This document shows positions 1 through 64,000 of a DNA stretch of 64,000 nt, piece by piece (positions within the stretch are counted from its first letter, which is position 1; every line of letters starts with the position of its first letter). Source of the DNA: Armatimonadota bacterium (GTDB lineage: Bacteria > Armatimonadota > Fimbriimonadia > Fimbriimonadales > Fimbriimonadaceae); NCBI GenBank assembly GCA_022563855.1, contig JADFMN010000005.1, forward strand, positions 62,001 through 126,000, read 5' to 3'. The position numbers were made by a program, and so were the translations under genes. A model generated the notes under the pieces. That model worked only from the letters and a program-made list of their open reading frames with translations, was not told the origin of the DNA and did not search any database.

Positions 1-1
1 G

Positions 2-496
2 CCAAGTGGATTCGATCCACTGAAGATTGCATACGTATCGGAAGATGTCGGATCGAAGCTGAAGTGGGTCGGTACCCCTAGCGACGATTACCCGAGCCGC
101 TTTACAGAGTTGGAGTACAAGGGCATACGGTTGGAAATTGGGAAGTCGTTCCAAGAGGACGCGCGGTTTGTAATTGGGAGAAGTGGAAGTGAGTTCTTCC
201 TGCACGACGTATCGTTTAACGAGCCCTCAAGTTCACGGGCGGGTGTCTGGCGCCTTGACTTTGACGCGATGGAGGTCGAACAGATCATCGAGAGCTCGGC
301 AATGATCGAGTTCCATCCGAGCACGCCGTTCTGGTGCCGGAGCACCAACAGCATGCAGTTGGTCGAATTGGACGGAGTGCCGTATTGGAAAGAGAAGGGG
401 TACGTTGGGAACTGGCAGACCGGGGAGGTCTGGAACGTGATGGAGAAGCCATCGCTCGTCGGCGCGGTCTCGCTGAGACCGGAGAGAGGCGGATAG
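2..496 (+). CDS. Hypothetical protein, 3' part only (tandem paralogue)
   Basis: An open frame runs in from the left edge without a start and stops at TAG 494-496, so only the C-terminal ~164 residues are seen. It is clearly homologous to the next gene: both share R-x-DF-x-A-x-EVE-x-IIE, PFWC, a (V)GNWQTGE-x-W motif and end near VSLRP. The function is unknown; the pair looks like repeat copies of a beta-rich domain. The next gene starts 1 nt after the stop, so the two are probably cotranscribed. Confidence 0.7.
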   Translation, partial: PSGFDPLKIAYVSEDVGSKLKWVGTPSDDYPSRFTELEYKGIRLEIGKSFQEDARFVIGRSGSEFFLHDVSFNEPSSSRAGVWRLDFDAMEVEQIIESSAMIEFHPSTPFWCRSTNSMQLVELDGVPYWKEKGYVGNWQTGEVWNVMEKPSLVGAVSLRPERGG

Positions 497-497
497 C

Positions 498-1454
498 GTG
501 CTGACAGCGATTCTTTTTTCAGTGATTTGTCAGAGCCAGGAGATCCCGCAGGCGGCGTTCACCGCGCGCGTCTACCTGCCCGGCAAGACGAGGAGCTACT
601 ATGACGTTTACCTCTGGCGCGGGCCGGGCAAGGTGGATCGCTTGACGAAGACGACGGTGGAGTGCTCGAACGTGCGCTGGGTCAGCCGCAACGTATTGGA
701 GTGGGACGAGGGTGACGGGTCATCTCCACAGAGAATACGGTACGACCTCGCAAATCACAAGCGGACCGCTACCGCGCCGCGAACGATCGATTACCCCAGT
801 CTCGTCCCACCGACCGGCCACGAGTACGCCAAGCGAGAGCTTCCTGAGCTTGCTTGGTTTCACGAGAAGTACGCGCATCTTGAGTTTGAAGACAGGCCTT
901 TCGGGAAGATCGTCTACAAAGACGTTGAGCTCGATGACCCTAGCGTATTCTCGAATACGAGGATTTTCGTGCCTGGTCGTACCGAGTCCGAGTTCTTCTA
1001 TTTCAAAGTCGAAGGGCGAAGAGGCTCGAGTGGGCACGTCTATCGAATTGACTTTAAGGCCCTGGAGGTGGAGAGGATCATTGAAGACTGCCTTCATGTC
1101 GAGATTCACGCGGAATCGCCTTTCTGGTGCGGAAACACAGACTATGACTACGGGATGACCGAATTCGACGGAATGCAATTGTACGTCAGTCGAGGGTTCG
1201 TCGGGAACTGGCAGACCGGCGAGATGTGGGACGTGATGCCGGAGCCAGCGGTCGTTACATCTGTGTCTTTGCGTCCTCCACGGCGGACGCAATTACGTCG
1301 TGATCCACCAGCAGATGTGAGCGAGCACGGCGATCCATGTCACCAGGCAAAGCTTGATCAGTTCAGGCAGCGACTTCAGGTCGATGATGAGGCCGGCCAG
1401 AACGCCGGCGAGCAAACCGAAAAACCAGTAGAGCGCGATGTAGTCGTTGACTAG
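498..1454 (+). CDS. Hypothetical protein with read-through C-terminus
   Basis: The GTG start lies directly after the stop of the upstream paralogue. The N-terminus (about 14 hydrophobic residues) may be a weak signal peptide. Residues ~150-265 match the upstream protein (R-x-DF-x-A-x-EVE-x-IIE, PFWC, VGNWQTGE-x-W). The upstream copy stops shortly after VSLRP, but this one continues for about 50 more residues rich in R, D, Q and E. That extension is antisense to the 3' end of the convergent membrane protein gene (overlap 1293-1454) and looks like stop-codon loss. No family is recognised. Confidence 0.65.
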   Translation: MLTAILFSVICQSQEIPQAAFTARVYLPGKTRSYYDVYLWRGPGKVDRLTKTTVECSNVRWVSRNVLEWDEGDGSSPQRIRYDLANHKRTATAPRTIDYPSLVPPTGHEYAKRELPELAWFHEKYAHLEFEDRPFGKIVYKDVELDDPSVFSNTRIFVPGRTESEFFYFKVEGRRGSSGHVYRIDFKALEVERIIEDCLHVEIHAESPFWCGNTDYDYGMTEFDGMQLYVSRGFVGNWQTGEMWDVMPEPAVVTSVSLRPPRRTQLRRDPPADVSEHGDPCHQAKLDQFRQRLQVDDEAGQNAGEQTEKPVERDVVVD

Positions 1455-1877
1455 GTCGCGCGTTTCTTCCGATATCGTGAAGTTGCCTGTGACGATCCCG
1501 TAAACTTCGATCACGAGCGCGATGAAGGTGAGGACAACGATCAGGTGTTGCGCCCAGTGCTCCAAGTGCACGTCGTCGCGTTCCCGCACTTTCGTGTACC
1601 AGGCGAACATCGGCAGTTTCGAATACCGCAGGAACGGCGCTACGATCAAATACGAGAGCAAGCCCGCCACCCAGAGCATAGGGGTGTAGTAGTAATCCTG
1701 CAACCACAGCGGATTGATCAGGATAATCGCAACTTGTGCGCCCAAGAAAACGACGATCAGGAAGAACGCCATGCGGTGGAATCCGATCGACTGTTTCCCG
1801 AACGCCCGCACCATGTTGTCGTAGGCGCGTTCTATCCAGATCTTTTCGTGGCCGTTAATTCCGTGCGTGTCTGGCAT
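1293..1877 (-). CDS. Hypothetical multi-pass membrane protein
   Basis: 194 residues with about four to five hydrophobic segments (near residues 36-55, 66-85, 109-128, 146-166 and 174-190) and short polar loops. It is an inner-membrane protein of unknown function. The ATG start follows a soluble N-terminal ~35 residues. Its last ~50 codons overlap the convergent upstream gene. The alternation of hydrophobic and charged segments supports real coding. Confidence 0.6.
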   Translation of the reverse strand: MPDTHGINGHEKIWIERAYDNMVRAFGKQSIGFHRMAFFLIVVFLGAQVAIILINPLWLQDYYYTPMLWVAGLLSYLIVAPFLRYSKLPMFAWYTKVRERDDVHLEHWAQHLIVVLTFIALVIEVYGIVTGNFTISEETRDLVNDYIALYWFFGLLAGVLAGLIIDLKSLPELIKLCLVTWIAVLAHICWWITT

Positions 1878-1937
1878 CTGACTCTCGCTTTAGTATCGCT
1901 GTCTGCATGCGTAACTTGCCACGACTTATCATCTTTT

Positions 1938-3434
1938 TCACGAGAGATTCAGGGCGGGGCTCGGTGGCTCACGGGCTATCGCGCCGTTTGCCTTCTTTGA
2001 GGGTCGAGGGTCAATGGTGTGCGGTGACTCATTTTTCTTGATCGAATTCAGAAGCCGGGCCATGCTCTCAAGCAACTCGGGCCGCTCTAGCCAGAGGTTG
2101 TTCGTCTCGCCGGGATCGGTCGCTAGATCGTAAAGCTGGCCCTGTGGTCCGCCGGGCTTTGGCTCGATGCGCGCGGGTTGAGTGAATCCTCCTGAGCCGA
2201 GGCCTTCGATGTACTTCCAATGCCCGACTCGTAGCGCGAACATTCCGTCTGCGCTGTGGTGCACGAGCTGTCTGCGGATGCGCGCGCCCGTCTCGCCCAT
2301 CGCGGCGCGCAGGAAGGAACGGCTGTCCGGCGCTTCTTCGTCCGACAGCTGCAGCCCGACTGCCTCGGCGATCGTCGCATACAGGTCGTTCAGTCCGACG
2401 AGCCCGTCGAACCGTCCGCCCTCTTCGATTCGACCTGGCCAGCGCATGATGAACGGGATGCGGTGACCGGCTTCGTGGATGTCCGCCTTCTGCCCGCGCC
2501 AATCCGCGTTCGCGCGGTGGCCGAACTGTTCAATATCGCGCGGAAGCCAGTGCGCGCCGTTGTCGCTCGTAAAGATCAGCAGCGTGTCGTCGAGTTTCCC
2601 CGCAGAGCGCAAAGCCTGCACGACTTGTCCGACCGTGTAGTCGACTTGGACGACGAAATCTCCGTACCAACCGGCGCCGCTCTTGCCGCGAAACCGCTCG
2701 ATCGGCATCCAAGGCGTGTGCGGCGCGGGCAGAGGCATGTATAAGAAGAAAGGATCGTCACCTTGCCGCTCGATGAGCTCGACCGCTTGATCCGCGACGT
2801 TCGGCAGCACCCGATAAAAGTCGAACGAAGGCGACATCGCGCCTTTGCGCCAGAATCCCCCGCCGCCGTTGCGGCGCATCGTGTCGCCGGGCGTTTCGGC
2901 GGTCGGCTGCTCTTGCATCAGTCCGTCGACGACGTATCCGTAAGGCGGCATGTCGAGCGACGCGGGGATTATGTAAGATTCATCGAATCCGACCGTGTGT
3001 GGACCTTGGTCGAACCGCGCAGAGTAGTCGGCGGGCTGGGTCGTGCCGAGGCCGAGGTGCCACTTGCCGACGACCGCCGTGCGATAACCAGCGGCCTGAA
3101 GGCGGCTGGCGATCGTCGGCGTACCCGGATCGATCAGAGAGCGGCTGGACCCGTTCAGCACCCAGCTCTTCAGCCGCGTTCGCCACGCGTACCGCCCGGT
3201 CAGCAGCCCGTAGCGCGTCGGCGTGCACACTGCCGAGGGCGAGTGCGCGTCGGTGAATCGCAGCCCCTCTTCCGCGAGGCGGTCGAGGTTCGGCGTCGGG
3301 ATTTTGCTCGCCGCGTTGTAAGCGCGGATGTCGCCGTAGCCGAGGTCGTCGGCGAGAATCACGACGACGTTCGGCTTCTGCGCCACACAGAGAGACGCCA
3401 AAAAGGAAACCAGAACGGCCCAAACTGATCGCAC
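1938..3434 (-). CDS. Secreted sulfatase (arylsulfatase A type)
   Basis: Sulfatase of the alkaline phosphatase superfamily, predicted to hydrolyse sulfate esters, probably of polysaccharides, outside the cytoplasm. The mature N-terminus begins KPNVVVILADDLGYGD, whose paired Asp bind the metal. The formylglycine motif is CTPTR, with Cys at about residue 70; it needs a sulfatase-modifying enzyme encoded elsewhere. The Cys form implies aerobic FGE-type maturation. The GTG start at 3434 directly precedes a signal peptide (VWAVLVSFLASLCVAQ). The open frame extends upstream to 3542, but that part is read from intergenic hairpin repeats and is rejected. Confidence 0.9.
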   Translation of the reverse strand: MRSVWAVLVSFLASLCVAQKPNVVVILADDLGYGDIRAYNAASKIPTPNLDRLAEEGLRFTDAHSPSAVCTPTRYGLLTGRYAWRTRLKSWVLNGSSRSLIDPGTPTIASRLQAAGYRTAVVGKWHLGLGTTQPADYSARFDQGPHTVGFDESYIIPASLDMPPYGYVVDGLMQEQPTAETPGDTMRRNGGGGFWRKGAMSPSFDFYRVLPNVADQAVELIERQGDDPFFLYMPLPAPHTPWMPIERFRGKSGAGWYGDFVVQVDYTVGQVVQALRSAGKLDDTLLIFTSDNGAHWLPRDIEQFGHRANADWRGQKADIHEAGHRIPFIMRWPGRIEEGGRFDGLVGLNDLYATIAEAVGLQLSDEEAPDSRSFLRAAMGETGARIRRQLVHHSADGMFALRVGHWKYIEGLGSGGFTQPARIEPKPGGPQGQLYDLATDPGETNNLWLERPELLESMARLLNSIKKNESPHTIDPRPSKKANGAIAREPPSPALNLS

Positions 3435-3473
3435 AGGACTGATCTTACCGAGCCCGAGGCCGCAGCTTCGTAG

Positions 3474-3616
3474 CACGGGCTTCCAGCCCGTGAGTGGCTG
3501 GGGCATCTTGCCCCAGGTTCGGCGCTTATGGGTCACGGCCAAGATGGCCGTGCTACCACGGGCGGGACGCCCGTGCCACTAAGACGCCCGTGGGCACTGG
3601 ACGCCCGTGGCAGTAA
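3474..3616. repeat. Cluster of REP-like short hairpins
   Basis: Four perfect inverted repeats with 8-bp arms and 3-nt loops: 3474-3492 (CACGGGCT arm), 3498-3516 (CTGGGGCA), 3534-3552 (CACGGCCA) and 3557-3575 (CACGGGCG). Two further GACGCCCGTG half-sites follow. The tetranucleotide GTAG directly precedes the first hairpin, and its complement CTAC precedes the fourth. A truncated related piece lies at 4298-4318. They resemble the repeats around the RAYT transposase near 48.3-49.0 kb. They lie between the divergent starts of the sulfatase and HEAT genes. Confidence 0.7.
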
Positions 3617-3686
3617 ACAGCGCATCACAGTCAAGTTTGTTCGCCCCAGTAAGCTCAGCCGAGTGCCTTGCCTAAGAGAGCTCGCA

Positions 3687-3692
3687 TATAAT
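3687..3692 (+). promoter_or_regulatory. Candidate -10 box, TATAAT
   Basis: A perfect TATAAT ends 6 nt before the chosen ATG at 3699, which would give a leaderless or nearly leaderless transcript. No convincing -35 at 16-18 bp was found. Confidence 0.35.
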
Positions 3693-3698
3693 GCTGTC

Positions 3699-4277
3699 AT
3701 GAGAATGTTCGTCGGAGCAGTGCTTGCGTTATCGCTCACCGCGTGCGCGATGGCGCAAGAGGAAGCGACTATTGATCGCCTCGCCGAACAGGCAAGGGGA
3801 GCCGAAGGCAAGCAGCAGGTCGAGCTATTGAGCCAGCTCGCGTCGAAAGGCAAGCCAGCCCTTGCGTCGCTGCTCGCGCTCATGGCGGAAGATGAAAGGG
3901 CTCTGGCGAACGGCGCGATGCAGCACGCGATCAAGATCAAGGATTCGCGCGTGCTGCCTGCCCTCTTGCGAAGGCTCGAAGGTGCGAGTCCTGACGGAAA
4001 GTCTACGGTTCTTCTAGCGATCGGCAACCACCAGAATCCTAAAGCCCTAAAAAAACTGCTGCCGTATTTGAAGAGCCCGTCGCGTACGATCCGCGTCGCG
4101 GCTGCGTATGCGCTCGGCAGGATAGGGGATCCATCTGCGAACTCTGCGCTTGACGTCCTCGCCGCCGACCCAGACCACAGTGTCCGCTGGCAGGCGAAGA
4201 AGTCTCGCGAGTGGATCAAGTCGATGGTCGCGAAGTATCCTGACCGCCTCAAAGGCGAGAGCTGGTGGGACGACTAG
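3699..4277 (+). CDS. HEAT-repeat lipoprotein
   Basis: 192 residues. The N-terminus is a lipoprotein signal with lipobox LTAC (Cys ~16). It is followed by alpha-helical HEAT/PBS-lyase-like repeats, clearest at ~125-165 (VAAAYALGRIGDPSA, then a VRWQAKK helix). Such proteins usually act as binding scaffolds at the envelope; no catalytic site is seen. The frame is open back to 3528, but the upstream part is repeat DNA, so the ATG at 3699 before the signal peptide is preferred. Confidence 0.75.
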   Translation: MRMFVGAVLALSLTACAMAQEEATIDRLAEQARGAEGKQQVELLSQLASKGKPALASLLALMAEDERALANGAMQHAIKIKDSRVLPALLRRLEGASPDGKSTVLLAIGNHQNPKALKKLLPYLKSPSRTIRVAAAYALGRIGDPSANSALDVLAADPDHSVRWQAKKSREWIKSMVAKYPDRLKGESWWDD

Positions 4278-4324
4278 AGCCGTCGTTTATAGTTCACGGC
4301 CAGGACGCCCGTGGCACTTGCCTC

Positions 4325-5284
4325 TTAGTCCGCTGATTCCTGTTGTGCGGCCGCTGCTTCCATAGCCTGCTGCCGCTCGTACGACAGACCGGCCATGCCC
4401 TTCAGTGCGATGACCCGTGCTTCGAGCGTCGGGTGGGTGCTGAACCAGCTGCGCCTCCGCTGGAGCGGCTTGAGCGGATTGATGATGTACATGTGCTCGG
4501 TCGCGCGAGTGGCGACTTTCAACTTCGTCTTGGGCTTTGAAAGTTTCGTCAGAGCGCTGACTAGACCGTCCGGGTTTCTAGTCAGTTCGACGGCGGTCGC
4601 GTCGGCCATGAACTCGCGCTTGCGACTGACCGCAAGTTTGAGCAGCATGGCGAACAGCGGAGCAAGGATCGCCAACGCGATGCCGATGATCATGAGGACG
4701 CCGCCGCCCGAGTCGCGGCTGCGACGTCCCCCGCCGTACCACATCGAACGAAGGAACATGTGCGAGATCAACGGCACCAAACCTGCGACGATCGCGAGCG
4801 TCGTCATCAGCTTGATGTCGTTGTTGCGGATGTGCGCGACCTCGTGCGCGACCACGCCCTGCAGCTCTTCGCGGTTGAGGATTTCGATCAGCCCCGTGGT
4901 GACGACGACGTAAGCCCGTTCTGGCCTGCGGCCTGTGGCGAAGGCGTTCGGCGATGGGTCGTCGATGATGTACACCTTCGGAGGAGGGATGCCCGCGGCG
5001 ATCGCCATCTCCTCGGTGACGTTCTCGACCACTTGCAGTTCGAGCGCGGTGGCCGTTCGCGCCTTTGCCAGTTTCAGCACGATGTCAGAACCGGACGTCC
5101 AGGCGACGATCGCGACGATGAGACCGAGTACGGCAGCGCCCGCCATGCCGATCAGCCAGTTCTCGGGCGAGTAGTAAAGCAGTACTGCGCCGCCGAGGCC
5201 GGCAAGCACGACGATGACCAGAAAGCAGTAGAAGAGGCTCAGCCTCTTGTTCGCTTTGATCTGCTGGTCGAACGTGCGGCTCAT
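4325..5284 (-). CDS. htpX: HtpX-like M48 membrane metalloprotease
   Basis: Zinc metalloprotease of peptidase family M48B, an inner-membrane quality-control protease that degrades damaged membrane proteins. Two N-terminal transmembrane segments (about 15-37 and 43-63) are followed by the HEVAH zinc site (His147, Glu148, His151) and two more hydrophobic segments near 160-178 and 193-215. The downstream Glu ligand is probably in SRKREFMADATAVEL. The length of 319 is normal for HtpX. The C-terminal A/Q-rich tail is not conserved in the family. Confidence 0.9.
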   Translation of the reverse strand: MSRTFDQQIKANKRLSLFYCFLVIVVLAGLGGAVLLYYSPENWLIGMAGAAVLGLIVAIVAWTSGSDIVLKLAKARTATALELQVVENVTEEMAIAAGIPPPKVYIIDDPSPNAFATGRRPERAYVVVTTGLIEILNREELQGVVAHEVAHIRNNDIKLMTTLAIVAGLVPLISHMFLRSMWYGGGRRSRDSGGGVLMIIGIALAILAPLFAMLLKLAVSRKREFMADATAVELTRNPDGLVSALTKLSKPKTKLKVATRATEHMYIINPLKPLQRRRSWFSTHPTLEARVIALKGMAGLSYERQQAMEAAAAQQESAD

Positions 5285-5323
5285 CGATACAGATTATGAC
5301 GGAGGTCGGCCGGCCCGGTCGGG

Positions 5324-6202
5324 TCAGACGCCGAGCTTGCGCTTGCGCGAGTACATCTCGGCGTCGGCGCGCTCGACGATCATCTCCGCTCCGTCCGAGC
5401 TGTGAGCCATTCCGATAGCGCACGACATCGCAGTTTTTCCGCCTAGGTGCTCGAAGTCGAATCGCAGTCCTTCATCGAGTCTAATCACCGCCTGCTCGCA
5501 CGCTGGCTTCTCGGCGTTGCTGAAGATGATCGCGAACTCGTCGCCACCGATCCTGGCGACGAAGTCCGTGTCGCGAAGAAGGTATTCAAGTTTCTTGGCA
5601 AACGTCGTGAGCGCGACGTCGCCGACTTGATGTCCGTACTGGTCGTTGATCGGCTTGAAGTCGTTCAGGTCGAGCATCAGCAGACCAAACGGCTCGCGCG
5701 CCGCTGACGCAACGCTGTCTTGCAAGACGAGGTCGAAAGCGCGTCGGTTCGGAAGACCGGTGAGCGGATCTTCGCCTGCCAGGCGTGCCATCTTTTGGAT
5801 CTCGCTGACGAGGCGCGACTGCATCGCACGGTTTGAGGTGACGTCCGTCACGACCTGCAACGCGCCCAGGAGCATGCCGCCCTCGTGCCGCAGCGCGCGG
5901 CTGGAGACGACGCCGACGCGGCTGATTCCGTCGATGGTCCTGAACTCCGTCTCGAACATCTCGTCGCGGATCATGTCCACGTCGTGCGCGAGGAAATCGG
6001 CGACGTTTCGTCCGACGATGTCCGTCGGCTTTCCTCCTAGCCACCGCGCCATGTGCCTGTTCACTTCGATGATCAGGCCCGTGGCATCCAGGCGCCAGAC
6101 GCCCTGCCGCATCTGTTCGACCAGGAACTCGTACTCGGATACGATCGGCTGGACGTCAGGTTGTGCCTGAGTCTGAACGCGAAGAGTGTGACGGCCCTTC
6201 AT
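5324..6202 (-). CDS. PAS-GGDEF diguanylate cyclase
   Basis: 292 residues with no transmembrane segment. A PAS sensor domain spans about 20-125 (GVWRLDATGLIIEVN). A linker helix leads to a GGDEF domain (DPLTGLPNRRAFD to the end). The active-site loop GGDEF is at 219-223 and a product-inhibition I-site RDTD at 210-213, exactly five residues upstream. It should make c-di-GMP in response to a cytoplasmic cue. The last helix is shorter than usual (ends MYSRKRKLGV). It follows htpX by a 39-bp gap, on the same strand. Confidence 0.9.
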   Translation of the reverse strand: MKGRHTLRVQTQAQPDVQPIVSEYEFLVEQMRQGVWRLDATGLIIEVNRHMARWLGGKPTDIVGRNVADFLAHDVDMIRDEMFETEFRTIDGISRVGVVSSRALRHEGGMLLGALQVVTDVTSNRAMQSRLVSEIQKMARLAGEDPLTGLPNRRAFDLVLQDSVASAAREPFGLLMLDLNDFKPINDQYGHQVGDVALTTFAKKLEYLLRDTDFVARIGGDEFAIIFSNAEKPACEQAVIRLDEGLRFDFEHLGGKTAMSCAIGMAHSSDGAEMIVERADAEMYSRKRKLGV

Positions 6203-6525
6203 GTACTAGATAATACGTTTGTCGGCTCCCTTCTGATTCGCGAGGCCCTACCGGGTTTTTGCTGACTGGAGGTTTGAGGGTTCGGAAGATCGAGAGTTTG
6301 GGGTTCGGGAGTTCGGGGGTTCGGGAGTTCGGGACTCAGGACTTGAGACTCGGGACTGACTCTCGACCCTCGACTCTCGACCCTGCCAATTGCCAACTGC
6401 AAACTGCAACGCTGACAAACCCTCCGGGCCTGACCGCGGCACACGCTCCATGGCTGCCCCGCACTGCCATCGGGGCAACCATGCCACACGATCTCCTCGT
6501 GCCGCACCGTCCCGTGCGGCCAGAT
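6203..6525. repeat. Gene-free stretch of short tandem repeats and a dispersed repeat
   Basis: No gene is supported. About 6281-6355 holds degenerate GTTCGGGA/GTTCGGGG 8-mers. 6356-6385 holds CTCTCGACC-type repeats. 6386-6410 holds CCAACTGCAAACTG-type heptamers, also seen at 11828-11880 and around 55.3/55.7 kb. 6414-6444 is a dispersed repeat also found at 31978-32009. A hairpin with arms GCCGCAC/GTGCGGC lies near 6502-6520, close to the 3' end of the glycerate kinase gene. Confidence 0.6.
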
Positions 6526-7800
6526 TTATGTATTGATGACCACCAAGCGGAAGTCGTTCACGTTCGTCCTGGTCGGGCCGGTCTTGACGAGCAGGTCGCA
6601 GGCCTTGAAGAAGCTGTGCGTGTCGTTCTGCTCCAAGCATGACTGAAGATCGACGCCTGCGGCCTTTGCCAAGTCCGGAAGATCCGGATCGATGAACGCG
6701 CCCGCCGCGTCCGAGCTGCCGTCGATCCCGTCCGTGTCCGCAGCGATTGCGAACACTCCATCCTGCCCCTCAAGCTCCAGCGCCAGGGAAGCCAGATACT
6801 CGAGGTTGCGCCCTCCGCGGCCACCAGAGTGCCGGACCACTACGGTCGTTTCGCCGCCGGAGAGCAACGCGACTTTCGACCCCGATGTAATGAAATTCTT
6901 CGCGAGAAGCGCGTGCTCGCGGCCCAGCTCTCGCGCATCTGCCGCAAGGTTGTCTCCCAAACGCTGTACTTCGTAGCCCTGCTCCGTCAAGAAAGTCTCC
7001 GCCGCATCCATCGCGGTCTTCGACGATGCGACGATCTTTGCGATGTCCTGTGAAAAGCCGGCATCCCCCGGTTTGGGCGATTCGTTCACCGGATCAGAAA
7101 GCACGCCTAACAACTCATCAAGCGACGGGTATCCGTACCGCTCCAAGACCTCCACCGCCTCGCGCTGGGTCGTCGGGTCGGGGACTGTCGGCCCGGATGC
7201 GATGTCGCACAGGTTGTCGTCTGGCACGTCGGAGATGGCCAGAGTCACGACACGCGCCGGGTGCGCGACCTGCGCGAGCCGCCCGCCCTTGATCGCCGAA
7301 AGGTGCCGCCGAACGGTGTTGATCTCACGGATGTCCGCGCCGCTGCGCATCAGGAAGTCGGTCGCGCTCCGCTTCTGTTCCAAACTCACACCCGCCAAAG
7401 GGGCAACGCACAGCGCAGACCCGCCCCCCGAGGCCAAGAACCACAAAGTTTCATCGGAACGAACAGACCGAGCAAGCTCCAACATCCGACGACCAGCCTC
7501 GACGCCAGCTTCGTCTGGCAAGGGGTGCCCCGCCTCGACCACCTCGATCTCCCCTGCGCTCTCTCCCTCTCGCAATCCGTGCCCGTACCGCGTCACAACG
7601 AGACCGCGCAAAGCGGCCTGCGCTTGCTCGTTGAACGCCATCGCCATCGACGCAGCCGCCTTTCCGGCACCCAAGACCAGCGCATCGTCGGCTGGCAACT
7701 CGCGCAAATGAGGAGCCATGCAATCGCCCGGCGAAGCCGCGTCTACCGCGCATTGGAACGCATCTTTCAGCAACGGCACTTCTGGAACTCGGCTATTCAC
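6526..7800 (-). CDS. Glycerate 2-kinase, MOFRL family
   Basis: 424 residues, the usual length for GckA/TtuD-type enzymes (DUF4147 plus MOFRL domain). It phosphorylates D-glycerate to 2-phosphoglycerate, feeding glyoxylate or serine-cycle carbon into glycolysis. Family signatures are the N-terminal LVLGAGKAAASMA, the glycine-rich FLASGGGSALC, VRRHLSAIKGGRLA, and the C-terminal LLSGGETTV with GGRGGRNLEYL and AADTDGIDGSSDAAGA. The GTG start fits the family N-terminus. Some databases mislabel these proteins as hydroxypyruvate reductase. Confidence 0.88.
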   Translation of the reverse strand: MNSRVPEVPLLKDAFQCAVDAASPGDCMAPHLRELPADDALVLGAGKAAASMAMAFNEQAQAALRGLVVTRYGHGLREGESAGEIEVVEAGHPLPDEAGVEAGRRMLELARSVRSDETLWFLASGGGSALCVAPLAGVSLEQKRSATDFLMRSGADIREINTVRRHLSAIKGGRLAQVAHPARVVTLAISDVPDDNLCDIASGPTVPDPTTQREAVEVLERYGYPSLDELLGVLSDPVNESPKPGDAGFSQDIAKIVASSKTAMDAAETFLTEQGYEVQRLGDNLAADARELGREHALLAKNFITSGSKVALLSGGETTVVVRHSGGRGGRNLEYLASLALELEGQDGVFAIAADTDGIDGSSDAAGAFIDPDLPDLAKAAGVDLQSCLEQNDTHSFFKACDLLVKTGPTRTNVNDFRLVVINT

Positions 7801-7836
7801 GAGAATCCAATTATCACATGCGACGAAATTCGGAGC

Positions 7837-7881
7837 GCGGACTCTCCAGTCCGCATCCCGGCCTGTGGACTCTTAGTCCAC
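7837..7881. repeat. Pair of REP-like hairpins
   Basis: Two adjacent short palindromes: 7837-7854 (GCGGACT arm, 4-nt loop) and 7865-7881 (GTGGACT arm, 3-nt loop). The arms differ at two positions but stay complementary. They lie between the divergent glycerate kinase and Asp-box genes. Confidence 0.55.
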
Positions 7882-7897
7882 TGCGTTCGCACGGCTG

Positions 7898-7945
7898 CTA
7901 AAGAATGCTCGTGGCTTCCCTTGCTTCGTGGATACTGTATGCACG
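7898..7945 (-). other. Possible degenerate copy of the metG 3' end
   Basis: On the minus strand this reads HEAREATSIL then TAG. The end of metG reads HEAPEGTSVH then TAG. About 27 of 34 bases around the stop match metG-tail copy A at 11880. Unlike the other copies it has non-synonymous changes, so it may be an old copy or a chance match. Confidence 0.35.
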
Positions 7946-8041
7946 TCCCACGCCGAGCCCGGCAATCTTACCGGGGTTGCCCGTGCGAATCGGTCTTTCG
8001 ACAGCTCTGCGGGGCGTGATTCGCGTTCGGGCTGATGTAGA

Positions 8042-9913
8042 ATGGACAGCACAATGGTTATTGCCGCGCTTTTGAGTGTTCACCTCGCCGCCGGATTCGC
8101 AAACGGGGAGCAGGCCGCGCGCGGCCAAGGGCGTTTTCAGGGCGAGCCGCCCCGCCTTGAGACCTACGGCGACCCGTACATGAGCCCGCCGCTCTTTGCC
8201 ACGTCCCCCGGAATGATGTTCACCATCAACGGCTTCATCAGCCAGCAGGTGAACGTGGACCAGTTCGGAAACAACATCTTGGGCGACGCGGCCAACGAGC
8301 CGTCCATCGGCATCAGTCCGGCGAATCCGGACGCCATCGTAATCGGCTGGCGGCAGTTCGACAACGTCGCTTCAAACTTCCGTCAGGCAGGTTGGGGCTA
8401 CAGCCACAACGCCGGTGCGACCTGGACGTTCCCGGGCGTTTTGGATCCAGGCGTGTTTCACAGCGACCCAGTGCTGGATTCCGACACCGAAGGCAACATC
8501 TACTACAACAGCCTGTTCGTCGTCGGCAACGACTGGCACTGCGACACTTATATCTCCCCCGACGGGGGTGTGACCTGGACCGGCCCGCACTTCAGTTTCG
8601 GTGGAGACAAAGCTTGGTTCACGGTCGACAAGACGGGGAGCGTCGGACACGGCCGCTTGTATGCCGCTTGGAGCACCGCTGGCAACAACTTCTTTCCCAA
8701 TCAGTTCTCGCGCTCGATCGACGGGGGATTCAACTGGATGGACCCGATGGAGATTCAGCCGCGTCGACAGGTGTGGGGGACGTTGACGGTAGACCCGGCC
8801 GGCGACCTTTACGTCTCCGGCCAGCGGAGTAGCACCATCTACGTTTCGAAGTCGACAGACGCAAAGTTCGGGGCGGCGACGCCGAGTTTCGATTTCACGG
8901 TCACCGTGCCCCTTGGGGGGTCTTTCGCGTCCCACGGCGGCCCCAACCCCGGCGGGCTGTTGGGCCAAGTGTGGGTAGCGGCCGACAACTCGAACGGCCC
9001 GACGAGCGGCAACGTTTACCTGCTCTCGTCTATCAATCCGCCTGGGGGCGACCCGCTGGACGTTTTCTTCGCTCGTAGCGAAGACGGAGGGCTGAGCTGG
9101 AGCGCGCCGGTTCGCGTCAACGACGATCCCGTCGGCACGAACGCATGGCAGTGGTTCGGCACGATGTCGGTGGCGCCGAACGGACGCATCGACGCCATCT
9201 GGAACGATACGCGCAACAGCGGACTGAGCAATATCTCCGAAACCTTCTACTCCTACTCTCTCGACGGCGGGCGAACGTGGTCGAAGAACGTAGCGATGAC
9301 GCCTGCTTGGAACAGTCATATCGGATGGCCGAACCAGAACAAGATCGGCGACTATTACGACATGGTTTCGGACGACACCGGGTCCGGGTTGGCGTACTCC
9401 GCGACGTTCAACGGCGAGCAGGACGTCTACTACATGCGGATCGAGCCGGAGCCGCCGATCATGCCCGAGTCCTTTTGGCTGCTGCGCGGTCGGCTCCTGT
9501 CGGGCGGCCTGCCGGACCTGTTCGATAGCGACGACAACTCCATCGTCGTTCGGCCGTGGATTACGCTTTCGAATACTGAAGCGCCCGTGCAGATCATCCT
9601 TGATGGGACGGCCACGACCGATACGCCGGCCGAACTCGGCTTCCTGGTCGAGAGCCGTGTTTCGATTTCAAACCTCACCCAGAGAATCGAGCTGTTCAAT
9701 CACGTTGCGGGAGCCTGGGAAGAGGTGGACTTTCGTGTCGCGGCGACCGACGACTCGATCGTTCACGTGCTGATCTCCGACAACCCGGGGCGTTTCATCA
9801 CTCCGAATGCTCTGCAGATGATGGCGAAGATAAGTTTCAAGGCGGCGGGCCCGAATGTGAGCTTTCCGTGGACGGCGTCAATCGACCGGGCGAACTGGAC
9901 GATCCAGCCGTGA
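8042..9913 (+). CDS. Secreted sialidase-like Asp-box protein
   Basis: 623 residues beginning with a signal peptide (VIAALLSVHLAAGFANG). The body is a beta-propeller of the exo-sialidase/BNR class with five Asp-boxes: SHNAGATW, SPDGGVTW, SIDGGFNW, SEDGGLSW and SLDGGRTW. A separate C-terminal beta domain starts at about residue 475. Asp-boxes mark the fold, not sialidase chemistry; the Arg triad was not identified, so the substrate is unknown. It is exported, without a PEP-CTERM tail. It lies between two putative metG-tail copies (7898 and 11880). Confidence 0.8.
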   Translation: MDSTMVIAALLSVHLAAGFANGEQAARGQGRFQGEPPRLETYGDPYMSPPLFATSPGMMFTINGFISQQVNVDQFGNNILGDAANEPSIGISPANPDAIVIGWRQFDNVASNFRQAGWGYSHNAGATWTFPGVLDPGVFHSDPVLDSDTEGNIYYNSLFVVGNDWHCDTYISPDGGVTWTGPHFSFGGDKAWFTVDKTGSVGHGRLYAAWSTAGNNFFPNQFSRSIDGGFNWMDPMEIQPRRQVWGTLTVDPAGDLYVSGQRSSTIYVSKSTDAKFGAATPSFDFTVTVPLGGSFASHGGPNPGGLLGQVWVAADNSNGPTSGNVYLLSSINPPGGDPLDVFFARSEDGGLSWSAPVRVNDDPVGTNAWQWFGTMSVAPNGRIDAIWNDTRNSGLSNISETFYSYSLDGGRTWSKNVAMTPAWNSHIGWPNQNKIGDYYDMVSDDTGSGLAYSATFNGEQDVYYMRIEPEPPIMPESFWLLRGRLLSGGLPDLFDSDDNSIVVRPWITLSNTEAPVQIILDGTATTDTPAELGFLVESRVSISNLTQRIELFNHVAGAWEEVDFRVAATDDSIVHVLISDNPGRFITPNALQMMAKISFKAAGPNVSFPWTASIDRANWTIQP

Positions 9914-10247
9914 CGGAGCCGGGCTTTTGTTGTTCGAGAAGCAGGTGTTTGCTGGGGACGCGAACATAGTAACGTCACATCGGTTCCTGGGCCCGTCATC
10001 CTGAGCTCCGTCGAAGGACGACCGTTGCGCACGTGTGCCACGGTCATGCCCGAAGGGGCTGTCTGTGCGAATCCCTCCCCAGACCCGAGGGGTGATTGCG
10101 AGCTGCAGACTGTGGTGGTCGGGGGAGGTTAGGAGGGGGTCGTGTATTGCACCATGTGATGTAGCCGCACGCTTCAGCTTGCGCCGCGCGTCATAGGGTC
10201 CACGATTCCGGCGTATACTTACAATGATCGCCGGGAAAAGCTCACCG
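9914..10247. other. Gene-free stretch with a dispersed repeat
   Basis: No coding region is supported. 9989-10021 contains GTCATCCTGAGC...GTCGAAGGA, a repeat type found between genes in many bacteria. A G-rich tract lies at 10110-10140. TATACT at 10214-10219 may be a -10 box for the next gene. Confidence 0.45.
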
Positions 10248-10787
10248 ATGAATAGCCGTATGCAAAGACGAAGAAGGCTGAAGTACATCTGCATCGTCGT
10301 AGCAGTCGGGATCGCCGCGATCGCGACAATCGGACTGAACGACAGGCGGCCCCAAGAGGAGAAGCTGCTGCATAAAGCAATAATGATGGCTGCATTCAGT
10401 GAGGAGAGGAATGCAGTGTTCATCAAGTTTAGCGATGGGGAACCAAGCATCGTCGTGATTCCGCGAGAGAGTCGGCGTGCCCGTCGTCATGGATACATGA
10501 CAACTGCCTCATCAAAGCCAGGGATAATTCATCGAATCCGAATCTCAAAGCCTGCGATGTCAGCTAAATTGAAGTCAGAGTTGTCGCAAAGAACTACGAG
10601 GCCCATAGAGTCAGCTATCGCAGCTCTTGAGCAGGGCTACGAAGTCAGGGTCTGGTCGTTTCGGGCCCCTTATGAGGTATTCATTAGTCTCGACGTTGTG
10701 CTTCCACCGGGAACGATGGTAATCCTCGGAGGTAGTGATATGATCGTTTTCGCTGGAAAGGAGTTCAGAGCCGTCGGCGGTCGCTAA
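10248..10787 (+). CDS. Hypothetical membrane-anchored protein
   Basis: 179 residues: an Arg-rich N-terminus, one transmembrane segment at about 13-31 (YICIVVAVGIAAIATIGL), then a basic extracytoplasmic domain with a hydrophobic C-terminal half. No family is recognised. An in-frame ATG at 10224 is possible, but it sits only 5 nt after a TATACT -10 candidate, so 10248 is preferred. Codon use is less GC-biased than in the neighbours, and the gene lies among lipoproteins bracketed by metG-tail copies, so recent acquisition is plausible. Confidence 0.5.
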   Translation: MNSRMQRRRRLKYICIVVAVGIAAIATIGLNDRRPQEEKLLHKAIMMAAFSEERNAVFIKFSDGEPSIVVIPRESRRARRHGYMTTASSKPGIIHRIRISKPAMSAKLKSELSQRTTRPIESAIAALEQGYEVRVWSFRAPYEVFISLDVVLPPGTMVILGGSDMIVFAGKEFRAVGGR

Positions 10788-10886
10788 GGTCACCGCACGA
10801 ATCAGCATTCCCTCGCACCTCGCACCTCGCCGTTGCCCTCTCCGAAGCGATCTCATTGTAAAGGTATCATCAATCCTATAGCCCTC

Positions 10887-11306
10887 ATGAAACGGTGCTG
10901 TCTTCTGTACTGCTTACTTGTGGCGTCCTTCCTTCTAGCATGTTCTCCGGACAATAACTCACTGTCCCCATTGGCCACGGAGGTTGTTTCTGTGCCGATC
11001 CTTAATATGGCAGGATTCGAATGGCATTCCGTCGGCGAAACGAATCGCTACGGCGAAGTGTGGGGATATGAGGGAGGCGCCTGCGACATACCGCTATCGA
11101 TGGATGGCACAGTCGAGGAGCTTCAACGGACGCTGACTCCAGAGGACGGCTGGATTCTGGAGGAAGTAGACGAACGTCTCGTTACGCTTAGGAAACACCT
11201 GGGCGATGAAAACGTCCTCATCTACGTCTCTCCTGGTCGCACGGATACCGATTCTCAGACTATCAGTACTAACGTGACTGTTCAAAGTGGCGTTTGGAGA
11301 GAGTAG
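10887..11306 (+). CDS. Hypothetical small lipoprotein
   Basis: 139 residues. The N-terminus is a lipoprotein signal (KRCCLLYCLLVASFLLAC) with lipobox LLAC and Cys at about 19. The mature part is acidic, with no recognised domain. The frame is open upstream to 10833, but the ATG at 10887 gives the lipoprotein signal. Base composition is lower in GC than the surrounding housekeeping genes. Confidence 0.6.
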   Translation: MKRCCLLYCLLVASFLLACSPDNNSLSPLATEVVSVPILNMAGFEWHSVGETNRYGEVWGYEGGACDIPLSMDGTVEELQRTLTPEDGWILEEVDERLVTLRKHLGDENVLIYVSPGRTDTDSQTISTNVTVQSGVWRE

Positions 11307-11464
11307 CATTCACCTTTAAGCGAGTCTCCGACCCCCGAACTTGGCCTAGGCCCTCGACCGCGCATCAAGAAAAGCCCGACACAGCACGTGGACCGCCCGT
11401 GCCGCCCTGCCTCGGGATGGGGCGGCACAGTCATTCCGTCCTTCACTGCCCGCGTCCCGAGGCT

Positions 11465-11677
11465 TCATCGCGGTCGAGTCGTGCAAAGCCTCAGGACGTA
11501 GCCAGTGGTAGGTGAAAGCAATCCCTTAGCCCGTCCTGAGGTATGAATGCTGGCGAGCGTCTTCTCCACCCAGGCGCTCTGCTCCTCGTTCAGTTCGGCG
11601 GAGTAGGTGTAGCGGGGCGGGTCTTGCGCGACCGGTGAGGCGGCGATCAGTGACAGGAGACAAAGCGAGACAATCAT
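11465..11677 (-). pseudogene. 5' remnant of a secreted protein, possibly GH3
   Basis: A 70-codon frame starts with a good signal peptide (MIVSLCLLSLIAASPVAQ). It continues AELNEEQSAWVEKTLASI, which resembles the start of secreted family 3 glycoside hydrolases (consensus W-V-x-x-T-L-x-x-M-T-L-E-E-K). The resemblance ends at about residue 45, followed by unrelated sequence and a stop. It is probably the broken end of a gene lost by deletion or insertion. The GH3 link is weak. Confidence 0.35.
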
Positions 11678-11827
11678 GGTCGGCTGTTAGGAGACTTGGC
11701 GTTGCTCGGGCGCCCGGGGGTTCGGCTCTTATAGGTCGTATTAGTCGTATATGCCCGATCTGATCTGAGGCACCCCGAACCTCGCCCCTCGACCCAGGAA
11801 CAACGAACGGCGCGGCAGCCCGTGAGT

Positions 11828-11880
11828 CGACTGCAAACTGCCCACTGCCCACTGCCAACTGCCAACTGCCAACTGCCAAC
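11828..11880. repeat. AACTGCC heptamer tract
   Basis: Near-perfect heptamers (AACTGCC/CACTGCC) run up to the stop codon of metG-tail copy A at 11880. Similar tracts occur at 6386-6410, 55253-55281 and 55722-55745. 11307-11464 and 11678-11827 hold no gene I can support; the latter includes GTCGTATTAGTCGTAT and CCCCGAACC-type short repeats. Confidence 0.7.
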
Positions 11881-11921
11881 TAGTGAACGCTCGTGCCTTC
11901 CGGCGCTTCGTGCTCCGGCTC
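11880..11921 (-). other. metG 3'-end copy A
   Basis: Read on the minus strand, this encodes EPEHEAPEGTSVH plus TAG, identical in protein to the end of intact metG at 16505-16546. Five bases differ, all at third codon positions. No other part of metG is attached. It lies 121 bp before napA, in the same orientation as metG. Confidence 0.85.
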
Positions 11922-12042
11922 CGGGAAGATCGGTCGACAGCCGATGACGGCTCCCCAAATGGAACGGGCTATCGGCCGCAGAGGCATCGAAAGCGCAGGC
12001 TCGCATTTCAGTGTTGGAAGGTAGACTCAATCAGGTCGCATC

Positions 12043-14331
12043 GTGATGACAAGTGAGGACGATTCCCGAAGCGAGAACGGATGGACTCGTCGCGAGTTTG
12101 CTCAGATACTCGCTGGGCTGGGAGTAGCGACCGGGACCGCATTTGGCGGATGGGGAATCCTGGAACTCGTCCGGCCAAAAGGTAGAGCGACGTCCTGGCG
12201 AAAGTCCGTCTGCAGGTTTTGCGGAGTTGGCTGCGGCGTACGCCTTGGATTGAACAACGGTGCAATCACGGAGGTGCGCGGGGATGAGGAAGCGCACAAC
12301 AAGGGTGTCATCTGCATAAAGGGCGCCATGCTCGGGGCGCTACCGAGCCTTACCGGCCGGGCTCTAAAGCCGAAGATTCGCAGAGCCGGGAAACTCGTGG
12401 AAGCGACCTGGGAGGAGGCGATGTCGCTCGTCGCAGATCGGTTTTCCGACAGCATACGGGAGTTCGGTCCAGACTCGGTCGCATTCTACGGTTCCGGTCA
12501 ACTCTACACCGAGGAGACCTACACGGCGAACAAGCTGTTCAAGGCAGGGATCGGCACAAACAACGTTGACGGCAATCCGCGGCTTTGCATGGCGTCGGCG
12601 GCAGTCGGGTACGTTCAAACATTCGGAAAGGATGAGCCTCCAGGGGCGTTGGAGGACATTGACCACGCGCACTGCTTCTTTATCATCGGCGCTAATCCGT
12701 ATGAGTGCCACCCGTCCATTTTCGAGCGCATTATGCAGCGCAAGCGCTCGCATCCGGACACAGTTCTCATATGTGTCGATCCACGGAGAACTTCTACCGC
12801 GGACCGATGTGATCTGCACCTGCCGCTGAATCCTGGAACAGACCTCTTGCTGCTGAACGCAATGATGCATGTTATCCTTGAGGATCGGCTGTACGACCGC
12901 GACTTCATTGATGAGCACGTTCGGTTTAGCGACGGAGAGGACACGGTTGACTTTCAAGCGCTCGAGAACTTTCTGCGGGACTACAGGCCTGAAGATATCA
13001 GTGCGCGAGTCGGCTTGTCGGCAGAGGTCATCAGGCGAACGGCCCACCTGTTCGCCCGATCGAAGGGAACGGTCTCGCTCTGGACGATGGGCATCAATCA
13101 GCGGGTTCAGGGAGTCCACCTGAATAACACGATCAATTCGCTCCACCTTGTTACAGGACAGATCTGCCGCCCGGGGGCGACTCCCTTATCGCTCACGGGG
13201 CAGGCGAATGCGTGCGGAGGCGTTAGAGATACCGGTGGTTTGGCGCACCTGCTGCCTGCCGGGAGGATCGTTGCAAACGAAAAGCACCGGCATGAGGTCG
13301 AAGAGTTGTGGGGAGTGCCCCGCGGAACGATCTCGCCGACGCCGGGCCTCGACGCTGTAAACCTCTTCCGGGCCATGGAGGACGGTCGGGTGCGCGCGAC
13401 CCTCGTTATGTGCACCAATCCCGCCCAATCGCTCCCCGCTGCGGGCCGCTACAGAAAGGCGATGGAGCGGTGCTTCTTGGTCGTAGCGGAAGCGTTCGAG
13501 GACTCGGAGACAGCTCGCTTTGCCGACGTTCTTCTTCCGGCTGCTCTTTGGGTGGAAAAGGAGGGCGTGTTTGGGCAAACGGACCGTCGTTATCAGCTCG
13601 TGGAAAAAGTGCTCGATCCTCCGGGCGAAGCGCGGTCTGACCTGGAGATCCTGGTTGACTTAGCGATCCGGCTTCGTCACGGGGACCTGATCAAGGCAAG
13701 GACTCCGGAGTCCGTTTGGGACGAATGGCGGAAGTTCTCCGAGACGAGCGCGTACAACTTCAAGGGAATCACATATGATCGGTTGCAGAAGAATCGTGGC
13801 CTCCAGTGGCCTTGTCCGAACGAATCTCATCCGGGAACTGTGCGACGCTACTTGGGAGGCGATGATCCGCTGGTAAGCAGCGGAAAGAAGATCGAGTTCT
13901 ACGGCCATCCCGACGGACGGGCGGTAGTTTACTTGCGGCGATATTTGGAATCTCCGGAGCAGGTCAGCGACGAGTTTCCGTTCATACTAACGACAGGGCG
14001 CGTTCTCGAGCAGTGGCATACGGCCACCATTACCGGCCGCATTCCCGAACTTCAGAACGCCGCCGGTCCTGCTCGCTTCGAGTTCAACGACCAGGATGCT
14101 CAACGTATGGATATTCAGGATGGCACTCGGCTCGAGGTCACGAGCCGGTACGGAACCGTGGCAGGGGCCGCCGTAGTGACCGGTCGCCCTCGAAAGGGAA
14201 CTATTTTCGCCGCGTTCTATGACACCAAGCTGCTGGTGAACATCGCCGTGGCGGATAACTACGACGCCGTTTCCAAGCAGCCTGAGTACAAGATCACCGC
14301 AGTGTCAGTGCGGAAGATGGGAGGTCAATAG
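12043..14331 (+). CDS. napA: Periplasmic nitrate reductase catalytic subunit
   Basis: Mo-bis-MGD oxidoreductase that reduces nitrate to nitrite in the periplasm. It has a Tat signal (TRREF at 15-19 and a hydrophobic stretch), a [4Fe-4S] motif C57-x2-C60-x3-C64...C91, and the Nap-type Mo ligand Cys182 in GNPRLCMASAA. Further Nap signatures are PLSLTGQANACGG, WVEKEGVFGQTDRR and LEQWHTATITGRIPEL. These exclude respiratory formate dehydrogenase. The GTG start at 12043 is followed by an in-frame ATG at 12046. napC starts 3 nt after the stop. No napB, napD, napG or napH is adjacent, so electrons may pass directly from NapC. The operon sits between two metG-tail copies. Confidence 0.88.
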   Translation: MMTSEDDSRSENGWTRREFAQILAGLGVATGTAFGGWGILELVRPKGRATSWRKSVCRFCGVGCGVRLGLNNGAITEVRGDEEAHNKGVICIKGAMLGALPSLTGRALKPKIRRAGKLVEATWEEAMSLVADRFSDSIREFGPDSVAFYGSGQLYTEETYTANKLFKAGIGTNNVDGNPRLCMASAAVGYVQTFGKDEPPGALEDIDHAHCFFIIGANPYECHPSIFERIMQRKRSHPDTVLICVDPRRTSTADRCDLHLPLNPGTDLLLLNAMMHVILEDRLYDRDFIDEHVRFSDGEDTVDFQALENFLRDYRPEDISARVGLSAEVIRRTAHLFARSKGTVSLWTMGINQRVQGVHLNNTINSLHLVTGQICRPGATPLSLTGQANACGGVRDTGGLAHLLPAGRIVANEKHRHEVEELWGVPRGTISPTPGLDAVNLFRAMEDGRVRATLVMCTNPAQSLPAAGRYRKAMERCFLVVAEAFEDSETARFADVLLPAALWVEKEGVFGQTDRRYQLVEKVLDPPGEARSDLEILVDLAIRLRHGDLIKARTPESVWDEWRKFSETSAYNFKGITYDRLQKNRGLQWPCPNESHPGTVRRYLGGDDPLVSSGKKIEFYGHPDGRAVVYLRRYLESPEQVSDEFPFILTTGRVLEQWHTATITGRIPELQNAAGPARFEFNDQDAQRMDIQDGTRLEVTSRYGTVAGAAVVTGRPRKGTIFAAFYDTKLLVNIAVADNYDAVSKQPEYKITAVSVRKMGGQ

Positions 14332-14334
14332 GCT

Positions 14335-15027
14335 ATGGACTGGCTTCTCGATTTGCCCACGCTCGTGAAAGTCCTGGGAGTCACGATTTGCGTCATTGGA
14401 ATCGCTCTGTGTTATAGGCTAATAAGAGTGAGACGTGATTCTCTCTCTCGCGACAAGATGGTGAACTTGCGCATAGCGAGGATTTCGGGGCTGACGTTCA
14501 ACAAGATGTTGGCTTTCCTAACGCTCATTGTATTTTCTGGCTTGTCCGTGTCGATCGCCAACTATCACGTAGTCAGCGGAGTCAAGGAGGTGCGTTCTTG
14601 CAACTCGTGCCACGTAATGCGTCCAATGGTAAACGATATGTTTGACCCGTCGAGCCAAACGCTCGCCGCACGCCACTTCTCGAACAAGTGGATCCCACGG
14701 CAACAGTGCTATACGTGCCACACCGACTACGGACTCTCCGGGAATCTCAAGGCGAAGATGGACGGATACAGACACCTGGCTCGTTACACGACGGGCACAT
14801 TCACAGAGCCGATCGCATCACCGTCTGCTTATAACAACGACAACTGCATGCAATGTCATTCCGGTACGCGAAAGTTCGAGGTGGTCTCCAACCACATTGC
14901 AATTCGCAAGCCGCTTTCGGATAGTTCGGTCAGTTGTCTCAACTGCCACGGAAGCGCGCATCCTACGCGCGCTCAGCGCACACCGGGGCATCCCGACTAC
15001 AGCGACCTGATGAAACGGAGGGACTGA
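14335..15027 (+). CDS. napC: NapC/NirT-type tetrahaem cytochrome c
   Basis: 230 residues. The N-terminus is hydrophobic (about 8-29), with a membrane anchor at 57-75. The periplasmic domain carries four CxxCH haem sites: CNSCH (89-93), CYTCH, CMQCH and CLNCH. NapC/NrfH proteins oxidise quinol and pass electrons to periplasmic reductases, here most simply NapA. The extra upstream helix is longer than in classical NapC. It overlaps the next small gene by one base (TGATG), so translation is coupled. Confidence 0.85.
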   Translation: MDWLLDLPTLVKVLGVTICVIGIALCYRLIRVRRDSLSRDKMVNLRIARISGLTFNKMLAFLTLIVFSGLSVSIANYHVVSGVKEVRSCNSCHVMRPMVNDMFDPSSQTLAARHFSNKWIPRQQCYTCHTDYGLSGNLKAKMDGYRHLARYTTGTFTEPIASPSAYNNDNCMQCHSGTRKFEVVSNHIAIRKPLSDSSVSCLNCHGSAHPTRAQRTPGHPDYSDLMKRRD

Positions 15028-15212
15028 TGGGGATAAGAGTTGAAGCGTGGGCGGCGATCATTGCCTTCACCACGACGGCCGCCTTCATCGTCTGGCCTAA
15101 CCCGTACCTAATGGCGCTCTTCGTTTTTTTCGCCCAGCCTCTCTTTGCGATTGTAGCATTCCTTTACTTGCGTCGCGTGTTCAAAGAGTTGCGCGAGAAG
15201 GACGTCCTTTGA
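15027..15212 (+). CDS. Small membrane protein of the nap operon
   Basis: 61 residues starting at an ATG that shares one base with the napC stop. Two hydrophobic segments (about 6-22 and 27-48) are followed by a charged tail (RRVFKELREKDVL). It may help anchor or assemble the complex, in the position of NapE-like small proteins, but homology to NapE is not evident. Confidence 0.6.
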   Translation: MGIRVEAWAAIIAFTTTAAFIVWPNPYLMALFVFFAQPLFAIVAFLYLRRVFKELREKDVL

Positions 15213-15281
15213 CACCGTTAAAAGCGGGACCAAGCTCACCGCGATCTTGCGAAAGCTCCGCCCTTGCACGTCGCCTGGCGA

Positions 15282-15332
15282 CTAATGAACGCTCGTGCCT
15301 TCCAAGGCTTCGTGCTCCGGCTCGATCAGGAT
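15282..15332 (-). other. metG 3'-end copy B
   Basis: On the minus strand this encodes ILIEPEHEALEGTSVH plus TAG, against ILLEPEHEAPEGTSVH in metG. In the last 13 codons six changes are synonymous and one (Pro to Leu) is not. It lies between the nap operon and the TolB-like gene. The rest of 15213-15389 shows nothing else recognisable. Confidence 0.85.
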
Positions 15333-15389
15333 CGACAGTTTCGACTGCCGCGATCCTTTTTTCTGATCGGTATCTCCACGATTGTCGCT

Positions 15390-16478
15390 TCAGTTACCGA
15401 CCGAGATCCAAGAGGGGGCGCCAGCCGAGAGTCCGTGACTCGTTAGCTGTTTTACGTCCGAGCCGTCTGCATTCATGACGTAGATCTCAGACCCTCCTTC
15501 TGGCCCGCCCTGGGCGAAAAGAATCTTCTCTTTGTCTGGCGATAGCGACACCGCGAAGACGGAATTGTTGAACGTCGCAATGACCGTCGTCCTCTGAGTT
15601 GCGATGTCAAAGGAATTGATGCTGCCTCGCCCGTTCACGCTTGAGGACAGGAGGAGCTGCAGGCTCTCATCCGTCCAGTCTGCGAATCCATTGCTCTTTG
15701 CAGCAGTTGTCAATCTGGCTTTGTCAGCACCAAGCTGATCCGTAACGTACACTTCGTAACCCTCTTCCGAATTTCTGACGAACGCCATCTGCATTCCGTC
15801 TTTGGACACGATCGGCCCGGTATAGAAATAGTCCGTGTCATCGAGACGCCTCTTGTCCGTGCCGTCCGCGTTCATAGTCCAGGTCCAACCCTTCCCACCC
15901 TTTACGCTACTAAACCACATTCTCTTTGAATCCGGGAACCACCGAATCGCGTCATCAGGACCACGCCAATCGGTCAGCCTTTTCTGCTCCCCTCCTGTTG
16001 GCGCAACGACATAAATTTCTCGGTTGCCATCTCTGAAACTTACAAACGCGATGTTCTTTCCGTCTGGAGACCATGAGTGATTAGAGTCCCATGCAGGATT
16101 GTTTGTGAGATTGACTACGTCCGATCCGTCTGTGTTCATAACGAAGACATCGGCACTCCCGTCGCGTTTCGAAACAAACGCGATCTTTCCGCTGGCAGAC
16201 GACCATCGAGGCATCGTGTCGTCGGCGGCGTTGTTTGTCAGGTTTCTCTGGTTCGCACCCGATTCATCCATCACATAGATCTCGTCATTGCCGTCAATCC
16301 AAGTTATGAATATGATGAGTTGCGTCGTGCTCACAGCGTCGTTTGCACGCACTTGACTCACCGATTCGACTGTGGATGCTCGCTTGCATCCACCCATAGT
16401 TGACGCAAGCGAAACGACTGCTACGACCAGCGCAACGACTCCCACCCAACGCTCCTTCTTGCCATGCTGCTCAATCAT
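15390..16478 (-). CDS. TolB-like beta-propeller lipoprotein
   Basis: 362 residues. A lipoprotein signal ends at lipobox MGGC (Cys31). The body is a PD40/TolB-type propeller with repeated units such as EIYVMDESGANQRNLTNN, SWSPDGKNIAFVS and EIYVMNADGSDVKQLT. TolB relatives work in envelope protein complexes, but this one lacks the TolB N-terminal domain, so only a binding role is inferred. It lies 26 bp downstream of metG on the same strand, between metG and tail copy B, so it is probably cargo inserted at the metG 3' end. Confidence 0.8.
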   Translation of the reverse strand: MIEQHGKKERWVGVVALVVAVVSLASTMGGCKRASTVESVSQVRANDAVSTTQLIIFITWIDGNDEIYVMDESGANQRNLTNNAADDTMPRWSSASGKIAFVSKRDGSADVFVMNTDGSDVVNLTNNPAWDSNHSWSPDGKNIAFVSFRDGNREIYVVAPTGGEQKRLTDWRGPDDAIRWFPDSKRMWFSSVKGGKGWTWTMNADGTDKRRLDDTDYFYTGPIVSKDGMQMAFVRNSEEGYEVYVTDQLGADKARLTTAAKSNGFADWTDESLQLLLSSSVNGRGSINSFDIATQRTTVIATFNNSVFAVSLSPDKEKILFAQGGPEGGSEIYVMNADGSDVKQLTSHGLSAGAPSWISVGN

Positions 16479-16504
16479 GGTGTCTTGTTCTACCGCGCGA
16501 TGGT

Positions 16505-18424
16505 CTAGTGGACGCTCGTGCCCTCGGGCGCCTCGTGCTCTGGCTCTAGCAGGATCGCTGAGCCATCGGTGTCGTCGGCGGCGAGGATCATGCCTTGGCT
16601 CTCCAGCCCCATCATCTTGCGCGGCTTGAGGTTCGCGACCACTACGACCTGGCGTCCGATGAGGTCTTCGGCGGAGTACGTGCCTTTAATGCCCGCGATG
16701 ATCTGGCGCATTTCGTCACCGATCTTGACCTGTATCTTCATGAGCTTCTTGCTCTCCTCGACCGGCTCGGCCTCGATGATCCGGGCGACCTGCAGCTTCA
16801 CCTTCATGAAGTCAGCGAACTCGATCTCGTCGGGCTGTTCTATAGTCGTTGTCTCTTTCACTTTCTTTTCCTTCTTCTCTTTCGGAGCGTCTTCTTTCTT
16901 CTTTTCAAGACGAGGGAACATCGGCACGGGCTGCTCGAGTTTCGTCCCTTCTGGCAGTGATTCCTCCCGGCCGATCTCATCCCATGAAGTCAGCGGAGGC
17001 AAGCCGAGTTGCGCGGCGAACGCGTCCGCCGCAGATGGGATGAACGGACGGATCAAACCCTCCGACGCGCGCAGCAGCATCAGCATCGTCCGGATCACCT
17101 GCGCCAGCGCCGGGTCGCCGGATTTCGCAAGCGCCCACGGCGCTTTGTCGTCTACGTACTTGTTCAGGAACCGCGCCGCGTCGATCGACGCACCAATCGC
17201 ATCCTGAATCCGGTGCGTCTCCATCGCCGTTTCGAACTTTTTCTTCGTATCGGATATAGCCGCGATCGCGTCTGCATCGCACGAACCGCCCGGCACGACG
17301 CCGCCGACAAACTTGTGCGCCATCGTCAGCGATCTGTTCAGAGCGTTGCCAAGATCGTTCGCCAAGTCCGCGTTGTAAAGACGGTCGATCTCCGTGTAAG
17401 TGAAGTTCGTGTCGTTGTCATAAGGCAGCGACTTCGCGAGCGCATAACGCACCGCATCAACAGCCAAACCGGAAGAACAACCCGCGTCCTCAAAATGAGA
17501 GATCAGCTCAGAAGACGACAGCACGTTCCCCTTCGACTTGCTCATCTTCGCTTCGTTGAACGTGAACCACCCGTGCGCGATCACGGTCTTCGGCAACGGC
17601 AGGTCCACCGCCATCAGCATCGCCGGCCACATCGTCGCGTGGAACCGCGTGTAGATCTCCTTCGCCATCCAGTGGACGTCCGCCGGCCACAGGTCCTCCC
17701 AGCCGTCCTCGGGCCAGCCGGTCGCGGCCAAGTAATTAATAACAGCGTCGAACCACACGTAAAGAACCCGTTTCTCGTCGCCCGGCACGGGGATGCCCCA
17801 ACCGGGGTTCGAGCGAGAGATGCAGATGTCGCGTAGGCCGGATTTGACGAACGATAAGACCTCGTTGCGACGGCCCGGCGGCATCAGGAAGTTCGGGTCG
17901 CCCTCGATCTTCTCCAGCAGCCGGTCCTCGAAAGCCGAGAGCCGGAAGAACCAGTTCTCCTCTTTCACCCTGCGGACCTCGTTGCCGTCGGGGCTCTTGC
18001 CGTCGACCAGGTCCGACTCCTTCACGAACGTCTCGGCGCTGACGTCGTACCACCCCTCATAGTTGTCGAGGTAGACGTAGTCGTTCGCTTTTAGCCTGTT
18101 GAAGAACTCGGTGACAGCCTCCTTGTGCCGCTCGCTGGTCGTGCGGAAGAACGCGTCGTACTCGATGTTCAAACTGTCGAACGCCTCGATGAAGCTCTGG
18201 CTGATCCGGTCGACGAACGCCTGGGGGGTCTCACCGGCCTCCTCGGCCGCCTCCATCACCTTCAACCCGTTCTCGTCGGTCCCCGTGAGGAAGAAAACGT
18301 CCTCCCCGCGCATTCTGTGCCACCTCTTCGTGACGTCGCAGACGAGCGTAGTCAACGCATGCCCGACGTGGGGCACCGCGTTGACGTAATAGATCGGCGT
18401 GGTGACGTAGTACCGCTTGGCCAT
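16505..18424 (-). CDS. metG: Methionyl-tRNA synthetase
   Basis: 639 residues. Class I aminoacyl-tRNA synthetase charging tRNA-Met. The HIGH-type motif is PHVGH (residues 18-22) and KMSKS occurs in NEAKMSKSKGN. The CP region lacks paired zinc-knuckle cysteines, so it is the zinc-free type. A Lys/Glu-rich linker (KKKEDAPKEKKEKKVK) leads to a C-terminal OB-fold tRNA-binding domain (EIEFADFMKVKLQVARI). The last 13 residues, EPEHEAPEGTSVH, are the sequence repeated downstream at 15282 and 11880. Confidence 0.95.
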   Translation of the reverse strand: MAKRYYVTTPIYYVNAVPHVGHALTTLVCDVTKRWHRMRGEDVFFLTGTDENGLKVMEAAEEAGETPQAFVDRISQSFIEAFDSLNIEYDAFFRTTSERHKEAVTEFFNRLKANDYVYLDNYEGWYDVSAETFVKESDLVDGKSPDGNEVRRVKEENWFFRLSAFEDRLLEKIEGDPNFLMPPGRRNEVLSFVKSGLRDICISRSNPGWGIPVPGDEKRVLYVWFDAVINYLAATGWPEDGWEDLWPADVHWMAKEIYTRFHATMWPAMLMAVDLPLPKTVIAHGWFTFNEAKMSKSKGNVLSSSELISHFEDAGCSSGLAVDAVRYALAKSLPYDNDTNFTYTEIDRLYNADLANDLGNALNRSLTMAHKFVGGVVPGGSCDADAIAAISDTKKKFETAMETHRIQDAIGASIDAARFLNKYVDDKAPWALAKSGDPALAQVIRTMLMLLRASEGLIRPFIPSAADAFAAQLGLPPLTSWDEIGREESLPEGTKLEQPVPMFPRLEKKKEDAPKEKKEKKVKETTTIEQPDEIEFADFMKVKLQVARIIEAEPVEESKKLMKIQVKIGDEMRQIIAGIKGTYSAEDLIGRQVVVVANLKPRKMMGLESQGMILAADDTDGSAILLEPEHEAPEGTSVH

Positions 18425-18475
18425 CCAGCCTGAGATGATACCGGGAAGGGACAGGAGTCATAATGCTACTTAGCT

Positions 18476-21235
18476 ATGGGTGATATGCCCGCCGGCACCG
18501 TGACCTTCCTGTTCACGGACATAGAGGGCTCGACGCTGCTCTGGCAGGACCAGCCAGGGGCGATGGGGCGTGCGTTGGAGCGGCACGACATGATTTTGCG
18601 GTCCTGCATCGAGGACCGGGGGGGTTACGTCTTCACGACCGTCGGCGACGCGTTCTGCGCCGCGTTCCAGTCGGCGGGGGCCGCGGTCAACGCCGCCATT
18701 GCGGTCCAGCTCGCGCTGAAAGAAGAAGAGTGGCCGCAAGAAGCAGCGATCCGGGTAAGAGCTGCGCTGCACACGGCCGAGGCGATCTGTCGCGACGGCG
18801 ACTACTTCGGCGTGGAGCTCAGCAGGGTGGGACGGTTGCTGTCTGCAGGCCACGGCGGCCAGATCCTCGTCTCCGGCGCGACGAAGGAGATGGTCCAAGA
18901 CCACTTGCCCGCCGACACGGCCCTGCGCCCCATGGGCGCGCACCGCTTGAAAGACCTCGCGCGCCCCGCGGACGTCTTTCAGCTTGAGCACAAGGACCTC
19001 GAAGGCGAGTTTCCCCCGCTGGACACGCTCGACAACTTGCCGAACAACCTGCCGCACCAGCTCACTTCGTTCGTCGGAAGAGAGAGTGAGCTGGAGGAGA
19101 TCCGCAGTCTGACAGAGAAGACTCGGTTGCTCACATTGACGGGCGTTGGCGGCACTGGCAAGACACGCCTAGCCTTACAGTTCGCCGCTGACCAGACCAA
19201 AGAGTTCAAGAACGGTGTGTGGTTCGTCGAGCTGGCGGCGATCAGCGATCCAAACCTCGTTGCAAACGAAGTCGCAACGGCATTGAGCATCAAGGAAGAG
19301 CCTGGAGAGAGCATGGCGGATACTCTTGTAGCGCGGCTGGCCGCCAAAGAGATGCTCATCGTGTTGGACAACTGCGAGCACCTGCTGGCAGCGTGTACAG
19401 ACCTCTGTGCGCACCTGCTCAAGTCTTGCCAAGGCCTCCATATCCTCGCGACCAGCCGCGAAGCATTGAGTATCGGTGGCGAACTGACATACCACGTGCC
19501 ATCGTTGCAGATCCCAGACCTCGACACAGCGGCTGAAGAGATGGAGAACTTCGAGTCCGTGCGCCTTTTTGTGGAACGCGCGCTTTTCGCCCAACCGAGT
19601 TTCATTATCAACGAGACCAATGCTCCGGCGGTCGCGGCAGTATGCTCGAGGCTCGATGGCATCCCTCTCGCTATCGAGCTGGCGGCCGCGAGAATGAGGT
19701 CGATGACGGCGCAGGACGTGGACGACAGGCTCGACCAGAAGTTCCGGCTGCTCACCGGCGGGGCGAAGTCCGCTCTCAAGAGGCACCAGACCTTGCAAGG
19801 GCTTATCGACTGGAGCTACGACTTGCTCGACGAAAGAGAAAAGGCGCTATTACAGAGGCTCTCTGTGTTCCGCGGAGGATGGGCGGCAGAGTCTGCGGAA
19901 ATAGTGTGCTCCGACGACATCGTCGCCGAGTACGACGTGCTCGACCTGCTCTCCTCGCTCGTAGACAAGTCGCTCGTGCTCAGCGAGGATACGGGCGGTC
20001 ACGCACGCTACTGGATGCTCGAGACCGTGCGCGACTACGCAGCAGAAAAACTTGCGCAGGAAGACATTCCGGTGAGCTGGCGCGACAGGCACCTTGATCA
20101 CTTTATGCTCATGGCCGAGGAGGGCGAACCGGAGCTAACAAGCAAGGGCCAACAGGAGTGGTGCGACCGATTTGACGAGGAGCACGACAATTTGCGCGCT
20201 GCGCTCGATTGGTCCTTGATCGACCCACAGCGAGCCGAGTCGGGACTCCGCACGGCAAGCGCGTTATCGTGGTTTTGGCTGATCCGAGGGTACTCGGCCG
20301 AAGGCTTGGCACGGTTTCAAGCCGCCCTCTCGTCTAACCCGGGAGACCACGGCATCAAGGCAAAGGCACTCTACAGTGCGGGAAACCTGGCGTACAGACA
20401 GTCAGATTTCGCCAAAGCTGTCGAGCTGTTCGAACAGGCGCTAGTTCTGTACCGGAAACTAGGAGACAAGAGCGGAGAGGCGAGCGCACTCTCCGGCCTT
20501 GGAAGCGTCGCACTATACCGCATGGAATTTGATGACGCAAGGAGGCTGTCCGGACAGAGCCTTGCACTGTTCAGGGAACTGGGGCACAAACTAGGCACGG
20601 CCGAGGTTCTTCGAATCCTGGGATCGGTTGCGACCCATGTCGGAGACTCAGATAAGGCCCGAGCCAGTATGGAGGAGAGCCTCGCAATCCACAGAGAGTT
20701 CGGTCACCAGACTGGAGTTGCACTCATACTGGGAAACCTTGGTGTAGAGGCCTATAGCGCGGGGAACTTGGAAGCGGCTCGAGCCTATTACGAGGAGAGC
20801 CTCGAGCTCTCAAGAAAGCTAAGGTCTCGGACCGGTACGGCGACCTCGGTCTCAAACCTTGGCAACGTCGCCTGTGGGCAAGGGGAGTTCAGTGATGCAC
20901 GGAGTTACTTGTCCGAGGGCATTGAGATATGCATGGACATAGGAGACAAGAGGATCGCGGCGTATGCACTGGAGTATTCCGTGCTCTTACTTGCCTCAGA
21001 GAAGAAATATGGCGACGCTGCGCGGCTCGTGGGCGCGTGTGAAGCGCTGCGCAAGCAGATCGAGGCACCGCTAGCTCCTCACGAGCGCGCGGACCTCGAG
21101 AACCACATAGCCGAGGCGCGCGAGGCGTTCGGCGACGACGACGCGTTCGACGCGTGGGTGAAAGAGGGGCGGGAGATGTCTCTGGATGACGCGGTCGAGC
21201 TGGCAGTTTCGGAGTCGGACGCTCCTATAGAGTAG
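18476..21235 (+). CDS. Cyclase-domain/STAND ATPase/TPR regulator
   Basis: 919 residues, no signal peptide. Residues 5-170 form a class III nucleotide cyclase domain with metal-binding Asp15 (FTDIEGST) and Asp58 (GDAF). At the usual transition-state Asn position (VNRAAR in homologues) it has Ser116 (LSRVGR), so activity is uncertain. Then comes an NTPase of the AfsR/STAND type with Walker A GVGGTGKT at 223-230 and Walker B MLIVLDNCEH. The C-terminal ~400 residues are TPR helices. It looks like a cytoplasmic signalling switch. It is divergent from metG with a 51-bp gap. Confidence 0.85.
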   Translation: MGDMPAGTVTFLFTDIEGSTLLWQDQPGAMGRALERHDMILRSCIEDRGGYVFTTVGDAFCAAFQSAGAAVNAAIAVQLALKEEEWPQEAAIRVRAALHTAEAICRDGDYFGVELSRVGRLLSAGHGGQILVSGATKEMVQDHLPADTALRPMGAHRLKDLARPADVFQLEHKDLEGEFPPLDTLDNLPNNLPHQLTSFVGRESELEEIRSLTEKTRLLTLTGVGGTGKTRLALQFAADQTKEFKNGVWFVELAAISDPNLVANEVATALSIKEEPGESMADTLVARLAAKEMLIVLDNCEHLLAACTDLCAHLLKSCQGLHILATSREALSIGGELTYHVPSLQIPDLDTAAEEMENFESVRLFVERALFAQPSFIINETNAPAVAAVCSRLDGIPLAIELAAARMRSMTAQDVDDRLDQKFRLLTGGAKSALKRHQTLQGLIDWSYDLLDEREKALLQRLSVFRGGWAAESAEIVCSDDIVAEYDVLDLLSSLVDKSLVLSEDTGGHARYWMLETVRDYAAEKLAQEDIPVSWRDRHLDHFMLMAEEGEPELTSKGQQEWCDRFDEEHDNLRAALDWSLIDPQRAESGLRTASALSWFWLIRGYSAEGLARFQAALSSNPGDHGIKAKALYSAGNLAYRQSDFAKAVELFEQALVLYRKLGDKSGEASALSGLGSVALYRMEFDDARRLSGQSLALFRELGHKLGTAEVLRILGSVATHVGDSDKARASMEESLAIHREFGHQTGVALILGNLGVEAYSAGNLEAARAYYEESLELSRKLRSRTGTATSVSNLGNVACGQGEFSDARSYLSEGIEICMDIGDKRIAAYALEYSVLLLASEKKYGDAARLVGACEALRKQIEAPLAPHERADLENHIAEAREAFGDDDAFDAWVKEGREMSLDDAVELAVSESDAPIE

Positions 21236-21470
21236 CTGTCGAAGCGACGTCGTTCCCCACGACACCCTCCGGCATAGCAGCCACGAACAGCCGCATCGCG
21301 CAGTGCATCATCTCGACGTCTTTGACGTCGTACGTGTGGGGCCAGATGAGCATCGGGTGCTGGCCGCGTACCTGCCACCGGGACGTCATGCCGCCCAGCA
21401 AGAAATCCCTCATCCGTGAGTCCAGGAGCTCGCGCGCGACTGCCTCGTTCCGGCGCTCAAATGGCACCAC
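21225..21470 (-). CDS. Small hypothetical protein
   Basis: 81 residues from an ATG, with GC-rich third positions and balanced composition (YDVKDVEMMHCAMRLFVAAMPEG). No motif or family is recognised, and no signal peptide or membrane segment. It overlaps the 3' end of the convergent regulator gene by 11 bp. It could be a spurious frame. Confidence 0.4.
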   Translation of the reverse strand: MVPFERRNEAVARELLDSRMRDFLLGGMTSRWQVRGQHPMLIWPHTYDVKDVEMMHCAMRLFVAAMPEGVVGNDVASTATL

Positions 21471-21582
21471 GAGTCGAACACCACCGAACCACTCCGAGCC
21501 ACCCCGAACAAATCCGAGACAAATGAAGACGGGCCGAGCGGTGGATGGCTCGGCCCGGATGGAAACACAACCCCGAAAAGAA

Positions 21583-22320
21583 TCAGGCCTTCTTCCGTCG
21601 CCGGAGAAGCGCGAGCGCGCCGAGGGCGAGGACGGTCAGCGTCGCGGGCTCAGGCACTAGGTTGGCCGTAATCTCCAAGTTTGGATCACCTGGATCGAAG
21701 TTGTTGTCAACGCCCGAGTAGGTGATGTCGTCGGCCGAGATCGTAGCAGCGACGATGATCTGGAAGTCGGTGCCCGAGTTGATCGCGCTGACCATAGCCC
21801 CCGCGATCCCGCCACCGAGGTCCAAGTTGAACATGTCGATCTCGCCTCCGGCGCGTCCTGCCATCTCCGTGATCTGGAAGACGCCCATCGAAACCGGGGC
21901 GTTCGTGTACTGGGTGCCGTCGATGCCGTTGGTGAAGGCCGAGTTGTACGCCAGGTTTGCAAAGCCGCCGCCCAGGACGGACTCAGTGTCCGGCGTGAAG
22001 AAGAACTCCACACTCGATCCGTCGGAGAAGCTGCGGTCGTTGACCGTGAGGGTCAGCTTAGCGCTCACAATGCTGGCTACATTCAGACCAAAGTCGCCCG
22101 ACGTAAAGTTCCAGGTCGTGATCCCGTACTCGGCGAAGTTGTCGTCGTTCCCGGAGCCGTAGTAGTCGATCGAGCCAAACGATGGTCCACTGATGTGGAC
22201 GGCGGTCGTTATAATCCCGTCCTTGTCGACGGTGACTTGTGCAAGAGCCGTCTGCGGCGCAAGGCCGACCATGGCCAATGCCGTACCCGCTCCAATACCA
22301 AATAACTTAGAAAGCCTCAT
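21583..22320 (-). CDS. PEP-CTERM sorted exported protein
   Basis: 245 residues. Signal peptide (KLFGIGAGTALAMVGLAPQTALAQ), a beta-rich Gly/Ser/Asp domain, and a C-terminal PEP-CTERM signal: VPEPAT, a hydrophobic helix and the basic end LLRRRKKA. An exosortase encoded elsewhere would cleave it for transfer to the cell surface or exopolymer. The start at 22320 is chosen because AGGAGT lies 10 nt upstream; that SD would be inside a longer frame open to 22344. 22321-22579 upstream shows nothing I can name. Confidence 0.85.
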   Translation of the reverse strand: MRLSKLFGIGAGTALAMVGLAPQTALAQVTVDKDGIITTAVHISGPSFGSIDYYGSGNDDNFAEYGITTWNFTSGDFGLNVASIVSAKLTLTVNDRSFSDGSSVEFFFTPDTESVLGGGFANLAYNSAFTNGIDGTQYTNAPVSMGVFQITEMAGRAGGEIDMFNLDLGGGIAGAMVSAINSGTDFQIIVAATISADDITYSGVDNNFDPGDPNLEITANLVPEPATLTVLALGALALLRRRKKA

Positions 22321-22579
22321 GATAGCAATCACTCCTAGCACCATTCTTCACGAACGGCCCGTCGAAAGTCTCCATACTGGCAAAAATATGGGGAGACCCA
22401 GCAAAATTACCGTGGTATCGCGAATACGGTTTAAGGGATCAAATGCCAGCACGACCCGTCGATGCGCCGACCTGAGACCGCTCCCCGTTCGTCCAAGTTC
22501 GAACGGTGGTCGCTGAACCGCTGAACGACCGGGCCGCGCTCCAGACAAGGCACGTGGAACCCGGGTCTCCCGCTGCGCG

Positions 22580-23578
22580 TCACACTTCGGTCGTTCGTCC
22601 AGCGACCAGGGGCTCGCTTCCTTCGCCCTGTAGTTGCGCTGGAACATCACGAACCGGGACTTGGAATTGCAAGGGCGGGCCGGGTTGGATATCCTTGGCC
22701 ACGTCGGCCAGCGCCCGGTCGAAGTGTAAGTAGGTCGCTCTGTTTGCCCTTCCACGACCGATGTCGCGCTTCCACTTCGTCCCCATCGCCGGATTGCAGT
22801 TGATTTCCCAAACCTGCACTCGCCCACGATAGAACGAATAGTCGACGCGCGCCCAGTCGTGGCCGGCGACCTCAAAGGCCTGCTCTAGCTCCTGACGGTG
22901 GGGAAAGTCGCGTACGTATGGCAGTTCATCCTTGCCAACGGCTCTTCTCCTTGATGATCTTCTCTTGAGCATCCAATGCTGCCCTGCCATCAAGTGCTTC
23001 CCGAAGACGTGAGGCCCAACCTTCTGCGCGCCGTACTTGCGGAAAAGCCGATCGCCGTCGCGGTAGTCGATGTACTCGGAGACGAGGTAATCGTCTTTGT
23101 GGTTTTCTGCGGTTAGCAATTCTGCAATTGCGTCATCCAATTCTGCCTGTGTGTGCACGATCGGTGAGAGGTTGGCGCGATGCAGGTTCTCGTCTCGGAC
23201 AAACGCTGGGAAGCGCACGGGCGCAGGCAGGTCCCTCACGCGGTGGACGTTGAAGTCGTTGATCCCGAGTTCGTGTAGCTTTCGCAGGAGTGCGTAACGA
23301 CCTAACACTCGCGATGGGTTATTGAGGACGGCGAATGCGCTCGGATCGCTCTTGAGTTTTTCGTACAGCCACTGAGCCTTGTCGAGTTGCGGACGGCTCA
23401 TGCAATCCGTGTTCGTGATGAGGTAAATGCCTCGCGGCCACTCACTCTCTGACGCTGCGGCGTCGATCGTCAGCACTCGGACTCGACTCCATACCTCGCG
23501 AGAGTAGCGGGCAGGGTAATCCACAAGCGCGCCCACTCCGCGCTGAGTCGTTATATGAATGATCGGGCACCGGTCCAT
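22580..23578 (-). CDS. ATP-grasp-like protein of unknown substrate
   Basis: 332 residues, no signal peptide. The N-terminal ~90 residues resemble a pre-ATP-grasp domain. The middle and C-terminus have ATP-grasp features: a strand with paired acids (LVSEYIDY), a phosphate-loop-like basic stretch, and the metal site ARVDYSFYRGRVQVWEINCNP. Such enzymes join a carboxylate to an amine or thiol through an acylphosphate. No biosynthetic neighbours indicate the substrate. The tail after ~300 is Pro/Gln-rich and unlikely to be structured. Confidence 0.65.
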   Translation of the reverse strand: MDRCPIIHITTQRGVGALVDYPARYSREVWSRVRVLTIDAAASESEWPRGIYLITNTDCMSRPQLDKAQWLYEKLKSDPSAFAVLNNPSRVLGRYALLRKLHELGINDFNVHRVRDLPAPVRFPAFVRDENLHRANLSPIVHTQAELDDAIAELLTAENHKDDYLVSEYIDYRDGDRLFRKYGAQKVGPHVFGKHLMAGQHWMLKRRSSRRRAVGKDELPYVRDFPHRQELEQAFEVAGHDWARVDYSFYRGRVQVWEINCNPAMGTKWKRDIGRGRANRATYLHFDRALADVAKDIQPGPPLQFQVPVRDVPAQLQGEGSEPLVAGRTTEV

Positions 23579-23791
23579 GCTCGTGGTTTTTCTGTTTCGG
23601 GCGCCATCCGGTTGACTTCCGACCTGAACGCATCAGGCCAGAACCTGTCGGCAACTTCCAGATGAGTCCCTGGAACGACGCAACGGTCGATCATTGTATC
23701 AGATCGCTACGAGCGGGCAATCTCGAACTCGCCGACGGATGAGCGTCTAGCAGTTGCTGGCCGCATCTAACTGGTATCTTCAAATCCACGG

Positions 23792-26700
23792 ATGGTCGCC
23801 GTCTCCGTTCTTGGCCGTGGTTACCGAGCGCTTGTGAAGACAGGTTTGGTCCTGTCGCTGTTCGCGCTGTTTGCGTCGGCAGCGCTCAGTCAAGTCGGAA
23901 GCCAGCAGCCAGCAAGGTCTAAGAAACGGGCGATCGTTATCGGCGTCGAGTCGTACAAGCTGCTTCCGAACCTCTCGTTCTCGATCGACGACGCGAGGGC
24001 GTTCAGCGATCTGTTGGTCGAGCACATGGGCTTCGACCGCCAGGACATCGTGCTGCTGACGGACGGTCGCGACCAAAGCACGAGGCCGACCCGAGAGAAC
24101 GTTTTCGGCGCGATCGATTCGCTGGCGAGCAACCCGACCGCCGTTCCCAGCGACCTGTTCGTCCTGTACTTCTCCGGTCACGGCGTGGCCCGCGATGGAC
24201 AGGACTACCTGTTGCCTTCGGACGTCGGATCGAGCGAAGCTAAAGAGAAGGGAGTCTCGCTTCAGTCCGTCGTCGCCAGGCTTGCACAGCTCGATATCAC
24301 AAACGTGCTCATCGTGGCCGACGCCTGCCGCACGGGCGAGTCGGGCGAGTTCGGACTGAGCATCCGTGAGCTTTGCTCCGAGCTGAACATCGGCCTGCTG
24401 CTGAGCTGCAAGCCGGGGGCGCGCGCGTACGAATCGTCGCTTTTGGGGCACGGGATTTTCACCAAGGCGATCATCGAGACGTTCGACCAAAAGAGTGATT
24501 ACGTGGACGAGACGGGGAGCCTTTGGCTTTCTGATCTCGCGGCCGGAATTGAGGAGAACGCGGCTAAACTTGCCGCGACGTACCTTCCGAGCAGGGAGCA
24601 AGTGCCCCAGAGCTATCTAGACGATGTGTTCGATCTCTTGATAGACTTCAACGTCTCGGCTTTGGACGACAGCGAGATGGACGGGCGCATCGACGATCTG
24701 CCTGCCGCACAGGCTGCGGCCGTTGCTCTCGAGATCGGCTTGCGCATCTATCCAAACGACAGGGAGGCCGCCTACAAGTGGTTCCGCACCGGATACATGC
24801 GGGAGCCGGATAACCCCAGGGCCGCACTGATGTTTGCCAGAAGCGCCCTGGACTTCGAGTTGGACTCAACTTCCCGCAGGGTCGCGAACAGGTTCCGTAA
24901 TTCGGAGCGACACGACATCTACACGCTGACGCACAAGCTGACGGCCGGGGCCGAGGGCGACCAGTCACAGTTGCTCGGAGGATTCTTTGCGGCCATGGGT
25001 TCTTTTCCGGCAATCAGCAGTGACCATGAGGCGATGCTGGCCGTGCACGTCGCAATGAGTCTGGTCGACACTGTGCTAGTAGATGAATCGGAGTTGATCG
25101 CGCTCGAGTCTGCCTTTCAGAAGCTACAAGAGTCTCACAACTGGATTCGAATTTATTGGGACTTGGCGTTTATTGAGGCGAGGGTAGGTCGTGTTGACTT
25201 CGCCACTGCAGAGCCGTTGCTCAGCAAACTGTACGGGTTGACTAGCACAGCGCTTGTTCGGACAGAGGCCGTCCTGCACGTTGGGATCCAGCTCATGAGG
25301 CGGCGCGATTGGACGAGCTTCGGTGAGCTGATCGAGTCTGACTACTCCCGTGCGCTGCCCGAGTCACACCTCCTCCTCTGGAAGCTCATACACAAGCAGG
25401 GCGTCGTCCAGGCCGCCGACTACCTAGACGTTGAAGAGTGGGCAGGGAACGCGCTTATTCCGATGCTCCCAGAACGCCTCACGGCCATCGCCGTCAGCAA
25501 GATCCTCAAGAACTTTCGCGTCTGCACGGAGGAGTTCCTGAGCGAGGTCGAGTCACGTTTCTCCCCGCAGGATCCTACTCTCTTCGAAAGGCTCGTACTA
25601 ACGAACCTCGCGTTGACAAAGACGATCAATGCCCTTTGGAGCGGCGCTTCGACAGACGACGCCGAATGGCAGCGGATCAGATCGACGATCGACGAAGAAC
25701 TTCTGGACTTGGAGAAGATCGAAGTCGCGGCTCATTCGTTCAGGGTCATGAGAGACGTGGACGCTATGGTCTTGCTTCTCTTCAACGCGCGTGGCGAGGC
25801 GTTCGCCGAACGGGCAGGGTTTGCGAACTACCTGGAGTTTGCGCGCGGACCCGGCGCTCATTACTGGCAGAAGGTTGCCGAGATGTGGTCGCCTTTGCTC
25901 GGTATGCTCAGCCGATCCGTTGGCGATTGGCAAGACTACATGTCTTCTAGCGTTCGAACGGGGAACACCGCGATCGCCCTTGCCGCTGCGATGCGCTTCA
26001 ACGGTGCGAGGGCGATCGAGGGCATTTTCACTACTGGCGTTCCGCACCGCGGTTCGTCTGTCGAGGACACGTTCTGGAAGCTAGTCATAACTTCGGAAGA
26101 GAACTGGCGTGAGCTTTTGGGCGAGCTTCCCGGCTGTAAGATGCCGCTGGCGCTCTCGGCGTATCACCGGTCTGGACTGGTGCCGATGTGGGTCAACGAC
26201 TGGCAGTTTCTTTACAAGGTCGACGTGGATTCAACCGGTACCTTTGTGTTCACCGAGTTCGATTCATACAGCTTGCACTTCGACCCGGCTTTGCGCGGTT
26301 GGATGGAGGTGCTGTTCACGCTGGGCGCGTTTCTCGTCAACTACGACAGGGAGCAGTTGGACGCGGTCGCGCAGGGCACGGACCCGCTCTTCTCCCGGTA
26401 CCGATCCGTCCTCGAAAAGGCGGTAGTGGAAGAGCACGGCATCTTCGACCCTGTCGGCCTCTTGGTCCTGGGCTACGCGATCGGAGAATCTGGCTCGGCG
26501 GACATGGCGGCCATCGTCGAGGCGCTCGACACCTTGCCGTACACGCAGAGTTCGTACCTGTACCCGAGCGCGCTAGAGTATTGGCTCCGGCAAGAGGGCG
26601 TCATCGAGTCCACACCGGCTGCGAAGCTCTTGGACTACCACCTTCTGAGCAACTCCATGGCGTCCATCGGCCCGTTCGGAGAGTACACGGTCTTCGCCCG

Positions 26701-27103
26701 CGGTCTTGCCGGATTCGCTGGCGAATGGTCTGAAGAGGTCGAGGTCGAAGGTCTTTCCGGCGAGGGGTTCGCGACCGGGACGCTGGAGTGGTCCTGCGAC
26801 GCAGAGGGCGAACTGAATGGGACTCTGCTTTTGGCGGACAAACGGTGGATGCTGTACGGCACCCTCAATGAGGTCGGGACTGTTCAAGGATTCTTGATTT
26901 CGGAATCACCGGAGGATCGAGAGAAGTACGGCACTCTGACCGCGTTCTTCAGGATGCCGCCCAACGACGAGGCCGCGCCGGACAAGATCAGGGGCCTTCC
27001 GGTCGTCATCAACTTCGTCTCCAACCAGGGAGTAGGGAAGATCACCGCGAAGAGGCTGATGGACGAGATCAGACGGTCGGGCGCAGGATCAGTGCCCAGG
27101 TGA
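23792..27103 (+). CDS. Large secreted caspase-like (C14) protease
   Basis: 1103 residues. Signal peptide at about 15-35 (GLVLSLFALFASAALSQ). The caspase-fold domain spans ~45-290: strand RAIVIGVESY, catalytic His130 in YFSGHGVARDGQDY and catalytic Cys179 in IVADACRTGE. The remaining ~800 residues are mostly alpha-helical and unrecognised, ending in a smaller beta-rich domain near 980-1060 (GTLEWSCDAEGELNGTLLL). Prokaryotic caspase relatives cleave after basic or acidic residues; here the target is unknown. It is probably periplasmic or extracellular. A second caspase-like gene converges on it 114 bp away. Confidence 0.82.
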   Translation: MVAVSVLGRGYRALVKTGLVLSLFALFASAALSQVGSQQPARSKKRAIVIGVESYKLLPNLSFSIDDARAFSDLLVEHMGFDRQDIVLLTDGRDQSTRPTRENVFGAIDSLASNPTAVPSDLFVLYFSGHGVARDGQDYLLPSDVGSSEAKEKGVSLQSVVARLAQLDITNVLIVADACRTGESGEFGLSIRELCSELNIGLLLSCKPGARAYESSLLGHGIFTKAIIETFDQKSDYVDETGSLWLSDLAAGIEENAAKLAATYLPSREQVPQSYLDDVFDLLIDFNVSALDDSEMDGRIDDLPAAQAAAVALEIGLRIYPNDREAAYKWFRTGYMREPDNPRAALMFARSALDFELDSTSRRVANRFRNSERHDIYTLTHKLTAGAEGDQSQLLGGFFAAMGSFPAISSDHEAMLAVHVAMSLVDTVLVDESELIALESAFQKLQESHNWIRIYWDLAFIEARVGRVDFATAEPLLSKLYGLTSTALVRTEAVLHVGIQLMRRRDWTSFGELIESDYSRALPESHLLLWKLIHKQGVVQAADYLDVEEWAGNALIPMLPERLTAIAVSKILKNFRVCTEEFLSEVESRFSPQDPTLFERLVLTNLALTKTINALWSGASTDDAEWQRIRSTIDEELLDLEKIEVAAHSFRVMRDVDAMVLLLFNARGEAFAERAGFANYLEFARGPGAHYWQKVAEMWSPLLGMLSRSVGDWQDYMSSSVRTGNTAIALAAAMRFNGARAIEGIFTTGVPHRGSSVEDTFWKLVITSEENWRELLGELPGCKMPLALSAYHRSGLVPMWVNDWQFLYKVDVDSTGTFVFTEFDSYSLHFDPALRGWMEVLFTLGAFLVNYDREQLDAVAQGTDPLFSRYRSVLEKAVVEEHGIFDPVGLLVLGYAIGESGSADMAAIVEALDTLPYTQSSYLYPSALEYWLRQEGVIESTPAAKLLDYHLLSNSMASIGPFGEYTVFARGLAGFAGEWSEEVEVEGLSGEGFATGTLEWSCDAEGELNGTLLLADKRWMLYGTLNEVGTVQGFLISESPEDREKYGTLTAFFRMPPNDEAAPDKIRGLPVVINFVSNQGVGKITAKRLMDEIRRSGAGSVPR

Positions 27104-27217
27104 GAGCCTAAAGCCCAGGCACGGCCGAAACGCAAGCTGTACCGGCCACCATCGCGGCGGGCCCGGCCCCGACGATCAGCAGCGCGAGCAGAGCTGCAAC
27201 ATCCGTCAGCCCACAGT

Positions 27218-28171
27218 CTAGCCGCCGAGCAGCGGCTTAGTCGGTCTTGCGGAGTCGCTCGCCTCGAACTTAGGCACTTGATCAAAGTCCGCGTCTTTGA
27301 GCGCATACTTCACCGTCTCAATCGCTTCTTCGATGCTGAGGGACGGATCATCCATCAAGATAATGACGAAGACGAATGTGAAGATGCCCTGCGCCGGCGG
27401 ATCGTCGTCCACGAACTGCACGTCGCTCGTCGTCTGGTCCTCTTGACCGGCCATCACGAAGACGAACGAGCCTTTCTCGATAGAGCGAGGTTTCCTGACC
27501 GCGTTCAACAGCGCCGACTCTTCGCGGGCGGTGAACATTCCGTGAGACTTGGCCTTCCGCAGGCGCTCGCCGTCCGTCCAGCGGTCGCGAGTGCTGCGCC
27601 ACTTCTTGCCGAGCAGCTTGCCATCCCCGCCGCCTCTGCTGATTCCGCCGCTATAGCAGCTATCCATCACGAAAACGGTGTTACGGCCTGTGTCCACGAA
27701 CAGTTTGTTCAAATCGTTGATGAAGTCGTCCGTGACCAGCGTATCGTACAGAACCAGCACTTCCTCCAGACCGTCCTCTTCCTCCGGTTGGTCGTCTACC
27801 GCATACTGTGCGCCGTGCCCGGAGAACGAAATGAACACGGTGTCACCGGGTCGGGCTGTTTCGAGCAGCCATCGCAACGCTTCGATGAACTTCTCCTCGT
27901 TTGCATCTTTGTCAAGGAGCATCCGGATGTTCTCTTCCGGAACGCCGTACTTTTCCATCAGCAGCTTTTTGTATAGCTTCGCATCGTTGACACAGCCAAA
28001 GAGATCATCCGATATCGGGTCGCCGTTCTCGTCGAGGTACGGGTCGCCATTCTCATCGACGACATCGGGGTAATCACTGATGCCGATGTTGAGGGCGTAG
28101 GTGTCTGCCAGAGAAAAAGTGGCGAAGATAACCGCAGACACTGCGGCACAAAGTTTCAAAATCGTTTTCAT
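27218..28171 (-). CDS. Secreted metacaspase-like (C14) protease
   Basis: 317 residues. Signal peptide (KTILKLCAAVSAVIFATFSLAD). Caspase fold with catalytic His119 in FSFSGHGAQY-type context and Cys172 in VMDSCYSGG, the type I metacaspase pattern. An acidic insert, DENGDPYLDENGDP (39-52), and EEEDG after the His resemble calcium-binding loops; metacaspases are often Ca2+-dependent. The start at 28171 is chosen because AGAAGA lies 6 nt upstream; ATG 28177 is possible. It converges with the larger caspase-like gene. Confidence 0.85.
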   Translation of the reverse strand: MKTILKLCAAVSAVIFATFSLADTYALNIGISDYPDVVDENGDPYLDENGDPISDDLFGCVNDAKLYKKLLMEKYGVPEENIRMLLDKDANEEKFIEALRWLLETARPGDTVFISFSGHGAQYAVDDQPEEEDGLEEVLVLYDTLVTDDFINDLNKLFVDTGRNTVFVMDSCYSGGISRGGGDGKLLGKKWRSTRDRWTDGERLRKAKSHGMFTAREESALLNAVRKPRSIEKGSFVFVMAGQEDQTTSDVQFVDDDPPAQGIFTFVFVIILMDDPSLSIEEAIETVKYALKDADFDQVPKFEASDSARPTKPLLGG

Positions 28172-28297
28172 AAGCATTCTTCTTTCAATCGTTGTTAACG
28201 ACCGCGCACGGTCATCGTTCCGCTTCTCCCGGCCTATGAGTGTCAAGCGGGCGCGGTGACAGGGACTTTAGGCCGTCCCACTAGCCTTGGGCCGATT

Positions 28298-29128
28298 CTA
28301 CAGCATCATCGCCTCCGCCCCGCAATTCTCACAGACGTTGATGCCGGGCGGCACCGCCCACTGGCAAGCCTCGCACATTCGGTGGCCGGTCGCGGCAAGG
28401 TCGTGGTTGACGCACACCCGGTAGTCGAACACGAAACAGTCGCCCTGCCACAGGCTCTCCTCTCTCGGCACCGCTTCTATGTACTTCAGGATTCCGCCGT
28501 CGAGCTGGTACACCTCCTCGAACCCCTTGCCGAGCAAGTACGCGCTCGCCTTTTCGCACCTGATTCCTCCGGTGCAGAAAATTGCGACGCGCTTGTGCTT
28601 CTTCGGATCTAGGTTCTTGTCGGCATAAGATGGGAACTCGCCAAACTCCGCGATCTTCGGTTCGATTGCTCCTCGGAACGTACCGACGTCGCACTCGTAG
28701 TCGTTGCGCGCGTCGAGCAGCACGATATCGTCCTGCGCGATCAGATCGTTCCAGTCCTCGGGCGCGACTCGAGTGCCGGCTCGCACGGTCGGATCTGCGT
28801 GGACGCCGAACGTGACGATCTCTTTTTTCAGGCGAACGCGCAGTCGCTTGAACGGCGCGTCATCGTGCCGGCTGAACTTCGCCTCCAAGTCCGCAAGCCG
28901 CGGATCTTTTCGCAGAAATTCAAGAAGGGCGTCGATCGCCTGTGGCGAGCCGCTCATCGAGCCGTTGATCCCCTCTTCGGCCAGCAGAATCGTGCCGTAC
29001 AGCCCGATCTCGAAACAGAAGTCGTAGATCGGCGCTTGCATCTGGCGGTAGTCGTCCAGCCGCACGAACTTGTAGAACGTTGCGACGAGGACATCAGTCG
29101 TTTCCGGCGCACGTACGTTTGCTCTCAT
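28298..29128 (-). CDS. trhO: tRNA uridine(34) hydroxylase
   Basis: 276 residues of the TrhO (YceA) family, which makes 5-hydroxyuridine at wobble position 34 of some tRNAs. An N-terminal acylphosphatase-like domain (VATFYKFVRL...LAEEGINGSMSG) is followed by a rhodanese domain with active Cys in FCTGGIRCEKASAYL and family motifs DARNDYECDVGTFRGA and QLDGGILKYIE. The C-terminus has two Cys pairs (CEAC, CENC) that may bind zinc. Its ATG overlaps the stop of the upstream DUF1080 gene (ATGA). Confidence 0.92.
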   Translation of the reverse strand: MRANVRAPETTDVLVATFYKFVRLDDYRQMQAPIYDFCFEIGLYGTILLAEEGINGSMSGSPQAIDALLEFLRKDPRLADLEAKFSRHDDAPFKRLRVRLKKEIVTFGVHADPTVRAGTRVAPEDWNDLIAQDDIVLLDARNDYECDVGTFRGAIEPKIAEFGEFPSYADKNLDPKKHKRVAIFCTGGIRCEKASAYLLGKGFEEVYQLDGGILKYIEAVPREESLWQGDCFVFDYRVCVNHDLAATGHRMCEACQWAVPPGINVCENCGAEAMML

Positions 29129-29868
29129 TCGTGAAAGTCCGTGTCCGCCTCGTCTAGTCGCAGCTCCTTGATCCAGGCGTTGCGGTAAAGCACGTTGTGC
29201 CCTTCCGCCTGGAGCTTTAAGCCGCCGGGAGTGTCGGCCGGTGCGCCATCGCCCGCGCCGTCGATCCCGGAGTTCGGCCCGCCCCACACGCGGTCGATGG
29301 GGAAGTTCTTGTGGACTTTTATCCCGTTGAAGTACATGGTCACCATCGCTTTTTCTGTGCGAACGCCATCAACGAACCGTGCAGCGCGGAACGTGATGTC
29401 GTAGGCGTTCCACTTTCCGAGGCCGTTGTACGCGTCGTACGGTGACTCCGATTCGTTGATCACCGCGCCCATTCCGTGCTTGGTCTTGTCGCCGTCGAGT
29501 ATCTGGATTTCGTATCGGTTTTGCAGGTACACGCCGCTGTTGCCGCCGGGAAGCGGAACCAAGAACTCGATGTGCAAGCGAAAGTCCCGGTACTTCTTCT
29601 TCGTGACGATGTCCGCCGCGCCGTATTTGCCGCCTGCCGCCGCAGGGTCAAACGTAGAGACGGCATTGCCATCGTCCACCGGGTCGTCGACGATCTTCCA
29701 TTTGATCGGCAGCTCCGAGGCGAACCGCGGCCCCTCCCAGTAGGTCCACTTGTCATCCAGCGTCCTGCGCGTGCCGTCGATGATGGCCCCCGCGCCGGGC
29801 ATCGGCGTCGCACCGACGCCGATGTGATCGTCTTGGACGCTCAATAACAGAACAACTAGCGACAACAT
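29125..29868 (-). CDS. DUF1080 secreted sugar hydrolase-like protein
   Basis: 247 residues with a short signal peptide (LSLVVLLLSVQ). The DUF1080 (3-keto-disaccharide hydrolase) lectin-like fold is seen in YRDFRLHIEFLVP, GNSGVYLQNRYEIQILD, GKWNAYDITFRAARF and LQAEGHNVLYRNAWIKEL. Members act on glycans outside the cytoplasm. A GTG at 29877 is an alternative start. The stop overlaps the trhO start, so trhO translation probably depends on this gene. Confidence 0.85.
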   Translation of the reverse strand: MLSLVVLLLSVQDDHIGVGATPMPGAGAIIDGTRRTLDDKWTYWEGPRFASELPIKWKIVDDPVDDGNAVSTFDPAAAGGKYGAADIVTKKKYRDFRLHIEFLVPLPGGNSGVYLQNRYEIQILDGDKTKHGMGAVINESESPYDAYNGLGKWNAYDITFRAARFVDGVRTEKAMVTMYFNGIKVHKNFPIDRVWGGPNSGIDGAGDGAPADTPGGLKLQAEGHNVLYRNAWIKELRLDEADTDFHE

Positions 29869-29878
29869 GCTTTGCACG

Positions 29879-30076
29879 CTAGTTTATCGCATGACGCGAT
29901 CGCAATGACGAACTATTCGATGTTGCCTGAAGGCACATACTTGCCGGTACGGCCTCGAAATACAGTTCATTGCTCTGGGTGTGCGGCATGAAACCCTTGA
30001 CCAACGAGAACCCGTTCTCGGACGCGTAGAGCGCTCGCTTTTGCGAACGGCGCTTGTAGCAGATCTTTACTTTCAT
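29879..30076 (-). CDS. Possible small hypothetical protein
   Basis: 65 codons. Residues 10-45 (KRALYASENGFSLVKGFMPH...) look protein-like; the last 20 are Ser-rich and doubtful. It lies in a 230-bp gap between the FkbM-type and DUF1080 genes. It could be a remnant. Confidence 0.3.
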   Translation of the reverse strand: MKVKICYKRRSQKRALYASENGFSLVKGFMPHTQSNELYFEAVPASMCLQATSNSSSLRSRHAIN

Positions 30077-30107
30077 GCACGATCTGTCCCGGTGGTTCGA
30101 GCGCGCC

Positions 30108-30851
30108 TCACTCGTACCCCTTGTGGCTCCTCAGCGCGCTTGTCGTCCTTATGAAGAAGAAGTCCCCTCCCGTCAGGGCGCCGTCGTACGGCCTGTTGTG
30201 CATGTCGACGATGTCGTACAGGCAGAAGCCGCTGTCGTACAACTTGTCGATGAGCTGCCGAGGCGTCGTCCTTCCAACGTAGGCCTCCAGGCATCCGAAC
30301 TCGACAAGAACGAGCTCCGCGTGTCGCAAAACCTCTTGGCCGCCGTTCAAAGCGGCGAGTTCGCCACCCTGCAAGTCGAGCTTTAGGAGCTCCGGCTTGA
30401 AAGAGAGGCGCTCTGCAATGCCGTCCAGGGTTTCGACCTTGACGTCGACGACCTTGCCCGCCTTGCCTGACACATGATCCAGGAGAGACGCCCCTTGATC
30501 GTTGTCAGCGTCGTGCCAAATGTTGAATGGCGCGGTGCCCGACGTCTCGCCTAGCGCGGCCTCTACGATCTTCGGCGCGGGATTGATTCCTGCGACGTTT
30601 CGCGCGATGATCTCTTGCAGCACCGGGTTCGGTTCGACGACCACGAGCTGGGCGCCCGGAAAAATCTCTGCGGCTTCCTTGGCCCAGAGACCGCGGAACG
30701 CGCCGCCGTCCAAGATCGCCTTAGGCGAAAAGCCGAGATCCTTGGCATGTCGCATCCGGGAACCCCATCTTCTGGCGTGCCCCTGGCGGACGACGTCCAG
30801 GCCGATTGCGTTGAAAGAGCGCGTGACGACCTTCTGTATTAGCTTCTTCAT
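30108..30851 (-). CDS. FkbM-family SAM methyltransferase
   Basis: 247 residues. SAM-binding motif I is AILDGGAFRGLWAKEAAEIF, followed by the acidic loop VVVEPNP. Later family blocks are VKVETLDGIAERL and LLKLDLQGGELAALNG. FkbM-type enzymes O-methylate sugars or lipids. The ATG at 30851 (MKKLIQKV), preceded by an AGGCAAGG-type SD, is preferred to the longer frame at 30929. Confidence 0.85.
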   Translation of the reverse strand: MKKLIQKVVTRSFNAIGLDVVRQGHARRWGSRMRHAKDLGFSPKAILDGGAFRGLWAKEAAEIFPGAQLVVVEPNPVLQEIIARNVAGINPAPKIVEAALGETSGTAPFNIWHDADNDQGASLLDHVSGKAGKVVDVKVETLDGIAERLSFKPELLKLDLQGGELAALNGGQEVLRHAELVLVEFGCLEAYVGRTTPRQLIDKLYDSGFCLYDIVDMHNRPYDGALTGGDFFFIRTTSALRSHKGYE

Positions 30852-31042
30852 ACTGCCTTGCCTGTGTGGAGCCTCGCAGGAAACGGGACAGCTGCGACCG
30901 TGGCGTCCAGTGTCCTGTGCATCCCACATATGATGACATCCGCGCCGGAGTACGGTTGTTGGATCGACGGCGAAACGACCGGCTCTGTCAAACCCATTTT
31001 AGCCGACAACCTGCCGCACGGCTTTCGATCCTCGCCCCTCCC

Positions 31043-31702
31043 TCACTCGACCAGCACAATCACGAACCCGTCGTACCCCTTCGCCCCGACGGTCTGAATC
31101 GCCGTCGCCGTCGAGCGGGGATCGGCGGCGAGCACTTCGTTGAACCGCCTGATCCCCTTCACTTGGGCGTCTTCGCTGCTCGCGTCGATCACCTCCCCTT
31201 CGCGCACGACGTTGTCGACGATGATCACGCTGCCGGGCCGCGAGAGCTTCATCGCCCACGCGAAGTACGCCGCCGTGCCCTCCTTGTCCGCGTCGATGAA
31301 GAAGAGGTCGAACGGCTCTCTGTCAGTGAGGGTCGGCAGTACCTCGATCGCCGCCGAGTTGATGATCTCGACGATGTCCGAGAGCCCCGCGCGCTCGATG
31401 TTCTTGGTCGCGACCTCAGCGTGCTTCTTCTCATTTTCGATCGTCGTCAGCCTCCCGCCATCGGGCAGCGCGCGCGCCATCCAGATCGTGCTGTAACCGC
31501 CGAGCGTCCCGACCTCCAAAACGGTCTTCGCGCCTGTCATCTTCACGAGCAGATGCAGCAGCTTGCCCTGCGACGGCGTGACATTGATCGCGGGCAGCTC
31601 CGCCGCCTCGCTGTCCGCCAGCGCGGCCCTCAGCACAGGGTCGTCTCCGATAAAGAGCCGTTCGAAGTACTCATCGACCGCGGTCCACTGCTCAATCGGC
31701 AT
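31043..31702 (-). CDS. Class I SAM O-methyltransferase (CCoAOMT-like)
   Basis: 219 residues, full length for the bacterial caffeoyl-CoA O-methyltransferase-like family. Motif I is VLEVGTLGGYSTIWMARAL. The metal-site region is FDLFFIDADKEG followed by SRPGSVIIVDNVVREGEV, as in cation-dependent catechol O-methyltransferases. The substrate is unknown. The start is the ATG at 31702 (MPIEQW); upstream sequence in the same frame crosses palindromic repeats. Confidence 0.9.
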   Translation of the reverse strand: MPIEQWTAVDEYFERLFIGDDPVLRAALADSEAAELPAINVTPSQGKLLHLLVKMTGAKTVLEVGTLGGYSTIWMARALPDGGRLTTIENEKKHAEVATKNIERAGLSDIVEIINSAAIEVLPTLTDREPFDLFFIDADKEGTAAYFAWAMKLSRPGSVIIVDNVVREGEVIDASSEDAQVKGIRRFNEVLAADPRSTATAIQTVGAKGYDGFVIVLVE

Positions 31703-31765
31703 CGTGCGCGGATTGTACCGAGAGCGAATGCCGCGATGAATCGTGCGCGGGACGTCTTTCGGAGT

Positions 31766-31863
31766 GCTCCGACGCGTCGGAGCTTTCCATAGCGCTAGCG
31801 GAGCTCTTCCGCGGATCCGGAATCGGGTTTCCACCACTATCAATAGCGCGGACACGTCCGCGC
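31766..31863. repeat. Two long palindromes
   Basis: 31766-31783 is a perfect 18-bp palindrome (arm GCTCCGAC). 31846-31863 has GCGCGGA arms around CACG. They lie upstream of the O-methyltransferase and match the repeat-rich character of 31.7-32.0 kb. No gene is seen in 31703-31985. Confidence 0.5.
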
Positions 31864-31930
31864 ACTCCGAGAGTTCTGCTACCCTCCTCCGCCGCACGTA
31901 CATCGGCGCAAGATGGAAGGGAGTTCTCAG

Positions 31931-31955
31931 CCCTCGACACTCGCAGTGTTGAGGG
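31931..31955. repeat. CCCTC/GAGGG 11-bp-arm hairpin
   Basis: The CCCTCGACACT arm, a 3-nt loop and the AGTGTTGAGGG arm (one G-T wobble). It is the same design as the hairpins at 33830, 53920 and 62601. Confidence 0.6.
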
Positions 31956-31977
31956 TTCCAAGAGCCACAGAAGCACG

Positions 31978-32009
31978 GACAAACCTTATCGGGCCTGACC
32001 GTGGCACAC
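31978..32009. repeat. Dispersed repeat, second copy
   Basis: GACAAACC, then CGGGCCTGACCGTGGCACAC. It matches 6414-6444 with few changes, and a fragment (GACCTACCGGGCCTGAC) occurs at 48211. It supplies the last codons and stop of the gene on the minus strand. Confidence 0.6.
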
Positions 32010-32378
32010 TGCTCGTTTTTTCCAGTCCCACAGGTTCAACCCCACGCTCATCGCTAGCGCGGAAAGGAACACCCACTTCGCTACCTCGTTCGCCAGCGCG
32101 ACCGGCGGTTCCCAACCCGAGACGTTGCGCACGAGCAGCACGATGTAGCTGGTTGCCGTCTCCTTGATCCCCATCGCTTCGCGCACCTGCCAGTGCCAGT
32201 CGGTGCAGATGCAGTAGCCCATCCCATAGAACATCCCCATCCCAACCCAACTCGCTAGAGTGAGCAGAAGCGTCGCCAAATTCCACTTGCGCGTCTTCGG
32301 GTGCGCCCAACCGAACACGTTGAACACGATCAGCACCGTGTGGAACACGAAGAAAAATATGTTCAGAATCGCGAGCAC
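31986..32378 (-). CDS. DUF2784-like membrane protein
   Basis: 130 residues with four hydrophobic segments (about 3-24, 34-52, 77-87 and 97-115). The block YCICTDWHWQVREAMG resembles the conserved (C)P-x-TDWHW-x-L-R region of DUF2784 integral membrane proteins. The function is unknown. The last residues (KKRAVCHGQAR) come from a dispersed repeat, so the original C-terminus seems to have been replaced when the repeat arrived. Confidence 0.65.
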   Translation of the reverse strand: MLAILNIFFFVFHTVLIVFNVFGWAHPKTRKWNLATLLLTLASWVGMGMFYGMGYCICTDWHWQVREAMGIKETATSYIVLLVRNVSGWEPPVALANEVAKWVFLSALAMSVGLNLWDWKKRAVCHGQAR

Positions 32379-32473
32379 AGAAGTTAGTGTATCCGCACGA
32401 AGATTGCGTTCATTGCGATTTGTTCGCCGTATAATGATCTCAGGGGCAAGCAGTTTCGCGGTTCGAAGGACAA

Positions 32474-32995
32474 ATGACGAAACGGAAGAAGATGCACATA
32501 CTGGCGAAGATCGGCATCGGAATCGGTGCTGTGTTTGCGGTACTGCTTTTGGACGGCTTCTGCACGAGCGGACATGGTTTCTTCTACAGGCCGGATCGCA
32601 GCAAGACTATTACGTTGTCCTACGTCAAGCATATCTCGACCGCTCTCATGCTGTACGCCGCTGATAACGACGACCGGCTGCCGCACAAATTCAGTACACA
32701 CCAAGACCTGAGTAACAGCGCATCTCAATTCTTCAGCAGCGCGTACTACGTTCCCAAAGGCGGAATTCCCGAGACGCGCAATCCGAACGGAGGGACGATC
32801 ATCCCGAATCGGCTGCTGGCTGGAATGCTGCTCTCAGATGTGGCAGTTCCAGAGACCACCGCCATGATATATGGGTCGAGGGTCTTTCCTGACGGCTGTC
32901 TGATGGTCGGATTTGTGGACAGCGGTGTGAGGTGCATGGAAGACCTAAGGAAAGTGAACTTCGATCCGTCATGGGATGTCTCCAAAGACGAATGA
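32474..32995 (+). CDS. Pseudopilin-like membrane-anchored protein
   Basis: 173 residues. A basic N-terminus and one transmembrane helix (about 8-27) are followed by LSYVKHISTALMLYAADNDDRLP. This is the helix and loop typical of H-X9-DG/DUF1559-type prepilin-like proteins of Armatimonadota and Planctomycetota. The GFTLIE-type prepilin peptidase site is absent, so it is probably a degenerate or membrane-retained relative. TATAAT at 32430-32435 may be its -10 box. Confidence 0.6.
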   Translation: MTKRKKMHILAKIGIGIGAVFAVLLLDGFCTSGHGFFYRPDRSKTITLSYVKHISTALMLYAADNDDRLPHKFSTHQDLSNSASQFFSSAYYVPKGGIPETRNPNGGTIIPNRLLAGMLLSDVAVPETTAMIYGSRVFPDGCLMVGFVDSGVRCMEDLRKVNFDPSWDVSKDE

Positions 32996-33141
32996 CACGG
33001 CGAGCGAGTACTAGCGTCTGTATCCGTGGGTCGTCTAGCCGCGCTTCGTTCGGGCCGATGGAGGGTTGTGCTCCTGGGTGACCTGGGCTCTCATCGGCGA
33101 GGATCGTTGGCTTAGGGCGTCCGTGATTCCCGCCGATTACG

Positions 33142-33768
33142 TCACCCAGAAAGCTTCGTCATTTCGAGCTTGCGGAACTCGACCTCGGCGCCTTCGGACT
33201 GCAGCGCGATCTGGCCTTTGGAGACCGAGCAGCCGACGCCGTCGTTGACAAGGTCGCCGTTCATCCAAACCTTGATCTCGTCGCCGCGGCACTCGATGAC
33301 CATCGTGTTCCACTCGCCGACCTCGTTCTCAGAGTCGTCTGTCATGTTCGGAACGCGCCCCAGCGGTTCATCGGGCGCGGACCGCCGGCAGATCGTCTCG
33401 CCGAACAGGAAGAAGTCGCCGGCGCTACCGCTGCGAAGCTGGCACTCGACGCCCTGCGGCAGGAAGCTACGAAAACGGGGAATAGAGACGTGCACGATCA
33501 CTCCGCAGTTGCCCGCCTCTTTCGAGTACCGGTACTCGACGACAAGCTTGTAATTCTCGTACTGTGCGTCGGTAATCAAGTGCCCAAAGGGCTGGCCAAG
33601 GCTGACTAGCACACCGTCGCGAACGGTGAACGCATCAACCGGACTGTCCTTGCCGTCGTTGTCCGGGATGTCCTGGTGCCAACCTTTCAGGCTCTTGCCG
33701 TCAAAGAGCGAGAACGGCTCTGGCTCTTGGACGCTAACTAGAGCAGCGAGCACTATGATAGCAGTCAT
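33142..33768 (-). CDS. DUF1080 secreted protein (paralogue 1)
   Basis: 208 residues. A short signal peptide (IIVLAALVSVQ) is followed by a DUF1080 lectin-like domain: FSLFDGKSLKGWHQD, YKLVVEYRY, GNCGVIVHVS and EWNTMVIECRGDEIKVWMNG. It is the nearest paralogue of the next gene, in tandem on the same strand, so a local duplication is likely. It probably acts on external disaccharides or glycans. Confidence 0.85.
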   Translation of the reverse strand: MTAIIVLAALVSVQEPEPFSLFDGKSLKGWHQDIPDNDGKDSPVDAFTVRDGVLVSLGQPFGHLITDAQYENYKLVVEYRYSKEAGNCGVIVHVSIPRFRSFLPQGVECQLRSGSAGDFFLFGETICRRSAPDEPLGRVPNMTDDSENEVGEWNTMVIECRGDEIKVWMNGDLVNDGVGCSVSKGQIALQSEGAEVEFRKLEMTKLSG

Positions 33769-33829
33769 GCCAAGAGTCTAGCCCACGGACGCACGACAGA
33801 CGATAGTCGCGGCGCACTCAGGCACAGAA

Positions 33830-33854
33830 CCCTCCACACTTCGAGTGTGGAGGG
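33830..33854. repeat. CCCTC/GAGGG 11-bp-arm hairpin
   Basis: Perfect: CCCTCCACACT, loop TCG, AGTGTGGAGGG. It sits between the two DUF1080 paralogues, 25 bp from the stop of the rightmost one, so it may also act as a terminator, although no T-run follows. Confidence 0.7.
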
Positions 33855-33878
33855 ATGAGAGCCGTGACCTAGATCCGT

Positions 33879-34553
33879 TCAGGATGACATGGCCGTGAGC
33901 TTCGTCAGTTCCAGCTTCCGGAACTCGACCACCGCCCCCTCGGCCTGCAAAGCGATCTGCCCCTTTGTCGCCGTGCAGCCGGTTCCGTCGTTGACGAGGT
34001 CGCCGTTCACCCAGACGGTGATCGTGTCGCCCTTGCAACGGATCACCATCGTGTTCCACTCGCCGAGCGGTTTTTCCGAACCGTCGGTGAGGTTGACGAT
34101 GCGGCGGTTCATCGGTGGTTCGACGCCCCACTTCTCCTTCGGCCCACGACGTTTGACCATATCGGGCACGGAGATGTCCTCGCCGATGCACCAGAAGTCG
34201 CCCGCGTGCCCGCTCTGCAACTGCACCTCCATCGACTGCGGGAACATATCGTAGAGACGCCTCGGTTTCGAAGCGTGGACCAGCACCCCGCAGTTCCCCG
34301 GCTCACCAGGAAAGCGGTACTCGACGACCAGTTTGTAGTCGGAGTACGAGGCGTCCGTGATCAGATGCCCGCGCGGAGTTCCGAGGCTAACAAGAACCCC
34401 GTCGCGCACCGTGAACGCGTCGACCGGACTGTCCCTCTTATCGTTGTCTGGGATGTCCTGGTGCCAACCGTTCAGGCTCTTGCCGTCGAAAAGTGAAATC
34501 GGTTCAGCATCCTGGAGGCTGCTGATCGCTGCGAGTGCGATGAGCGAAATCAT
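33879..34553 (-). CDS. DUF1080 secreted protein (paralogue 2)
   Basis: 224 residues. Signal peptide (ISLIALAAISSLQ), then FDGKSLNGWHQDIPDND, DYKLVVEYRF, GNCGVLVHAS, VQLQSGHAGDFWCIGEDI and EWNTMVIRCKGDTITVWVNG. It shares the tandem paralogue's layout with a longer loop (KRRGPKEKWGVEPPMN). The start at 34553 is preferred over 34571 because it directly precedes the signal peptide. Confidence 0.85.
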   Translation of the reverse strand: MISLIALAAISSLQDAEPISLFDGKSLNGWHQDIPDNDKRDSPVDAFTVRDGVLVSLGTPRGHLITDASYSDYKLVVEYRFPGEPGNCGVLVHASKPRRLYDMFPQSMEVQLQSGHAGDFWCIGEDISVPDMVKRRGPKEKWGVEPPMNRRIVNLTDGSEKPLGEWNTMVIRCKGDTITVWVNGDLVNDGTGCTATKGQIALQAEGAVVEFRKLELTKLTAMSS

Positions 34554-34638
34554 GCAGGGAGTGTAGCCCAAGAGAGGGGCAGATGCAAACCAAGCGATCC
34601 TGTAGCAAGGACGGAGTCGAGCACGGTCCGATGCGCGA

Positions 34639-35676
34639 TCAGAACACAGGGGTCAGGAGGAATCCTCTTGTCTCGCCGGTGCCAGCGTTAAACCCGATCG
34701 CCACGATTCTCGCGTCGTCGTCGATTCCGACTGCGCGCGTCAAAGTGAAGCCAGCCGGCAGTACGGACAGAGCGTTGAGATCGACCACTTGATTGCCGGG
34801 GTACCACGCGTAAGCCGTCTCCGTACCGCCGAGAACTGCCGACCCGACGACGACTCCCGAATCGCTCAGTCCGTAAGCGCTGTTCCCCGTAGCGCCGACC
34901 GGAAGCGCGAGGGCTTTCATTTGGCCGATGTGAAACAGAAACGCTCGCGTTTGCCCGACGCCGTCAACGCTCTCGCCAGCGACTTGGCCGATGCTGTTCA
35001 CAGCTCGTGCAACGCTGTCGCTGTTCGCCAGCGAGCCGAGATCGACCACGACTCCCTGCGTCCACCGCGCCGCGCGAGTTTGTCCGCCAGCGGTCTCTGA
35101 CCAGCCGACCATCACGCCACTGTCCGAAACGGCAGTGACCCGTCCATCGGAGCCGCCAAGGCGCGCGAGCACAATCACAAATCCGGAAGGATCGAACACG
35201 ACCGGCACCTCTTCGCCGAACGTGTTGACGGCGCTGCCGGCGATCGTGCCTTCATCGCCGATCGCTGACGCGCGCGAGTTGTTCCCCGCCGCAAGTCCGC
35301 CCGTGTCGGTCATCGAGCCGCCGGTAAACACGAACCCGCGATCGGATGTGCCGTTCGATGACTGGCCTACGACGTCCCCGACGGAGTTGACCGAGAGCGC
35401 TTCGCTCGTCGGTCCGCCTAGCGTGCCGAGGTCGACCAGTCCGCCGGCTACAGTCCAGACGAACGCGGTGTCCGCGCTCGAAGCGTTGATTCGGTATACG
35501 CCGACAACGCGGCCGTTGGACGACATCCCGGCGGGTGAGACGTACGGGCTGCCGGCAACCGTGACTTCGACTACCGTATACGACACGGGCACGGCGCTGC
35601 CAAAGCCGAGACCTCCGCATCCGCTCAGGATTAAGGGGGTCGCAGCAGCCAAGACCAACCAGGCGCGAGAACTCAT
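34639..35676 (-). CDS. HAF-repeat lipoprotein
   Basis: 345 residues. Lipoprotein signal with lipobox LSGC (Cys20). The body is made of HAF-type repeats of about 40-45 residues, with the core pattern AFVW...G...DLGTLGG...S-A...N..G-x-VVG repeated six or seven times, giving a beta-propeller-like surface protein. No enzymatic site is seen. Confidence 0.85.
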   Translation of the reverse strand: MSSRAWLVLAAATPLILSGCGGLGFGSAVPVSYTVVEVTVAGSPYVSPAGMSSNGRVVGVYRINASSADTAFVWTVAGGLVDLGTLGGPTSEALSVNSVGDVVGQSSNGTSDRGFVFTGGSMTDTGGLAAGNNSRASAIGDEGTIAGSAVNTFGEEVPVVFDPSGFVIVLARLGGSDGRVTAVSDSGVMVGWSETAGGQTRAARWTQGVVVDLGSLANSDSVARAVNSIGQVAGESVDGVGQTRAFLFHIGQMKALALPVGATGNSAYGLSDSGVVVGSAVLGGTETAYAWYPGNQVVDLNALSVLPAGFTLTRAVGIDDDARIVAIGFNAGTGETRGFLLTPVF

Positions 35677-35723
35677 GATGTCATGGTACTGCCGAATCTC
35701 ACGATTGTTGCCTGGTGAAATTA

Positions 35724-36806
35724 TCAGTTTGCTTGCTTCAGGCTATCGGCGACGAACCAGCCGACGGCTGATCCAAGGTAAAGAACGTTCCCTCCCCACA
35801 GCGCCGTCTGCCTGACCGCCTCTGCGTTGACGATCCAAATCGCAACGACGAAGAACGCCAGCGCAGCGCCGGTCGCAGCCAGCAGGCGCGTCATCGATGG
35901 GTTGAACACCGACTGTGTTACCCCGACAAAAAGATAGAACACCACGGCGATCCAGTAGTTGAGCAGCGCTATCATGCCCAGAGCGATCGCAGGTGGAACG
36001 CGCATGACTGCGGAGCCCCTGTTGGCGTCGAACACGTCGAGGAATCCCCCAGACGACAGGGACGCCCCGATCGCGATGCCGGAGACGAACAGCATCACCA
36101 TTAAGCTGAGCGGCCACAGTGAGATCGGCGCGAAGGCCGGGAACGCAGGAGTCGCCCCCGAGAGTACGACGTAGAGGCACGACACAAGCGTGACGAACGC
36201 CGCAACGCCGAGCGCCATCGGACCCTTGGGGGCGCCCGTGCTCTGCTTGGTTCTGAGCGCCAGCGCCTCGGTCATCTCGATGTGCTTTTGTCGATACGCT
36301 CTGTTCGTCGGGGCGTACTGCGCGGCGTATGCGTAGTGCTGCTCCGCTCTTTGCAAGTCTCCGCGAGCGCGGAAGATATCTGCTAGCACTGCGTAGGGAA
36401 GCGGAGCCTTCGGATCGTCGCGCAACATCTGCCGCGCCAGCGATTCGGCTTGATTGAACTTGTGCTGATTGAGCAGCATGCTGAGGTGCAGAGCCTCGGC
36501 GCTCCTTGTTCGGTGAGCTTGCGCTTGTCGCATTCGCGAACTGGCGTCGCTGGCTCGGTGTGCGCGCTGTCTTCTCTGTCTTGCCTCCTGCTCGCGCCTG
36601 TGCCCCTGCGCGATGTCGTAGTTCCGTTTGCGGTCGGGATCGCTCAATACGTCGTACGCGTCCTTCGCCTCCAAGAACCGCTCAGCTGAAGCCGGAGAGT
36701 CGGAGACGTCCGGGTGGTGCTGTCGCGCTATCCCGCGGAACGCAGACCGTATCTCGTCGGCGGTCGCGTTCTGCGAGACACCGAGCGTTTCGTAATGGTC
36801 AGGCAT
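35724..36806 (-). CDS. DnaJ-domain/TPR membrane protein
   Basis: 360 residues. An N-terminal J domain (HYETLGVSQNATADEIR) contains the HPD motif at 31-33, needed to stimulate DnaK. A basic linker and two or three TPR helices (110-175) follow, then four hydrophobic segments from 195 to the end. It probably recruits DnaK to the membrane. It is 12 bp downstream of a GspF gene on the same strand. Confidence 0.8.
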   Translation of the reverse strand: MPDHYETLGVSQNATADEIRSAFRGIARQHHPDVSDSPASAERFLEAKDAYDVLSDPDRKRNYDIAQGHRREQEARQRRQRAHRASDASSRMRQAQAHRTRSAEALHLSMLLNQHKFNQAESLARQMLRDDPKAPLPYAVLADIFRARGDLQRAEQHYAYAAQYAPTNRAYRQKHIEMTEALALRTKQSTGAPKGPMALGVAAFVTLVSCLYVVLSGATPAFPAFAPISLWPLSLMVMLFVSGIAIGASLSSGGFLDVFDANRGSAVMRVPPAIALGMIALLNYWIAVVFYLFVGVTQSVFNPSMTRLLAATGAALAFFVVAIWIVNAEAVRQTALWGGNVLYLGSAVGWFVADSLKQAN

Positions 36807-36818
36807 CGGTCGGTAACT

Positions 36819-38039
36819 CTAGAACTGGCTGGCGTACCCGGTGTAGAACTTGATGACCACGTAGGAGATGTAAACGGCGACGATGATGAATGCGAGGACG
36901 CCAATGACGACTGCCGCTTGGCGGGCTTTCATCGCACCCTCCTCTTCATAGAACTCGGCCATCTTGTTCAGCATATCGTCGACGTTGCCGGTCGTCTCTC
37001 CCGTGCGCGTCATGTCAAGAACGATCGGCGAAAACGCGCCTGTCATCGCGAGCGAATCGGTAAGCCCGGTTCCCGATTCCAGGTCCCGCGCTGCGGGATG
37101 GATCTGTGCGCGAAGGTGTTCGTTCCCGCATGCATCAGCCGATAGCTGCAACGCTTTCGGCATTGGCACGCCGCTGCCGTAGAGCGCTGCGAACGAGCGT
37201 CCGAACTTCGCCATCGCAAATCCGTGACTGATGTTGCCGATGTACGGAACTTTGAGTACAGCCGAATCCCATTGGCGCTTGGCCCGATCGTTCTTCTTGA
37301 TGACTTGGAAATAGATGTACAGGCCCACGAGGATCGGGGCGATGATGATCCAGGTTGAGAGCTGCGTGAGCGGGGACCAGAGCTTCTGCGCGCCGGTCTG
37401 CCCGACGGCAGAGATGATCCAATTTGCAGCCAGGATTATGAAGATTGAGCTGACGACGACGATCTTGGGATACAGCGTCTCGCGACGGATCATGTTTCGG
37501 AGTTCGATCTCGCGCTGTATGTATTCGCTCAGCCTCCCGCACTGCTCCGCCAGGAATCCGCCTTCTTCTCCGGCGTGAACCATGCTGATCATCAGCGGGC
37601 TGAAGACTTCAGGATGTATCTCGAACACAGAGCTGATTTGCTGGCCTGCATCGACCGCGGTCTTCGTTTCCAGCAGCACCGATCGCAGCTTGTCGTTCTG
37701 CGTCTGCCCGGAGAGGGTCGCGAGCATTTGCGATGGAGCGATGCCCGCGCTCAGCATGCTCGACATTTGGCGGAAGAAGAACTGGAGGTGGTGGAGCGGC
37801 ACCCCGGCGCGATCGGCGGACGCGCTTTCTTGCGACGACTTCTCACTGGAGCGGCTGAATACCTGGCCGATCGAGCCTTCTGTGAGAGGATCGCCTCCGC
37901 TCTGCGCCAAAGTCAGCTCCCTGATCTTGATGCCCTTCGACTGTAGGCGCTTGCGAACGGCGTCTTCCGAACGCGCAGGCATCATCCCGTTCTCAATTTG
38001 CCCCTGGGCGTTGATTCCGCTGTACTGATAGATCGGCAA
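36819..38039 (-). CDS. GspF/PilC inner-membrane protein 1
   Basis: 406 residues. N-terminal sequence PIYQYSGINAQGQIENGMMPA is typical of GspF/PilC. Two T2SSF helical domains each end in membrane segments; the first includes LHHLQFFFRQMSSMLSAGI and the second GFAMAKFGRSFAALYGSGVPMPKALQLSA. It is the platform protein of a type II secretion or type IV pilus system, coupling a cytoplasmic ATPase to (pseudo)pilin assembly. The rest of the machine is not here. Confidence 0.88.
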   Translation of the reverse strand: MPIYQYSGINAQGQIENGMMPARSEDAVRKRLQSKGIKIRELTLAQSGGDPLTEGSIGQVFSRSSEKSSQESASADRAGVPLHHLQFFFRQMSSMLSAGIAPSQMLATLSGQTQNDKLRSVLLETKTAVDAGQQISSVFEIHPEVFSPLMISMVHAGEEGGFLAEQCGRLSEYIQREIELRNMIRRETLYPKIVVVSSIFIILAANWIISAVGQTGAQKLWSPLTQLSTWIIIAPILVGLYIYFQVIKKNDRAKRQWDSAVLKVPYIGNISHGFAMAKFGRSFAALYGSGVPMPKALQLSADACGNEHLRAQIHPAARDLESGTGLTDSLAMTGAFSPIVLDMTRTGETTGNVDDMLNKMAEFYEEEGAMKARQAAVVIGVLAFIIVAVYISYVVIKFYTGYASQF

Positions 38040-38070
38040 CTTATTCCTCTGCTAACTAATATACGGCCTA

Positions 38071-39384
38071 CTAGTCCAGAATTCGGAAGAGACTGCTAAA
38101 GTAGTAGTGATAAAAGATCGCGATGCCCAGCGCAGGACCGGCAAACATCAGCAGCGCGATCCAGCATCCGGACTTGAACTTCAGCAGTCGGTCGGATTCT
38201 ATCTGCCTGTCGCGCGCGACTTGCATAGCCTGTTCGAGCGCGGTCTCGATGCTGCCGGTCATCTCGCCAGTTTCAATTGTCGCCGCGACCTCGTGCGGAA
38301 AAAGACTTGACTGATAGAACAGCTCGGAGAACTTCGTATTCTCGGACATCCCTTGCCCAGCCTTGCGCAGGTCATCGGCGTACGCGACGTTTGGCACGGC
38401 ATCCGCCGCCACCTGCCAGGACGCAAACGGGCTGAGACCAGCTTTGGCGAGCCTGCCCAGGTTCCACGAGAAAATCGCCAGGCATTCGTTCTTCGCGCGG
38501 AGCCCAAAAAGCGGAACCTTGATCCCCACGTCGTGCCGCTTCAGCGTGTTCTCATACTGCATCCAGCGCGCACGGAAAATGAAATATCCTGCTACCAGCA
38601 CAGCCAGCACGATGCCGACCGGGCCGAAGATCGCGCGCAACATCCCCTCCCATACCGCACTGCCCGACCCGCTTGGATCGGTGTCGAAGCTATCGATTCC
38701 GCTGCTGATCCCCTTGCCGGCTGCGACCACCAGCCCTAGACAAAAAACAGACGCGGCCCCTATCATGAGCGGCCACTTGAACAGAGTCTTCAGCTTTTTC
38801 GCCTCGTCTCGCTGTTTGCTGATCACCTCGCACGCCTCCGGCAGGTAACCGCCCTTCTCGCCTGCGCGCACACCGCCGACGATTCCGGCAGGGAAGAGGT
38901 CGGGGTAGTGGGCCATTGCCGTGCTGAGTGCCGTTCCCTCGGCCGTCATGGACGCAATGTGCCGCAGTGGGCCGACGAACTTCGCATCTTGATTCCGCTG
39001 AGAGAGCATTGCTGCCGACTCCGCCGGCGATATGCCCGAGTTGAGCAAGTTCGAGAGCTGCGCGAAGACGAAGTACAGGTCTGAGTCAGTTGATGGCTTT
39101 GTCCGGCGCTGTCGCAACTGGACCGTCGCGGCGGGGTCTATCGGTTGTTGGATATGGACCCGCTGCTGCGGCTGCTTGAGGATCGGGTCGTCCGGTGGTA
39201 GCTGGACGGGAGGCTGCTGGGGCGGCTTCGGGCGCTGGACGACTTGCACGCCCTCCTCGATCGATTTGATCTGCAGACCTTGAGAACTGAGTCGTTGCAC
39301 AGCCGCGTTTGCGTCGCCCGCGTCGATCGATCCCTCGACCTCGCGGCCGGTCTTATCGAGCGCACGGTATCGGTATTGGGGCAT
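38071..39384 (-). CDS. GspF/PilC inner-membrane protein 2
   Basis: 437 residues, same family as the next gene downstream: N-terminal PQYRYRALDKTGREVEGSI, then two helical T2SSF domains (LYFVFAQLSNLLNSGIS; CLAIFSWNLGRLAKAGLSPFASWQVA) with three membrane helices. A Pro/Gln-rich linker (PPQQPPVQLPPD) is unusual. Two adjacent, quite diverged GspF genes may serve two systems or form a heteromer. The start overlaps the folK 3' end by 32 bp. Confidence 0.88.
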   Translation of the reverse strand: MPQYRYRALDKTGREVEGSIDAGDANAAVQRLSSQGLQIKSIEEGVQVVQRPKPPQQPPVQLPPDDPILKQPQQRVHIQQPIDPAATVQLRQRRTKPSTDSDLYFVFAQLSNLLNSGISPAESAAMLSQRNQDAKFVGPLRHIASMTAEGTALSTAMAHYPDLFPAGIVGGVRAGEKGGYLPEACEVISKQRDEAKKLKTLFKWPLMIGAASVFCLGLVVAAGKGISSGIDSFDTDPSGSGSAVWEGMLRAIFGPVGIVLAVLVAGYFIFRARWMQYENTLKRHDVGIKVPLFGLRAKNECLAIFSWNLGRLAKAGLSPFASWQVAADAVPNVAYADDLRKAGQGMSENTKFSELFYQSSLFPHEVAATIETGEMTGSIETALEQAMQVARDRQIESDRLLKFKSGCWIALLMFAGPALGIAIFYHYYFSSLFRILD

Positions 39385-39877
39385 CCGAAACTCTCCTCAC
39401 CGTCTGTGCTTGTACGTCCTGCTTCTGCAAGAGGGTTGCGACGGCACCGTTCTGCGGGATGACTGCGTACGGATCGACCTCCATGAGCGGCTCCAGCACG
39501 AACCGCCTTTCGCCCAGACGCGGGTGCGGTACGACGACCGGAGCGTCCGTCTGCGAGGCCAGCACGAGCGAACCGTAGAGCAGCAGATCGAGGTCGATCT
39601 CGCGCGGACCGTTTCTGATCCGCTCCATGCGGCCGACGCGCTGCTCGATCTGCTTGAGCGTACGGACTAGCTCCAGCGGCCCGATCTCGCACCGCGCCGA
39701 TAACACTGCGTTCAAGAACGGCGGCTGATCGGAAATGTACATGGGCGCGGTCTCGTACAGACCGCTGACGCGTTCGATGACGAGGCTTCCGGCGAGCAGC
39801 TCGATCGCGCGACCGATGTTGGCTCTCCGATCCCCGAGGTTCGCCCCCAGACCGATCACGACCGGCGTTGCGCTCAA
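39353..39877 (-). CDS. folK: HPPK, folate biosynthesis pyrophosphokinase
   Basis: 174 residues. It transfers pyrophosphate from ATP to 6-hydroxymethyl-dihydropterin in folate synthesis. Motifs are VVIGLGANLGDRRANI, LYETAPMYISDQPPFLNAV and RNGPREIDLDLLLYG, then VVVPHPRLGERRFVLEPL. A TTG start that overlaps the gpsA stop (TTGA) best fits the family N-terminus; the open frame upstream is only antisense-like read-through of gpsA in another frame. Confidence 0.9.
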   Translation of the reverse strand: MSATPVVIGLGANLGDRRANIGRAIELLAGSLVIERVSGLYETAPMYISDQPPFLNAVLSARCEIGPLELVRTLKQIEQRVGRMERIRNGPREIDLDLLLYGSLVLASQTDAPVVVPHPRLGERRFVLEPLMEVDPYAVIPQNGAVATLLQKQDVQAQTVRRVSDAPIPIPCAR

Positions 39878-40854
39878 GTAATCGTCTCCTTGGTCGGCGC
39901 TCGCTCCATCAGCGCAACCACGGCGTCGCGCGCAGCCATTTGTCCGCGCACGACCGCATCGACCACCTGCGTGATCGGCGCATCGACCTGCAGCGACCTC
40001 GCCATTCCGACCGCGATCTGCGAAGTCTGTACGCCCTCGGCGACTTGCCCAATCTCGTCGAGCACGGCGCTCAGTGCGCGGCCTTTTCCGAGACCGTAGC
40101 CGACTCTGTTGTTCCTGCTCAAGTCGCTTGCGGCGGTTGCGAACAGGTCTCCGACCCCGGCGAGCCCCATGAACGTCTCTCGCCTTGCGCCGATCGCCTC
40201 GCCCAGCCGCGCCATCTCGTTCAGCCCTCTCGCGAGCAAGGCCCCCTTGGTGTTGTTCCCAAATCCCAGGCCGTCGGACATTCCTGCGGCGATCGCCATC
40301 ACGTTCTTCATCGCTCCGGCGAGCTCGACTCCGGTGATATCGTCCGATAGGTATACGCGGTAGTTCCTCGACATGAAGCGGTTCCGGACCGCTTCGGCCG
40401 CCTCCGCATCGCTGCTTGCCGCCACAGCAGCCGTCGGAATCCCCTGCGCCAGTTCGCGGGCGAGGTTCGGGCCGCTGAGGGCGACCAGCCGTGCATCTGG
40501 CAGCACGGAGCCAACAAGTTGGCTCAGCAGGTTCGACGTCGCCTGGACGAGCCCCTTGCTGGCGATGCAAACGATCTCCGACCCCTTCACGGCTGGCAGC
40601 ACCTCTTCGACCGCGGTCGTTGGTACGGCAAGAACGGCGATCGGAGCAGGCACGGCGTCTTCCGTCAGCTCATGGATCTCACAGTTGTCTGGGAGCACGA
40701 AACCGGGCAGGTACCGCAGGTTCTCGCGGCAGGACTTGAGCGCAGTCAGAGTTTCCGATTCGCGCCCATACAGCCCGACTTCGTGGCCGTTGCGGGCGAG
40801 GACGAGCGCAAGGGCGGTCCCCCAACTGCCAGCGCCGACCACAGCAACGTCCAT
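39874..40854 (-). CDS. gpsA: Glycerol-3-phosphate dehydrogenase [NAD(P)+]
   Basis: 326 residues, normal for GpsA, which makes sn-glycerol 3-phosphate from dihydroxyacetone phosphate for phospholipids. The Rossmann motif is VAVVGAGSWGTALALVLA. Other blocks are IVCIASKGL, LSGPNLARELAQGIPT, and GVELAGAMKNVMAIAAGMSDGLGFGNNTKGAL with the catalytic Lys. The adjacent folK overlaps by 4 bp, so they form one transcription unit. Confidence 0.95.
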   Translation of the reverse strand: MDVAVVGAGSWGTALALVLARNGHEVGLYGRESETLTALKSCRENLRYLPGFVLPDNCEIHELTEDAVPAPIAVLAVPTTAVEEVLPAVKGSEIVCIASKGLVQATSNLLSQLVGSVLPDARLVALSGPNLARELAQGIPTAAVAASSDAEAAEAVRNRFMSRNYRVYLSDDITGVELAGAMKNVMAIAAGMSDGLGFGNNTKGALLARGLNEMARLGEAIGARRETFMGLAGVGDLFATAASDLSRNNRVGYGLGKGRALSAVLDEIGQVAEGVQTSQIAVGMARSLQVDAPITQVVDAVVRGQMAARDAVVALMERAPTKETIT

Positions 40855-40883
40855 GTTGCGGATTCTACACCCACGGTGCTGTC

Positions 40884-41378
40884 CTAATTTGGTCTCGACT
40901 CAGTTTTACTCTGGAGCCAGGACGCGCTGACCTCTGCGATCTTCTCCCGTATCCGCTCACGGTCTCCGGCCTTCAGCAACTCATAGAAACCGAGCACTTC
41001 TTCCTTGCTGCTCGCGGAAATCCAAGCCTCCAAGTGGTCCCAAGCTATCAGGTCGCCGATTGTCCCAGCCCCGTCGTAAAACACGGTCGTTTGCCCGTAT
41101 AGGTTCTTTCCCGCTGCACTGCTGAACTTCCAATCGTGGACGATTCGGTCGGAGGCGTGGGCAGGCAAATACTCTTCGAGCGGCGAAGCGGTCTGCCACT
41201 GCGACGTTTCACGCCCGAACGGCCACTCCGTATGGCCTCTGCGAGAGAGCGTGTTCGCACAGACGTAGTAGTTCTCCTCATAGACCGTGGGGATCGACAA
41301 GAGGAACGCTGCGACCAGCACCAAATATGCCACGATCATCCAACGGTTCCACTTTCCATTCGGTACGCCCATCACCAT
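40884..41378 (-). CDS. Hypothetical single-pass membrane protein
   Basis: 164 residues. One N-terminal transmembrane helix (about 14-31, MIVAYLVLVAAFLLSIPTVY) precedes an extracytoplasmic domain of ~130 residues with no recognised family. It is 29 bp upstream of gpsA on the same strand and may be cotranscribed. Confidence 0.6.
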   Translation of the reverse strand: MVMGVPNGKWNRWMIVAYLVLVAAFLLSIPTVYEENYYVCANTLSRRGHTEWPFGRETSQWQTASPLEEYLPAHASDRIVHDWKFSSAAGKNLYGQTTVFYDGAGTIGDLIAWDHLEAWISASSKEEVLGFYELLKAGDRERIREKIAEVSASWLQSKTESRPN

Positions 41379-41404
41379 AATTCTACGACACTCCGGCCCG
41401 GCAC

Positions 41405-41434
41405 AACACCCGCAGGGTACTTGACCGTGAGTTC
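41405..41434. repeat. Left copy of a direct repeat bracketing HicA/HicB
   Basis: It matches 42072-42101 at 25 of 30 positions, including CACCCGC and CTTGACCGT. The right copy contains the -35 of the rpsO promoter; this left copy has no -10 at the right distance. Confidence 0.55.
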
Positions 41435-41504
41435 TTCACCTAGCGCGCTTTTGTCTTTTTGGCTATCGCACTAGGTGTGTTGACCGTATACTACTAGTAG
41501 CGTT

Positions 41505-41732
41505 ATGACTCAGAGGTTCACGATCATCATCGAGAAGGGCCAAGACGGCTGGTGGGTCGCCTCGATTCCAGAGGTGCCCGGCGCGTTCTCTCAGGGCAGA
41601 ACTAAGAAGCAGGCCCGCGAGATGGTTTTGGACGCGATGAGCGAACTGATGATCGCTCGACGTGAACTCGCGCTAAGCAAGCGCAAGTCGCACTCCTATG
41701 TAGAATCCCAGGAGTTTCGGTTCGCCCCCTAG
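41505..41732 (+). CDS. hicB: HicB-like antitoxin
   Basis: 75 residues. The HicB partial RNase H fold is seen in FTIIIEKGQDGWWVASIPEVPGAFSQGRT followed by an A-x-E-M helix. There is no clear C-terminal DNA-binding domain, as in short HicB forms. It should bind and neutralise HicA. Unusually, hicA lies on the opposite strand, and both genes stop within a single CTAG (41729-41732). The family is reasonably sure; pairing is inferred from adjacency. Confidence 0.8.
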   Translation: MTQRFTIIIEKGQDGWWVASIPEVPGAFSQGRTKKQAREMVLDAMSELMIARRELALSKRKSHSYVESQEFRFAP

Positions 41733-41911
41733 CGAGAGGTCGGCTTCGGTACCCCGAGTTGCTTGCAGATTTTCTCTGCCAGGAAGCGATCTATCTTTCG
41801 GCGCCGAGGGACAGTCTTCTTGCCTTTCTTATAAATCGAGTGCTTGCCGCCCTCTTTGTAAAACGAGCACCCGTTGTCTTCCAGGTGGCGTATCAGCTCA
41901 CTCCGCTTCAT
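41729..41911 (-). CDS. hicA: HicA-like mRNA interferase toxin
   Basis: 60 residues, the normal HicA length. The dsRBD-like fold shows KRSELIRHLEDNGCSFYKEGG, then the catalytic His in GGKHSIY and VPRRRKIDRFLAEKICKQLG. It is predicted to cut mRNA when free of HicB. It converges tail-to-tail with hicB rather than being cotranscribed with it. Confidence 0.85.
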   Translation of the reverse strand: MKRSELIRHLEDNGCSFYKEGGKHSIYKKGKKTVPRRRKIDRFLAEKICKQLGVPKPTSR

Positions 41912-42261
41912 TTAAACCAACCAACTCGCTCCACTTGAGACGTCGCCCGACAAGCACTATCACTCTTGCACGCGGACGTTCCTCTGCTCGCCCAGGAGCA
42001 TCGATGCCGCCTTGATTTGAACGCAGAACGCGGTGTAGAAGAGTAATTGTGTCCAGATCAGGACACTACCCTACACCCGCGAGGTCCTTGACCGTCAGTT
42101 CGCGAGAGGGTATCATTCACATCGGCTGAGCGAGCTGACTTGCCGTTGTACGGAGTCTCTCAAGGGAGATTGCGTAGAGCGGCAAACTAGAGCGCACGGC
42201 TTCGCCTGTTCGACTGCTATCGCACTCGCGCAGGTTGATTGGAGGCTTCGCACAGACGAGA
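41912..42261 (+). promoter_or_regulatory. rpsO upstream region: hairpin and promoter
   Basis: No gene is seen. 42032-42077 folds into a two-part stem (GGTGTAG/CTACACC outside, GTGTCC/GGACAC inside). A good sigma70-type promoter follows: TTGACC at 42088-42093, a 17-bp spacer and TATCAT at 42111-42116. A long leader of ~140 nt leads to GGAGG at 42240-42244, 17 nt before the rpsO ATG. S15 commonly represses its own mRNA through leader structure, so the long leader may be regulatory. Confidence 0.65.
42072..42101. repeat. Right copy of the direct repeat bracketing HicA/HicB
   Basis: Partner of 41405-41434 (25/30 identical). It includes the TTGACC -35 box of rpsO. Confidence 0.55.
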
Positions 42262-42543
42262 ATGCCGCTAGATCAAGCTAAGAAATCTGCGATCATCGAA
42301 GAGAACGCCCTGACCAAGGGCGACACTGGTTCGACGGACGTTCAGATTGCTGTCATCCAGGCCCGAATCGGGCAGATCACAGACCACCTTCGCACCCACA
42401 AAAAGGACAACCATTCTAGGATGGGCCTTTTGAGGCTCGTCGGAAAACGACGCAAGCTCGAAGGTTTTCTTCGCAGGACCGATGTCGTAAGGTATCGGCA
42501 GCTGATCCAGAAACTCGGCATCCGTGAAGTGAAGCTTCACTAG
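42262..42543 (+). CDS. rpsO: 30S ribosomal protein S15
   Basis: 93 residues, about the usual length. S15 binds 16S rRNA helices 20-22 early in assembly. Conserved blocks are ENALTKGDTGSTDVQIAVIQARI, THKKDNHSRMGLLRLVGKRRKL and YRQLIQKLGIR. The ATG at 42262 (MPLDQAKK) fits S15 N-termini better than the TTG at 42235. pnp begins 17 bp downstream, the classical rpsO-pnp operon. Confidence 0.96.
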   Translation: MPLDQAKKSAIIEENALTKGDTGSTDVQIAVIQARIGQITDHLRTHKKDNHSRMGLLRLVGKRRKLEGFLRRTDVVRYRQLIQKLGIREVKLH

Positions 42544-42560
42544 ACATAGCAGGAGGCTAA

Positions 42561-44831
42561 ATGATTCACACCCATACTTTCGAAGTTGGGGGCAAGACCC
42601 TCAGCATCGAGTCTGGTCGGGTCGCAAAGCAGGCGGGAGGTTCAGTGCTTTTGGGCATGGGCCAGACCGTCGTGCTCGGCACCGCGACCATGTCGAAGAA
42701 CCCGCGGGATCTCGACTTTTTACCACTGGTTTGCGACTTTGAAGAGCGCAAATACTCGATCGGCAAGATCCCTGGCGGATTCGTCAAGCGCGGAGGCAGA
42801 CCTTCCGAGAAGGCGATCCTCACGAGCCGGCTGATCGACCGACCGATCCGACCACTTTTCCCTAAAGGACTGCGCCACGATCTCCAGATCGTCACGATGG
42901 CGTTTTCCGTCGACAAAGACGTGCCGCCCGACGTGCTGGCGATCTGCGCCGCAGGCGCTGCGCTGGCTGTGTCGGACCTCCCGTTCGACGGCCCGATCGC
43001 GGGCGTTCGAGTAGGGCACATCGACGGCGAGTTCGTCCTGTTCCCGTCGAACGAGGAGCTGAAAGAGTCCAAGCTCGACCTGATCGTCGCCGGCCACAAG
43101 GGCGCGATCAGCATGGTCGAGGCTGGCGCAAAGGAGGTCAGCGAAGAGCTGATCGTCGAGGCGCTCAAAATCGGGCACGACGCGATCAAGCTGATCTGCG
43201 GCGAGTTTGAGAAGTTCGCCAAGAAAGCAGGCAAGCCCAGGCGCGAGATCGAGCTGGCTCAGCCGGACGAGGATCTGATCGAGGAGATCGAAAAGAACGA
43301 GTACGAGATGATCGCCGACGGTCTTTTCAGCCCCGACAAAGCCACGCGCGAGAGCGCGATGGACGACGTCGAGGAAGCTCTGCAGGCGAAGTACGAAGAG
43401 AAGTACGCCGACGACGAGGACAAGCTGAGTCAAGTGAAAGCGTCGGTCAACGCCGCGGTCAAGAAGGTGATCCGCAAGTCGATCATCGAAGACGGCAAGC
43501 GACCGGACGGACGAAAGCCCGACGAGCTGCGCGACATCGAAGCGGTCGCCGGCATTCTCCCTCGCGTTCACGGTTCCGGCATGTTCACCCGCGGCCAGAC
43601 GCAGGTCATGACGGTGCTCACGCTCGGAATGCCGAAAGACGCACAGATGATCGACTCGATCGACGAGAGCGTCTCGGAGAAGAAGTACATGCACTTCTAC
43701 AACTTCCCGCCCTACTCGGTCGGCGAAGTTAGGATGATGCGCGGGCCAGGCCGCCGCGAAGTCGGACACGGCGCGCTCGCAGAGCGAGCGCTCGAGCCGG
43801 TCGTTCCGGTCGGCCAGGAGGACTTCCCGTACACCTGTCTGCTCATGAGCGAAGTGCTGGAGTCCAACGGCTCGTCCTCGATGGCGTCCGTCTGCGGATC
43901 GTCGCTTGCTCTCATGGATGCGGGCGTGCCGATCACTGGGGCTGTGGCGGGCATCGCCATGGGGCTCATGTCCGATGGCAAGAAGTTCCAGATACTGACC
44001 GACATCCAGGGCGTCGAAGACTTCACCGGCGACATGGACTTCAAGGTCGCTGGCACGCGCGACGGAATCACAGCGCTTCAGCTCGACACGAAGCTGGCTG
44101 ATCTCCCGCAACAGGTGCTGATCGACGCGCTCGCACAGGCGAAGGACGCACGGTTCAAGATCCTCGACATCATGGAAGAGGAGATTCCAGGACCGCGCAG
44201 CGAGCTTTCGCCGACCGCGCCGCGTGTGTACACGCACAAGATCGCGCCCGACAAGATCGGTGCGCTCATCGGTCCGGGCGGAGCGAACATCCGCAAGATC
44301 ACCGAAGAGAGCGGTTGCCAGATCGACGTCCAACAAGACGGCACGGTGCTAGTCGCATCCGAGGACAGCGAATCTGCGGAAGTTGCGCTGACCATGATCA
44401 AGGCCTGCACGGCCAGCATCGAGGTCGGCATGGAGTTCAGCGGCCAGGTCACGCGACTGATGGGTCGCGGCGCGATGGTGGAGATGCCCGGCGGCAGAGA
44501 CGGAATGGTCCCGACCGACCAGCTCACCGACAAGCCGATTCGTCGGCCCGACGACGCTGTTCAAATGGGCGACAAGATCAACGTGCGCGTCGCTGAGATC
44601 GACGACATGGGTCGCGTAAACCTCACGGCGATCGGACTGAACCCCGACCACGAACGGATGAACAATCCGGTCGAGACCAGCGGTCCGCCGGATCGCGGCG
44701 GACGAGGCGGACGCGGCGGTGACCGCGGTGGACGAGGCGGCGGACGTGGAGGACGCGACAACGGTCGCGGTGGACGAGGTCGCCCGAGAGACGGCGAAGA
44801 CGTCAACGCCAGGTTCAGGCCTCGGCGCTAA
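42561..44831 (+). CDS. pnp: Polyribonucleotide nucleotidyltransferase
   Basis: 756 residues. Phosphorolytic 3'-5' exoribonuclease of RNA decay. Two RNase PH domains (1-215; 310-540, with VHGSGMFTRGQTQ and VCGSSLALMDAGVPI), an alpha-helical linker, a KH domain (IGPGGANIRKITEESGCQID) and an S1 domain (VGMEFSGQVTRLMGRGAMVEM). A Gly/Arg-rich tail at about 705-745 (GGRGGDRGGRGGGRGG) likely binds RNA. The last residues, RDGEDVNARFRPRR, are duplicated 1 kb downstream. Confidence 0.97.
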   Translation: MIHTHTFEVGGKTLSIESGRVAKQAGGSVLLGMGQTVVLGTATMSKNPRDLDFLPLVCDFEERKYSIGKIPGGFVKRGGRPSEKAILTSRLIDRPIRPLFPKGLRHDLQIVTMAFSVDKDVPPDVLAICAAGAALAVSDLPFDGPIAGVRVGHIDGEFVLFPSNEELKESKLDLIVAGHKGAISMVEAGAKEVSEELIVEALKIGHDAIKLICGEFEKFAKKAGKPRREIELAQPDEDLIEEIEKNEYEMIADGLFSPDKATRESAMDDVEEALQAKYEEKYADDEDKLSQVKASVNAAVKKVIRKSIIEDGKRPDGRKPDELRDIEAVAGILPRVHGSGMFTRGQTQVMTVLTLGMPKDAQMIDSIDESVSEKKYMHFYNFPPYSVGEVRMMRGPGRREVGHGALAERALEPVVPVGQEDFPYTCLLMSEVLESNGSSSMASVCGSSLALMDAGVPITGAVAGIAMGLMSDGKKFQILTDIQGVEDFTGDMDFKVAGTRDGITALQLDTKLADLPQQVLIDALAQAKDARFKILDIMEEEIPGPRSELSPTAPRVYTHKIAPDKIGALIGPGGANIRKITEESGCQIDVQQDGTVLVASEDSESAEVALTMIKACTASIEVGMEFSGQVTRLMGRGAMVEMPGGRDGMVPTDQLTDKPIRRPDDAVQMGDKINVRVAEIDDMGRVNLTAIGLNPDHERMNNPVETSGPPDRGGRGGRGGDRGGRGGGRGGRDNGRGGRGRPRDGEDVNARFRPRR

Positions 44832-44854
44832 GGTCGAGATAAGGCACAATTCAT

Positions 44855-44890
44855 GCTCTGGCGGTTCATTCCGCCAGAGCTTGTTGTATT
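44855..44890 (+). terminator. Rho-independent terminator of rpsO-pnp
   Basis: A perfect 10-bp stem GCTCTGGCGG / CCGCCAGAGC with loop TTCATT, followed by the T-rich TTGTTGTATT. Confidence 0.8.
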
Positions 44891-44932
44891 ATTGAGCCGG
44901 TGCAATCGATTTGCACTAAAGGAGAATGAACA

Positions 44933-45805
44933 GTGATAACCAGGGTCGTTAGCGTCCTTATCGTAAGCGTGATTGCGCTTCTCACACCTGCCGCCCTAGC
45001 AGAACAGGATCGTCGAGAGGAGATGACCGCGAAGCAGTTCCTCGAGTGGAGCATGGATCAGCACGCGAAGCTCAAGACCTATCAGGCAATGGTTCTTTGG
45101 GACATGGGGAAAGGAGATCTCAGGACTAGGCTTGTCCTTATCGAGGGCCCGGACAAGTACGCCGTGACTTCCAGCAATCGTGGCTACACTCAAGTTTCCG
45201 TGTGCGACGGCACGACGCTTCTTGAATATGACAGCGAGGACGCTGAAGCCCTTGAGTACAGGGCCACTAGCCACATTGGAACGTCTCCCGGCATGCAGAT
45301 GAACCACCCCCATTTTTGCGGAAGCCTTTTGTACAAGTTCTTCCTCGGTTCAGACCACCTTGACCAACTCGCCATTCTGGACAGGCAGGAGATCGAGTAC
45401 GGTCCTCGTGTGACGCTTGCCGACGGTCGCACGCTGCAAAGCGTCAAGTTTTACGGGGCCTACCTATATGGCCACGTTGTCGCAGACATCAATGTATCGA
45501 CCGGACTCGTCGAAAGACTCAAATACGACAGTGAGCCGGTCATGCAGGTGCTGAAAGACATGGGGCCGGAAGGGGTAAGTAAGTTCCTGCAAGACGTGCT
45601 GGAAAGCATCGGCGAGGACATCGAAGTTCCCGAGTTTCCCGAAATTGGAACTAGATGGACGACGGAGCACATATCAGTGGTCGCGACGGACGCCCCGCTG
45701 TCAAGCGACATCTTTAGTACGGCAACTCCAAATGGCATCGAGACACGGAGAATGACGTCCGCCTGGCCACGCTGGTCGCCGCAGGGGCGGAAGACGCCGC
45801 GATAG
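44933..45805 (+). CDS. Secreted LolA/DUF2092-like protein
   Basis: 290 residues. The start is preceded by AAAGGAG, 9 nt upstream. Signal peptide VSVLIVSVIALLTPAALAEQ. The mature part begins with helix FLEWSMDQHAKLKTYQAMVLWDM and continues as a beta-rich half-barrel of the LolA/DUF2092 type, which binds lipoproteins or lipids in the periplasm; the match is by pattern only. Its TAG stop overlaps the first bases of the duplicated pnp end, so the natural C-terminus may have been cut. It lies between pnp and its tail copy. Confidence 0.65.
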   Translation: MITRVVSVLIVSVIALLTPAALAEQDRREEMTAKQFLEWSMDQHAKLKTYQAMVLWDMGKGDLRTRLVLIEGPDKYAVTSSNRGYTQVSVCDGTTLLEYDSEDAEALEYRATSHIGTSPGMQMNHPHFCGSLLYKFFLGSDHLDQLAILDRQEIEYGPRVTLADGRTLQSVKFYGAYLYGHVVADINVSTGLVERLKYDSEPVMQVLKDMGPEGVSKFLQDVLESIGEDIEVPEFPEIGTRWTTEHISVVATDAPLSSDIFSTATPNGIETRRMTSAWPRWSPQGRKTPR

Positions 45806-45848
45806 AGACGGCGAAGACGTCAACGCCAGGTTCAGACCCCGGCGCTAG
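45804..45848 (+). other. Duplicated 3' end of pnp
   Basis: 45 nt encoding RDGEDVNARFRPRR plus stop, the same as the pnp end at 44787-44831. The first 32 nt are identical. The three codons that differ (Arg, Pro and the stop TAA/TAG) are all synonymous. No other part of pnp is attached. Confidence 0.9.
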
Positions 45849-45867
45849 GTTCGGGCTATCGCAGATA

Positions 45868-45899
45868 TCAGGCCACCCGCTTAGAGCGAGGTGGCCTGA
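45868..45899 (+). terminator. Possible terminator hairpin
   Basis: A perfect 10-bp stem TCAGGCCACC / GGTGGCCTGA with a 12-nt loop, 20 bp after the pnp tail copy. Only a weak T-run follows. 45900-46060 holds no gene. Confidence 0.5.
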
Positions 45900-46060
45900 G
45901 TGGTTTCAGCCTATTCGCAGTTCCCGCCGCATAACCTCCACAGGTTCAATTCAGCTAGTCGCCCGTGCCTGTGAGCCCAGCAAATCTGACAGATTCGCGT
46001 GGATAGGTTTCGGCATCGATGAGATGCGGGCCTCTCACAGCCGATGATTGAACCTATAGG

Positions 46061-48178
46061 ATGGGTTTATCCAACTTGACGTCCGCTGCGCGAGATATCA
46101 GAAAACTCGTAAGGTACGGATGCCTGATCGGCCTCGTTGTCGTTGGGCTTATCGTGGCGTTTGGGCACACGGCGCTGCAGCGGAGCATGGATCAGCATCG
46201 ATCTGCGATGCAATTGCTGTCGTCGATCGAGCAGCACCTGCGAATCGTCGATGGTCTTGTCACGGAAACAGCGCTGGCCAGCCAGTCCGGGGAGCCGAAG
46301 GACTTAGCAGTCGCCAACGGCCTGTTCGACCGCCTCGCCGAGTCACATGAGCGAATTGCTGAAGCGGCGGCGACCGCGGGAGTCCCGGCTGCCCTTCATC
46401 AGAGGCTCGCAGAGTTGCAGGTCGATTCAGACCGAATCGAGATGCGCTGCTCGATTCTGCTGGGCATGATCCCGGCGCAAGTCGGAACGAGTGTGACGCT
46501 CGATCGCGTAGCAGGCGAGCATCGGGCTTACCGGGCAGGTGTCGAATCGGCGATCTCAGACATCGAGAAGTTTGCCGGCAAGAGCATGAGCAGAACGCGT
46601 TTGACCCAAGCAATTCTCCTGTTGCTGGTCGTCGTGCTGCTATTGGTGGAGGCACTGTTGATCGCAGGCCCGCTTGCCACCCGAATTGGCGACACGATCA
46701 GCAAGCTAGAGGAGTCGCGCGTGCAGTTTGCGAAACAGTCCAGGAGGTTGCAGACCGACAACAAACAGCTAAAGATCAGCCATGCCGAAGTGGTGAAAGA
46801 GGTCGAAGATGTGAACGAGGCAAACCGCATGCTGGCAACGGCCTCGTCGCGATTTGCCGAGCTCTTCGAAGGCATGCCGGTCGCCTGTTTCTCGGTGGAT
46901 GCAGACGGGACGATCTACGAATGGAATTTGGCGGCGACGGAACTATTCAATGTCGCTGCCGCGGAGATTGTCCAAAAACAGGTCTACGGTCGATTCCTCG
47001 GTAGCGAAAACGACGTGATGCTTGGCAAGCTCGTGAAGGAAGCGTTCGTCGGAGGAGCAACCAATAACATTGAGATGACGGTCAAGAACGCGTACGGAGC
47101 CGACCGGAAGCTGCTCTTGAGCGTTTTCCCGCTCCGTGCGAGGCAATCGGAGCCAACTGGCGCTCTGATCGCATGTGTCGATATCTCAAAGCAGAAAATG
47201 GCCGAGGCGGCAGCGGCCAGGGCGAACCGGAACATTGGAAACATTCTGGAAAGCATCAAGGACGCGTTCGTTGCGCTGGATCGCGGTTTGAGGTACCAGT
47301 TCGTCAACGCAGCAGCGGTCAAGCTGCTTGACCGACCAGTGAAAGAGGTGATCGGCAGGCGGTTCTTCGACGTAAGGCCAGAGCTGGAGGGCACGATACT
47401 GGAGACGAGAATTCGTGAGGTTCTCGAAAGTCAGCAGGCAACAACATTCGACTACTATTTTGCCGAAGACGACGTCTGGTTTGAGTTTAGGATTTACCAC
47501 ACGGACGCCGGCGTGAGCATCTTCTCCAACGACGTGACCGAGCGCAAGCTGGCCGAGCAGATGATCCGCGGTCAGCAGGAGCAGATCGAAGCGGCGATGG
47601 AGCAGATCAACGAATACAACCAGCTGTTAGAGGAACAGCAGAAGGACTTGGAGACCGCGAACGTCCACCTGCATGAGCTGGCGACGACCGACGGACTGAC
47701 GGGGCTCATCAATCACAGAACCCTGCAGGAAATCCTACGAAATCAGATACAGAAGTCAAAGAAGAAGAGAACGGGCAAATTAGCGATCATCCTGCTGGAC
47801 GTCGATCACTTCAAGAGCTTCAACGACGACTACGGGCATCAGGCGGGGGATGAAGTGCTGCGCTTGATCGGCAAAATTCTCATGGAGAACGTGAGGGAAG
47901 AGGACGTCGTCGCTCGGTACGGAGGGGAAGAGTTCATGGCGATCCTGCCCGGCGCCTCGATCGAGATAGCCATCGAGCGGGCAGAAGTCTTGCGCGCTGC
48001 GATCGAGGGATTCGGCTGGAAGAACAGGACCGTCACGGCGAGCTTCGGCATCGCAGAGTTTAAGCGGAAGATGTCGCCAACGGAGCTGATTACACATGCT
48101 GACAAGGCGCTGTACGCGGCCAAGCGCGCGGGCCGCAACCGAAGCATGGTTTTCGAAGAGTTGGCCGACAGTGCGTAG
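46061..48178 (+). CDS. Membrane PAS-PAS-GGDEF diguanylate cyclase
   Basis: 705 residues. Transmembrane helices at about 21-37 and 182-205 enclose a ~140-residue helical periplasmic sensor. A HAMP-like/coiled-coil stretch follows (210-255), then two PAS domains (~258-380 and ~395-495), a second coiled coil (510-555) and a GGDEF domain (TTDGLTGLINHRTLQ to the end). The active loop is GGEEF, with an RxxD inhibitory site (REED) five residues before it. It should couple an external signal to c-di-GMP synthesis. Confidence 0.92.
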   Translation: MGLSNLTSAARDIRKLVRYGCLIGLVVVGLIVAFGHTALQRSMDQHRSAMQLLSSIEQHLRIVDGLVTETALASQSGEPKDLAVANGLFDRLAESHERIAEAAATAGVPAALHQRLAELQVDSDRIEMRCSILLGMIPAQVGTSVTLDRVAGEHRAYRAGVESAISDIEKFAGKSMSRTRLTQAILLLLVVVLLLVEALLIAGPLATRIGDTISKLEESRVQFAKQSRRLQTDNKQLKISHAEVVKEVEDVNEANRMLATASSRFAELFEGMPVACFSVDADGTIYEWNLAATELFNVAAAEIVQKQVYGRFLGSENDVMLGKLVKEAFVGGATNNIEMTVKNAYGADRKLLLSVFPLRARQSEPTGALIACVDISKQKMAEAAAARANRNIGNILESIKDAFVALDRGLRYQFVNAAAVKLLDRPVKEVIGRRFFDVRPELEGTILETRIREVLESQQATTFDYYFAEDDVWFEFRIYHTDAGVSIFSNDVTERKLAEQMIRGQQEQIEAAMEQINEYNQLLEEQQKDLETANVHLHELATTDGLTGLINHRTLQEILRNQIQKSKKKRTGKLAIILLDVDHFKSFNDDYGHQAGDEVLRLIGKILMENVREEDVVARYGGEEFMAILPGASIEIAIERAEVLRAAIEGFGWKNRTVTASFGIAEFKRKMSPTELITHADKALYAAKRAGRNRSMVFEELADSA

Positions 48179-48272
48179 GCGGTTTTCTGAGCCGCTGCTT
48201 CATCTACATATGACCTACCGGGCCTGACGTCCAACTAGGCTTCGCGCTGCTATTCTCCGCTCGTCATTCAAT

Positions 48273-48433
48273 GGGTGCCACGGGTTGTCTCGCCCGGGTG
48301 CCGCGAGTTGTCTCGCTCGGGTGCCACGGGTTGTCTCGCCCGGGTGCCACGGGTTGTCTCGCCCGGGTGCCACGGGTTGTCTCGCCCGGGTGCCACGGGT
48401 TGTCTCGCCCGGGTGCCACGGGTTGTCTCGCAA
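48273..48433. repeat. Tandem array of seven 23-bp REP units
   Basis: Seven contiguous 23-bp units start at 48273, 48296, 48319, 48342, 48365, 48388 and 48411. Each begins GGGTGCCACGGG and ends TCTCGCCC; unit 2 carries several changes. The last unit runs into CGCAACCCGTGCTAC, which forms a hairpin with its CACGGGTT. There are no spacers, so it is not CRISPR. It lies just downstream of the RAYT gene. Confidence 0.95.
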
Positions 48434-48465
48434 CCCGTGCTACACGCTTCCGCCCGTTCACAAAA

Positions 48466-48948
48466 CTACAACTGAGTCCAGAACTTCTCCGGCCACCCAA
48501 CACTGGACCACCGCCAATCTTCTGCTCTCAGAACAAGCTCCGCTCGGACGGGGTTCTCGTGGATATAGTCGGTTTTCTCACTGAACTCTTCGTCCGAATA
48601 AAGGTTTCGGTCGTATCCTCCACCTGCCTGCCAAAACCGAGGAATCTCGATTCCGCAGGCGCGCAAGAACTTCATTTGGCGGTACGCGAACGTCCGTTTG
48701 AGCAGATGGAGGTACTGCGCGATCGTCGCGTCCTCGCTCGCCGGCCGAACGATCAGGTGAACGTGGTTCAGCATCACGACCCAGTAGTACAGGTCGACCG
48801 CCATCTTCGAGTGGACGTACTCAAGCCTGGCGACGAACTCGTCTCTCACCTCTGGGGAGCCCAGAAGGTTTCGTCTCTCGTAACACGAGAACGTCAAGAA
48901 CCTAGAATTGTAGACTCCTTCGTATCTTCTTAGCTTCTTCCTTTGCAT
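48466..48948 (-). CDS. REP-associated tyrosine transposase (RAYT)
   Basis: 160 residues of the Y1/HUH transposase family. The HUH motif is NHVHL (His62, His64). The catalytic Tyr is probably Tyr89 in LLKRTFAYRQ. The family ending is YIHENPVRAELVLRAEDWRWSS. RAYTs cut and move REP hairpins preceded by GTAG. The gene is bracketed by inverted REP-like sequences (array at 48273-48433 and hairpin at 48969-48998). The ATG at 48948 is chosen; the frame open to 48999 is translated repeat. Confidence 0.9.
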   Translation of the reverse strand: MQRKKLRRYEGVYNSRFLTFSCYERRNLLGSPEVRDEFVARLEYVHSKMAVDLYYWVVMLNHVHLIVRPASEDATIAQYLHLLKRTFAYRQMKFLRACGIEIPRFWQAGGGYDRNLYSDEEFSEKTDYIHENPVRAELVLRAEDWRWSSVGWPEKFWTQL

Positions 48949-48968
48949 GCGTGAGATTGTGGCTTGCG

Positions 48969-48998
48969 CACGGGTTGCAAGACAACCCGTGGCACCCA
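48969..48998. repeat. REP hairpin upstream of the RAYT gene
   Basis: CACGGGTTG, loop CAAGA, CAACCCGTG, then GCACCCA. It is an inverted partner of the array on the other side of the gene. Confidence 0.85.
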
Positions 48999-49006
48999 TT
49001 TAGCGA

Positions 49007-49237
49007 TCAATCTTCGTTGCGTTGCCAGAAGAACCACAACGCCCAGGCGATCGCGGCGGACAGGACGCTAACGGTCAGATGTTGCAGGCCCATCAGGACA
49101 GCCTCGTTTCCCGTCAAGTAATCGCCGACACGGTTAGCAGTGCCAGTTGCAGTCTTCTGCACGATCAGCCCTTGATATGCTTTATACAGAAACACGCCGC
49201 AGTTGCTGATAAACACCCACTTCAGCACACCGGGCAC
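49007..49237 (-). CDS. Hypothetical small membrane protein
   Basis: About 76 residues with two hydrophobic segments (VLKWVFISNCGVFLYKAYQGL and LTVSVLSAAIAWALWFFW). A GTG start near 49237 is preferred; a longer TTG start at 49345 would reach into the upstream region of the divergent gene. No family is recognised. Confidence 0.45.
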   Translation of the reverse strand: MPGVLKWVFISNCGVFLYKAYQGLIVQKTATGTANRVGDYLTGNEAVLMGLQHLTVSVLSAAIAWALWFFWQRNED

Positions 49238-49366
49238 AGAGAGCCCTGGCGAATTTTCAACCAAAACCCACCCTCTTGAGCAGTAATCGCCCCGACGCTG
49301 CTGACAGAACGGTACCCAATCGGCGCACTTCCGACCAGATTGCAAGTCCTGTCGTATACTATTTTA

Positions 49367-49828
49367 GTGGCCAACAAGACTTCGATATGGGAGAGGATCC
49401 TGGTTGGCGAGTTCGACTTCGGTGACGTCGCGGCTACGCTTCTTCGTGCGTACTGTTTGCCTGTGTTAGTCGTCGTTCTTGCATTTCTCCCAAATTCCGG
49501 AATCATCTTGCTCGACACATTTAAATTCATTCTTCTCATGGTTGGAATTGCTGCATTCGTCCCAACGGCGTGGTATCTCGCATCCCTCGGTCCGCGCCTT
49601 CTCCGCTGGATCACTATCGCGGTTGGGCTGGCATTCGCCCTGCTCGGCGCCTTCTCCTATCTCTGGTACGCGCTAGGAGGCGATCTCCCGGCTCAATACA
49701 AGACGATTCCCACCTATTTTGATCAGGTATTTGTGCCGCTTGTCGCAGTTTCGATTGCGATCGGCTGGATCGTCGTGCCGTTCCGCCTCCGCGGACACCG
49801 CCGAAGCCAAGCCGAAGTCGTCAGATGA
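49367..49828 (+). CDS. Hypothetical four-helix membrane protein
   Basis: 153 residues from GTG 49367 with about four transmembrane segments (near 24-44, 51-71, 80-98 and 119-138) and a basic C-terminus (RLRGHRRSQAE). TATACT at 49355-49360 may be a -10 box, suggesting a leaderless transcript. The function is unknown. RNase J starts 64 bp downstream. Confidence 0.55.
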   Translation: MANKTSIWERILVGEFDFGDVAATLLRAYCLPVLVVVLAFLPNSGIILLDTFKFILLMVGIAAFVPTAWYLASLGPRLLRWITIAVGLAFALLGAFSYLWYALGGDLPAQYKTIPTYFDQVFVPLVAVSIAIGWIVVPFRLRGHRRSQAEVVR

Positions 49829-49892
49829 ATCTGTTCTGGCAGCGACAGTTCTCAGCCCTGTGTTCGCCCCACGGGTACCCTAGCGACTGCGA

Positions 49893-51545
49893 ATGAGCCT
49901 CGTTCAGATTATCCCTCTTGGGGGAGCCGGTGAGATCGGCAAGAACTGCACCGTCGTCCGGCAGGGCGACGACATCATCGTCATCGACTGCGGAATCTCC
50001 TTCCCGCACGAAGAGCACTACGGCGTCGACATCGTCATCCCCGACTTCACGTACCTGTTCGAGAACCGGGACATGGTGCGGGCGATAATCTGCACCCACG
50101 CGCACGAGGACCACGTCGGCGCGCTGAGCTTCCTGCTGCCCGAGATGGACGTGCCGATCTACGCGACCAAGTTCACCGCAGCGATGATCCGCAGCAAGCT
50201 CGCCGAGCGCATGCGGCACATCGAGCCGGACTTGCGCATCATCGAGCCCGGCGAGATCATCAAGGCGGGGAAGTTCGAGATCGAGCCGATTCGCGTCACG
50301 CACTCGATCCCCGAGACTTGCGCGATGGCGATCCGCACGTCTCTCGGCGTCGTGTTGTTCACGGCCGATTTCAAATTCGACTTCACGCCCGTAGACGGAA
50401 AGCTCACAGATGTAGCTCGGCTCGCGGCGGTCGGCAAGGAGGGGGTCATCGCGCTCGTCTCCGACTCGACCAACATCGACCGCTCCGGCTGGAGCCCGAG
50501 CGAGAGCGAGGTGAGCGTCGGGCTGAGGAAGGCGTTCACCGAATCGCCGGGCCGCGTGCTGATGACGATGTTCAGCAGCAACGTCCACCGCATGCAGCAG
50601 GCGCTCGACGTCGCACGTGAGACCGGTCGCAAACTAGCCGTCGCCGGCAGAAGAATGGAGAGCACACTGCAGCTCGCGGCAGAGATCGGATACGTACACA
50701 TCCCCGAGGGCACGTTCATCCGTCTCGACGAAATGAGCAGCTACGCCGAGGACAAATTGGTGATCCTGACGACCGGCAGCCAGGGCGAGCCGATGGCGGC
50801 GCTCAGCCAGATGTCGCGTGGCGAGTACCGGCGAATGCAGATCCGCGAAGGGGACACGATTCTCTACTCCGCCCGCCCGATCCCTGGAAACGAGGGCGCG
50901 ATCTGGCGCACGATCAACCGGCTGTTCCTGCAGGGAGCGAACGTGGTCTACGAAAGCGAGACGCCGATCCACGTCAGCGGCCACGGCCACGCGGAGGAGA
51001 TCAAGATGATGGTCAACCTCACCAACCCATACTATATAGTCCCGGTCCACGGCGAGCCGCGACACCAGCACATCTTCCGCGAGATGGCGATGGACATGGG
51101 CTGGCCGAAGGCGCGAATCTTTGAGATTCAGAACGGGCAGCCGTTCTGCTTCGACGAGAAGAAGGCGTGGTTCGACGACAAGATCGAATGGGGCGAGCAT
51201 CTGATCGACCAGCACGGCGACGTCGCGGTGACGGACAAAGTGCTGGGCGAGCGGTCGTCGCTCGGCCACGATGGAGTCGTGATCATCTCGATCGGTATAG
51301 ACTTGAAGCGCGGTGTAGTTTCATCAAGCCCCGAGGTCGTCACTCGTGGATTCAGCGGACCGTCCGAGGTGGTCGACGACGGAATGGCGGACGTGCGCCA
51401 AGCGCTCGAGGACCTCGATTCGGCTAGCTTGAAGGACGCCTACGTAGTGCAGGAGGCGGTCGAAGCCGCGATGCGTCGCGCGATACAGAAAGGGTGCCGC
51501 CAACGCCCGGTTATCGTCGGCATTGTGGTTCCGGAGAAGGGTTGA
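49893..51545 (+). CDS. rnj: Ribonuclease J
   Basis: 550 residues. Metallo-beta-lactamase/beta-CASP ribonuclease with 5'-3' exo- and endonuclease activity in mRNA decay and rRNA maturation. The zinc motif is HAHEDH at 69-74; other family blocks are PLGGAGEIGKN, VLFTADFKFD, LVSDSTNIDRSG, LTTGSQGEPMAALSQM, HVSGHGHAEE and PVHGEPRHQ. The C-terminal ~120-residue domain is complete. Confidence 0.96.
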   Translation: MSLVQIIPLGGAGEIGKNCTVVRQGDDIIVIDCGISFPHEEHYGVDIVIPDFTYLFENRDMVRAIICTHAHEDHVGALSFLLPEMDVPIYATKFTAAMIRSKLAERMRHIEPDLRIIEPGEIIKAGKFEIEPIRVTHSIPETCAMAIRTSLGVVLFTADFKFDFTPVDGKLTDVARLAAVGKEGVIALVSDSTNIDRSGWSPSESEVSVGLRKAFTESPGRVLMTMFSSNVHRMQQALDVARETGRKLAVAGRRMESTLQLAAEIGYVHIPEGTFIRLDEMSSYAEDKLVILTTGSQGEPMAALSQMSRGEYRRMQIREGDTILYSARPIPGNEGAIWRTINRLFLQGANVVYESETPIHVSGHGHAEEIKMMVNLTNPYYIVPVHGEPRHQHIFREMAMDMGWPKARIFEIQNGQPFCFDEKKAWFDDKIEWGEHLIDQHGDVAVTDKVLGERSSLGHDGVVIISIGIDLKRGVVSSSPEVVTRGFSGPSEVVDDGMADVRQALEDLDSASLKDAYVVQEAVEAAMRRAIQKGCRQRPVIVGIVVPEKG

Positions 51546-51690
51546 AGGCCTGCCACAACGCGCCCAGCATTTCAAGTTCTATAGTACTCAAATTCGAGAT
51601 ACTGGTAATAGTAACAGCATCGCAAGGGATATTGTCCGGTAATGTAGTCGGGTACGGATGGCCGTGGGCATCCGCCATGTTAGGTTTATT

Positions 51691-52473
51691 ATGATTCGAA
51701 GAGGAATTTTCGTCGTTGTAGCGGTTCTGGGCTGCGCTCTCTCGCACGCGCAGATCGCGCTGTCGCACAACGGCAGCACGGTCGACATTGACGAGTTCAG
51801 TTCGACGATCTTTAGCTGGATCGTAGGCGGAACGGAACAAGTCTTTGAAAACAGCTGGTACTTCCGCGACGGCGACGCTGGCACAGCGTCGCTCGTCAGT
51901 ACGATCGACCCTAATCCGACGGTCACGCTGTTCGGCACGCAAGGTGCAGAAGTCGTTTACCAAAACAGCGACCTGACCGTGACGATAAACTACTTTCTAC
52001 AGGCCAATAGCAACGGAACCGGTGCCGACTTGGCTGAGCAAGTCGTATTCGAGACCGTCTTCGGCATCGAGCTGCGACTGTTCCAGTACCAGGACTTCGA
52101 CATCGCCGGCACGTTTACCGGAGATACCGCCACGCGCCAGAACAGTTCGACGATCATGCAGTTCGAGGGCGACTTTGGGGTGACGACTGGTGCCACGCCC
52201 ATTCCTGAGTTCAGTGAGATGAGCCTGTGGTCAGACGTTCTCGACGACATCACCGGCACGGCTGGATATAACCTCAATACTTCCGCGGGCAACGGCATCG
52301 GCGAGACGCAGAGCGGCGACATGACTTTCGCCTTCCAGTGGAACCGAAACCTAGGCGACCGCGGCTCGCTCGTTTTGAGCACCAACAAGGTCGCGGCAGT
52401 CCCGGAGCCGGCGACGTTCGCCGCGCTCGCCCTCGGGGCAGCGGCTCTGCTCCGGCGGCGGAAGAAAAAGTAG
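51691..52473 (+). CDS. PEP-CTERM sorted exported protein
   Basis: 260 residues. Signal peptide (RRGIFVVVAVLGCALSHAQ), a beta-rich domain with many Thr, Ser, Gly and Asp, and the C-terminal sorting signal VPEPATFAALALGAAALLRRRKKK. A surface protein awaiting exosortase. The ATG at 51691 is preferred to 51658 because it directly precedes the signal peptide. Confidence 0.85.
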   Translation: MIRRGIFVVVAVLGCALSHAQIALSHNGSTVDIDEFSSTIFSWIVGGTEQVFENSWYFRDGDAGTASLVSTIDPNPTVTLFGTQGAEVVYQNSDLTVTINYFLQANSNGTGADLAEQVVFETVFGIELRLFQYQDFDIAGTFTGDTATRQNSSTIMQFEGDFGVTTGATPIPEFSEMSLWSDVLDDITGTAGYNLNTSAGNGIGETQSGDMTFAFQWNRNLGDRGSLVLSTNKVAAVPEPATFAALALGAAALLRRRKKK

Positions 52474-52494
52474 GCGCTCTCGGCTTCGACTTCG

Positions 52495-52527
52495 ACCGCC
52501 TGGCCATTAGGCCAGGCGGTTCTGTTT
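52495..52527. terminator. Bidirectional terminator between convergent genes
   Basis: A perfect 11-bp stem ACCGCCTGGCC / GGCCAGGCGGT, loop ATTA, then TTCTGTTT. The TAA stop of the FHA gene (minus strand) begins in the loop. Confidence 0.8.
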
Positions 52528-53862
52528 CAGCTTGCAGGCGACCTTGCCGAACGTGACGGTCTGCCCTGGCGCGAGGACCGTCGGCGCTTGCAACCGCTCG
52601 CCGTCGACGAAAGTTCCGTTCGTCGATCCGCGGTCTTTGACAGTCACGCCGTTCTGATCGACGATGAGCTCGGCGTGCGTCCGCGAGATTCCCCTCTCCC
52701 ACGTCATCGCTATATCGCAACCGATGTCCCTGCCGACGACGTTGACCCCGTTGTGCAGGACGTGCTCGTTCCCGACGGCGTCGATCAGCACCGGCATCTG
52801 GATCGGCGCGGGCGACATCGCGACGGTCTGCGGAACTTCTTTCCCTTTCTTCTGACCTTGCAATCGCGTGCGGAACAGCAGCATCGCCGAGCCCACTCCG
52901 ATCTGGTCGCCGTCGTTCAGCCACTGCGTCTGCACCGGCTGTCCGTTGACCTTCAGATCGCCGGCCAGATCGACGATGTAGTGCGCGTCCTCTCCGGCCT
53001 GTATCTGCGCGTGCACGGGTGCGATCGTTCCGTCGGCTGGCAGCAGCACCTCGATCCCCTCTTGACTTCCGATCCTGCTGATCGCACCTTGCAACGCCCA
53101 CGTTCGACCCTCGGTCTGACCGCGGAACGACTTGAGCCAAACGGGTTTGTACACTGCCTCTGCGACCGCGAATGCGATGCCGGCGCCTAGGCCGAGGTTG
53201 AACAGGTACAGCACGTCCACGAACCGCAAGTAGCCGCTCGCATCCCCGCTAGGAGTGGTGCCGCCGAACATCATGCCGACGATCAGGATCACGACCAACA
53301 GTGCGACAACAACGCCTATGATCTGGCCAAAGACGATCACGAAGACGGAGCCCAGCAGGCCCCGCAGCAGCGTGAATCTGCTCAGCCCGATGGCCAGCAC
53401 GACAGGCATGGTCAGTCCGAGCGCGACCCCGACCTGCCAAACAAGGCCAGGGAAGAACGTCACGCTCGTCAATTCGAGGAGGGAAATCTCCCGGGTTCCG
53501 TACCGCGCGTCGGCGATGCTGTAGATCATCTGGTCCATCAGCCAACGAGAGCCCCAACAGCCGAGTGCGCCAAGCGGGGCCGCGACCGCAACCGCCTGTA
53601 ACATGCGCCGAGCCCCCTTTCGCGAGACGTAGGCCACAGCGATGCTTCCACAGACGAGAGCGCCAAGCAGAATGAAGGCCGTTATCGCCCAGGGCTCGTC
53701 GGACAGCGTGACGTCGTCTACGCTGATCTTCAGGTCCAGATCGCCGAAGGTATCCCCTATGTTCACCGGCCCGCGGACCTCATAGGCGATCCACGCCGCC
53801 AACGCTCCAGAGCACGCGCCAAGAAGCGCGAAGAGCAGGACACGCTTGATCCACGGGCGCAT
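52507..53862 (-). CDS. Membrane protein with two FHA domains
   Basis: 451 residues. The N-terminal half is a membrane region with about six hydrophobic segments. Two cytoplasmic FHA domains follow: a degenerate one (~265-345, VHAQIQAGEDAHYIVDLAGD) and a canonical one (~370-451) with GRD, SRTHAELIV and DRGSTNGTFVDGERL. FHA domains bind phosphothreonine peptides, so this may be a receptor for Ser/Thr kinase signals. The start at 53862 (MRPWIKR) is preferred over 53907. Confidence 0.85.
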   Translation of the reverse strand: MRPWIKRVLLFALLGACSGALAAWIAYEVRGPVNIGDTFGDLDLKISVDDVTLSDEPWAITAFILLGALVCGSIAVAYVSRKGARRMLQAVAVAAPLGALGCWGSRWLMDQMIYSIADARYGTREISLLELTSVTFFPGLVWQVGVALGLTMPVVLAIGLSRFTLLRGLLGSVFVIVFGQIIGVVVALLVVILIVGMMFGGTTPSGDASGYLRFVDVLYLFNLGLGAGIAFAVAEAVYKPVWLKSFRGQTEGRTWALQGAISRIGSQEGIEVLLPADGTIAPVHAQIQAGEDAHYIVDLAGDLKVNGQPVQTQWLNDGDQIGVGSAMLLFRTRLQGQKKGKEVPQTVAMSPAPIQMPVLIDAVGNEHVLHNGVNVVGRDIGCDIAMTWERGISRTHAELIVDQNGVTVKDRGSTNGTFVDGERLQAPTVLAPGQTVTFGKVACKLKQNRLA

Positions 53863-53919
53863 ACGGTTTATTTTAGCCCGGCCCAATTCTGCGAATCGGA
53901 TCCTCATCCTGGGCGCTAT

Positions 53920-53946
53920 CCCTCAACCCGCTCCACGGGTTGAGGG
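53920..53946. repeat. CCCTC/GAGGG 11-bp-arm hairpin
   Basis: Perfect: CCCTCAACCCG, loop CTCCA, CGGGTTGAGGG. It lies between divergent starts, so it cannot be a simple terminator for either neighbour. Confidence 0.7.
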
Positions 53947-54096
53947 TCTCGACGCCTTCGCTTCACGCCCATTGTTGTTCTCCCACCGTTTAAAAGCCGT
54001 TTCAAGTACGTTCCAGTAAACGAAGCCTTTACTTTCGCAACGTACCCCTGCGTACCCAGGTACGATCTTGCGGACACAGTACAGTTTAAGGCGATC

Positions 54097-55254
54097 ATGA
54101 GCAGCGTCAGAGTCCTCGTTGGAACCAAGAAAGGTGCGTTCATTTGCACGTCCGACGGCAAGCGCCGAGACTGGAAGATCGAAGGTCCCCACTTCGGCGG
54201 CTGGGAGATGTACCACCTGAAGGGCTCGCCTGTGAACCCCGACCGCATCTACGCTTCACAGACGAACGCTTGGTTCGGACAGATCATCCAACGCTCCGAC
54301 GACGGAGGCAAGACCTGGGACACGCCAGGGAGCACTGAGGCCGAGCGGGAGAGCATGTCGGGCGGAGAGAGCAACAAGTTCGTTTACGAAGGGGTCGCCG
54401 GCACCCACAAGACGTTCGACGGTTCGGACGTGCCCTGGGTCTTCAAGCGCGTGTGGCACCTAGAGCCATCGCTGACCGATCCTGACACCGTGTACGCGGG
54501 GGTTGAAGACGCCGCACTGTTCAAGTCCACCGACGCGGGCAAGACGTGGCAAGAGATCAGCGGGCTGCGCAAGCACACGACCGGCAAGGACTGGCAGCCA
54601 GGTGCGGGCGGCATGTGCCTCCACACCATCCTCGTCGACCCTTCCAAATCTGACCGCCTTTTTGTCGCCATCTCGGCAGCTGGCACGTTCCGAACCGACG
54701 ACGGCGGCGAGACATGGAAGCCGATCAACAAGGGACTGCATTCGGACATGATGCCGGAGCCGGAGGCCGAGGTCGGCCACTGCGTTCACCGCATCGCGTT
54801 CCACCCTTCTCGCCCCGACACGCTCTTCATGCAGAAGCACTGGGACATCATGCGCAGCGACGACGCGGGCGAGCAATGGCACGAGGTGAGCGGCAACCTT
54901 CCGAGCGACTTCGGGTTCCCGATCGAAGTCCACTCCCACGAGCCGGAGACCATTTACGTCGTTCCGATCAAGAGCGATTCGGAGCACTTCGTGCCGGACG
55001 CAAAGCTCCGCGTGTACCGCAGCCGGACCGGCGGCAACGAGTGGGAGGCGCTCACGAACGGCCTGCCGCAAAAGGACTGCTACGTCAACGTCCTGCGCGA
55101 GGCGATGGCCGTGGACACTCTTGATGACTGTGGCATTTACTTCGGAACCACAGGCGGTCAGCTGTACGTCTCACCGGATTCGGGCGACCACTGGACGGCG
55201 ATCAACGAGCACTTCCCAAGTGTGCTCTCCGTCGAGGTGCAGACGCTGGGGTAG
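54097..55254 (+). CDS. Asp-box (BNR) beta-propeller, sialidase-like
   Basis: 385 residues, no signal peptide ([15 protein letters not shown]). Asp-boxes are [32 protein letters not shown] and SPDSGDHW. The family includes photosystem assembly (Ycf48-like) and glycosyl-hydrolase-like proteins; the activity is unknown. In other bacteria such genes often stand next to a MoaD/ThiS-like gene. That partner is present here but is separated by an S23-type insertion. Confidence 0.85.
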
Positions 55255-55281
55255 TTGGCAGTTGGCAGAGGGCAGTTAGCA
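55253..55281. repeat. TTGGCAG heptamers at the left edge of the S23-type gene
   Basis: TTGGCAG units directly follow the stop of the Asp-box gene. The right edge (55722-55745) carries the complementary-type ACTGCAA units in inverted orientation. The same repeat class occurs at 6386-6410 and 11828-11880. Confidence 0.65.
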
Positions 55282-55719
55282 ATGGAGGAAAAGCTAGTGT
55301 TCGGATATGAGAAGCTTCAGATTTGGCAGCGTGGCATGAATCTATGGGAGCGTCTCCATCGCATTACGTCAACGTTTCCGGACGACGAGAGGTTCGGGCT
55401 TGTCTCCCAGATCCGCCGAGCGGCTTGCTCCGTTCCTACAAACATAGCAGAAGGTTATGGCAAGAGCACGAACCGGGCGTTCGCGGCCATGGTCGTTCAT
55501 GCAAGGGGTTCAGCGTTCGAACTGAGGACTCTTATTGACGGAGCACTGCGGTTTGGGTACATCGAATCGGACACGGCGAAGGAATTACTTGAAGAGATCG
55601 TAGAGATAAGCAAGATGATCAACGGATTCTTGAAGAAACTTGAACAGAGTCAGGTGAAGGAAACTCGGACTGACTACGGTGTCGAAGCAGACGCCGAGGA
55701 TCTGAAATCAACAGTCTGA
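55282..55719 (+). CDS. S23/IVP-type four-helix bundle protein
   Basis: 145 residues of the 23S rRNA intervening-sequence (S23) family. Hallmarks are [41 protein letters not shown] and a long C-terminal helix [21 protein letters not shown]. Members form a pentameric helical barrel; Avd of diversity-generating retroelements is a relative. No reverse transcriptase is near. The ATG at 55282 (MEEKLVF) is preferred; the upstream frame is repeat DNA. It stops inside the ATG of the next gene. Confidence 0.9.
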
Positions 55720-56054
55720 TGCCACTGCAAACTGCAAACTGCGATCAGCCAACTAAACAGGTCCGCGTCGTTCTGCCGCACCACCTGCGCAACCTGGCGA
55801 AAGTCGGAGCGGAAGTGTCGCTTGATTTATCGGGTGCTGTGACTATCGATTTGATACTCGATGCTCTCGAGTCGCAGTACCCGATGCTGAAAGGGACGAT
55901 CCGCGACCACACGACAAAGAAACGCCGCCCGTTCCTCCGCTTCTTCGCATGCGGCGAAGACCTCTCGCTCGATCCCACGGACACGCCTTTGCCCGACGCG
56001 ATCGCAACAGGCGGAGAGCCGTTCTTAATCATCGGCGCAATCGCTGGCGGCTAG
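55719..56054 (+). CDS. MoaD/ThiS-like sulfur-carrier protein
   Basis: 111 residues. A ubiquitin-like fold is indicated by [31 protein letters not shown] and a C-terminal diglycine (IIGAIAGG) that would be thiocarboxylated or conjugated by an E1-like enzyme. A MoeB-rhodanese gene lies 7 kb away. The first ~12 residues ([12 protein letters not shown]) are encoded by ACTGCAA repeats from the neighbouring insertion, so the native start seems to have been replaced. Confidence 0.8.
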
Positions 56055-56151
56055 TCAGAAGGCTCGTTTCGTTGCCGAATCATGCTATGCACAGGGGACA
56101 TTGGCTGCCAGGTCGCCCACGCCGTCGCTGGCGAGTGGCGAGGGATGAGAA

Positions 56152-56186
56152 CCGGTGCCCTGCCTCTCGTCGAGGCCGGGCACCGG
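56152..56186. terminator. Hairpin after the first PEP-CTERM paralogue
   Basis: CCGGTGCC / GGCACCGG outer stem with an inner GCCTC/GAGGC, 20 bp beyond the stop of the PEP-CTERM gene on the minus strand. No T-run. Confidence 0.5.
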
Positions 56187-56204
56187 ATCACTTGCGGGCT
56201 TGCG

Positions 56205-56867
56205 CTAGCCTTGCTTTCGGCGTCGCCGCGCGGCGAGCGCCGCGAGGCCGATGCCGAGCGCGATCATCGTGGCGGGCTCCGGAACGAGCAGGAGCGACGC
56301 GCCGTCCACGAACCCGGAGTCAGCTCCGATCGTGGTGTTGACAAAACTAACCTGGAAGCCAACCCAGTTGGCAGCCCCAGGGATATCCGAACGGTAGTAC
56401 AGCCCTTGCCAGGTTGACGTGTCATTGTCTAAAACCATTGCCCGGCTGTCAACGCTTATCTCGTTGAACCAGTCGAGGTTGGTCCTATAATAAGACACTA
56501 TGAGATTGACCCTAGCAGCGTCCGCGTCCGAGTTATACCAGGCTTCCACTTCGAGCTCGTTTAGGGTGCCACGGTTCGAAATGTCAACGAATTGAAACGC
56601 CTGCGTAACGACCCCGCCAGGGTCGTCCATTTTGAGCATCCAGTTGCCCTTATAAGGAATAACGCCGCCGGTCGGACCCGTGTCACGAACGGCTCGCTCG
56701 ACTCCCCAGAGTCCAGGCTGGAGCGGGTTCACAATGCCCGCAAGGGGTACGACGTTATCAGTCTCAAACCCTCCGTATACTAGAAGGTTTTGCGCGTGCC
56801 CGAGCGTTGGAAGCGCAAGGACCGCCAGGCCGACCAAAGCAAGTTTGGTCCTACGTGTCATATTCAT
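56205..56867 (-). CDS. PEP-CTERM sorted exported protein (paralogue 1)
   Basis: 220 residues. GAGGAG lies 6 nt before the ATG at 56867. Signal peptide (KLALVGLAVLALPTLGHAQ). The body resembles a carbohydrate-binding jelly roll (LLVYGGFETDN, LEVEAWYNSDADAARVNLIVSYY). The sorting signal is VPEPATMIALGIGLAALAARRRRK. It is strongly similar to the next gene, so the two arose by tandem duplication. Confidence 0.88.
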   Translation of the reverse strand: MNMTRRTKLALVGLAVLALPTLGHAQNLLVYGGFETDNVVPLAGIVNPLQPGLWGVERAVRDTGPTGGVIPYKGNWMLKMDDPGGVVTQAFQFVDISNRGTLNELEVEAWYNSDADAARVNLIVSYYRTNLDWFNEISVDSRAMVLDNDTSTWQGLYYRSDIPGAANWVGFQVSFVNTTIGADSGFVDGASLLLVPEPATMIALGIGLAALAARRRRKQG

Positions 56868-56912
56868 TCTTTGCTCCTCATTGCCAATCCCCACCTCAAC
56901 TGTGGGATGCTT

Positions 56913-56956
56913 GCCCTGCCTCCACATCACGCTGCGCGGGGATGTGGAGGCAGGGC
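56913..56956. terminator. Strong 16-bp hairpin between PEP-CTERM paralogues
   Basis: GCCCTGCCTCCACATC / GATGTGGAGGCAGGGC, perfect, with a 12-nt loop. It sits just past the stop of paralogue 2 and upstream of the start of paralogue 1, on the minus strand. Confidence 0.65.
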
Positions 56957-56962
56957 AGCGGA

Positions 56963-57649
56963 TCACTTGCGGGCTCGCGCGAGCCTTACTTTACTGCGTC
57001 GCCGCGCGGCGAGCGCTGCGAGGCCGATGCCGAGCGCGAACATCGAGGCGGGCTCCGGAACGACCCCGAGCGACGCGCTGTCCACGAACCCGGAGAAGTT
57101 AGGGCCGAGGGGGTTGTTGAGGGAGTTGTTGTCAAACATAACCTGGAAGTGGACCCAGGTGGCATCCTGAGGGATCGTCGAAAGGAAGTACAGCCCTTCC
57201 CAGGTTGTCGGGTCATCGTCTAAAGTGATACTCCGGCTGTCACCGCTCAGAAAGCTCTGGGCAAAGTGGAACTTATAATAACCCACGTTGAGTCTGGCCA
57301 CAGCAGCGTCCGCGTCCGAGTTATACCAGGCTTCCACTTCCAACTTGTGAAGTGGCTCCAGGCCGGTAATGTCATTGAATTGCCACCCCTGCGTAACGAC
57401 GCCGCCAAGCCTGTTCATATCGAGCATCCAGTTGCCCGCCTTGGGAATAATGCCGCCGGGCCCAGTCGTGACACGAGCGGCATACTCTACTCCCCAGATT
57501 CCAGGCACGAACGGGGGGCCTAAAGGGAACCCAAAGGATTGGAGGGGATTAAGCTCAAACCCTCCATCTGTTATAAGGTTTGCGCGCCCAAGCGTTGGAA
57601 GCGCAAGGACCGCCAGACCGACCAAAACAAGTTTGTTCATATGTTTCAT
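56963..57649 (-). CDS. PEP-CTERM sorted exported protein (paralogue 2)
   Basis: 228 residues. Signal peptide (NKLVLVGLAVLALPTLGRA). The jelly-roll-like body (LITDGGFELNP, LEVEAWYNSDADAAVARLNVGYY) and the sorting signal VPEPASMFALGIGLAALAARRR match paralogue 1. The C-terminus continues SKVRLARARK beyond the usual basic cluster. The start is ATG 57649 after an A-rich GAGAAAAA stretch; ATG 57640 is possible. Confidence 0.86.
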   Translation of the reverse strand: MKHMNKLVLVGLAVLALPTLGRANLITDGGFELNPLQSFGFPLGPPFVPGIWGVEYAARVTTGPGGIIPKAGNWMLDMNRLGGVVTQGWQFNDITGLEPLHKLEVEAWYNSDADAAVARLNVGYYKFHFAQSFLSGDSRSITLDDDPTTWEGLYFLSTIPQDATWVHFQVMFDNNSLNNPLGPNFSGFVDSASLGVVPEPASMFALGIGLAALAARRRSKVRLARARK

Positions 57650-57854
57650 TTTATTTTTCTCATTCACGAATTCACGCCAACCACGAACGTCCTCCTTCCT
57701 CTGATTTGAGCCCGCCAATGCAGGCCCGCTTCGACGCCGCGGTTGCCGCTACACCCAAGATGCGCGACCCCGGAGAAATGCGCAACGGGCATCTGCGGAC
57801 ATGGCCTCCGATGCCCGTTTTTGACCGCCATAGTCCGCCAAGAGAGGCCGTACC

Positions 57855-60125
57855 ATGCAACCTGTGATACAATCTAACCCAGCGCTCGAAGTTCCGTCCA
57901 CGAGGTTGTCGGCCACCATGCCAGACTCAGAGTCACCACTCGAACCTCGCGACTCAGCAGCGGGCGGCCGCCTTGATTCATGGAAGGAGATCGCGGCCTA
58001 TCTGGATCGCGAAGACCGCACAGTCCGTCGGTGGGAGAAGACCGAGGGGCTGCCGGTGCATCGTCACGTTCACAGCAAGAGGGCCACGGTCTATGCCTTC
58101 AAGGCGGAGCTCGACGCCTGGTTGAAGGGCCGCGATGAGCTGAACGACCACGGGGACACGGCTACAGCGGCCAGGCGCCGCCGGTTTGCCTACGTACTGG
58201 CGATCGCCGCTGCGGCGGCCCTCATCGCGATCGCCTATCTCTTCTCGATGGGCTCGGCGGGTTTCGGTTCGGGCAAGAGCGTAGCTGGCGCCTTGATCAA
58301 CGGCGCGTCTGAAGGTGCCAATCACGATCCCAAGTACACGATCCTCTTCGGCGACGTTCCTCAAGGCCCCTCTGTCCGCCAGCCGTCGTTCGACATCTCC
58401 CCGAGCGGCGATCGCGGCGTGTTCTATGAAGTAAGAGACGGGGCGCCGGGCCAGCTCTACCTTTATGAGCAGTCCGGCTCTGTGGTCCGGCCGCTCTTAA
58501 ACGACCTTGGACCATGGCAGGGTTTCCGCTATCCGAGCTGGTCCCCCAGAGGACGCCTCATCGCGTACGTAGCGGACAGGCTTGCGGGGTCGGGAACAGA
58601 AACAGCAGCACGAGAGCGAAACCGGGTTGCTGCAATATTCGTCGTCAGCCCGGACGGCGGCACGCCCCGCCAGATCGGTCCGACCATGCGGGAGATCCAC
58701 GGTCTTTGCTGGACGCCCGACGGGCAGGGCCTCTCGTACTTGGATTCAGACAGGGGCGGCGTACACACGGTTTCGTTGGACGGCAGCGGAGTCAAGACGA
58801 TGCCATTAGACACATCCATGCCTGTTTCCTTCGGCGGTTACTCTCCGGACGGCCGATGGTTGGCCATCAAGGTCCGAACCGATACCCATCTGGTCGGGAT
58901 GCACTCCGAGATACGGCTTCTTTCCACAACAGGCGGCCAGGCCGTTAGCCTCACGACCGTTCCCGGGCTTCTCGTCAGCCTCACGTGGGCACCGGACGGC
59001 AGCAGCCTTTACTATTCTTCGGACGCGAGTGGCGGACGGAACATCTGGAAACTGAGTATCGACCCGAAGACGGGCGCTCCGCACGGCGATCCCGTGCAGG
59101 TGACGTTCTTTAGCGGTGCATCGGCCCTCTATCCGAAGTTCATCGGGGGTGGACGGCGAATCGCCTTCCTTCTTACAAGAATGGATAGGACGATCCATGT
59201 GGCGGACGCGTCCCGTCCAACGGAGAGCAGAAGTGTGGCGAGCGGTCGGGAGCCAAAACTCTCTCCGGACGGACAGGTCCTATACTTTCTGAAATCCGAC
59301 CCGGGTGGCCCAGGAATATACGCGGTGCCGAGCGACGGCGGTACGCCGCTGCGCCTGGCCGAAAGGATCGGTCGCGATTTCGATCTGTCGCCCGACGGCG
59401 CAACCCTCGCCTACTTCCGGCACATAGGCAGCGAGGCCGCGCTCTTCACCGTGACCACACGCGGGGGCGAGCCCCGGCTGCTGCTTGAATTTGAAGGGAG
59501 TACAGAGTGGGCGCATTGGCCGCGTTGGTCGCCGGACGGCTCTCTCCTTGCATATGCGCACGGGACCGGCCTTTACGTGATACCTTCCGGCGGCGGCACG
59601 CCCAAGAAACTTGCGGAGCTGCCCCGCTGGCAAGAGCAGTCCCTGCGGTGGTCGCCCGACGGCGAGTTCATCGCCGCGTTCGGCTACCCCGACGGGTACG
59701 AGGGCAACAACAATGTGGTTGTCGTGGTGCCCGCGTCGGGAGGTGAGCCGCGACAACTCACATCTGCCGGCGCATCGAAGGAGGGCCTTGAGTGGCACCC
59801 TGACGGTCAGAGGCTGACGTACCACGTCACCATGGGGTATACGCGGCAGGTCTTTCTCGACGGCAGGCCTCCGAGCCGGCTGGTCAACCAGCCCGAGCGT
59901 TGGGACCATCTGGGAAAGTGGGCGCCGGACGGCCGCCGGTTCTTTTTCTTGAGTTATGCAGACGACAATTCCACCGTCGTCTATGTGTTCGATGAATCGA
60001 CCGGTGACATATCGCCCTTCCCTTCCGGTGAAAGCCTTCCCACCTGGAGCCGCGACGGAAGGACGATGGCCTGGGTCAGTATGAAATTTACCCGTCAGAT
60101 CTGGATCATGTCGGACTTCCGTTAG
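57855..60125 (+). CDS. HTH-transmembrane-TolB propeller protein (paralogue 1)
   Basis: 756 residues. The N-terminal DNA-binding domain of about 45-105 is winged-helix (MerR/excisionase-like): DSWKEIAAYLDREDRTVRRWEKTEGLPVHRH then a YAFKAELDAWL helix. One transmembrane helix follows at about 112-133. A periplasmic PD40/WD40-like propeller (repeats of SPDGRWLA, WSPDGSLLAY, LYVIPSGGGTPKKLAELP) makes up the rest. It is probably a one-component membrane regulator. AGAGAGG lies 7 nt before ATG 57855; ATG 57918 is an alternative because the first ATG is not conserved in the paralogue. Confidence 0.82.
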   Translation: MQPVIQSNPALEVPSTRLSATMPDSESPLEPRDSAAGGRLDSWKEIAAYLDREDRTVRRWEKTEGLPVHRHVHSKRATVYAFKAELDAWLKGRDELNDHGDTATAARRRRFAYVLAIAAAAALIAIAYLFSMGSAGFGSGKSVAGALINGASEGANHDPKYTILFGDVPQGPSVRQPSFDISPSGDRGVFYEVRDGAPGQLYLYEQSGSVVRPLLNDLGPWQGFRYPSWSPRGRLIAYVADRLAGSGTETAARERNRVAAIFVVSPDGGTPRQIGPTMREIHGLCWTPDGQGLSYLDSDRGGVHTVSLDGSGVKTMPLDTSMPVSFGGYSPDGRWLAIKVRTDTHLVGMHSEIRLLSTTGGQAVSLTTVPGLLVSLTWAPDGSSLYYSSDASGGRNIWKLSIDPKTGAPHGDPVQVTFFSGASALYPKFIGGGRRIAFLLTRMDRTIHVADASRPTESRSVASGREPKLSPDGQVLYFLKSDPGGPGIYAVPSDGGTPLRLAERIGRDFDLSPDGATLAYFRHIGSEAALFTVTTRGGEPRLLLEFEGSTEWAHWPRWSPDGSLLAYAHGTGLYVIPSGGGTPKKLAELPRWQEQSLRWSPDGEFIAAFGYPDGYEGNNNVVVVVPASGGEPRQLTSAGASKEGLEWHPDGQRLTYHVTMGYTRQVFLDGRPPSRLVNQPERWDHLGKWAPDGRRFFFLSYADDNSTVVYVFDESTGDISPFPSGESLPTWSRDGRTMAWVSMKFTRQIWIMSDFR

Positions 60126-60147
60126 TTCCTCAGACGATAGGCCGTAA

Positions 60148-60180
60148 GCCGCAACTTGAACCTGCCAGTCAAGTTGCGGC
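60148..60180 (+). terminator. Hairpin after propeller paralogue 1
   Basis: A perfect 12-bp stem GCCGCAACTTGA / TCAAGTTGCGGC with a 9-nt loop, 22 bp after the stop. No T-run. Confidence 0.6.
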
Positions 60181-60276
60181 AAGTCATGTCGGACGAGCCC
60201 ATAGGGGACATTGGTGGCCACCGCTCCCCGTGGCCCACTTTGACCTCTATACAAGCCCAAAAATGGCCATATCATT

Positions 60277-62565
60277 GTGCCTGTGATACACTCGAACCCA
60301 GCACTCGAAATTCAGTCATCGAGGTCGTTAGCGCACATGGCAGACTCAGAGTCACAGCTCGAATCCCACGACTCAGCTGCTAGCGACCGCCTCGACTCAT
60401 GGAAGGAGATCGCGACCTACCTGGGGCGCGAAGTCCGCACAGTCCGTCGGTGGGAGAAAGCCGAAGGGCTGCCGGTTCATCGACACTTCCACGGCGCCGC
60501 TGCGACCGTTTACGCTTACGAAGCGGAGCTCGACGGATGGCTGAAGGGCCGCGACGAGCGGAAGCAGAACGGGGCTAACACTTCTTTCCCAGCCGTAGCA
60601 GAAACGCGCCGCCCGATCGCTTATGCACTAGCGATCGCCGGAGCGGCGATTCTCATCGCGACCGGCTATTTCTTCTCGATGGGCCCTGCGGGTTTCGGTT
60701 CGGGCAAGAGCGCAGCTGGTGCCTTGATCGACGGCAGGTCTGAAGGCGCGAATCACGATCCCCAGTACACAGTGCTCTTCGCCGAGTCTCCAACTGGCCG
60801 CTCTGGCCGCCAACCGTCGTTCGACATCGCCCCGAGCGGCGATCGCGGCGTGTTCCGTACAATGAGAGACGGAGAGCCGCGCCAGCTCTACATTTATGAA
60901 CAGGGCGGCTCAGCGGTCCGGCCTCTCGTGAACGACCTTGGGCCGTGGCAAGGTTTCCGCTATCCGAGCTGGTCCCCCAGCGGGCACCTCATCGCGTACG
61001 TGGCGGACAGGCTTGCAGAGCCGGGAACAGAAACAGTCGATGGAGAACCGGACCTGGTCTCAGCTATGTTCGTCGTCAGCCCGGACGGCGGCAAGCCCCG
61101 GCAGATCGGTTCGACCATGAGCAATGTCAGTGGCGTTTGCTGGACGCCAGACGGACAAAGCCTCACGTACTTGGACGCAACCAGGGACGGCATACACACG
61201 GTTTCGTTGGACGGTAGCGGAGTCAAGACGATATCAGCAGACACCGACACATTTATCTCCTTCGGCGGCTATTCTCCGGACGGCCGATGGTTGGCAATCG
61301 TTGTTTACCCCGAGACCGAGCTGCGAGGGGCATACCGCGAGATACGGATTCTTCCCGCAACTGGCGGCCAGGCTGTTTCCCTCCCGACTGTTGTGACATT
61401 GTTTGTCAGTCTCACCTGGGCGCCGGACAGCAACAGCATTTACTTTACTCCTGCCGTGAATGATAATAATATCTGGAAACAGAGGATCGACCCGAAGACG
61501 GGTGCTCTGCAAGGCGACCCCGTGCAGGTGACGTTCTTTAGCGGAGCGCTACCAGACCATCCCAAGTTCGTCGACGGTGGACAGCGAATCGCCTTCGTTC
61601 TCTCAACAGTTGGTGCGTGGATCAATGTGGCGGACGCGTCTAGTCCAACGAAGAGCAAAAGTGCGGCGAGCGGCATGTACCCAAAACTCTCTCCGGACGG
61701 ACGGACACTTTACTATCGGCAATGGGGCTCATCTGATTCCGCGATATATTCTGTGCAGAGAGACGGCGGTACGCCGCTGCGACTAGCCACCGGGGACGGG
61801 TGGGACACCGATTTCGAGCTGTCGCCCGACGGCGCAACCATCGCCTACGTCACAAGCGAATCAATGGCGCCCGCGCTCTTCACCGTGTCCACACACGGGG
61901 GCGAGCCCCGGCTGCTAGTTGACTTCGACAAGCCGACAAGAGCCGTGCCCCGTTGGTCGCCCGACAGCTCTCTCTTGGCCTATGCGCACGAGAGCGAGCT
62001 TTACGTCATGCCTGCCGACGGCGGCACGCCTAAGAAACTTGCGGAGCTACCTCGTTGGAACGCGTGGAGCCTGCAGTGGTCGCCTGACGGCGAATCCATC
62101 GCCGTGCTCGGTTACCCCGATGGAACCGTAGGAGAAGGAAGCGCGGTCTACACGGTGCCCGCGACAGGAGGCGAGTTGCGCCAACTTACGCCCGCCGTTG
62201 ATTACATATGGACGCTCCAGTGGCAACCTGACGGTCAGAGCCTGCGGTACCAGGTCCGCATGGGTGACAGCATAGATGATAGCGAAACGCGGCAAGTGTT
62301 TCTCGACGGCAGACCGGTGATCTCCCTAGGCGACCAGCCGTTGAACCGGTATCTAGCGGGCAGGTGGGCGCCGGACGGCCGCCTCTTCTACTATGTTAGA
62401 TTTGGAGGTGGAATGAGCCTGTATGTGTACGACAAAGCGACCGGCGAAAGATCACTCTTTGCTAAAGGCGGCAAACTTCCCAACTGGAGCCGCGACGGAA
62501 AGACGATGGCCTGGGTCACTATGAAACGAACCAGTCAGATCTGGCTCATGTCGGACTTTGAGTAG
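60277..62565 (+). CDS. HTH-transmembrane-TolB propeller protein (paralogue 2)
   Basis: 762 residues, collinear with paralogue 1: HTH (DSWKEIATYLGREVRTVRRWEKAEGLPVHRH-type, split here for length), transmembrane helix near 110-130 (AYALAIAGAAILIATGYFF), then a TolB-like propeller with SPDGRWLA, WSPDGESIAVLGYPDG and WSRDGKTMAWV. The GTG at 60277 is the first start; ATG 60337 (MADSES) is conserved with paralogue 1 and may be real. Duplication includes the ~25 bp after the stop, but the terminal hairpin differs. Confidence 0.82.
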   Translation: MPVIHSNPALEIQSSRSLAHMADSESQLESHDSAASDRLDSWKEIATYLGREVRTVRRWEKAEGLPVHRHFHGAAATVYAYEAELDGWLKGRDERKQNGANTSFPAVAETRRPIAYALAIAGAAILIATGYFFSMGPAGFGSGKSAAGALIDGRSEGANHDPQYTVLFAESPTGRSGRQPSFDIAPSGDRGVFRTMRDGEPRQLYIYEQGGSAVRPLVNDLGPWQGFRYPSWSPSGHLIAYVADRLAEPGTETVDGEPDLVSAMFVVSPDGGKPRQIGSTMSNVSGVCWTPDGQSLTYLDATRDGIHTVSLDGSGVKTISADTDTFISFGGYSPDGRWLAIVVYPETELRGAYREIRILPATGGQAVSLPTVVTLFVSLTWAPDSNSIYFTPAVNDNNIWKQRIDPKTGALQGDPVQVTFFSGALPDHPKFVDGGQRIAFVLSTVGAWINVADASSPTKSKSAASGMYPKLSPDGRTLYYRQWGSSDSAIYSVQRDGGTPLRLATGDGWDTDFELSPDGATIAYVTSESMAPALFTVSTHGGEPRLLVDFDKPTRAVPRWSPDSSLLAYAHESELYVMPADGGTPKKLAELPRWNAWSLQWSPDGESIAVLGYPDGTVGEGSAVYTVPATGGELRQLTPAVDYIWTLQWQPDGQSLRYQVRMGDSIDDSETRQVFLDGRPVISLGDQPLNRYLAGRWAPDGRLFYYVRFGGGMSLYVYDKATGERSLFAKGGKLPNWSRDGKTMAWVTMKRTSQIWLMSDFE

Positions 62566-62918
62566 TTCTTCAGACGACCGGCCGTAAGGCACAATCTGAA
62601 CCCTCCATACGACGCGTATGGAGGGACTGCCTCATTCGATCACCGCAACACCATTCTGAAGAGTGGAGCCACCCGACGCGACCTTAAAGCACCACCGACA
62701 GTCCCCTCTCCCTGAGCCTGGGGAGAGGGCTAGGGTGAGGGGGTAGACAATAGAAGTCCTTTCCGATTTTCATTCCCCGGATGCCTCAGAGGAAAAGGCC
62801 GGAGCAAGGCTGAAAGGACTTTGTCTGTTCGCTCCCCCTCCTCAATCTTTACGCGGGTCGATGTCTCCACTGGAGACAGTCGACGCGGCAAATCCCTAGG
62901 CTCAGGGGGAGGAGGCGA
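62566..62918. other. Structured gene-free stretch between convergent genes
   Basis: No gene. It holds four inverted repeats: the CCCTC-type hairpin 62601-62625; CCCTCTCCC/GGGAGAGGG at ~62704-62729; a 10-bp stem AAGTCCTTTC/GAAAGGACTT closing about 69 nt (62754-62821); and GTCTCC/GGAGAC inside GTCGA...GTCGAC around 62858-62884, flanked by CTCCCCC (62832) and GGGGGAG (62905). Confidence 0.55.
62601..62625. repeat. CCCTC/GAGGG 11-bp-arm hairpin
   Basis: Perfect: CCCTCCATACG, loop ACG, CGTATGGAGGG. It stands where paralogue 1 has an unrelated 12-bp hairpin. Confidence 0.7.
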
Positions 62919-64000
62919 TCAGTACTGCGCCATCGACGGATCGACGTCGTCGATCCATGCGCGGATGCCGCCGCGGAGGTTTTTGACTTTGCCGAACCCC
63001 GACGTGCGGAGGAAGTCGCACGCTTCCGCGCTCCGACCGCCCGTCAGGCAGTGCACGACGATCTCGTCCGCCGTGTCCAGCTCGTTGACGCGGGCGGGGA
63101 GGTCGCGCAGGGGGATGAGGCGCGCGCCGGGGATCCGGTTGATCTCGTGCTCGTGCGGCTCGCGCACGTCGATGAGAACGAACCGCTCGCTTCGGTCCAT
63201 CAAGGCCTTAACTTCGACAGCCGAGATCTCGTCGTCGAACCCGACCTGGTTCGAGCCGTGGCCCGGCACGCCGCAGAACTCGTAGTAGTCGATCAGCTCC
63301 GTGACGGTCGGATTGTCGCCACAAACAGGGCACGACGGGTCGCGCTTGATCTTGACCTCGCGGATGCGCATGTTCAGCGCATCGTAGAGTAGCAACCGCC
63401 CCACCAAAGTTTCGCCAACACCGAGGATGAGCTTGACCGTCTCGGTGGCCTGGATCATGCCGATCATCCCGGGAAGGATCCCCAGGACTCCGCCTTCCGC
63501 GCAGCTAGGAACCGTTCCGGGAGGAGGGGGCTCGGGGTACAGGCACCGGTAGCACGGTCCGTCCGGGTGCGCGAAGATCGTCGCCTGTCCGTCGAAGCGG
63601 AAGATCGAACCGTAGACGTTCGGCTTGCCGAGGATCACGCACGCGTCGTTGACCAGAAACCGCGTCGGGAAGTTGTCGGTGCCGTCCACCACGATGTCGT
63701 ACTCCTTTAATATGCCCAATGCGTTTTCGCTGGAGAGCAGCACTTCGTGCAGCACGACCTCGACTTCCGGGTTGATCGCCCGCACCGTCTCCGCCGCAGA
63801 TTCCAGCTTGCTGCGCCCAACATCGTCGGTCCCGTGGATCACCTGCCGCTGCAAGTTCGTAAAGTCGACGACATCGAAGTCAACGATCCCCAATCGACCG
63901 ATCCCCGCCGCCGCCAAATACATCGCAACAGGCGACCCCAGCCCACCGGCGCCAACAACAAGCACCGAAGCCCCCTTGAGCTTGACCTGCCCTTCCAGCC
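62919..64000 (-). CDS. moeB: MoeB/ThiF adenylyltransferase-rhodanese fusion (partial)
   Basis: The gene runs off the right edge; about 360 C-terminal residues are present. The E1-like domain shows the nucleotide loop VLVVGAGGLGSPVA, then DFTNLQRQVIHG and DGTDNFPTRFLVNDAC. Two zinc CxxC pairs are present (CYRC, CPVC). A C-terminal rhodanese domain has active Cys in VVHCLTGGRSA. It adenylates the C-terminal Gly of MoaD/ThiS-type carriers and can supply sulfur for molybdopterin, needed by NapA. The upstream frame LEGQVKLKGAS confirms that the start lies outside the window. Confidence 0.92.
   Translation of the reverse strand, partial: LEGQVKLKGASVLVVGAGGLGSPVAMYLAAAGIGRLGIVDFDVVDFTNLQRQVIHGTDDVGRSKLESAAETVRAINPEVEVVLHEVLLSSENALGILKEYDIVVDGTDNFPTRFLVNDACVILGKPNVYGSIFRFDGQATIFAHPDGPCYRCLYPEPPPPGTVPSCAEGGVLGILPGMIGMIQATETVKLILGVGETLVGRLLLYDALNMRIREVKIKRDPSCPVCGDNPTVTELIDYYEFCGVPGHGSNQVGFDDEISAVEVKALMDRSERFVLIDVREPHEHEINRIPGARLIPLRDLPARVNELDTADEIVVHCLTGGRSAEACDFLRTSGFGKVKNLRGGIRAWIDDVDPSMAQY

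Follow-up and report, generated by a model that had tools for sequence, protein, structure and literature searches.

Displaced ends of metG, pnp and other conserved genes beyond inserted genes in an Armatimonadota genome

In a genome of the phylum Armatimonadota (G000), the short end of a conserved gene typically recurs in frame, downstream and on the same strand, past an insert that usually holds a gene. We consider it probable, at about 0.7, that these structures arose when genes were acquired through recombination anchored in conserved gene ends, each displaced end (tail) being the fossil of one event. A stack of such tails follows metG in a 64-kb window, the whole stretch of DNA analysed (64,000 nucleotides); coordinates without a prefix refer to this window, and C1, C3 and C5 are contigs of G000.

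Repeated metG ends and the genes between them

The live metG gene (methionine--tRNA ligase, 639 aa) occupies 16505–18424 on the minus strand and was assigned from a score above the cut-off of the NCBIfam equivalog PRK12267 and from its relatives. Comparison of the sequences places its present 3′ end, tail C (EPEHEAPEGTSVH*), at 16505–16546. Two displaced ends lie downstream on the same strand: tail B (EPEHEALEGTSVH*, 15282–15323), where the similarity runs on to 15334, and tail A (EPEHEAPEGTSVH*, 11880–11921). The original prediction had placed the 14-codon metG tail at exactly these three sites, in one orientation and downstream of the gene, and its account of the differences was equally accurate. 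Tail A differs from metG by five bases, all synonymous, leaving the peptide identical, and tail B by six synonymous codons and one replacement (CCC to TTG, P to L). Mismatches at the first, second and third codon positions number 0/0/5 between A and C, 1/1/7 between B and C, and 1/1/2 between A and B, and the three tails differ pairwise at 4–9 of 42 bases.

A search of the genome for further tails, as had been suggested, returned only these three sites at E≤0.001; a degenerate fourth copy, tail D (HEAREATSIL*), was found at 7898–7930 on the minus strand. Tail D matches tail A at 26 of 33 bases, with no score above 24 in 200 shuffles of the 64-kb window searched on both strands, and at up to 3 mismatches its motif matches solely D, A, B and two metG-type ends among 291 Armatimonadota genomes. 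The mismatches of D are spread over codon positions (2/3/2 in 33 nt), unlike those of A against metG, and D is therefore an older, decayed non-coding remnant, the oldest of the four. The same 291 genomes yielded no further element carrying the tail, and the metG tail pattern had zero matches in IMG/VR. In 19 relatives, no second tail copy was found within 6–20 kb around metG. The tails mark at least three tail-punctuated insertions at metG, the newest closest to the gene. The earlier reading of successive insertions, each with a replacement tail, is supported, although their number had been put at two.

Two further features lie beside these tails. A terminator-like hairpin with a T-run for the nap-like genes (15328–15362, z = -3.1) overlaps the upstream edge of tail B. 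Short intergenic repeats of the (CTGCCAA)n type occur at 11830–11879, 6383–6418, 55250–55285 and 55717–55754, and like tracts are found in other genomes of the family.

Compared with relatives, the metG insert spans ~6205 to 16504 and so extends beyond 11880. From 6205 onward it contains a glycerate kinase/MOFRL-like gene (6526–7800, minus strand, G+C 0.62), tail D, a BNR-repeat protein gene (8042–9913, plus strand, by Pfam) with small genes, tail A, the nap-like genes, tail B, a TolB-like (PD40) gene and the current tail. The TolB-like gene (15390–16478, minus strand, by Pfam) is the youngest insert, with a G+C of 0.53 against 0.605 for the genome. The nap-like genes, all on the plus strand, encode a NapA-like molybdoenzyme (12043–14331) and an NrfH/NapC-like cytochrome (14335–15027), both assigned by profile comparison, and a 61-aa membrane protein (15027–15212). 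These three genes had been called a complete nap operon; since the NapA-like enzyme scores 568 bits against an NCBIfam curated cut-off of 904, that term is an overcall and we avoid it.

G000 belongs in or near the Fimbriimonadaceae, its closest named metG loci being from Armatimonadetes/Fimbriimonadaceae MAGs. Gene order in relatives identifies the ancestral neighbours of metG as a GGDEF gene (5324–6202) and htpX (4325–5284), both on the minus strand. In G001, a member of the same genus, metG is followed directly by orthologues of the two without an insert, and G032 has the same metG-GGDEF-htpX order, likewise uninterrupted. A GGDEF gene alone adjoins metG in G010 and G003, and htpX alone in G031. 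The empty site expected from the original prediction therefore exists in G001 and G032, but the join is not at 11880, to the left of tail A: metG abuts the GGDEF gene, which corresponds to ~6205. The glycerate-kinase gene was not found beside metG in relatives, and no tail copy lies beyond it, between D and the GGDEF gene.

The nap-like cassette (11994–15269) shares 91.5% DNA identity with contig C31 of G050, a genome from another family of the order whose MetG is only ~52% identical; the cassette was therefore transferred recently. The match stops ~60–70 bp from tail A and 13 bp from tail B. A hairpin-like block, R (70% identity over 61 bp), lies to the left of the cassette here (11927–11987) and to its right in G050 (C31:22334–22394), in the same orientation; this swap of position may reflect circular permutation and is a weak hint of a circle. 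In G050 the cassette begins ~420 bp after a tRNA-Ser gene (C31:18465–18556), with no repeat of the tRNA end detected at its flanks. The BNR gene has an orthologue in G001 with 67% amino-acid identity, on another contig and away from metG. A DNA search of the phylum recovered no close copy of the TolB or BNR cassettes with the same borders. A dispersed, hairpin-like repeat (78%) is present at 11404–11547 and C3:355902–356045, the C3 copy adjoining a match to 10202–10294.

Displaced ends at pnp and across the genome

A second gene with a displaced tail in the window is pnp (42561–44831, plus strand), whose own tail is at 44769–44831. It is followed on the same strand by a gene for a 290-aa protein with no Pfam match (44933–45805; insert G+C 0.546), and then by the displaced pnp tail (GGRRRDRDGEDVNARFRPRR*, 45786–45848, plus strand), in frame and with only synonymous differences over the last 15 codons. 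None of 13 relatives was found to have the 290-aa gene downstream of pnp.

We scanned 1.27 Mb of G000, ~40% of the genome, for copies of gene ends, leaving out paralogues, tandem ones among them, and two repeat clusters, as these gave many matches. The clusters (C1 297–302 kb and 383–394 kb) hold near-identical short repeats, one reading TRPEGEGLS*, and are probably REP-like or paralogue arrays. Within the window, two tandem paralogous genes lie at 57855–60125 (756 aa) and 60277–62565 (762 aa). The scan returned 13 non-paralogous tail copies, all on the same strand as the gene and all downstream of it; no copy was seen upstream, nor any on the other strand. Of these copies, 2–3 are either weak or situated in a repeat region, and the one in the repeat region, C5:118963, is doubtful. 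Gene names read from sequence include topA (C3:61965–64577), whose copy at 59179–59220 is separated from it by an 805-aa kinase/HD-like gene, also named in this way, as well as mutS (C3:275136–277622, copy at 274772) and a cyanophycinase gene (C5:221800–223233) with a copy at 223442 and a second, detected by BLASTN, at 226069. Further copies belong to alr (C3:21335–22423, copy at 23560–23590), an arnT-like gene (C5:133651–135120, copy at 135761–135837) and comEA (C5:136637–137275, copy at 135832–135861). There is one mirror case, at a gene start: the first 12 codons of a gene read from its sequence as an M42 peptidase (C3:323157–324218) are repeated upstream, at 325247–325282, with 3 synonymous differences and a 269-aa gene without a Pfam match in between.

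The G+C content of nine of the 10 insert segments measured is 0.48–0.59, compared with 0.605 ± 0.019 for the genome in 2-kb windows; the exception is the glycerate-kinase segment. In two control genomes of the same family (0.4 Mb each, 0.8 Mb in total) no comparable case was found, where ~8 would be expected at the rate of G000.

Two lines of evidence bear on what the copies were before the insertions. A codon-position test was restricted to BLASTN matches, which are blind to reading frame, as a codon-aware scan favours synonymous changes. In this set (n = 12 copies, including three weak ones at C1 188774, 122584 and 371788 and two metG copies that are not independent of each other), mismatches at the three codon positions number 21/13/53 (p = 1.7e-7). 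Their concentration at third positions indicates that both copies evolved as real gene ends, and with the unchanged peptide of tail A it supports the earlier proposal that each displaced tail had evolved at the end of a functional gene. The similarity does not continue past the stop codon, identity beyond 10 nt being 27%, a random level. Paired tails are orthologous ends from diverged strains or species. The other line comes from arnT and comEA. In relatives these two are convergent neighbours whose ends overlap or abut in G015 and G088 and lie close together in G001. In G000, two inserts part each of these genes from its old tail, and the displaced tails sit centrally with their stops adjacent (C5:135835–135840). 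Lying stop to stop, the old tails keep the ancestral junction, which identifies the outer copy as the old end of the resident gene.

Proposed mechanism and rival explanations

Under the reading that we prefer, donor DNA from another strain or species would carry a gene, Y, and next to it the final tens of bases of a homologue of the resident gene, X, and would recombine with X at the common end. The resident would thereby gain the donor tail and Y, while its own tail would stay with the old neighbour, now downstream of Y, giving the order X body, new tail, Y, old tail, old neighbour. On the simplest route, the ends of the donor fragment would be joined into a circle, which would then integrate by a single crossover within the short common end (Campbell integration). 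An equivalent product would come from one-sided strand invasion or copying that finishes in an illegitimate join a little inside the end of the resident gene. As no donor genome with an X–Y junction was found, circularisation and the crossover point are our inference; so are entry by DNA uptake and the identity of the donors. The shared ends, at ~24–75 bp, are short for homologous recombination, and we must assume that longer repeats were later recombined out. Tails outnumber heads ~12 to 1, an excess that the mechanism as stated does not require. There is experimental precedent in Escherichia coli: with homology at one end, 56 of 60 recombinants yielded a PCR product that is diagnostic for a duplicated homologous end (14 were sequenced) and 4 arose by homology-facilitated illegitimate recombination (HFIR), and the authors put the end duplications down to a single crossover of a re-circularised molecule (PMC3240628).

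The original prediction likened the metG 3′ end to an attachment site and took mobilisation in trans or an unknown mechanism to be implied; on an attachment-site reading, the inserts would be integrase-less elements mobilised in trans, in SCC-like or CIME-like stacks. Such stacks are formed by SCC at rlmH. Comparable ones are known at other gene ends from the CIME literature, and a tandem stack at a single gene end, replacement tails and similar repeat boundaries would all fit. Nevertheless, the same structure recurs at genes that are related neither to one another nor in their tail sequences, and in one case at a gene start, and the sites have no recombination core in common; this variety of gene ends excludes a site-specific recombinase as the common cause. 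Moreover, the two tails of a pair diverge by up to ~20 percent, unlike attL/attR cores, and no viral contig carried the tail. The original prediction saw no integrase in either insert, and none was recognised by Pfam on the main insert genes annotated. The tyrosine-recombinase matches in G000 lie elsewhere, the nearest ~22 kb from D. The pnp, topA, alr and arnT/comEA cases largely refute site-specific integration, and we hold it to be very improbable. Long target-site duplication, in which insertion by a transposition-like or staggered-break event would have doubled the gene end, with divergence of the copies afterwards, is also improbable. It would account for the direct repeats of tens of bp that flank each insert and has a described counterpart in the insertion with long target duplication of Helicobacter pylori. 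The outer copy should then decay freely, yet 53 of the 87 mismatches fall at third positions and tail A retains the metG peptide despite 5 synonymous differences; in addition, similarity ends with the stop codon and not at a random position, and neither the metG nor the pnp inserts showed a recognisable transposase.

HFIR or one-sided break repair, in which a donor strand pairs in X and its far end is joined illegitimately within the end of the resident X without a circle, is a sub-variant of our preferred reading and differs only in the last step. It yields the same final order, is a known process of competent bacteria and has been put forward to explain the displacement of T6SS effectors (PMC5361080); it is possible, if on balance doubtful. 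Its published products generally have recipient deletions of insert-like size and not duplications (PMC3240628); here the resident end is kept, as at arnT/comEA, without such a deletion. The position of block R on opposite sides of the nap-like cassette in G000 and G050 is a weak hint in favour of a circle instead. Because Ku was not found in G000, any end joining would be of another kind. Ku was also considered as the cause of the pattern and rejected, being present in both control genomes. That the assembly joined mixed strains of a metagenome bin is hardly credible: G000 is probably metagenome-assembled and has 3.3% contamination, but the joins between Y and the displaced tail hold no common sequence able to mislead an assembler, and the pattern is directional, codon-structured and keeps the ancestral arnT-comEA junction.

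Relation to known systems and significance

Several known systems resemble the arrangement in part. Insertion with long target duplication in H. pylori (Nobusato et al. 2000, Gene 259:99), as it is presented in PMC1643837, likewise involves gene-sized insertions with long direct target repeats, seen by comparing related genomes, and both such repeats and an empty site in relatives are found here. In that account the events are tied mainly to restriction-modification genes, none of which was recognised in the inserts annotated here; in G000, furthermore, the repeats are diverged coding ends and the insertions are stacked. Closer in geometry is the C-terminal displacement of rhs genes, in which an incoming 3′ end shifts the resident end downstream, leaving strings of dissociated ends, and a single crossover with a small circle has been proposed, as here (Jackson et al. 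2009, PMC2935791). The resident 3′ end lies downstream of the newcomer on the same strand in 13 of 13 of our cases. The rhs genes, however, are a toxin family with variable tips on a conserved core, whereas the targets here are housekeeping genes, metG, pnp, topA and alr among them, whose tails are conserved, and the novelty is in the cargo.

Displacement of T6SS effectors by HFIR also proceeds by successive insertions anchored in a conserved part, with older 3′ material moved downstream and the newest beside the anchor, but it is confined to toxin-immunity loci (Kirchberger et al. 2017, PMC5361080). The lacZ-end duplications of E. coli show that one-end homology gives a duplicated gene end; unlike ours, they come from a laboratory construct and are identical copies of 109–950 bp (PMC3240628). 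CIME accretion and SCC composite islands share stacked, integrase-less segments punctuated by gene-end copies, yet depend on one recombinase site, as opposed to the ends of many unrelated genes. Compared with insertion with long target duplication and rhs displacement, the present events are set apart by lying at housekeeping genes and by being stacked.

It has long been asked how, in the absence of mobile elements, single genes come to lodge between conserved ones. From displaced tails one can read the precise junction, the order in which inserts arrived (at least three layers at metG) and the divergence of the donor; the metG case would otherwise be mistaken for an integration hotspot. It is conceivable, though unlikely, that this lineage has a dedicated, unusually active and sequence-independent system by which gene-sized DNA is made circular and placed at the edges of conserved genes, as opposed to just retaining rare transformation accidents; such a capture route would explain why G000 has ~ten events per megabase when two genomes of the same family show none. 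The events can be recognised by a simple scan, which looks past a novel gene for the last codons of the preceding gene, repeated in frame. They can thus be counted in any genome, and one can ask why they are frequent in one lineage and missing from its relatives.

Follow-up and report, generated by a model that had tools for sequence, protein, structure and literature searches.

TnpAREP enzymes, the products of REP-associated tyrosine transposase (RAYT) genes, act on folded single-stranded REPs and need the tetranucleotide beside the hairpin to varying degrees (PMC8266576). The residues of E. coli TnpAREP that contact GTAG, including Arg104, are described in PMC6006769, and for Marinomonas TnpAREP a change of the guide from GTAG to GTGG is reported to have shifted cleavage to CC (PMC8266576). 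RAYT subclasses 2.6 and 3 are described as being without GT[AG]G (Quentin 2018, PMC6006769), and both GTGG heads and Stenotrophomonas REPs containing GGGTGCC have already been published. Tandem REP arrays have likewise been published, and tandem REPs beside a RAYT gene are known from E. coli, where the RAYT is flanked by BIME-2.

Here we analyzed a RAYT locus in a 64,000-nucleotide stretch of Armatimonadota DNA (the window), together with its relatives in the same order and in other phyla. The gene, at 48466-48948, belongs to a known type of domesticated bacterial transposase and lies between its own small hairpin repeats; beside one of these repeats is a 23-bp tandem array (Table 1).

Table 1. 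Positions in the window of the RAYT gene, its flanking repeats, the adjacent array and the GTAG-headed cluster
Feature	Position	Strand	Remarks
Six tandem 23-bp half-REP units, without right arm	48273-48410	plus	GGGTGC head + left arm CACGGGTTG + loop TCTCG + CCC
Seven-unit 23-bp array, exact spacing	48273-48433		TRF score 297, 95% match
Unit 2 of array	48296-48318	plus	3 substitutions
Unit 7 of array	48411-48433	plus	In register; continues into right arm, part of complete REP
Head GGGTGC of the 3' hairpin	48411-48416	plus	
Complete REP hairpin 3' of RAYT	48417-48439	plus	CACGGGTTG-TCTCG-CAACCCGTG
CTAC, inner foot of the 3' hairpin	48440-48443		GTAG on minus strand
RAYT gene	48466-48948	minus	Probable start 48948
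Complete REP hairpin 5' of RAYT	48969-48991	minus	Inverted relative to the 3' hairpin
Head GGGTGC of the 5' hairpin	48992-48997	minus-strand reading	
Cluster of GTAG-headed and related short hairpins	3470-3612	both	Different REP family

The RAYT gene and its flanking hairpins

The open reading frame as called (48466-48999, minus strand) extends through the upstream hairpin. Its first 17 codons cross that hairpin, and alignments with most close relatives begin only at about residue 14-19, so the ATG at 48948 is the likely start. The protein scores 26.9 bits against Pfam Y1_Tnp, above the gathering threshold, and 91.1 bits against NCBIfam NF047646, "REP-associated tyrosine transposase" (cut-off 80). 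The motifs NHVH, WQ and YIHENP (HUH plus catalytic Tyr, Y---NP) are intact; His61, His63, Tyr127, Asn131 and Pro132 are invariant across 11 aligned sequences, and a profile of the RAYT group retrieves E. coli TnpAREP (PDB 4er8) with an E value of 6.4e-10. The genome (3.18 Mb, 22 contigs) contains one close copy and nine more distant RAYT-like matches, and its next-best RAYT is 37% identical to the one studied here. Several near-identical genome copies would be expected of an IS200/IS605 element; the RAYT is single copy, which fits a REPtron gene and not an active insertion sequence. A plasmid search using the RAYT locus gave no match.

Both flanking hairpins have a 9-bp stem and a 5-nt loop, stand in inverted orientation and are 97% complementary across 30-nt arms. 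Folded as single-stranded DNA they reach -10.6 and -13.1 kcal/mol, and none of 200 shuffles was equally stable. Together with the profile matches, this bears out the preliminary description, which had placed a RAYT gene between inverted flanking hairpins.

That description also took GTAG (or CTAC) to border several hairpins, here and at 3.47 kb, in keeping with the GTAG-plus-hairpin rule of REP/RAYT systems. The outer foot, GGGTGC, is common to both RAYT hairpins, and the inner feet are unlike: GTAG (as CTAC) at the 3' hairpin, GCGC at the 5' hairpin. Dispersed copies elsewhere start at GGGTGCC, preceded by unrelated sequence. Because the inner feet differ and the dispersed copies start at GGGTGCC, GTAG is not the shared head of the two hairpins. 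We rejected it as a local head as well, as it is the inner foot of one hairpin only and GTAG heads are absent from all 54 YDRN-type relatives whose inverted repeats are strong. The canonical GT[AG]G tetranucleotide is thus absent from the 5' foot of these REPs, and the shared foot is GTGC; this weakens the label "canonical REP" and leaves "RAYT" intact, because subclasses 2.6 and 3 are also without GT[AG]G.

The GTAG-headed hairpins at 3.47 kb are real. Their family has 17 genome matches at up to two mismatches, against none in the control, and also flanks a second RAYT of the same genome (C1:285562, locus L027), whose motif reads YYDHLIR, with the arginine kept. The cluster is apparently cognate to that second RAYT and separate from the element at 48466-48948, so the GTAG rule does not carry over to the locus studied here. 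Elsewhere in the window, at 11830-11881, TRF finds the heptamer ACTGCCA repeated seven times.

REP heads and RAYT classes among relatives

Relatives of the RAYT at E≤1e-10 occur in 35 of the 113 genomes of the order. From the order-set matches 30 loci were kept and 40 more were taken, the weakest being left out; a second (named) set consists of the best 80 of 352 loci from a scan of genome contigs, with Phycisphaerales, Fimbriimonadaceae, other Planctomycetota and Acidobacteriota foremost among these 80. For each RAYT we took the best inverted repeat between the upstream and downstream flanks. The near-duplicates L034, L081, L123 and L128 were dropped from the class and head counts and from the tree; repeats are identical within the pairs L028/L123 and L030/L128.

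GTG[GC]C stands at the 5' end of both repeat copies in 38 of the 54 YDRN-type RAYTs with strong repeats, compared with 5 of 54 for the other end of the same repeats, which served as control. RAYTs were then classed by the residues aligned to the E. coli guide contacts, with the register against E. coli TnpAREP taken from motif reading and from the profile match to PDB 4er8: class A has D-x-N and has lost Arg104, and class B keeps Arg104. Among loci with strong inverted repeats, GTG[GC]C (GTGSC) heads are present on both copies in 51/72 of class A and 0/14 of class B; class C, which lies outside this comparison, has them in 8/21. The head counts leave aside loci scored as "weak IR" or "short" (class A 33/105, class B 5/19, class C 10/31). 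The Fisher test of head against class (51/72 versus 0/14) ignores relatedness. On a quick tree the motif-class label needs four changes and 2-4 independent head/class pairs remain, which is not significant, so the co-variation is suggestive only. As read from these alignments, it suggests that GTG[GC]C heads go with the RAYT group that is without the GTAG-contact arginine.

Across genomes, the head motif GGGTGSCAYKG was counted against a reversed control, giving summed totals of 939 versus 349 in RAYT-bearing genomes and 1295 versus 956 in the others. The excess per Mb is greater in the RAYT-bearing genomes (p=1.4e-6, and p=7e-5 after dropping the genome under study and families f3-f5), by a statistic that ignores relatedness. 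The only congener compared, G001 (68% complete), shows no excess (6 versus 5 in the control) and no RAYT match at E≤1e-20. In that assembly, examined for an empty site, the RNase J contig begins 325 bp upstream of the gene; a search for the neighboring GGDEF protein at E≤1e-40 gave no homologue.

The 23-bp array and its origin

The array keeps the exact 23-bp spacing, starting at 48273, that the preliminary description had reported for seven REP units; the nature of the unit is another matter. Units 1, 3, 4, 5 and 6 are identical (GGGTGCCACGGGTTGTCTCGCCC), and unit 7 ends ...TCTCGCAA and is followed by the right arm. This arm, CAACCCGTG, is missing from units 1-6 and appears only after unit 7. 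As judged by folding, units 1-6 behave like shuffled sequence (z -0.47, with 63 of 200 shuffles as good). The array is therefore a stutter of half a REP and not seven REPs: six of its seven units cannot form the hairpin, and the term "seven-unit REP array" gives the period correctly and the unit wrongly.

We then evaluated how far unit and hairpin have spread. With up to three mismatches allowed, a 20-mer of the unit matched the genome 17 times versus 0 for the reversed control, so these matches are not due to chance. Eight lie at the RAYT locus, two are near copies, six belong to a sister subfamily and one appears unrelated. The two near copies are of the complete hairpin, with both arms: C9 carries compensating changes and C13 a change in one arm. 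No half-unit was found in the genome away from the RAYT locus in this search. Exact matches to GGGTGCCACGG number 24, against 3 in the control; seven are at the RAYT locus and most of the rest are in the sister subfamily. With one mismatch allowed, a search across the 113 genomes of the order found the 23-bp unit in one alone, its own. Dispersal of the cognate REP amounts to two near copies, plus about a dozen in the sister subfamily; for Stenotrophomonas REPs 37-427 perfect copies are reported, far above these counts.

The sister REP subfamily, GGGTGCCACGGTCTG[AT]CCCGAAGGGCAGGCCGTGC, has about a dozen copies in the genome (L059-L062, L072-L076, L079), and no RAYT flanked by it was found among the examined loci of that genome. 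It may be an orphan, or it may also use the RAYT of 48466-48948. A covariance model of the REPs in this genome mixed the two subfamilies and gave a wrong structure of three base pairs; it was set aside.

Tandem arrays detected by TRF are more frequent in proximal than in distal RAYT flanks, with 26/148 proximal 450-bp flanks versus 6/119 distal in the order set (p=0.002), and 25/148 versus 18/275 in the second set, the best 80 of 352 loci (p=0.001). Many consist of whole-REP units (L038, L039, L040, L033 and L088), 41-53 bp long in L038 and 40 bp in L039. Whole-REP arrays of 68-90-bp units, with up to about seven copies, lie directly downstream of the RAYTs of L088, L094 and L096. The sister loci L033 and L034, from two genomes of one genus, differ in the downstream REP repeat: L033 has 2.5 copies of a 115-bp unit, and in L034 the repeat lies 115 bp nearer the gene, a natural copy-number difference of exactly one unit.

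Partial units, made of the head plus part or all of the left arm, were found by TRF and by eye on the head side of a complete REP at five further loci (L150, L142, L134, L029 and L175). With the window this makes six loci, from Armatimonadota, Planctomycetota and Acidobacteriota; at L150, in planctomycete PNC22, the period is also 23 bp. An automatic scan of 142 REPs, which excluded the near-duplicates L034, L123 and L128, gave prefix copies on the head side at six REPs and on the tail side at two, and suffix copies at zero and one; these numbers are small, and the scan missed the five cases found by eye. In PNC22, 28 of the 30 prefix copies examined (of 65 matches) continue into a full right arm; the other two are the half-unit at the RAYT side and a complete hairpin with one arm mismatch.

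From these results we regard it as probable that the locus is an ordinary REPtron with a variant head, that is, a single-copy RAYT between two inverted cognate REPs of GGGTGC plus a 9-bp hairpin, to which a local slippage array was added later. By analogy with TnpAREP of E. coli and Stenotrophomonas, the RAYT, as an HUH/Y1 single-strand DNA nuclease, would most likely bind the REP as a folded single strand, with the hairpin and the 5'-foot head as contacts, and would cut and join beside the REP. The GTGC foot would serve as its guide, in place of GTAG or GTGG, and seems to accompany a group of proteins in which the arginine corresponding to E. coli Arg104 has been lost. The array would then have arisen when head, left arm and loop were duplicated in tandem several times over, one of the breakpoints falling within the hairpin, most simply through replication slippage at a hairpin-forming sequence. 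Without a right arm, the six extra half-units should be poor RAYT substrates and might at most compete for pairing with the single right arm. The array is thus probably a copying accident rather than a burst of repeat transposition. Against this reading stand the GTAG at the inner foot of one hairpin and the occurrence of partial units in RAYT flanks, which could mean that the enzyme takes part.

Three other origins were considered. The first, put forward in the preliminary description, is that the RAYT multiplied its REPs next to their source gene and that the array captures REP transposition at one moment. The array does abut the RAYT's own REP, whole-REP arrays occur at the RAYTs of relatives (L038, L039), and the head-motif excess is greater in RAYT-bearing genomes; but units 1-6 are incomplete REPs that fold like shuffles, and the genome search found no half-unit outside the locus and only two near-identical copies of the complete hairpin. 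We consider this origin rather unlikely. Two outcomes had been named in advance as counting against it: confinement of the unit to this locus, which is what we find for the half-unit, and a copy number unrelated to RAYT presence, with which the head-motif excess disagrees.

Second, the RAYT itself could have made the half-units: cleavage or strand transfer, breaking within the loop, would have joined head plus left arm time and again to the head side of the REP. Such a process would agree with the head-side partial units at six loci in three phyla, and with PNC22, where the examined copies nearly all have the full right arm and a half-unit sits at the RAYT side. However, slippage yields identical geometry, known TnpAREP cleavage is described as falling outside the hairpin (PMC8266576), and the breakpoints vary among the six loci and have no dinucleotide in common, so that we also rejected a reading of the array junctions as cleavage dinucleotides. 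This origin appears improbable to us. Third, it is very improbable that the array is a repeat with a coding or regulatory role and no relation to REPs: two convergent genes enclose it and open frames traverse it, but 23 bp is not a multiple of three, so the frame changes with each unit, and the unit is a REP head and arm, with unit 7 continuous with the REP.

Beyond the REPtron with a slippage array, we raise tentatively a broader possibility. In a large group of RAYTs from Armatimonadota, Planctomycetota and Acidobacteriota (WQ..D-x-N, Arg104 lost), GTG[GC]C may have replaced GTAG as the REP guide. By the guide rule of Marinomonas TnpAREP, such enzymes would cut at other dinucleotides, CC/CA for GTGG and, as predicted, GC/GA for GTGC; their REP feet would be prone to head-side half-REP duplication, which would leave next to the gene an array of dead half-sites competing for one right arm.

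Comparison with described systems

The analysis of this locus serves chiefly to correct an assumption: a short array next to a RAYT need not record REP transposition, since its unit can turn out to be half a hairpin. Of more use is the comparison among relatives, in which GTG[GC]C heads occur with a RAYT group lacking the GTAG-contact residue. One genome holds both GTG[GC]C-type and GTAG-type RAYTs, and these findings would allow the guide-recognition model to be tested outside Proteobacteria. Neither half-REP arrays nor a GTGSC-headed class was found in the literature searched (PMC6006769, PMC3733652, PMC2817692, PMC3686654, PMC8266576, PMC3116915 and search listings), which includes few subscription papers.

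TIRYT elements, as described in PMC3733652, also combine a Y1 transposase with inverted repeats and occur in phyla such as Acidobacteria, but the repeat at this locus is a REP-like hairpin; the TIRYT motif given there, GGGGWSAS, is not matched here, where the sequence reads GGGTGCCA. The GTAG-tagged REP superfamily (Di Nocera 2013, PMC3733652) is described as having a short palindrome, an unpaired tag at one foot and families in tandem clusters, as here. The tag at this locus is, however, GGGTGC/GTGSC, and the true GTAG family of the same genome flanks another RAYT. The Stenotrophomonas SM1/SM2 REPs (Nunvar 2013, PMC3686654; listed as GGTGGGTGCC...) share GGGTGCC before the palindrome, but their GT(A/G)G-type head is described as lying further out, and host and RAYT lineage are different.

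The closest systems are the RAYT/TnpAREP REPtrons (Nunvar 2010, PMC2817692; Quentin 2018, PMC6006769; PDB 4er8). The locus departs from them in having a GTGC head instead of GT[AG]G, a replaced residue at the Arg104 position, an array of half REPs instead of whole ones and very few dispersed copies. It agrees with the published REPtrons in its HUH motif and tyrosine, in Y---NP, in a protein length of about 160 amino acids, in the single-copy gene and in the two inverted REPs between which that gene lies.
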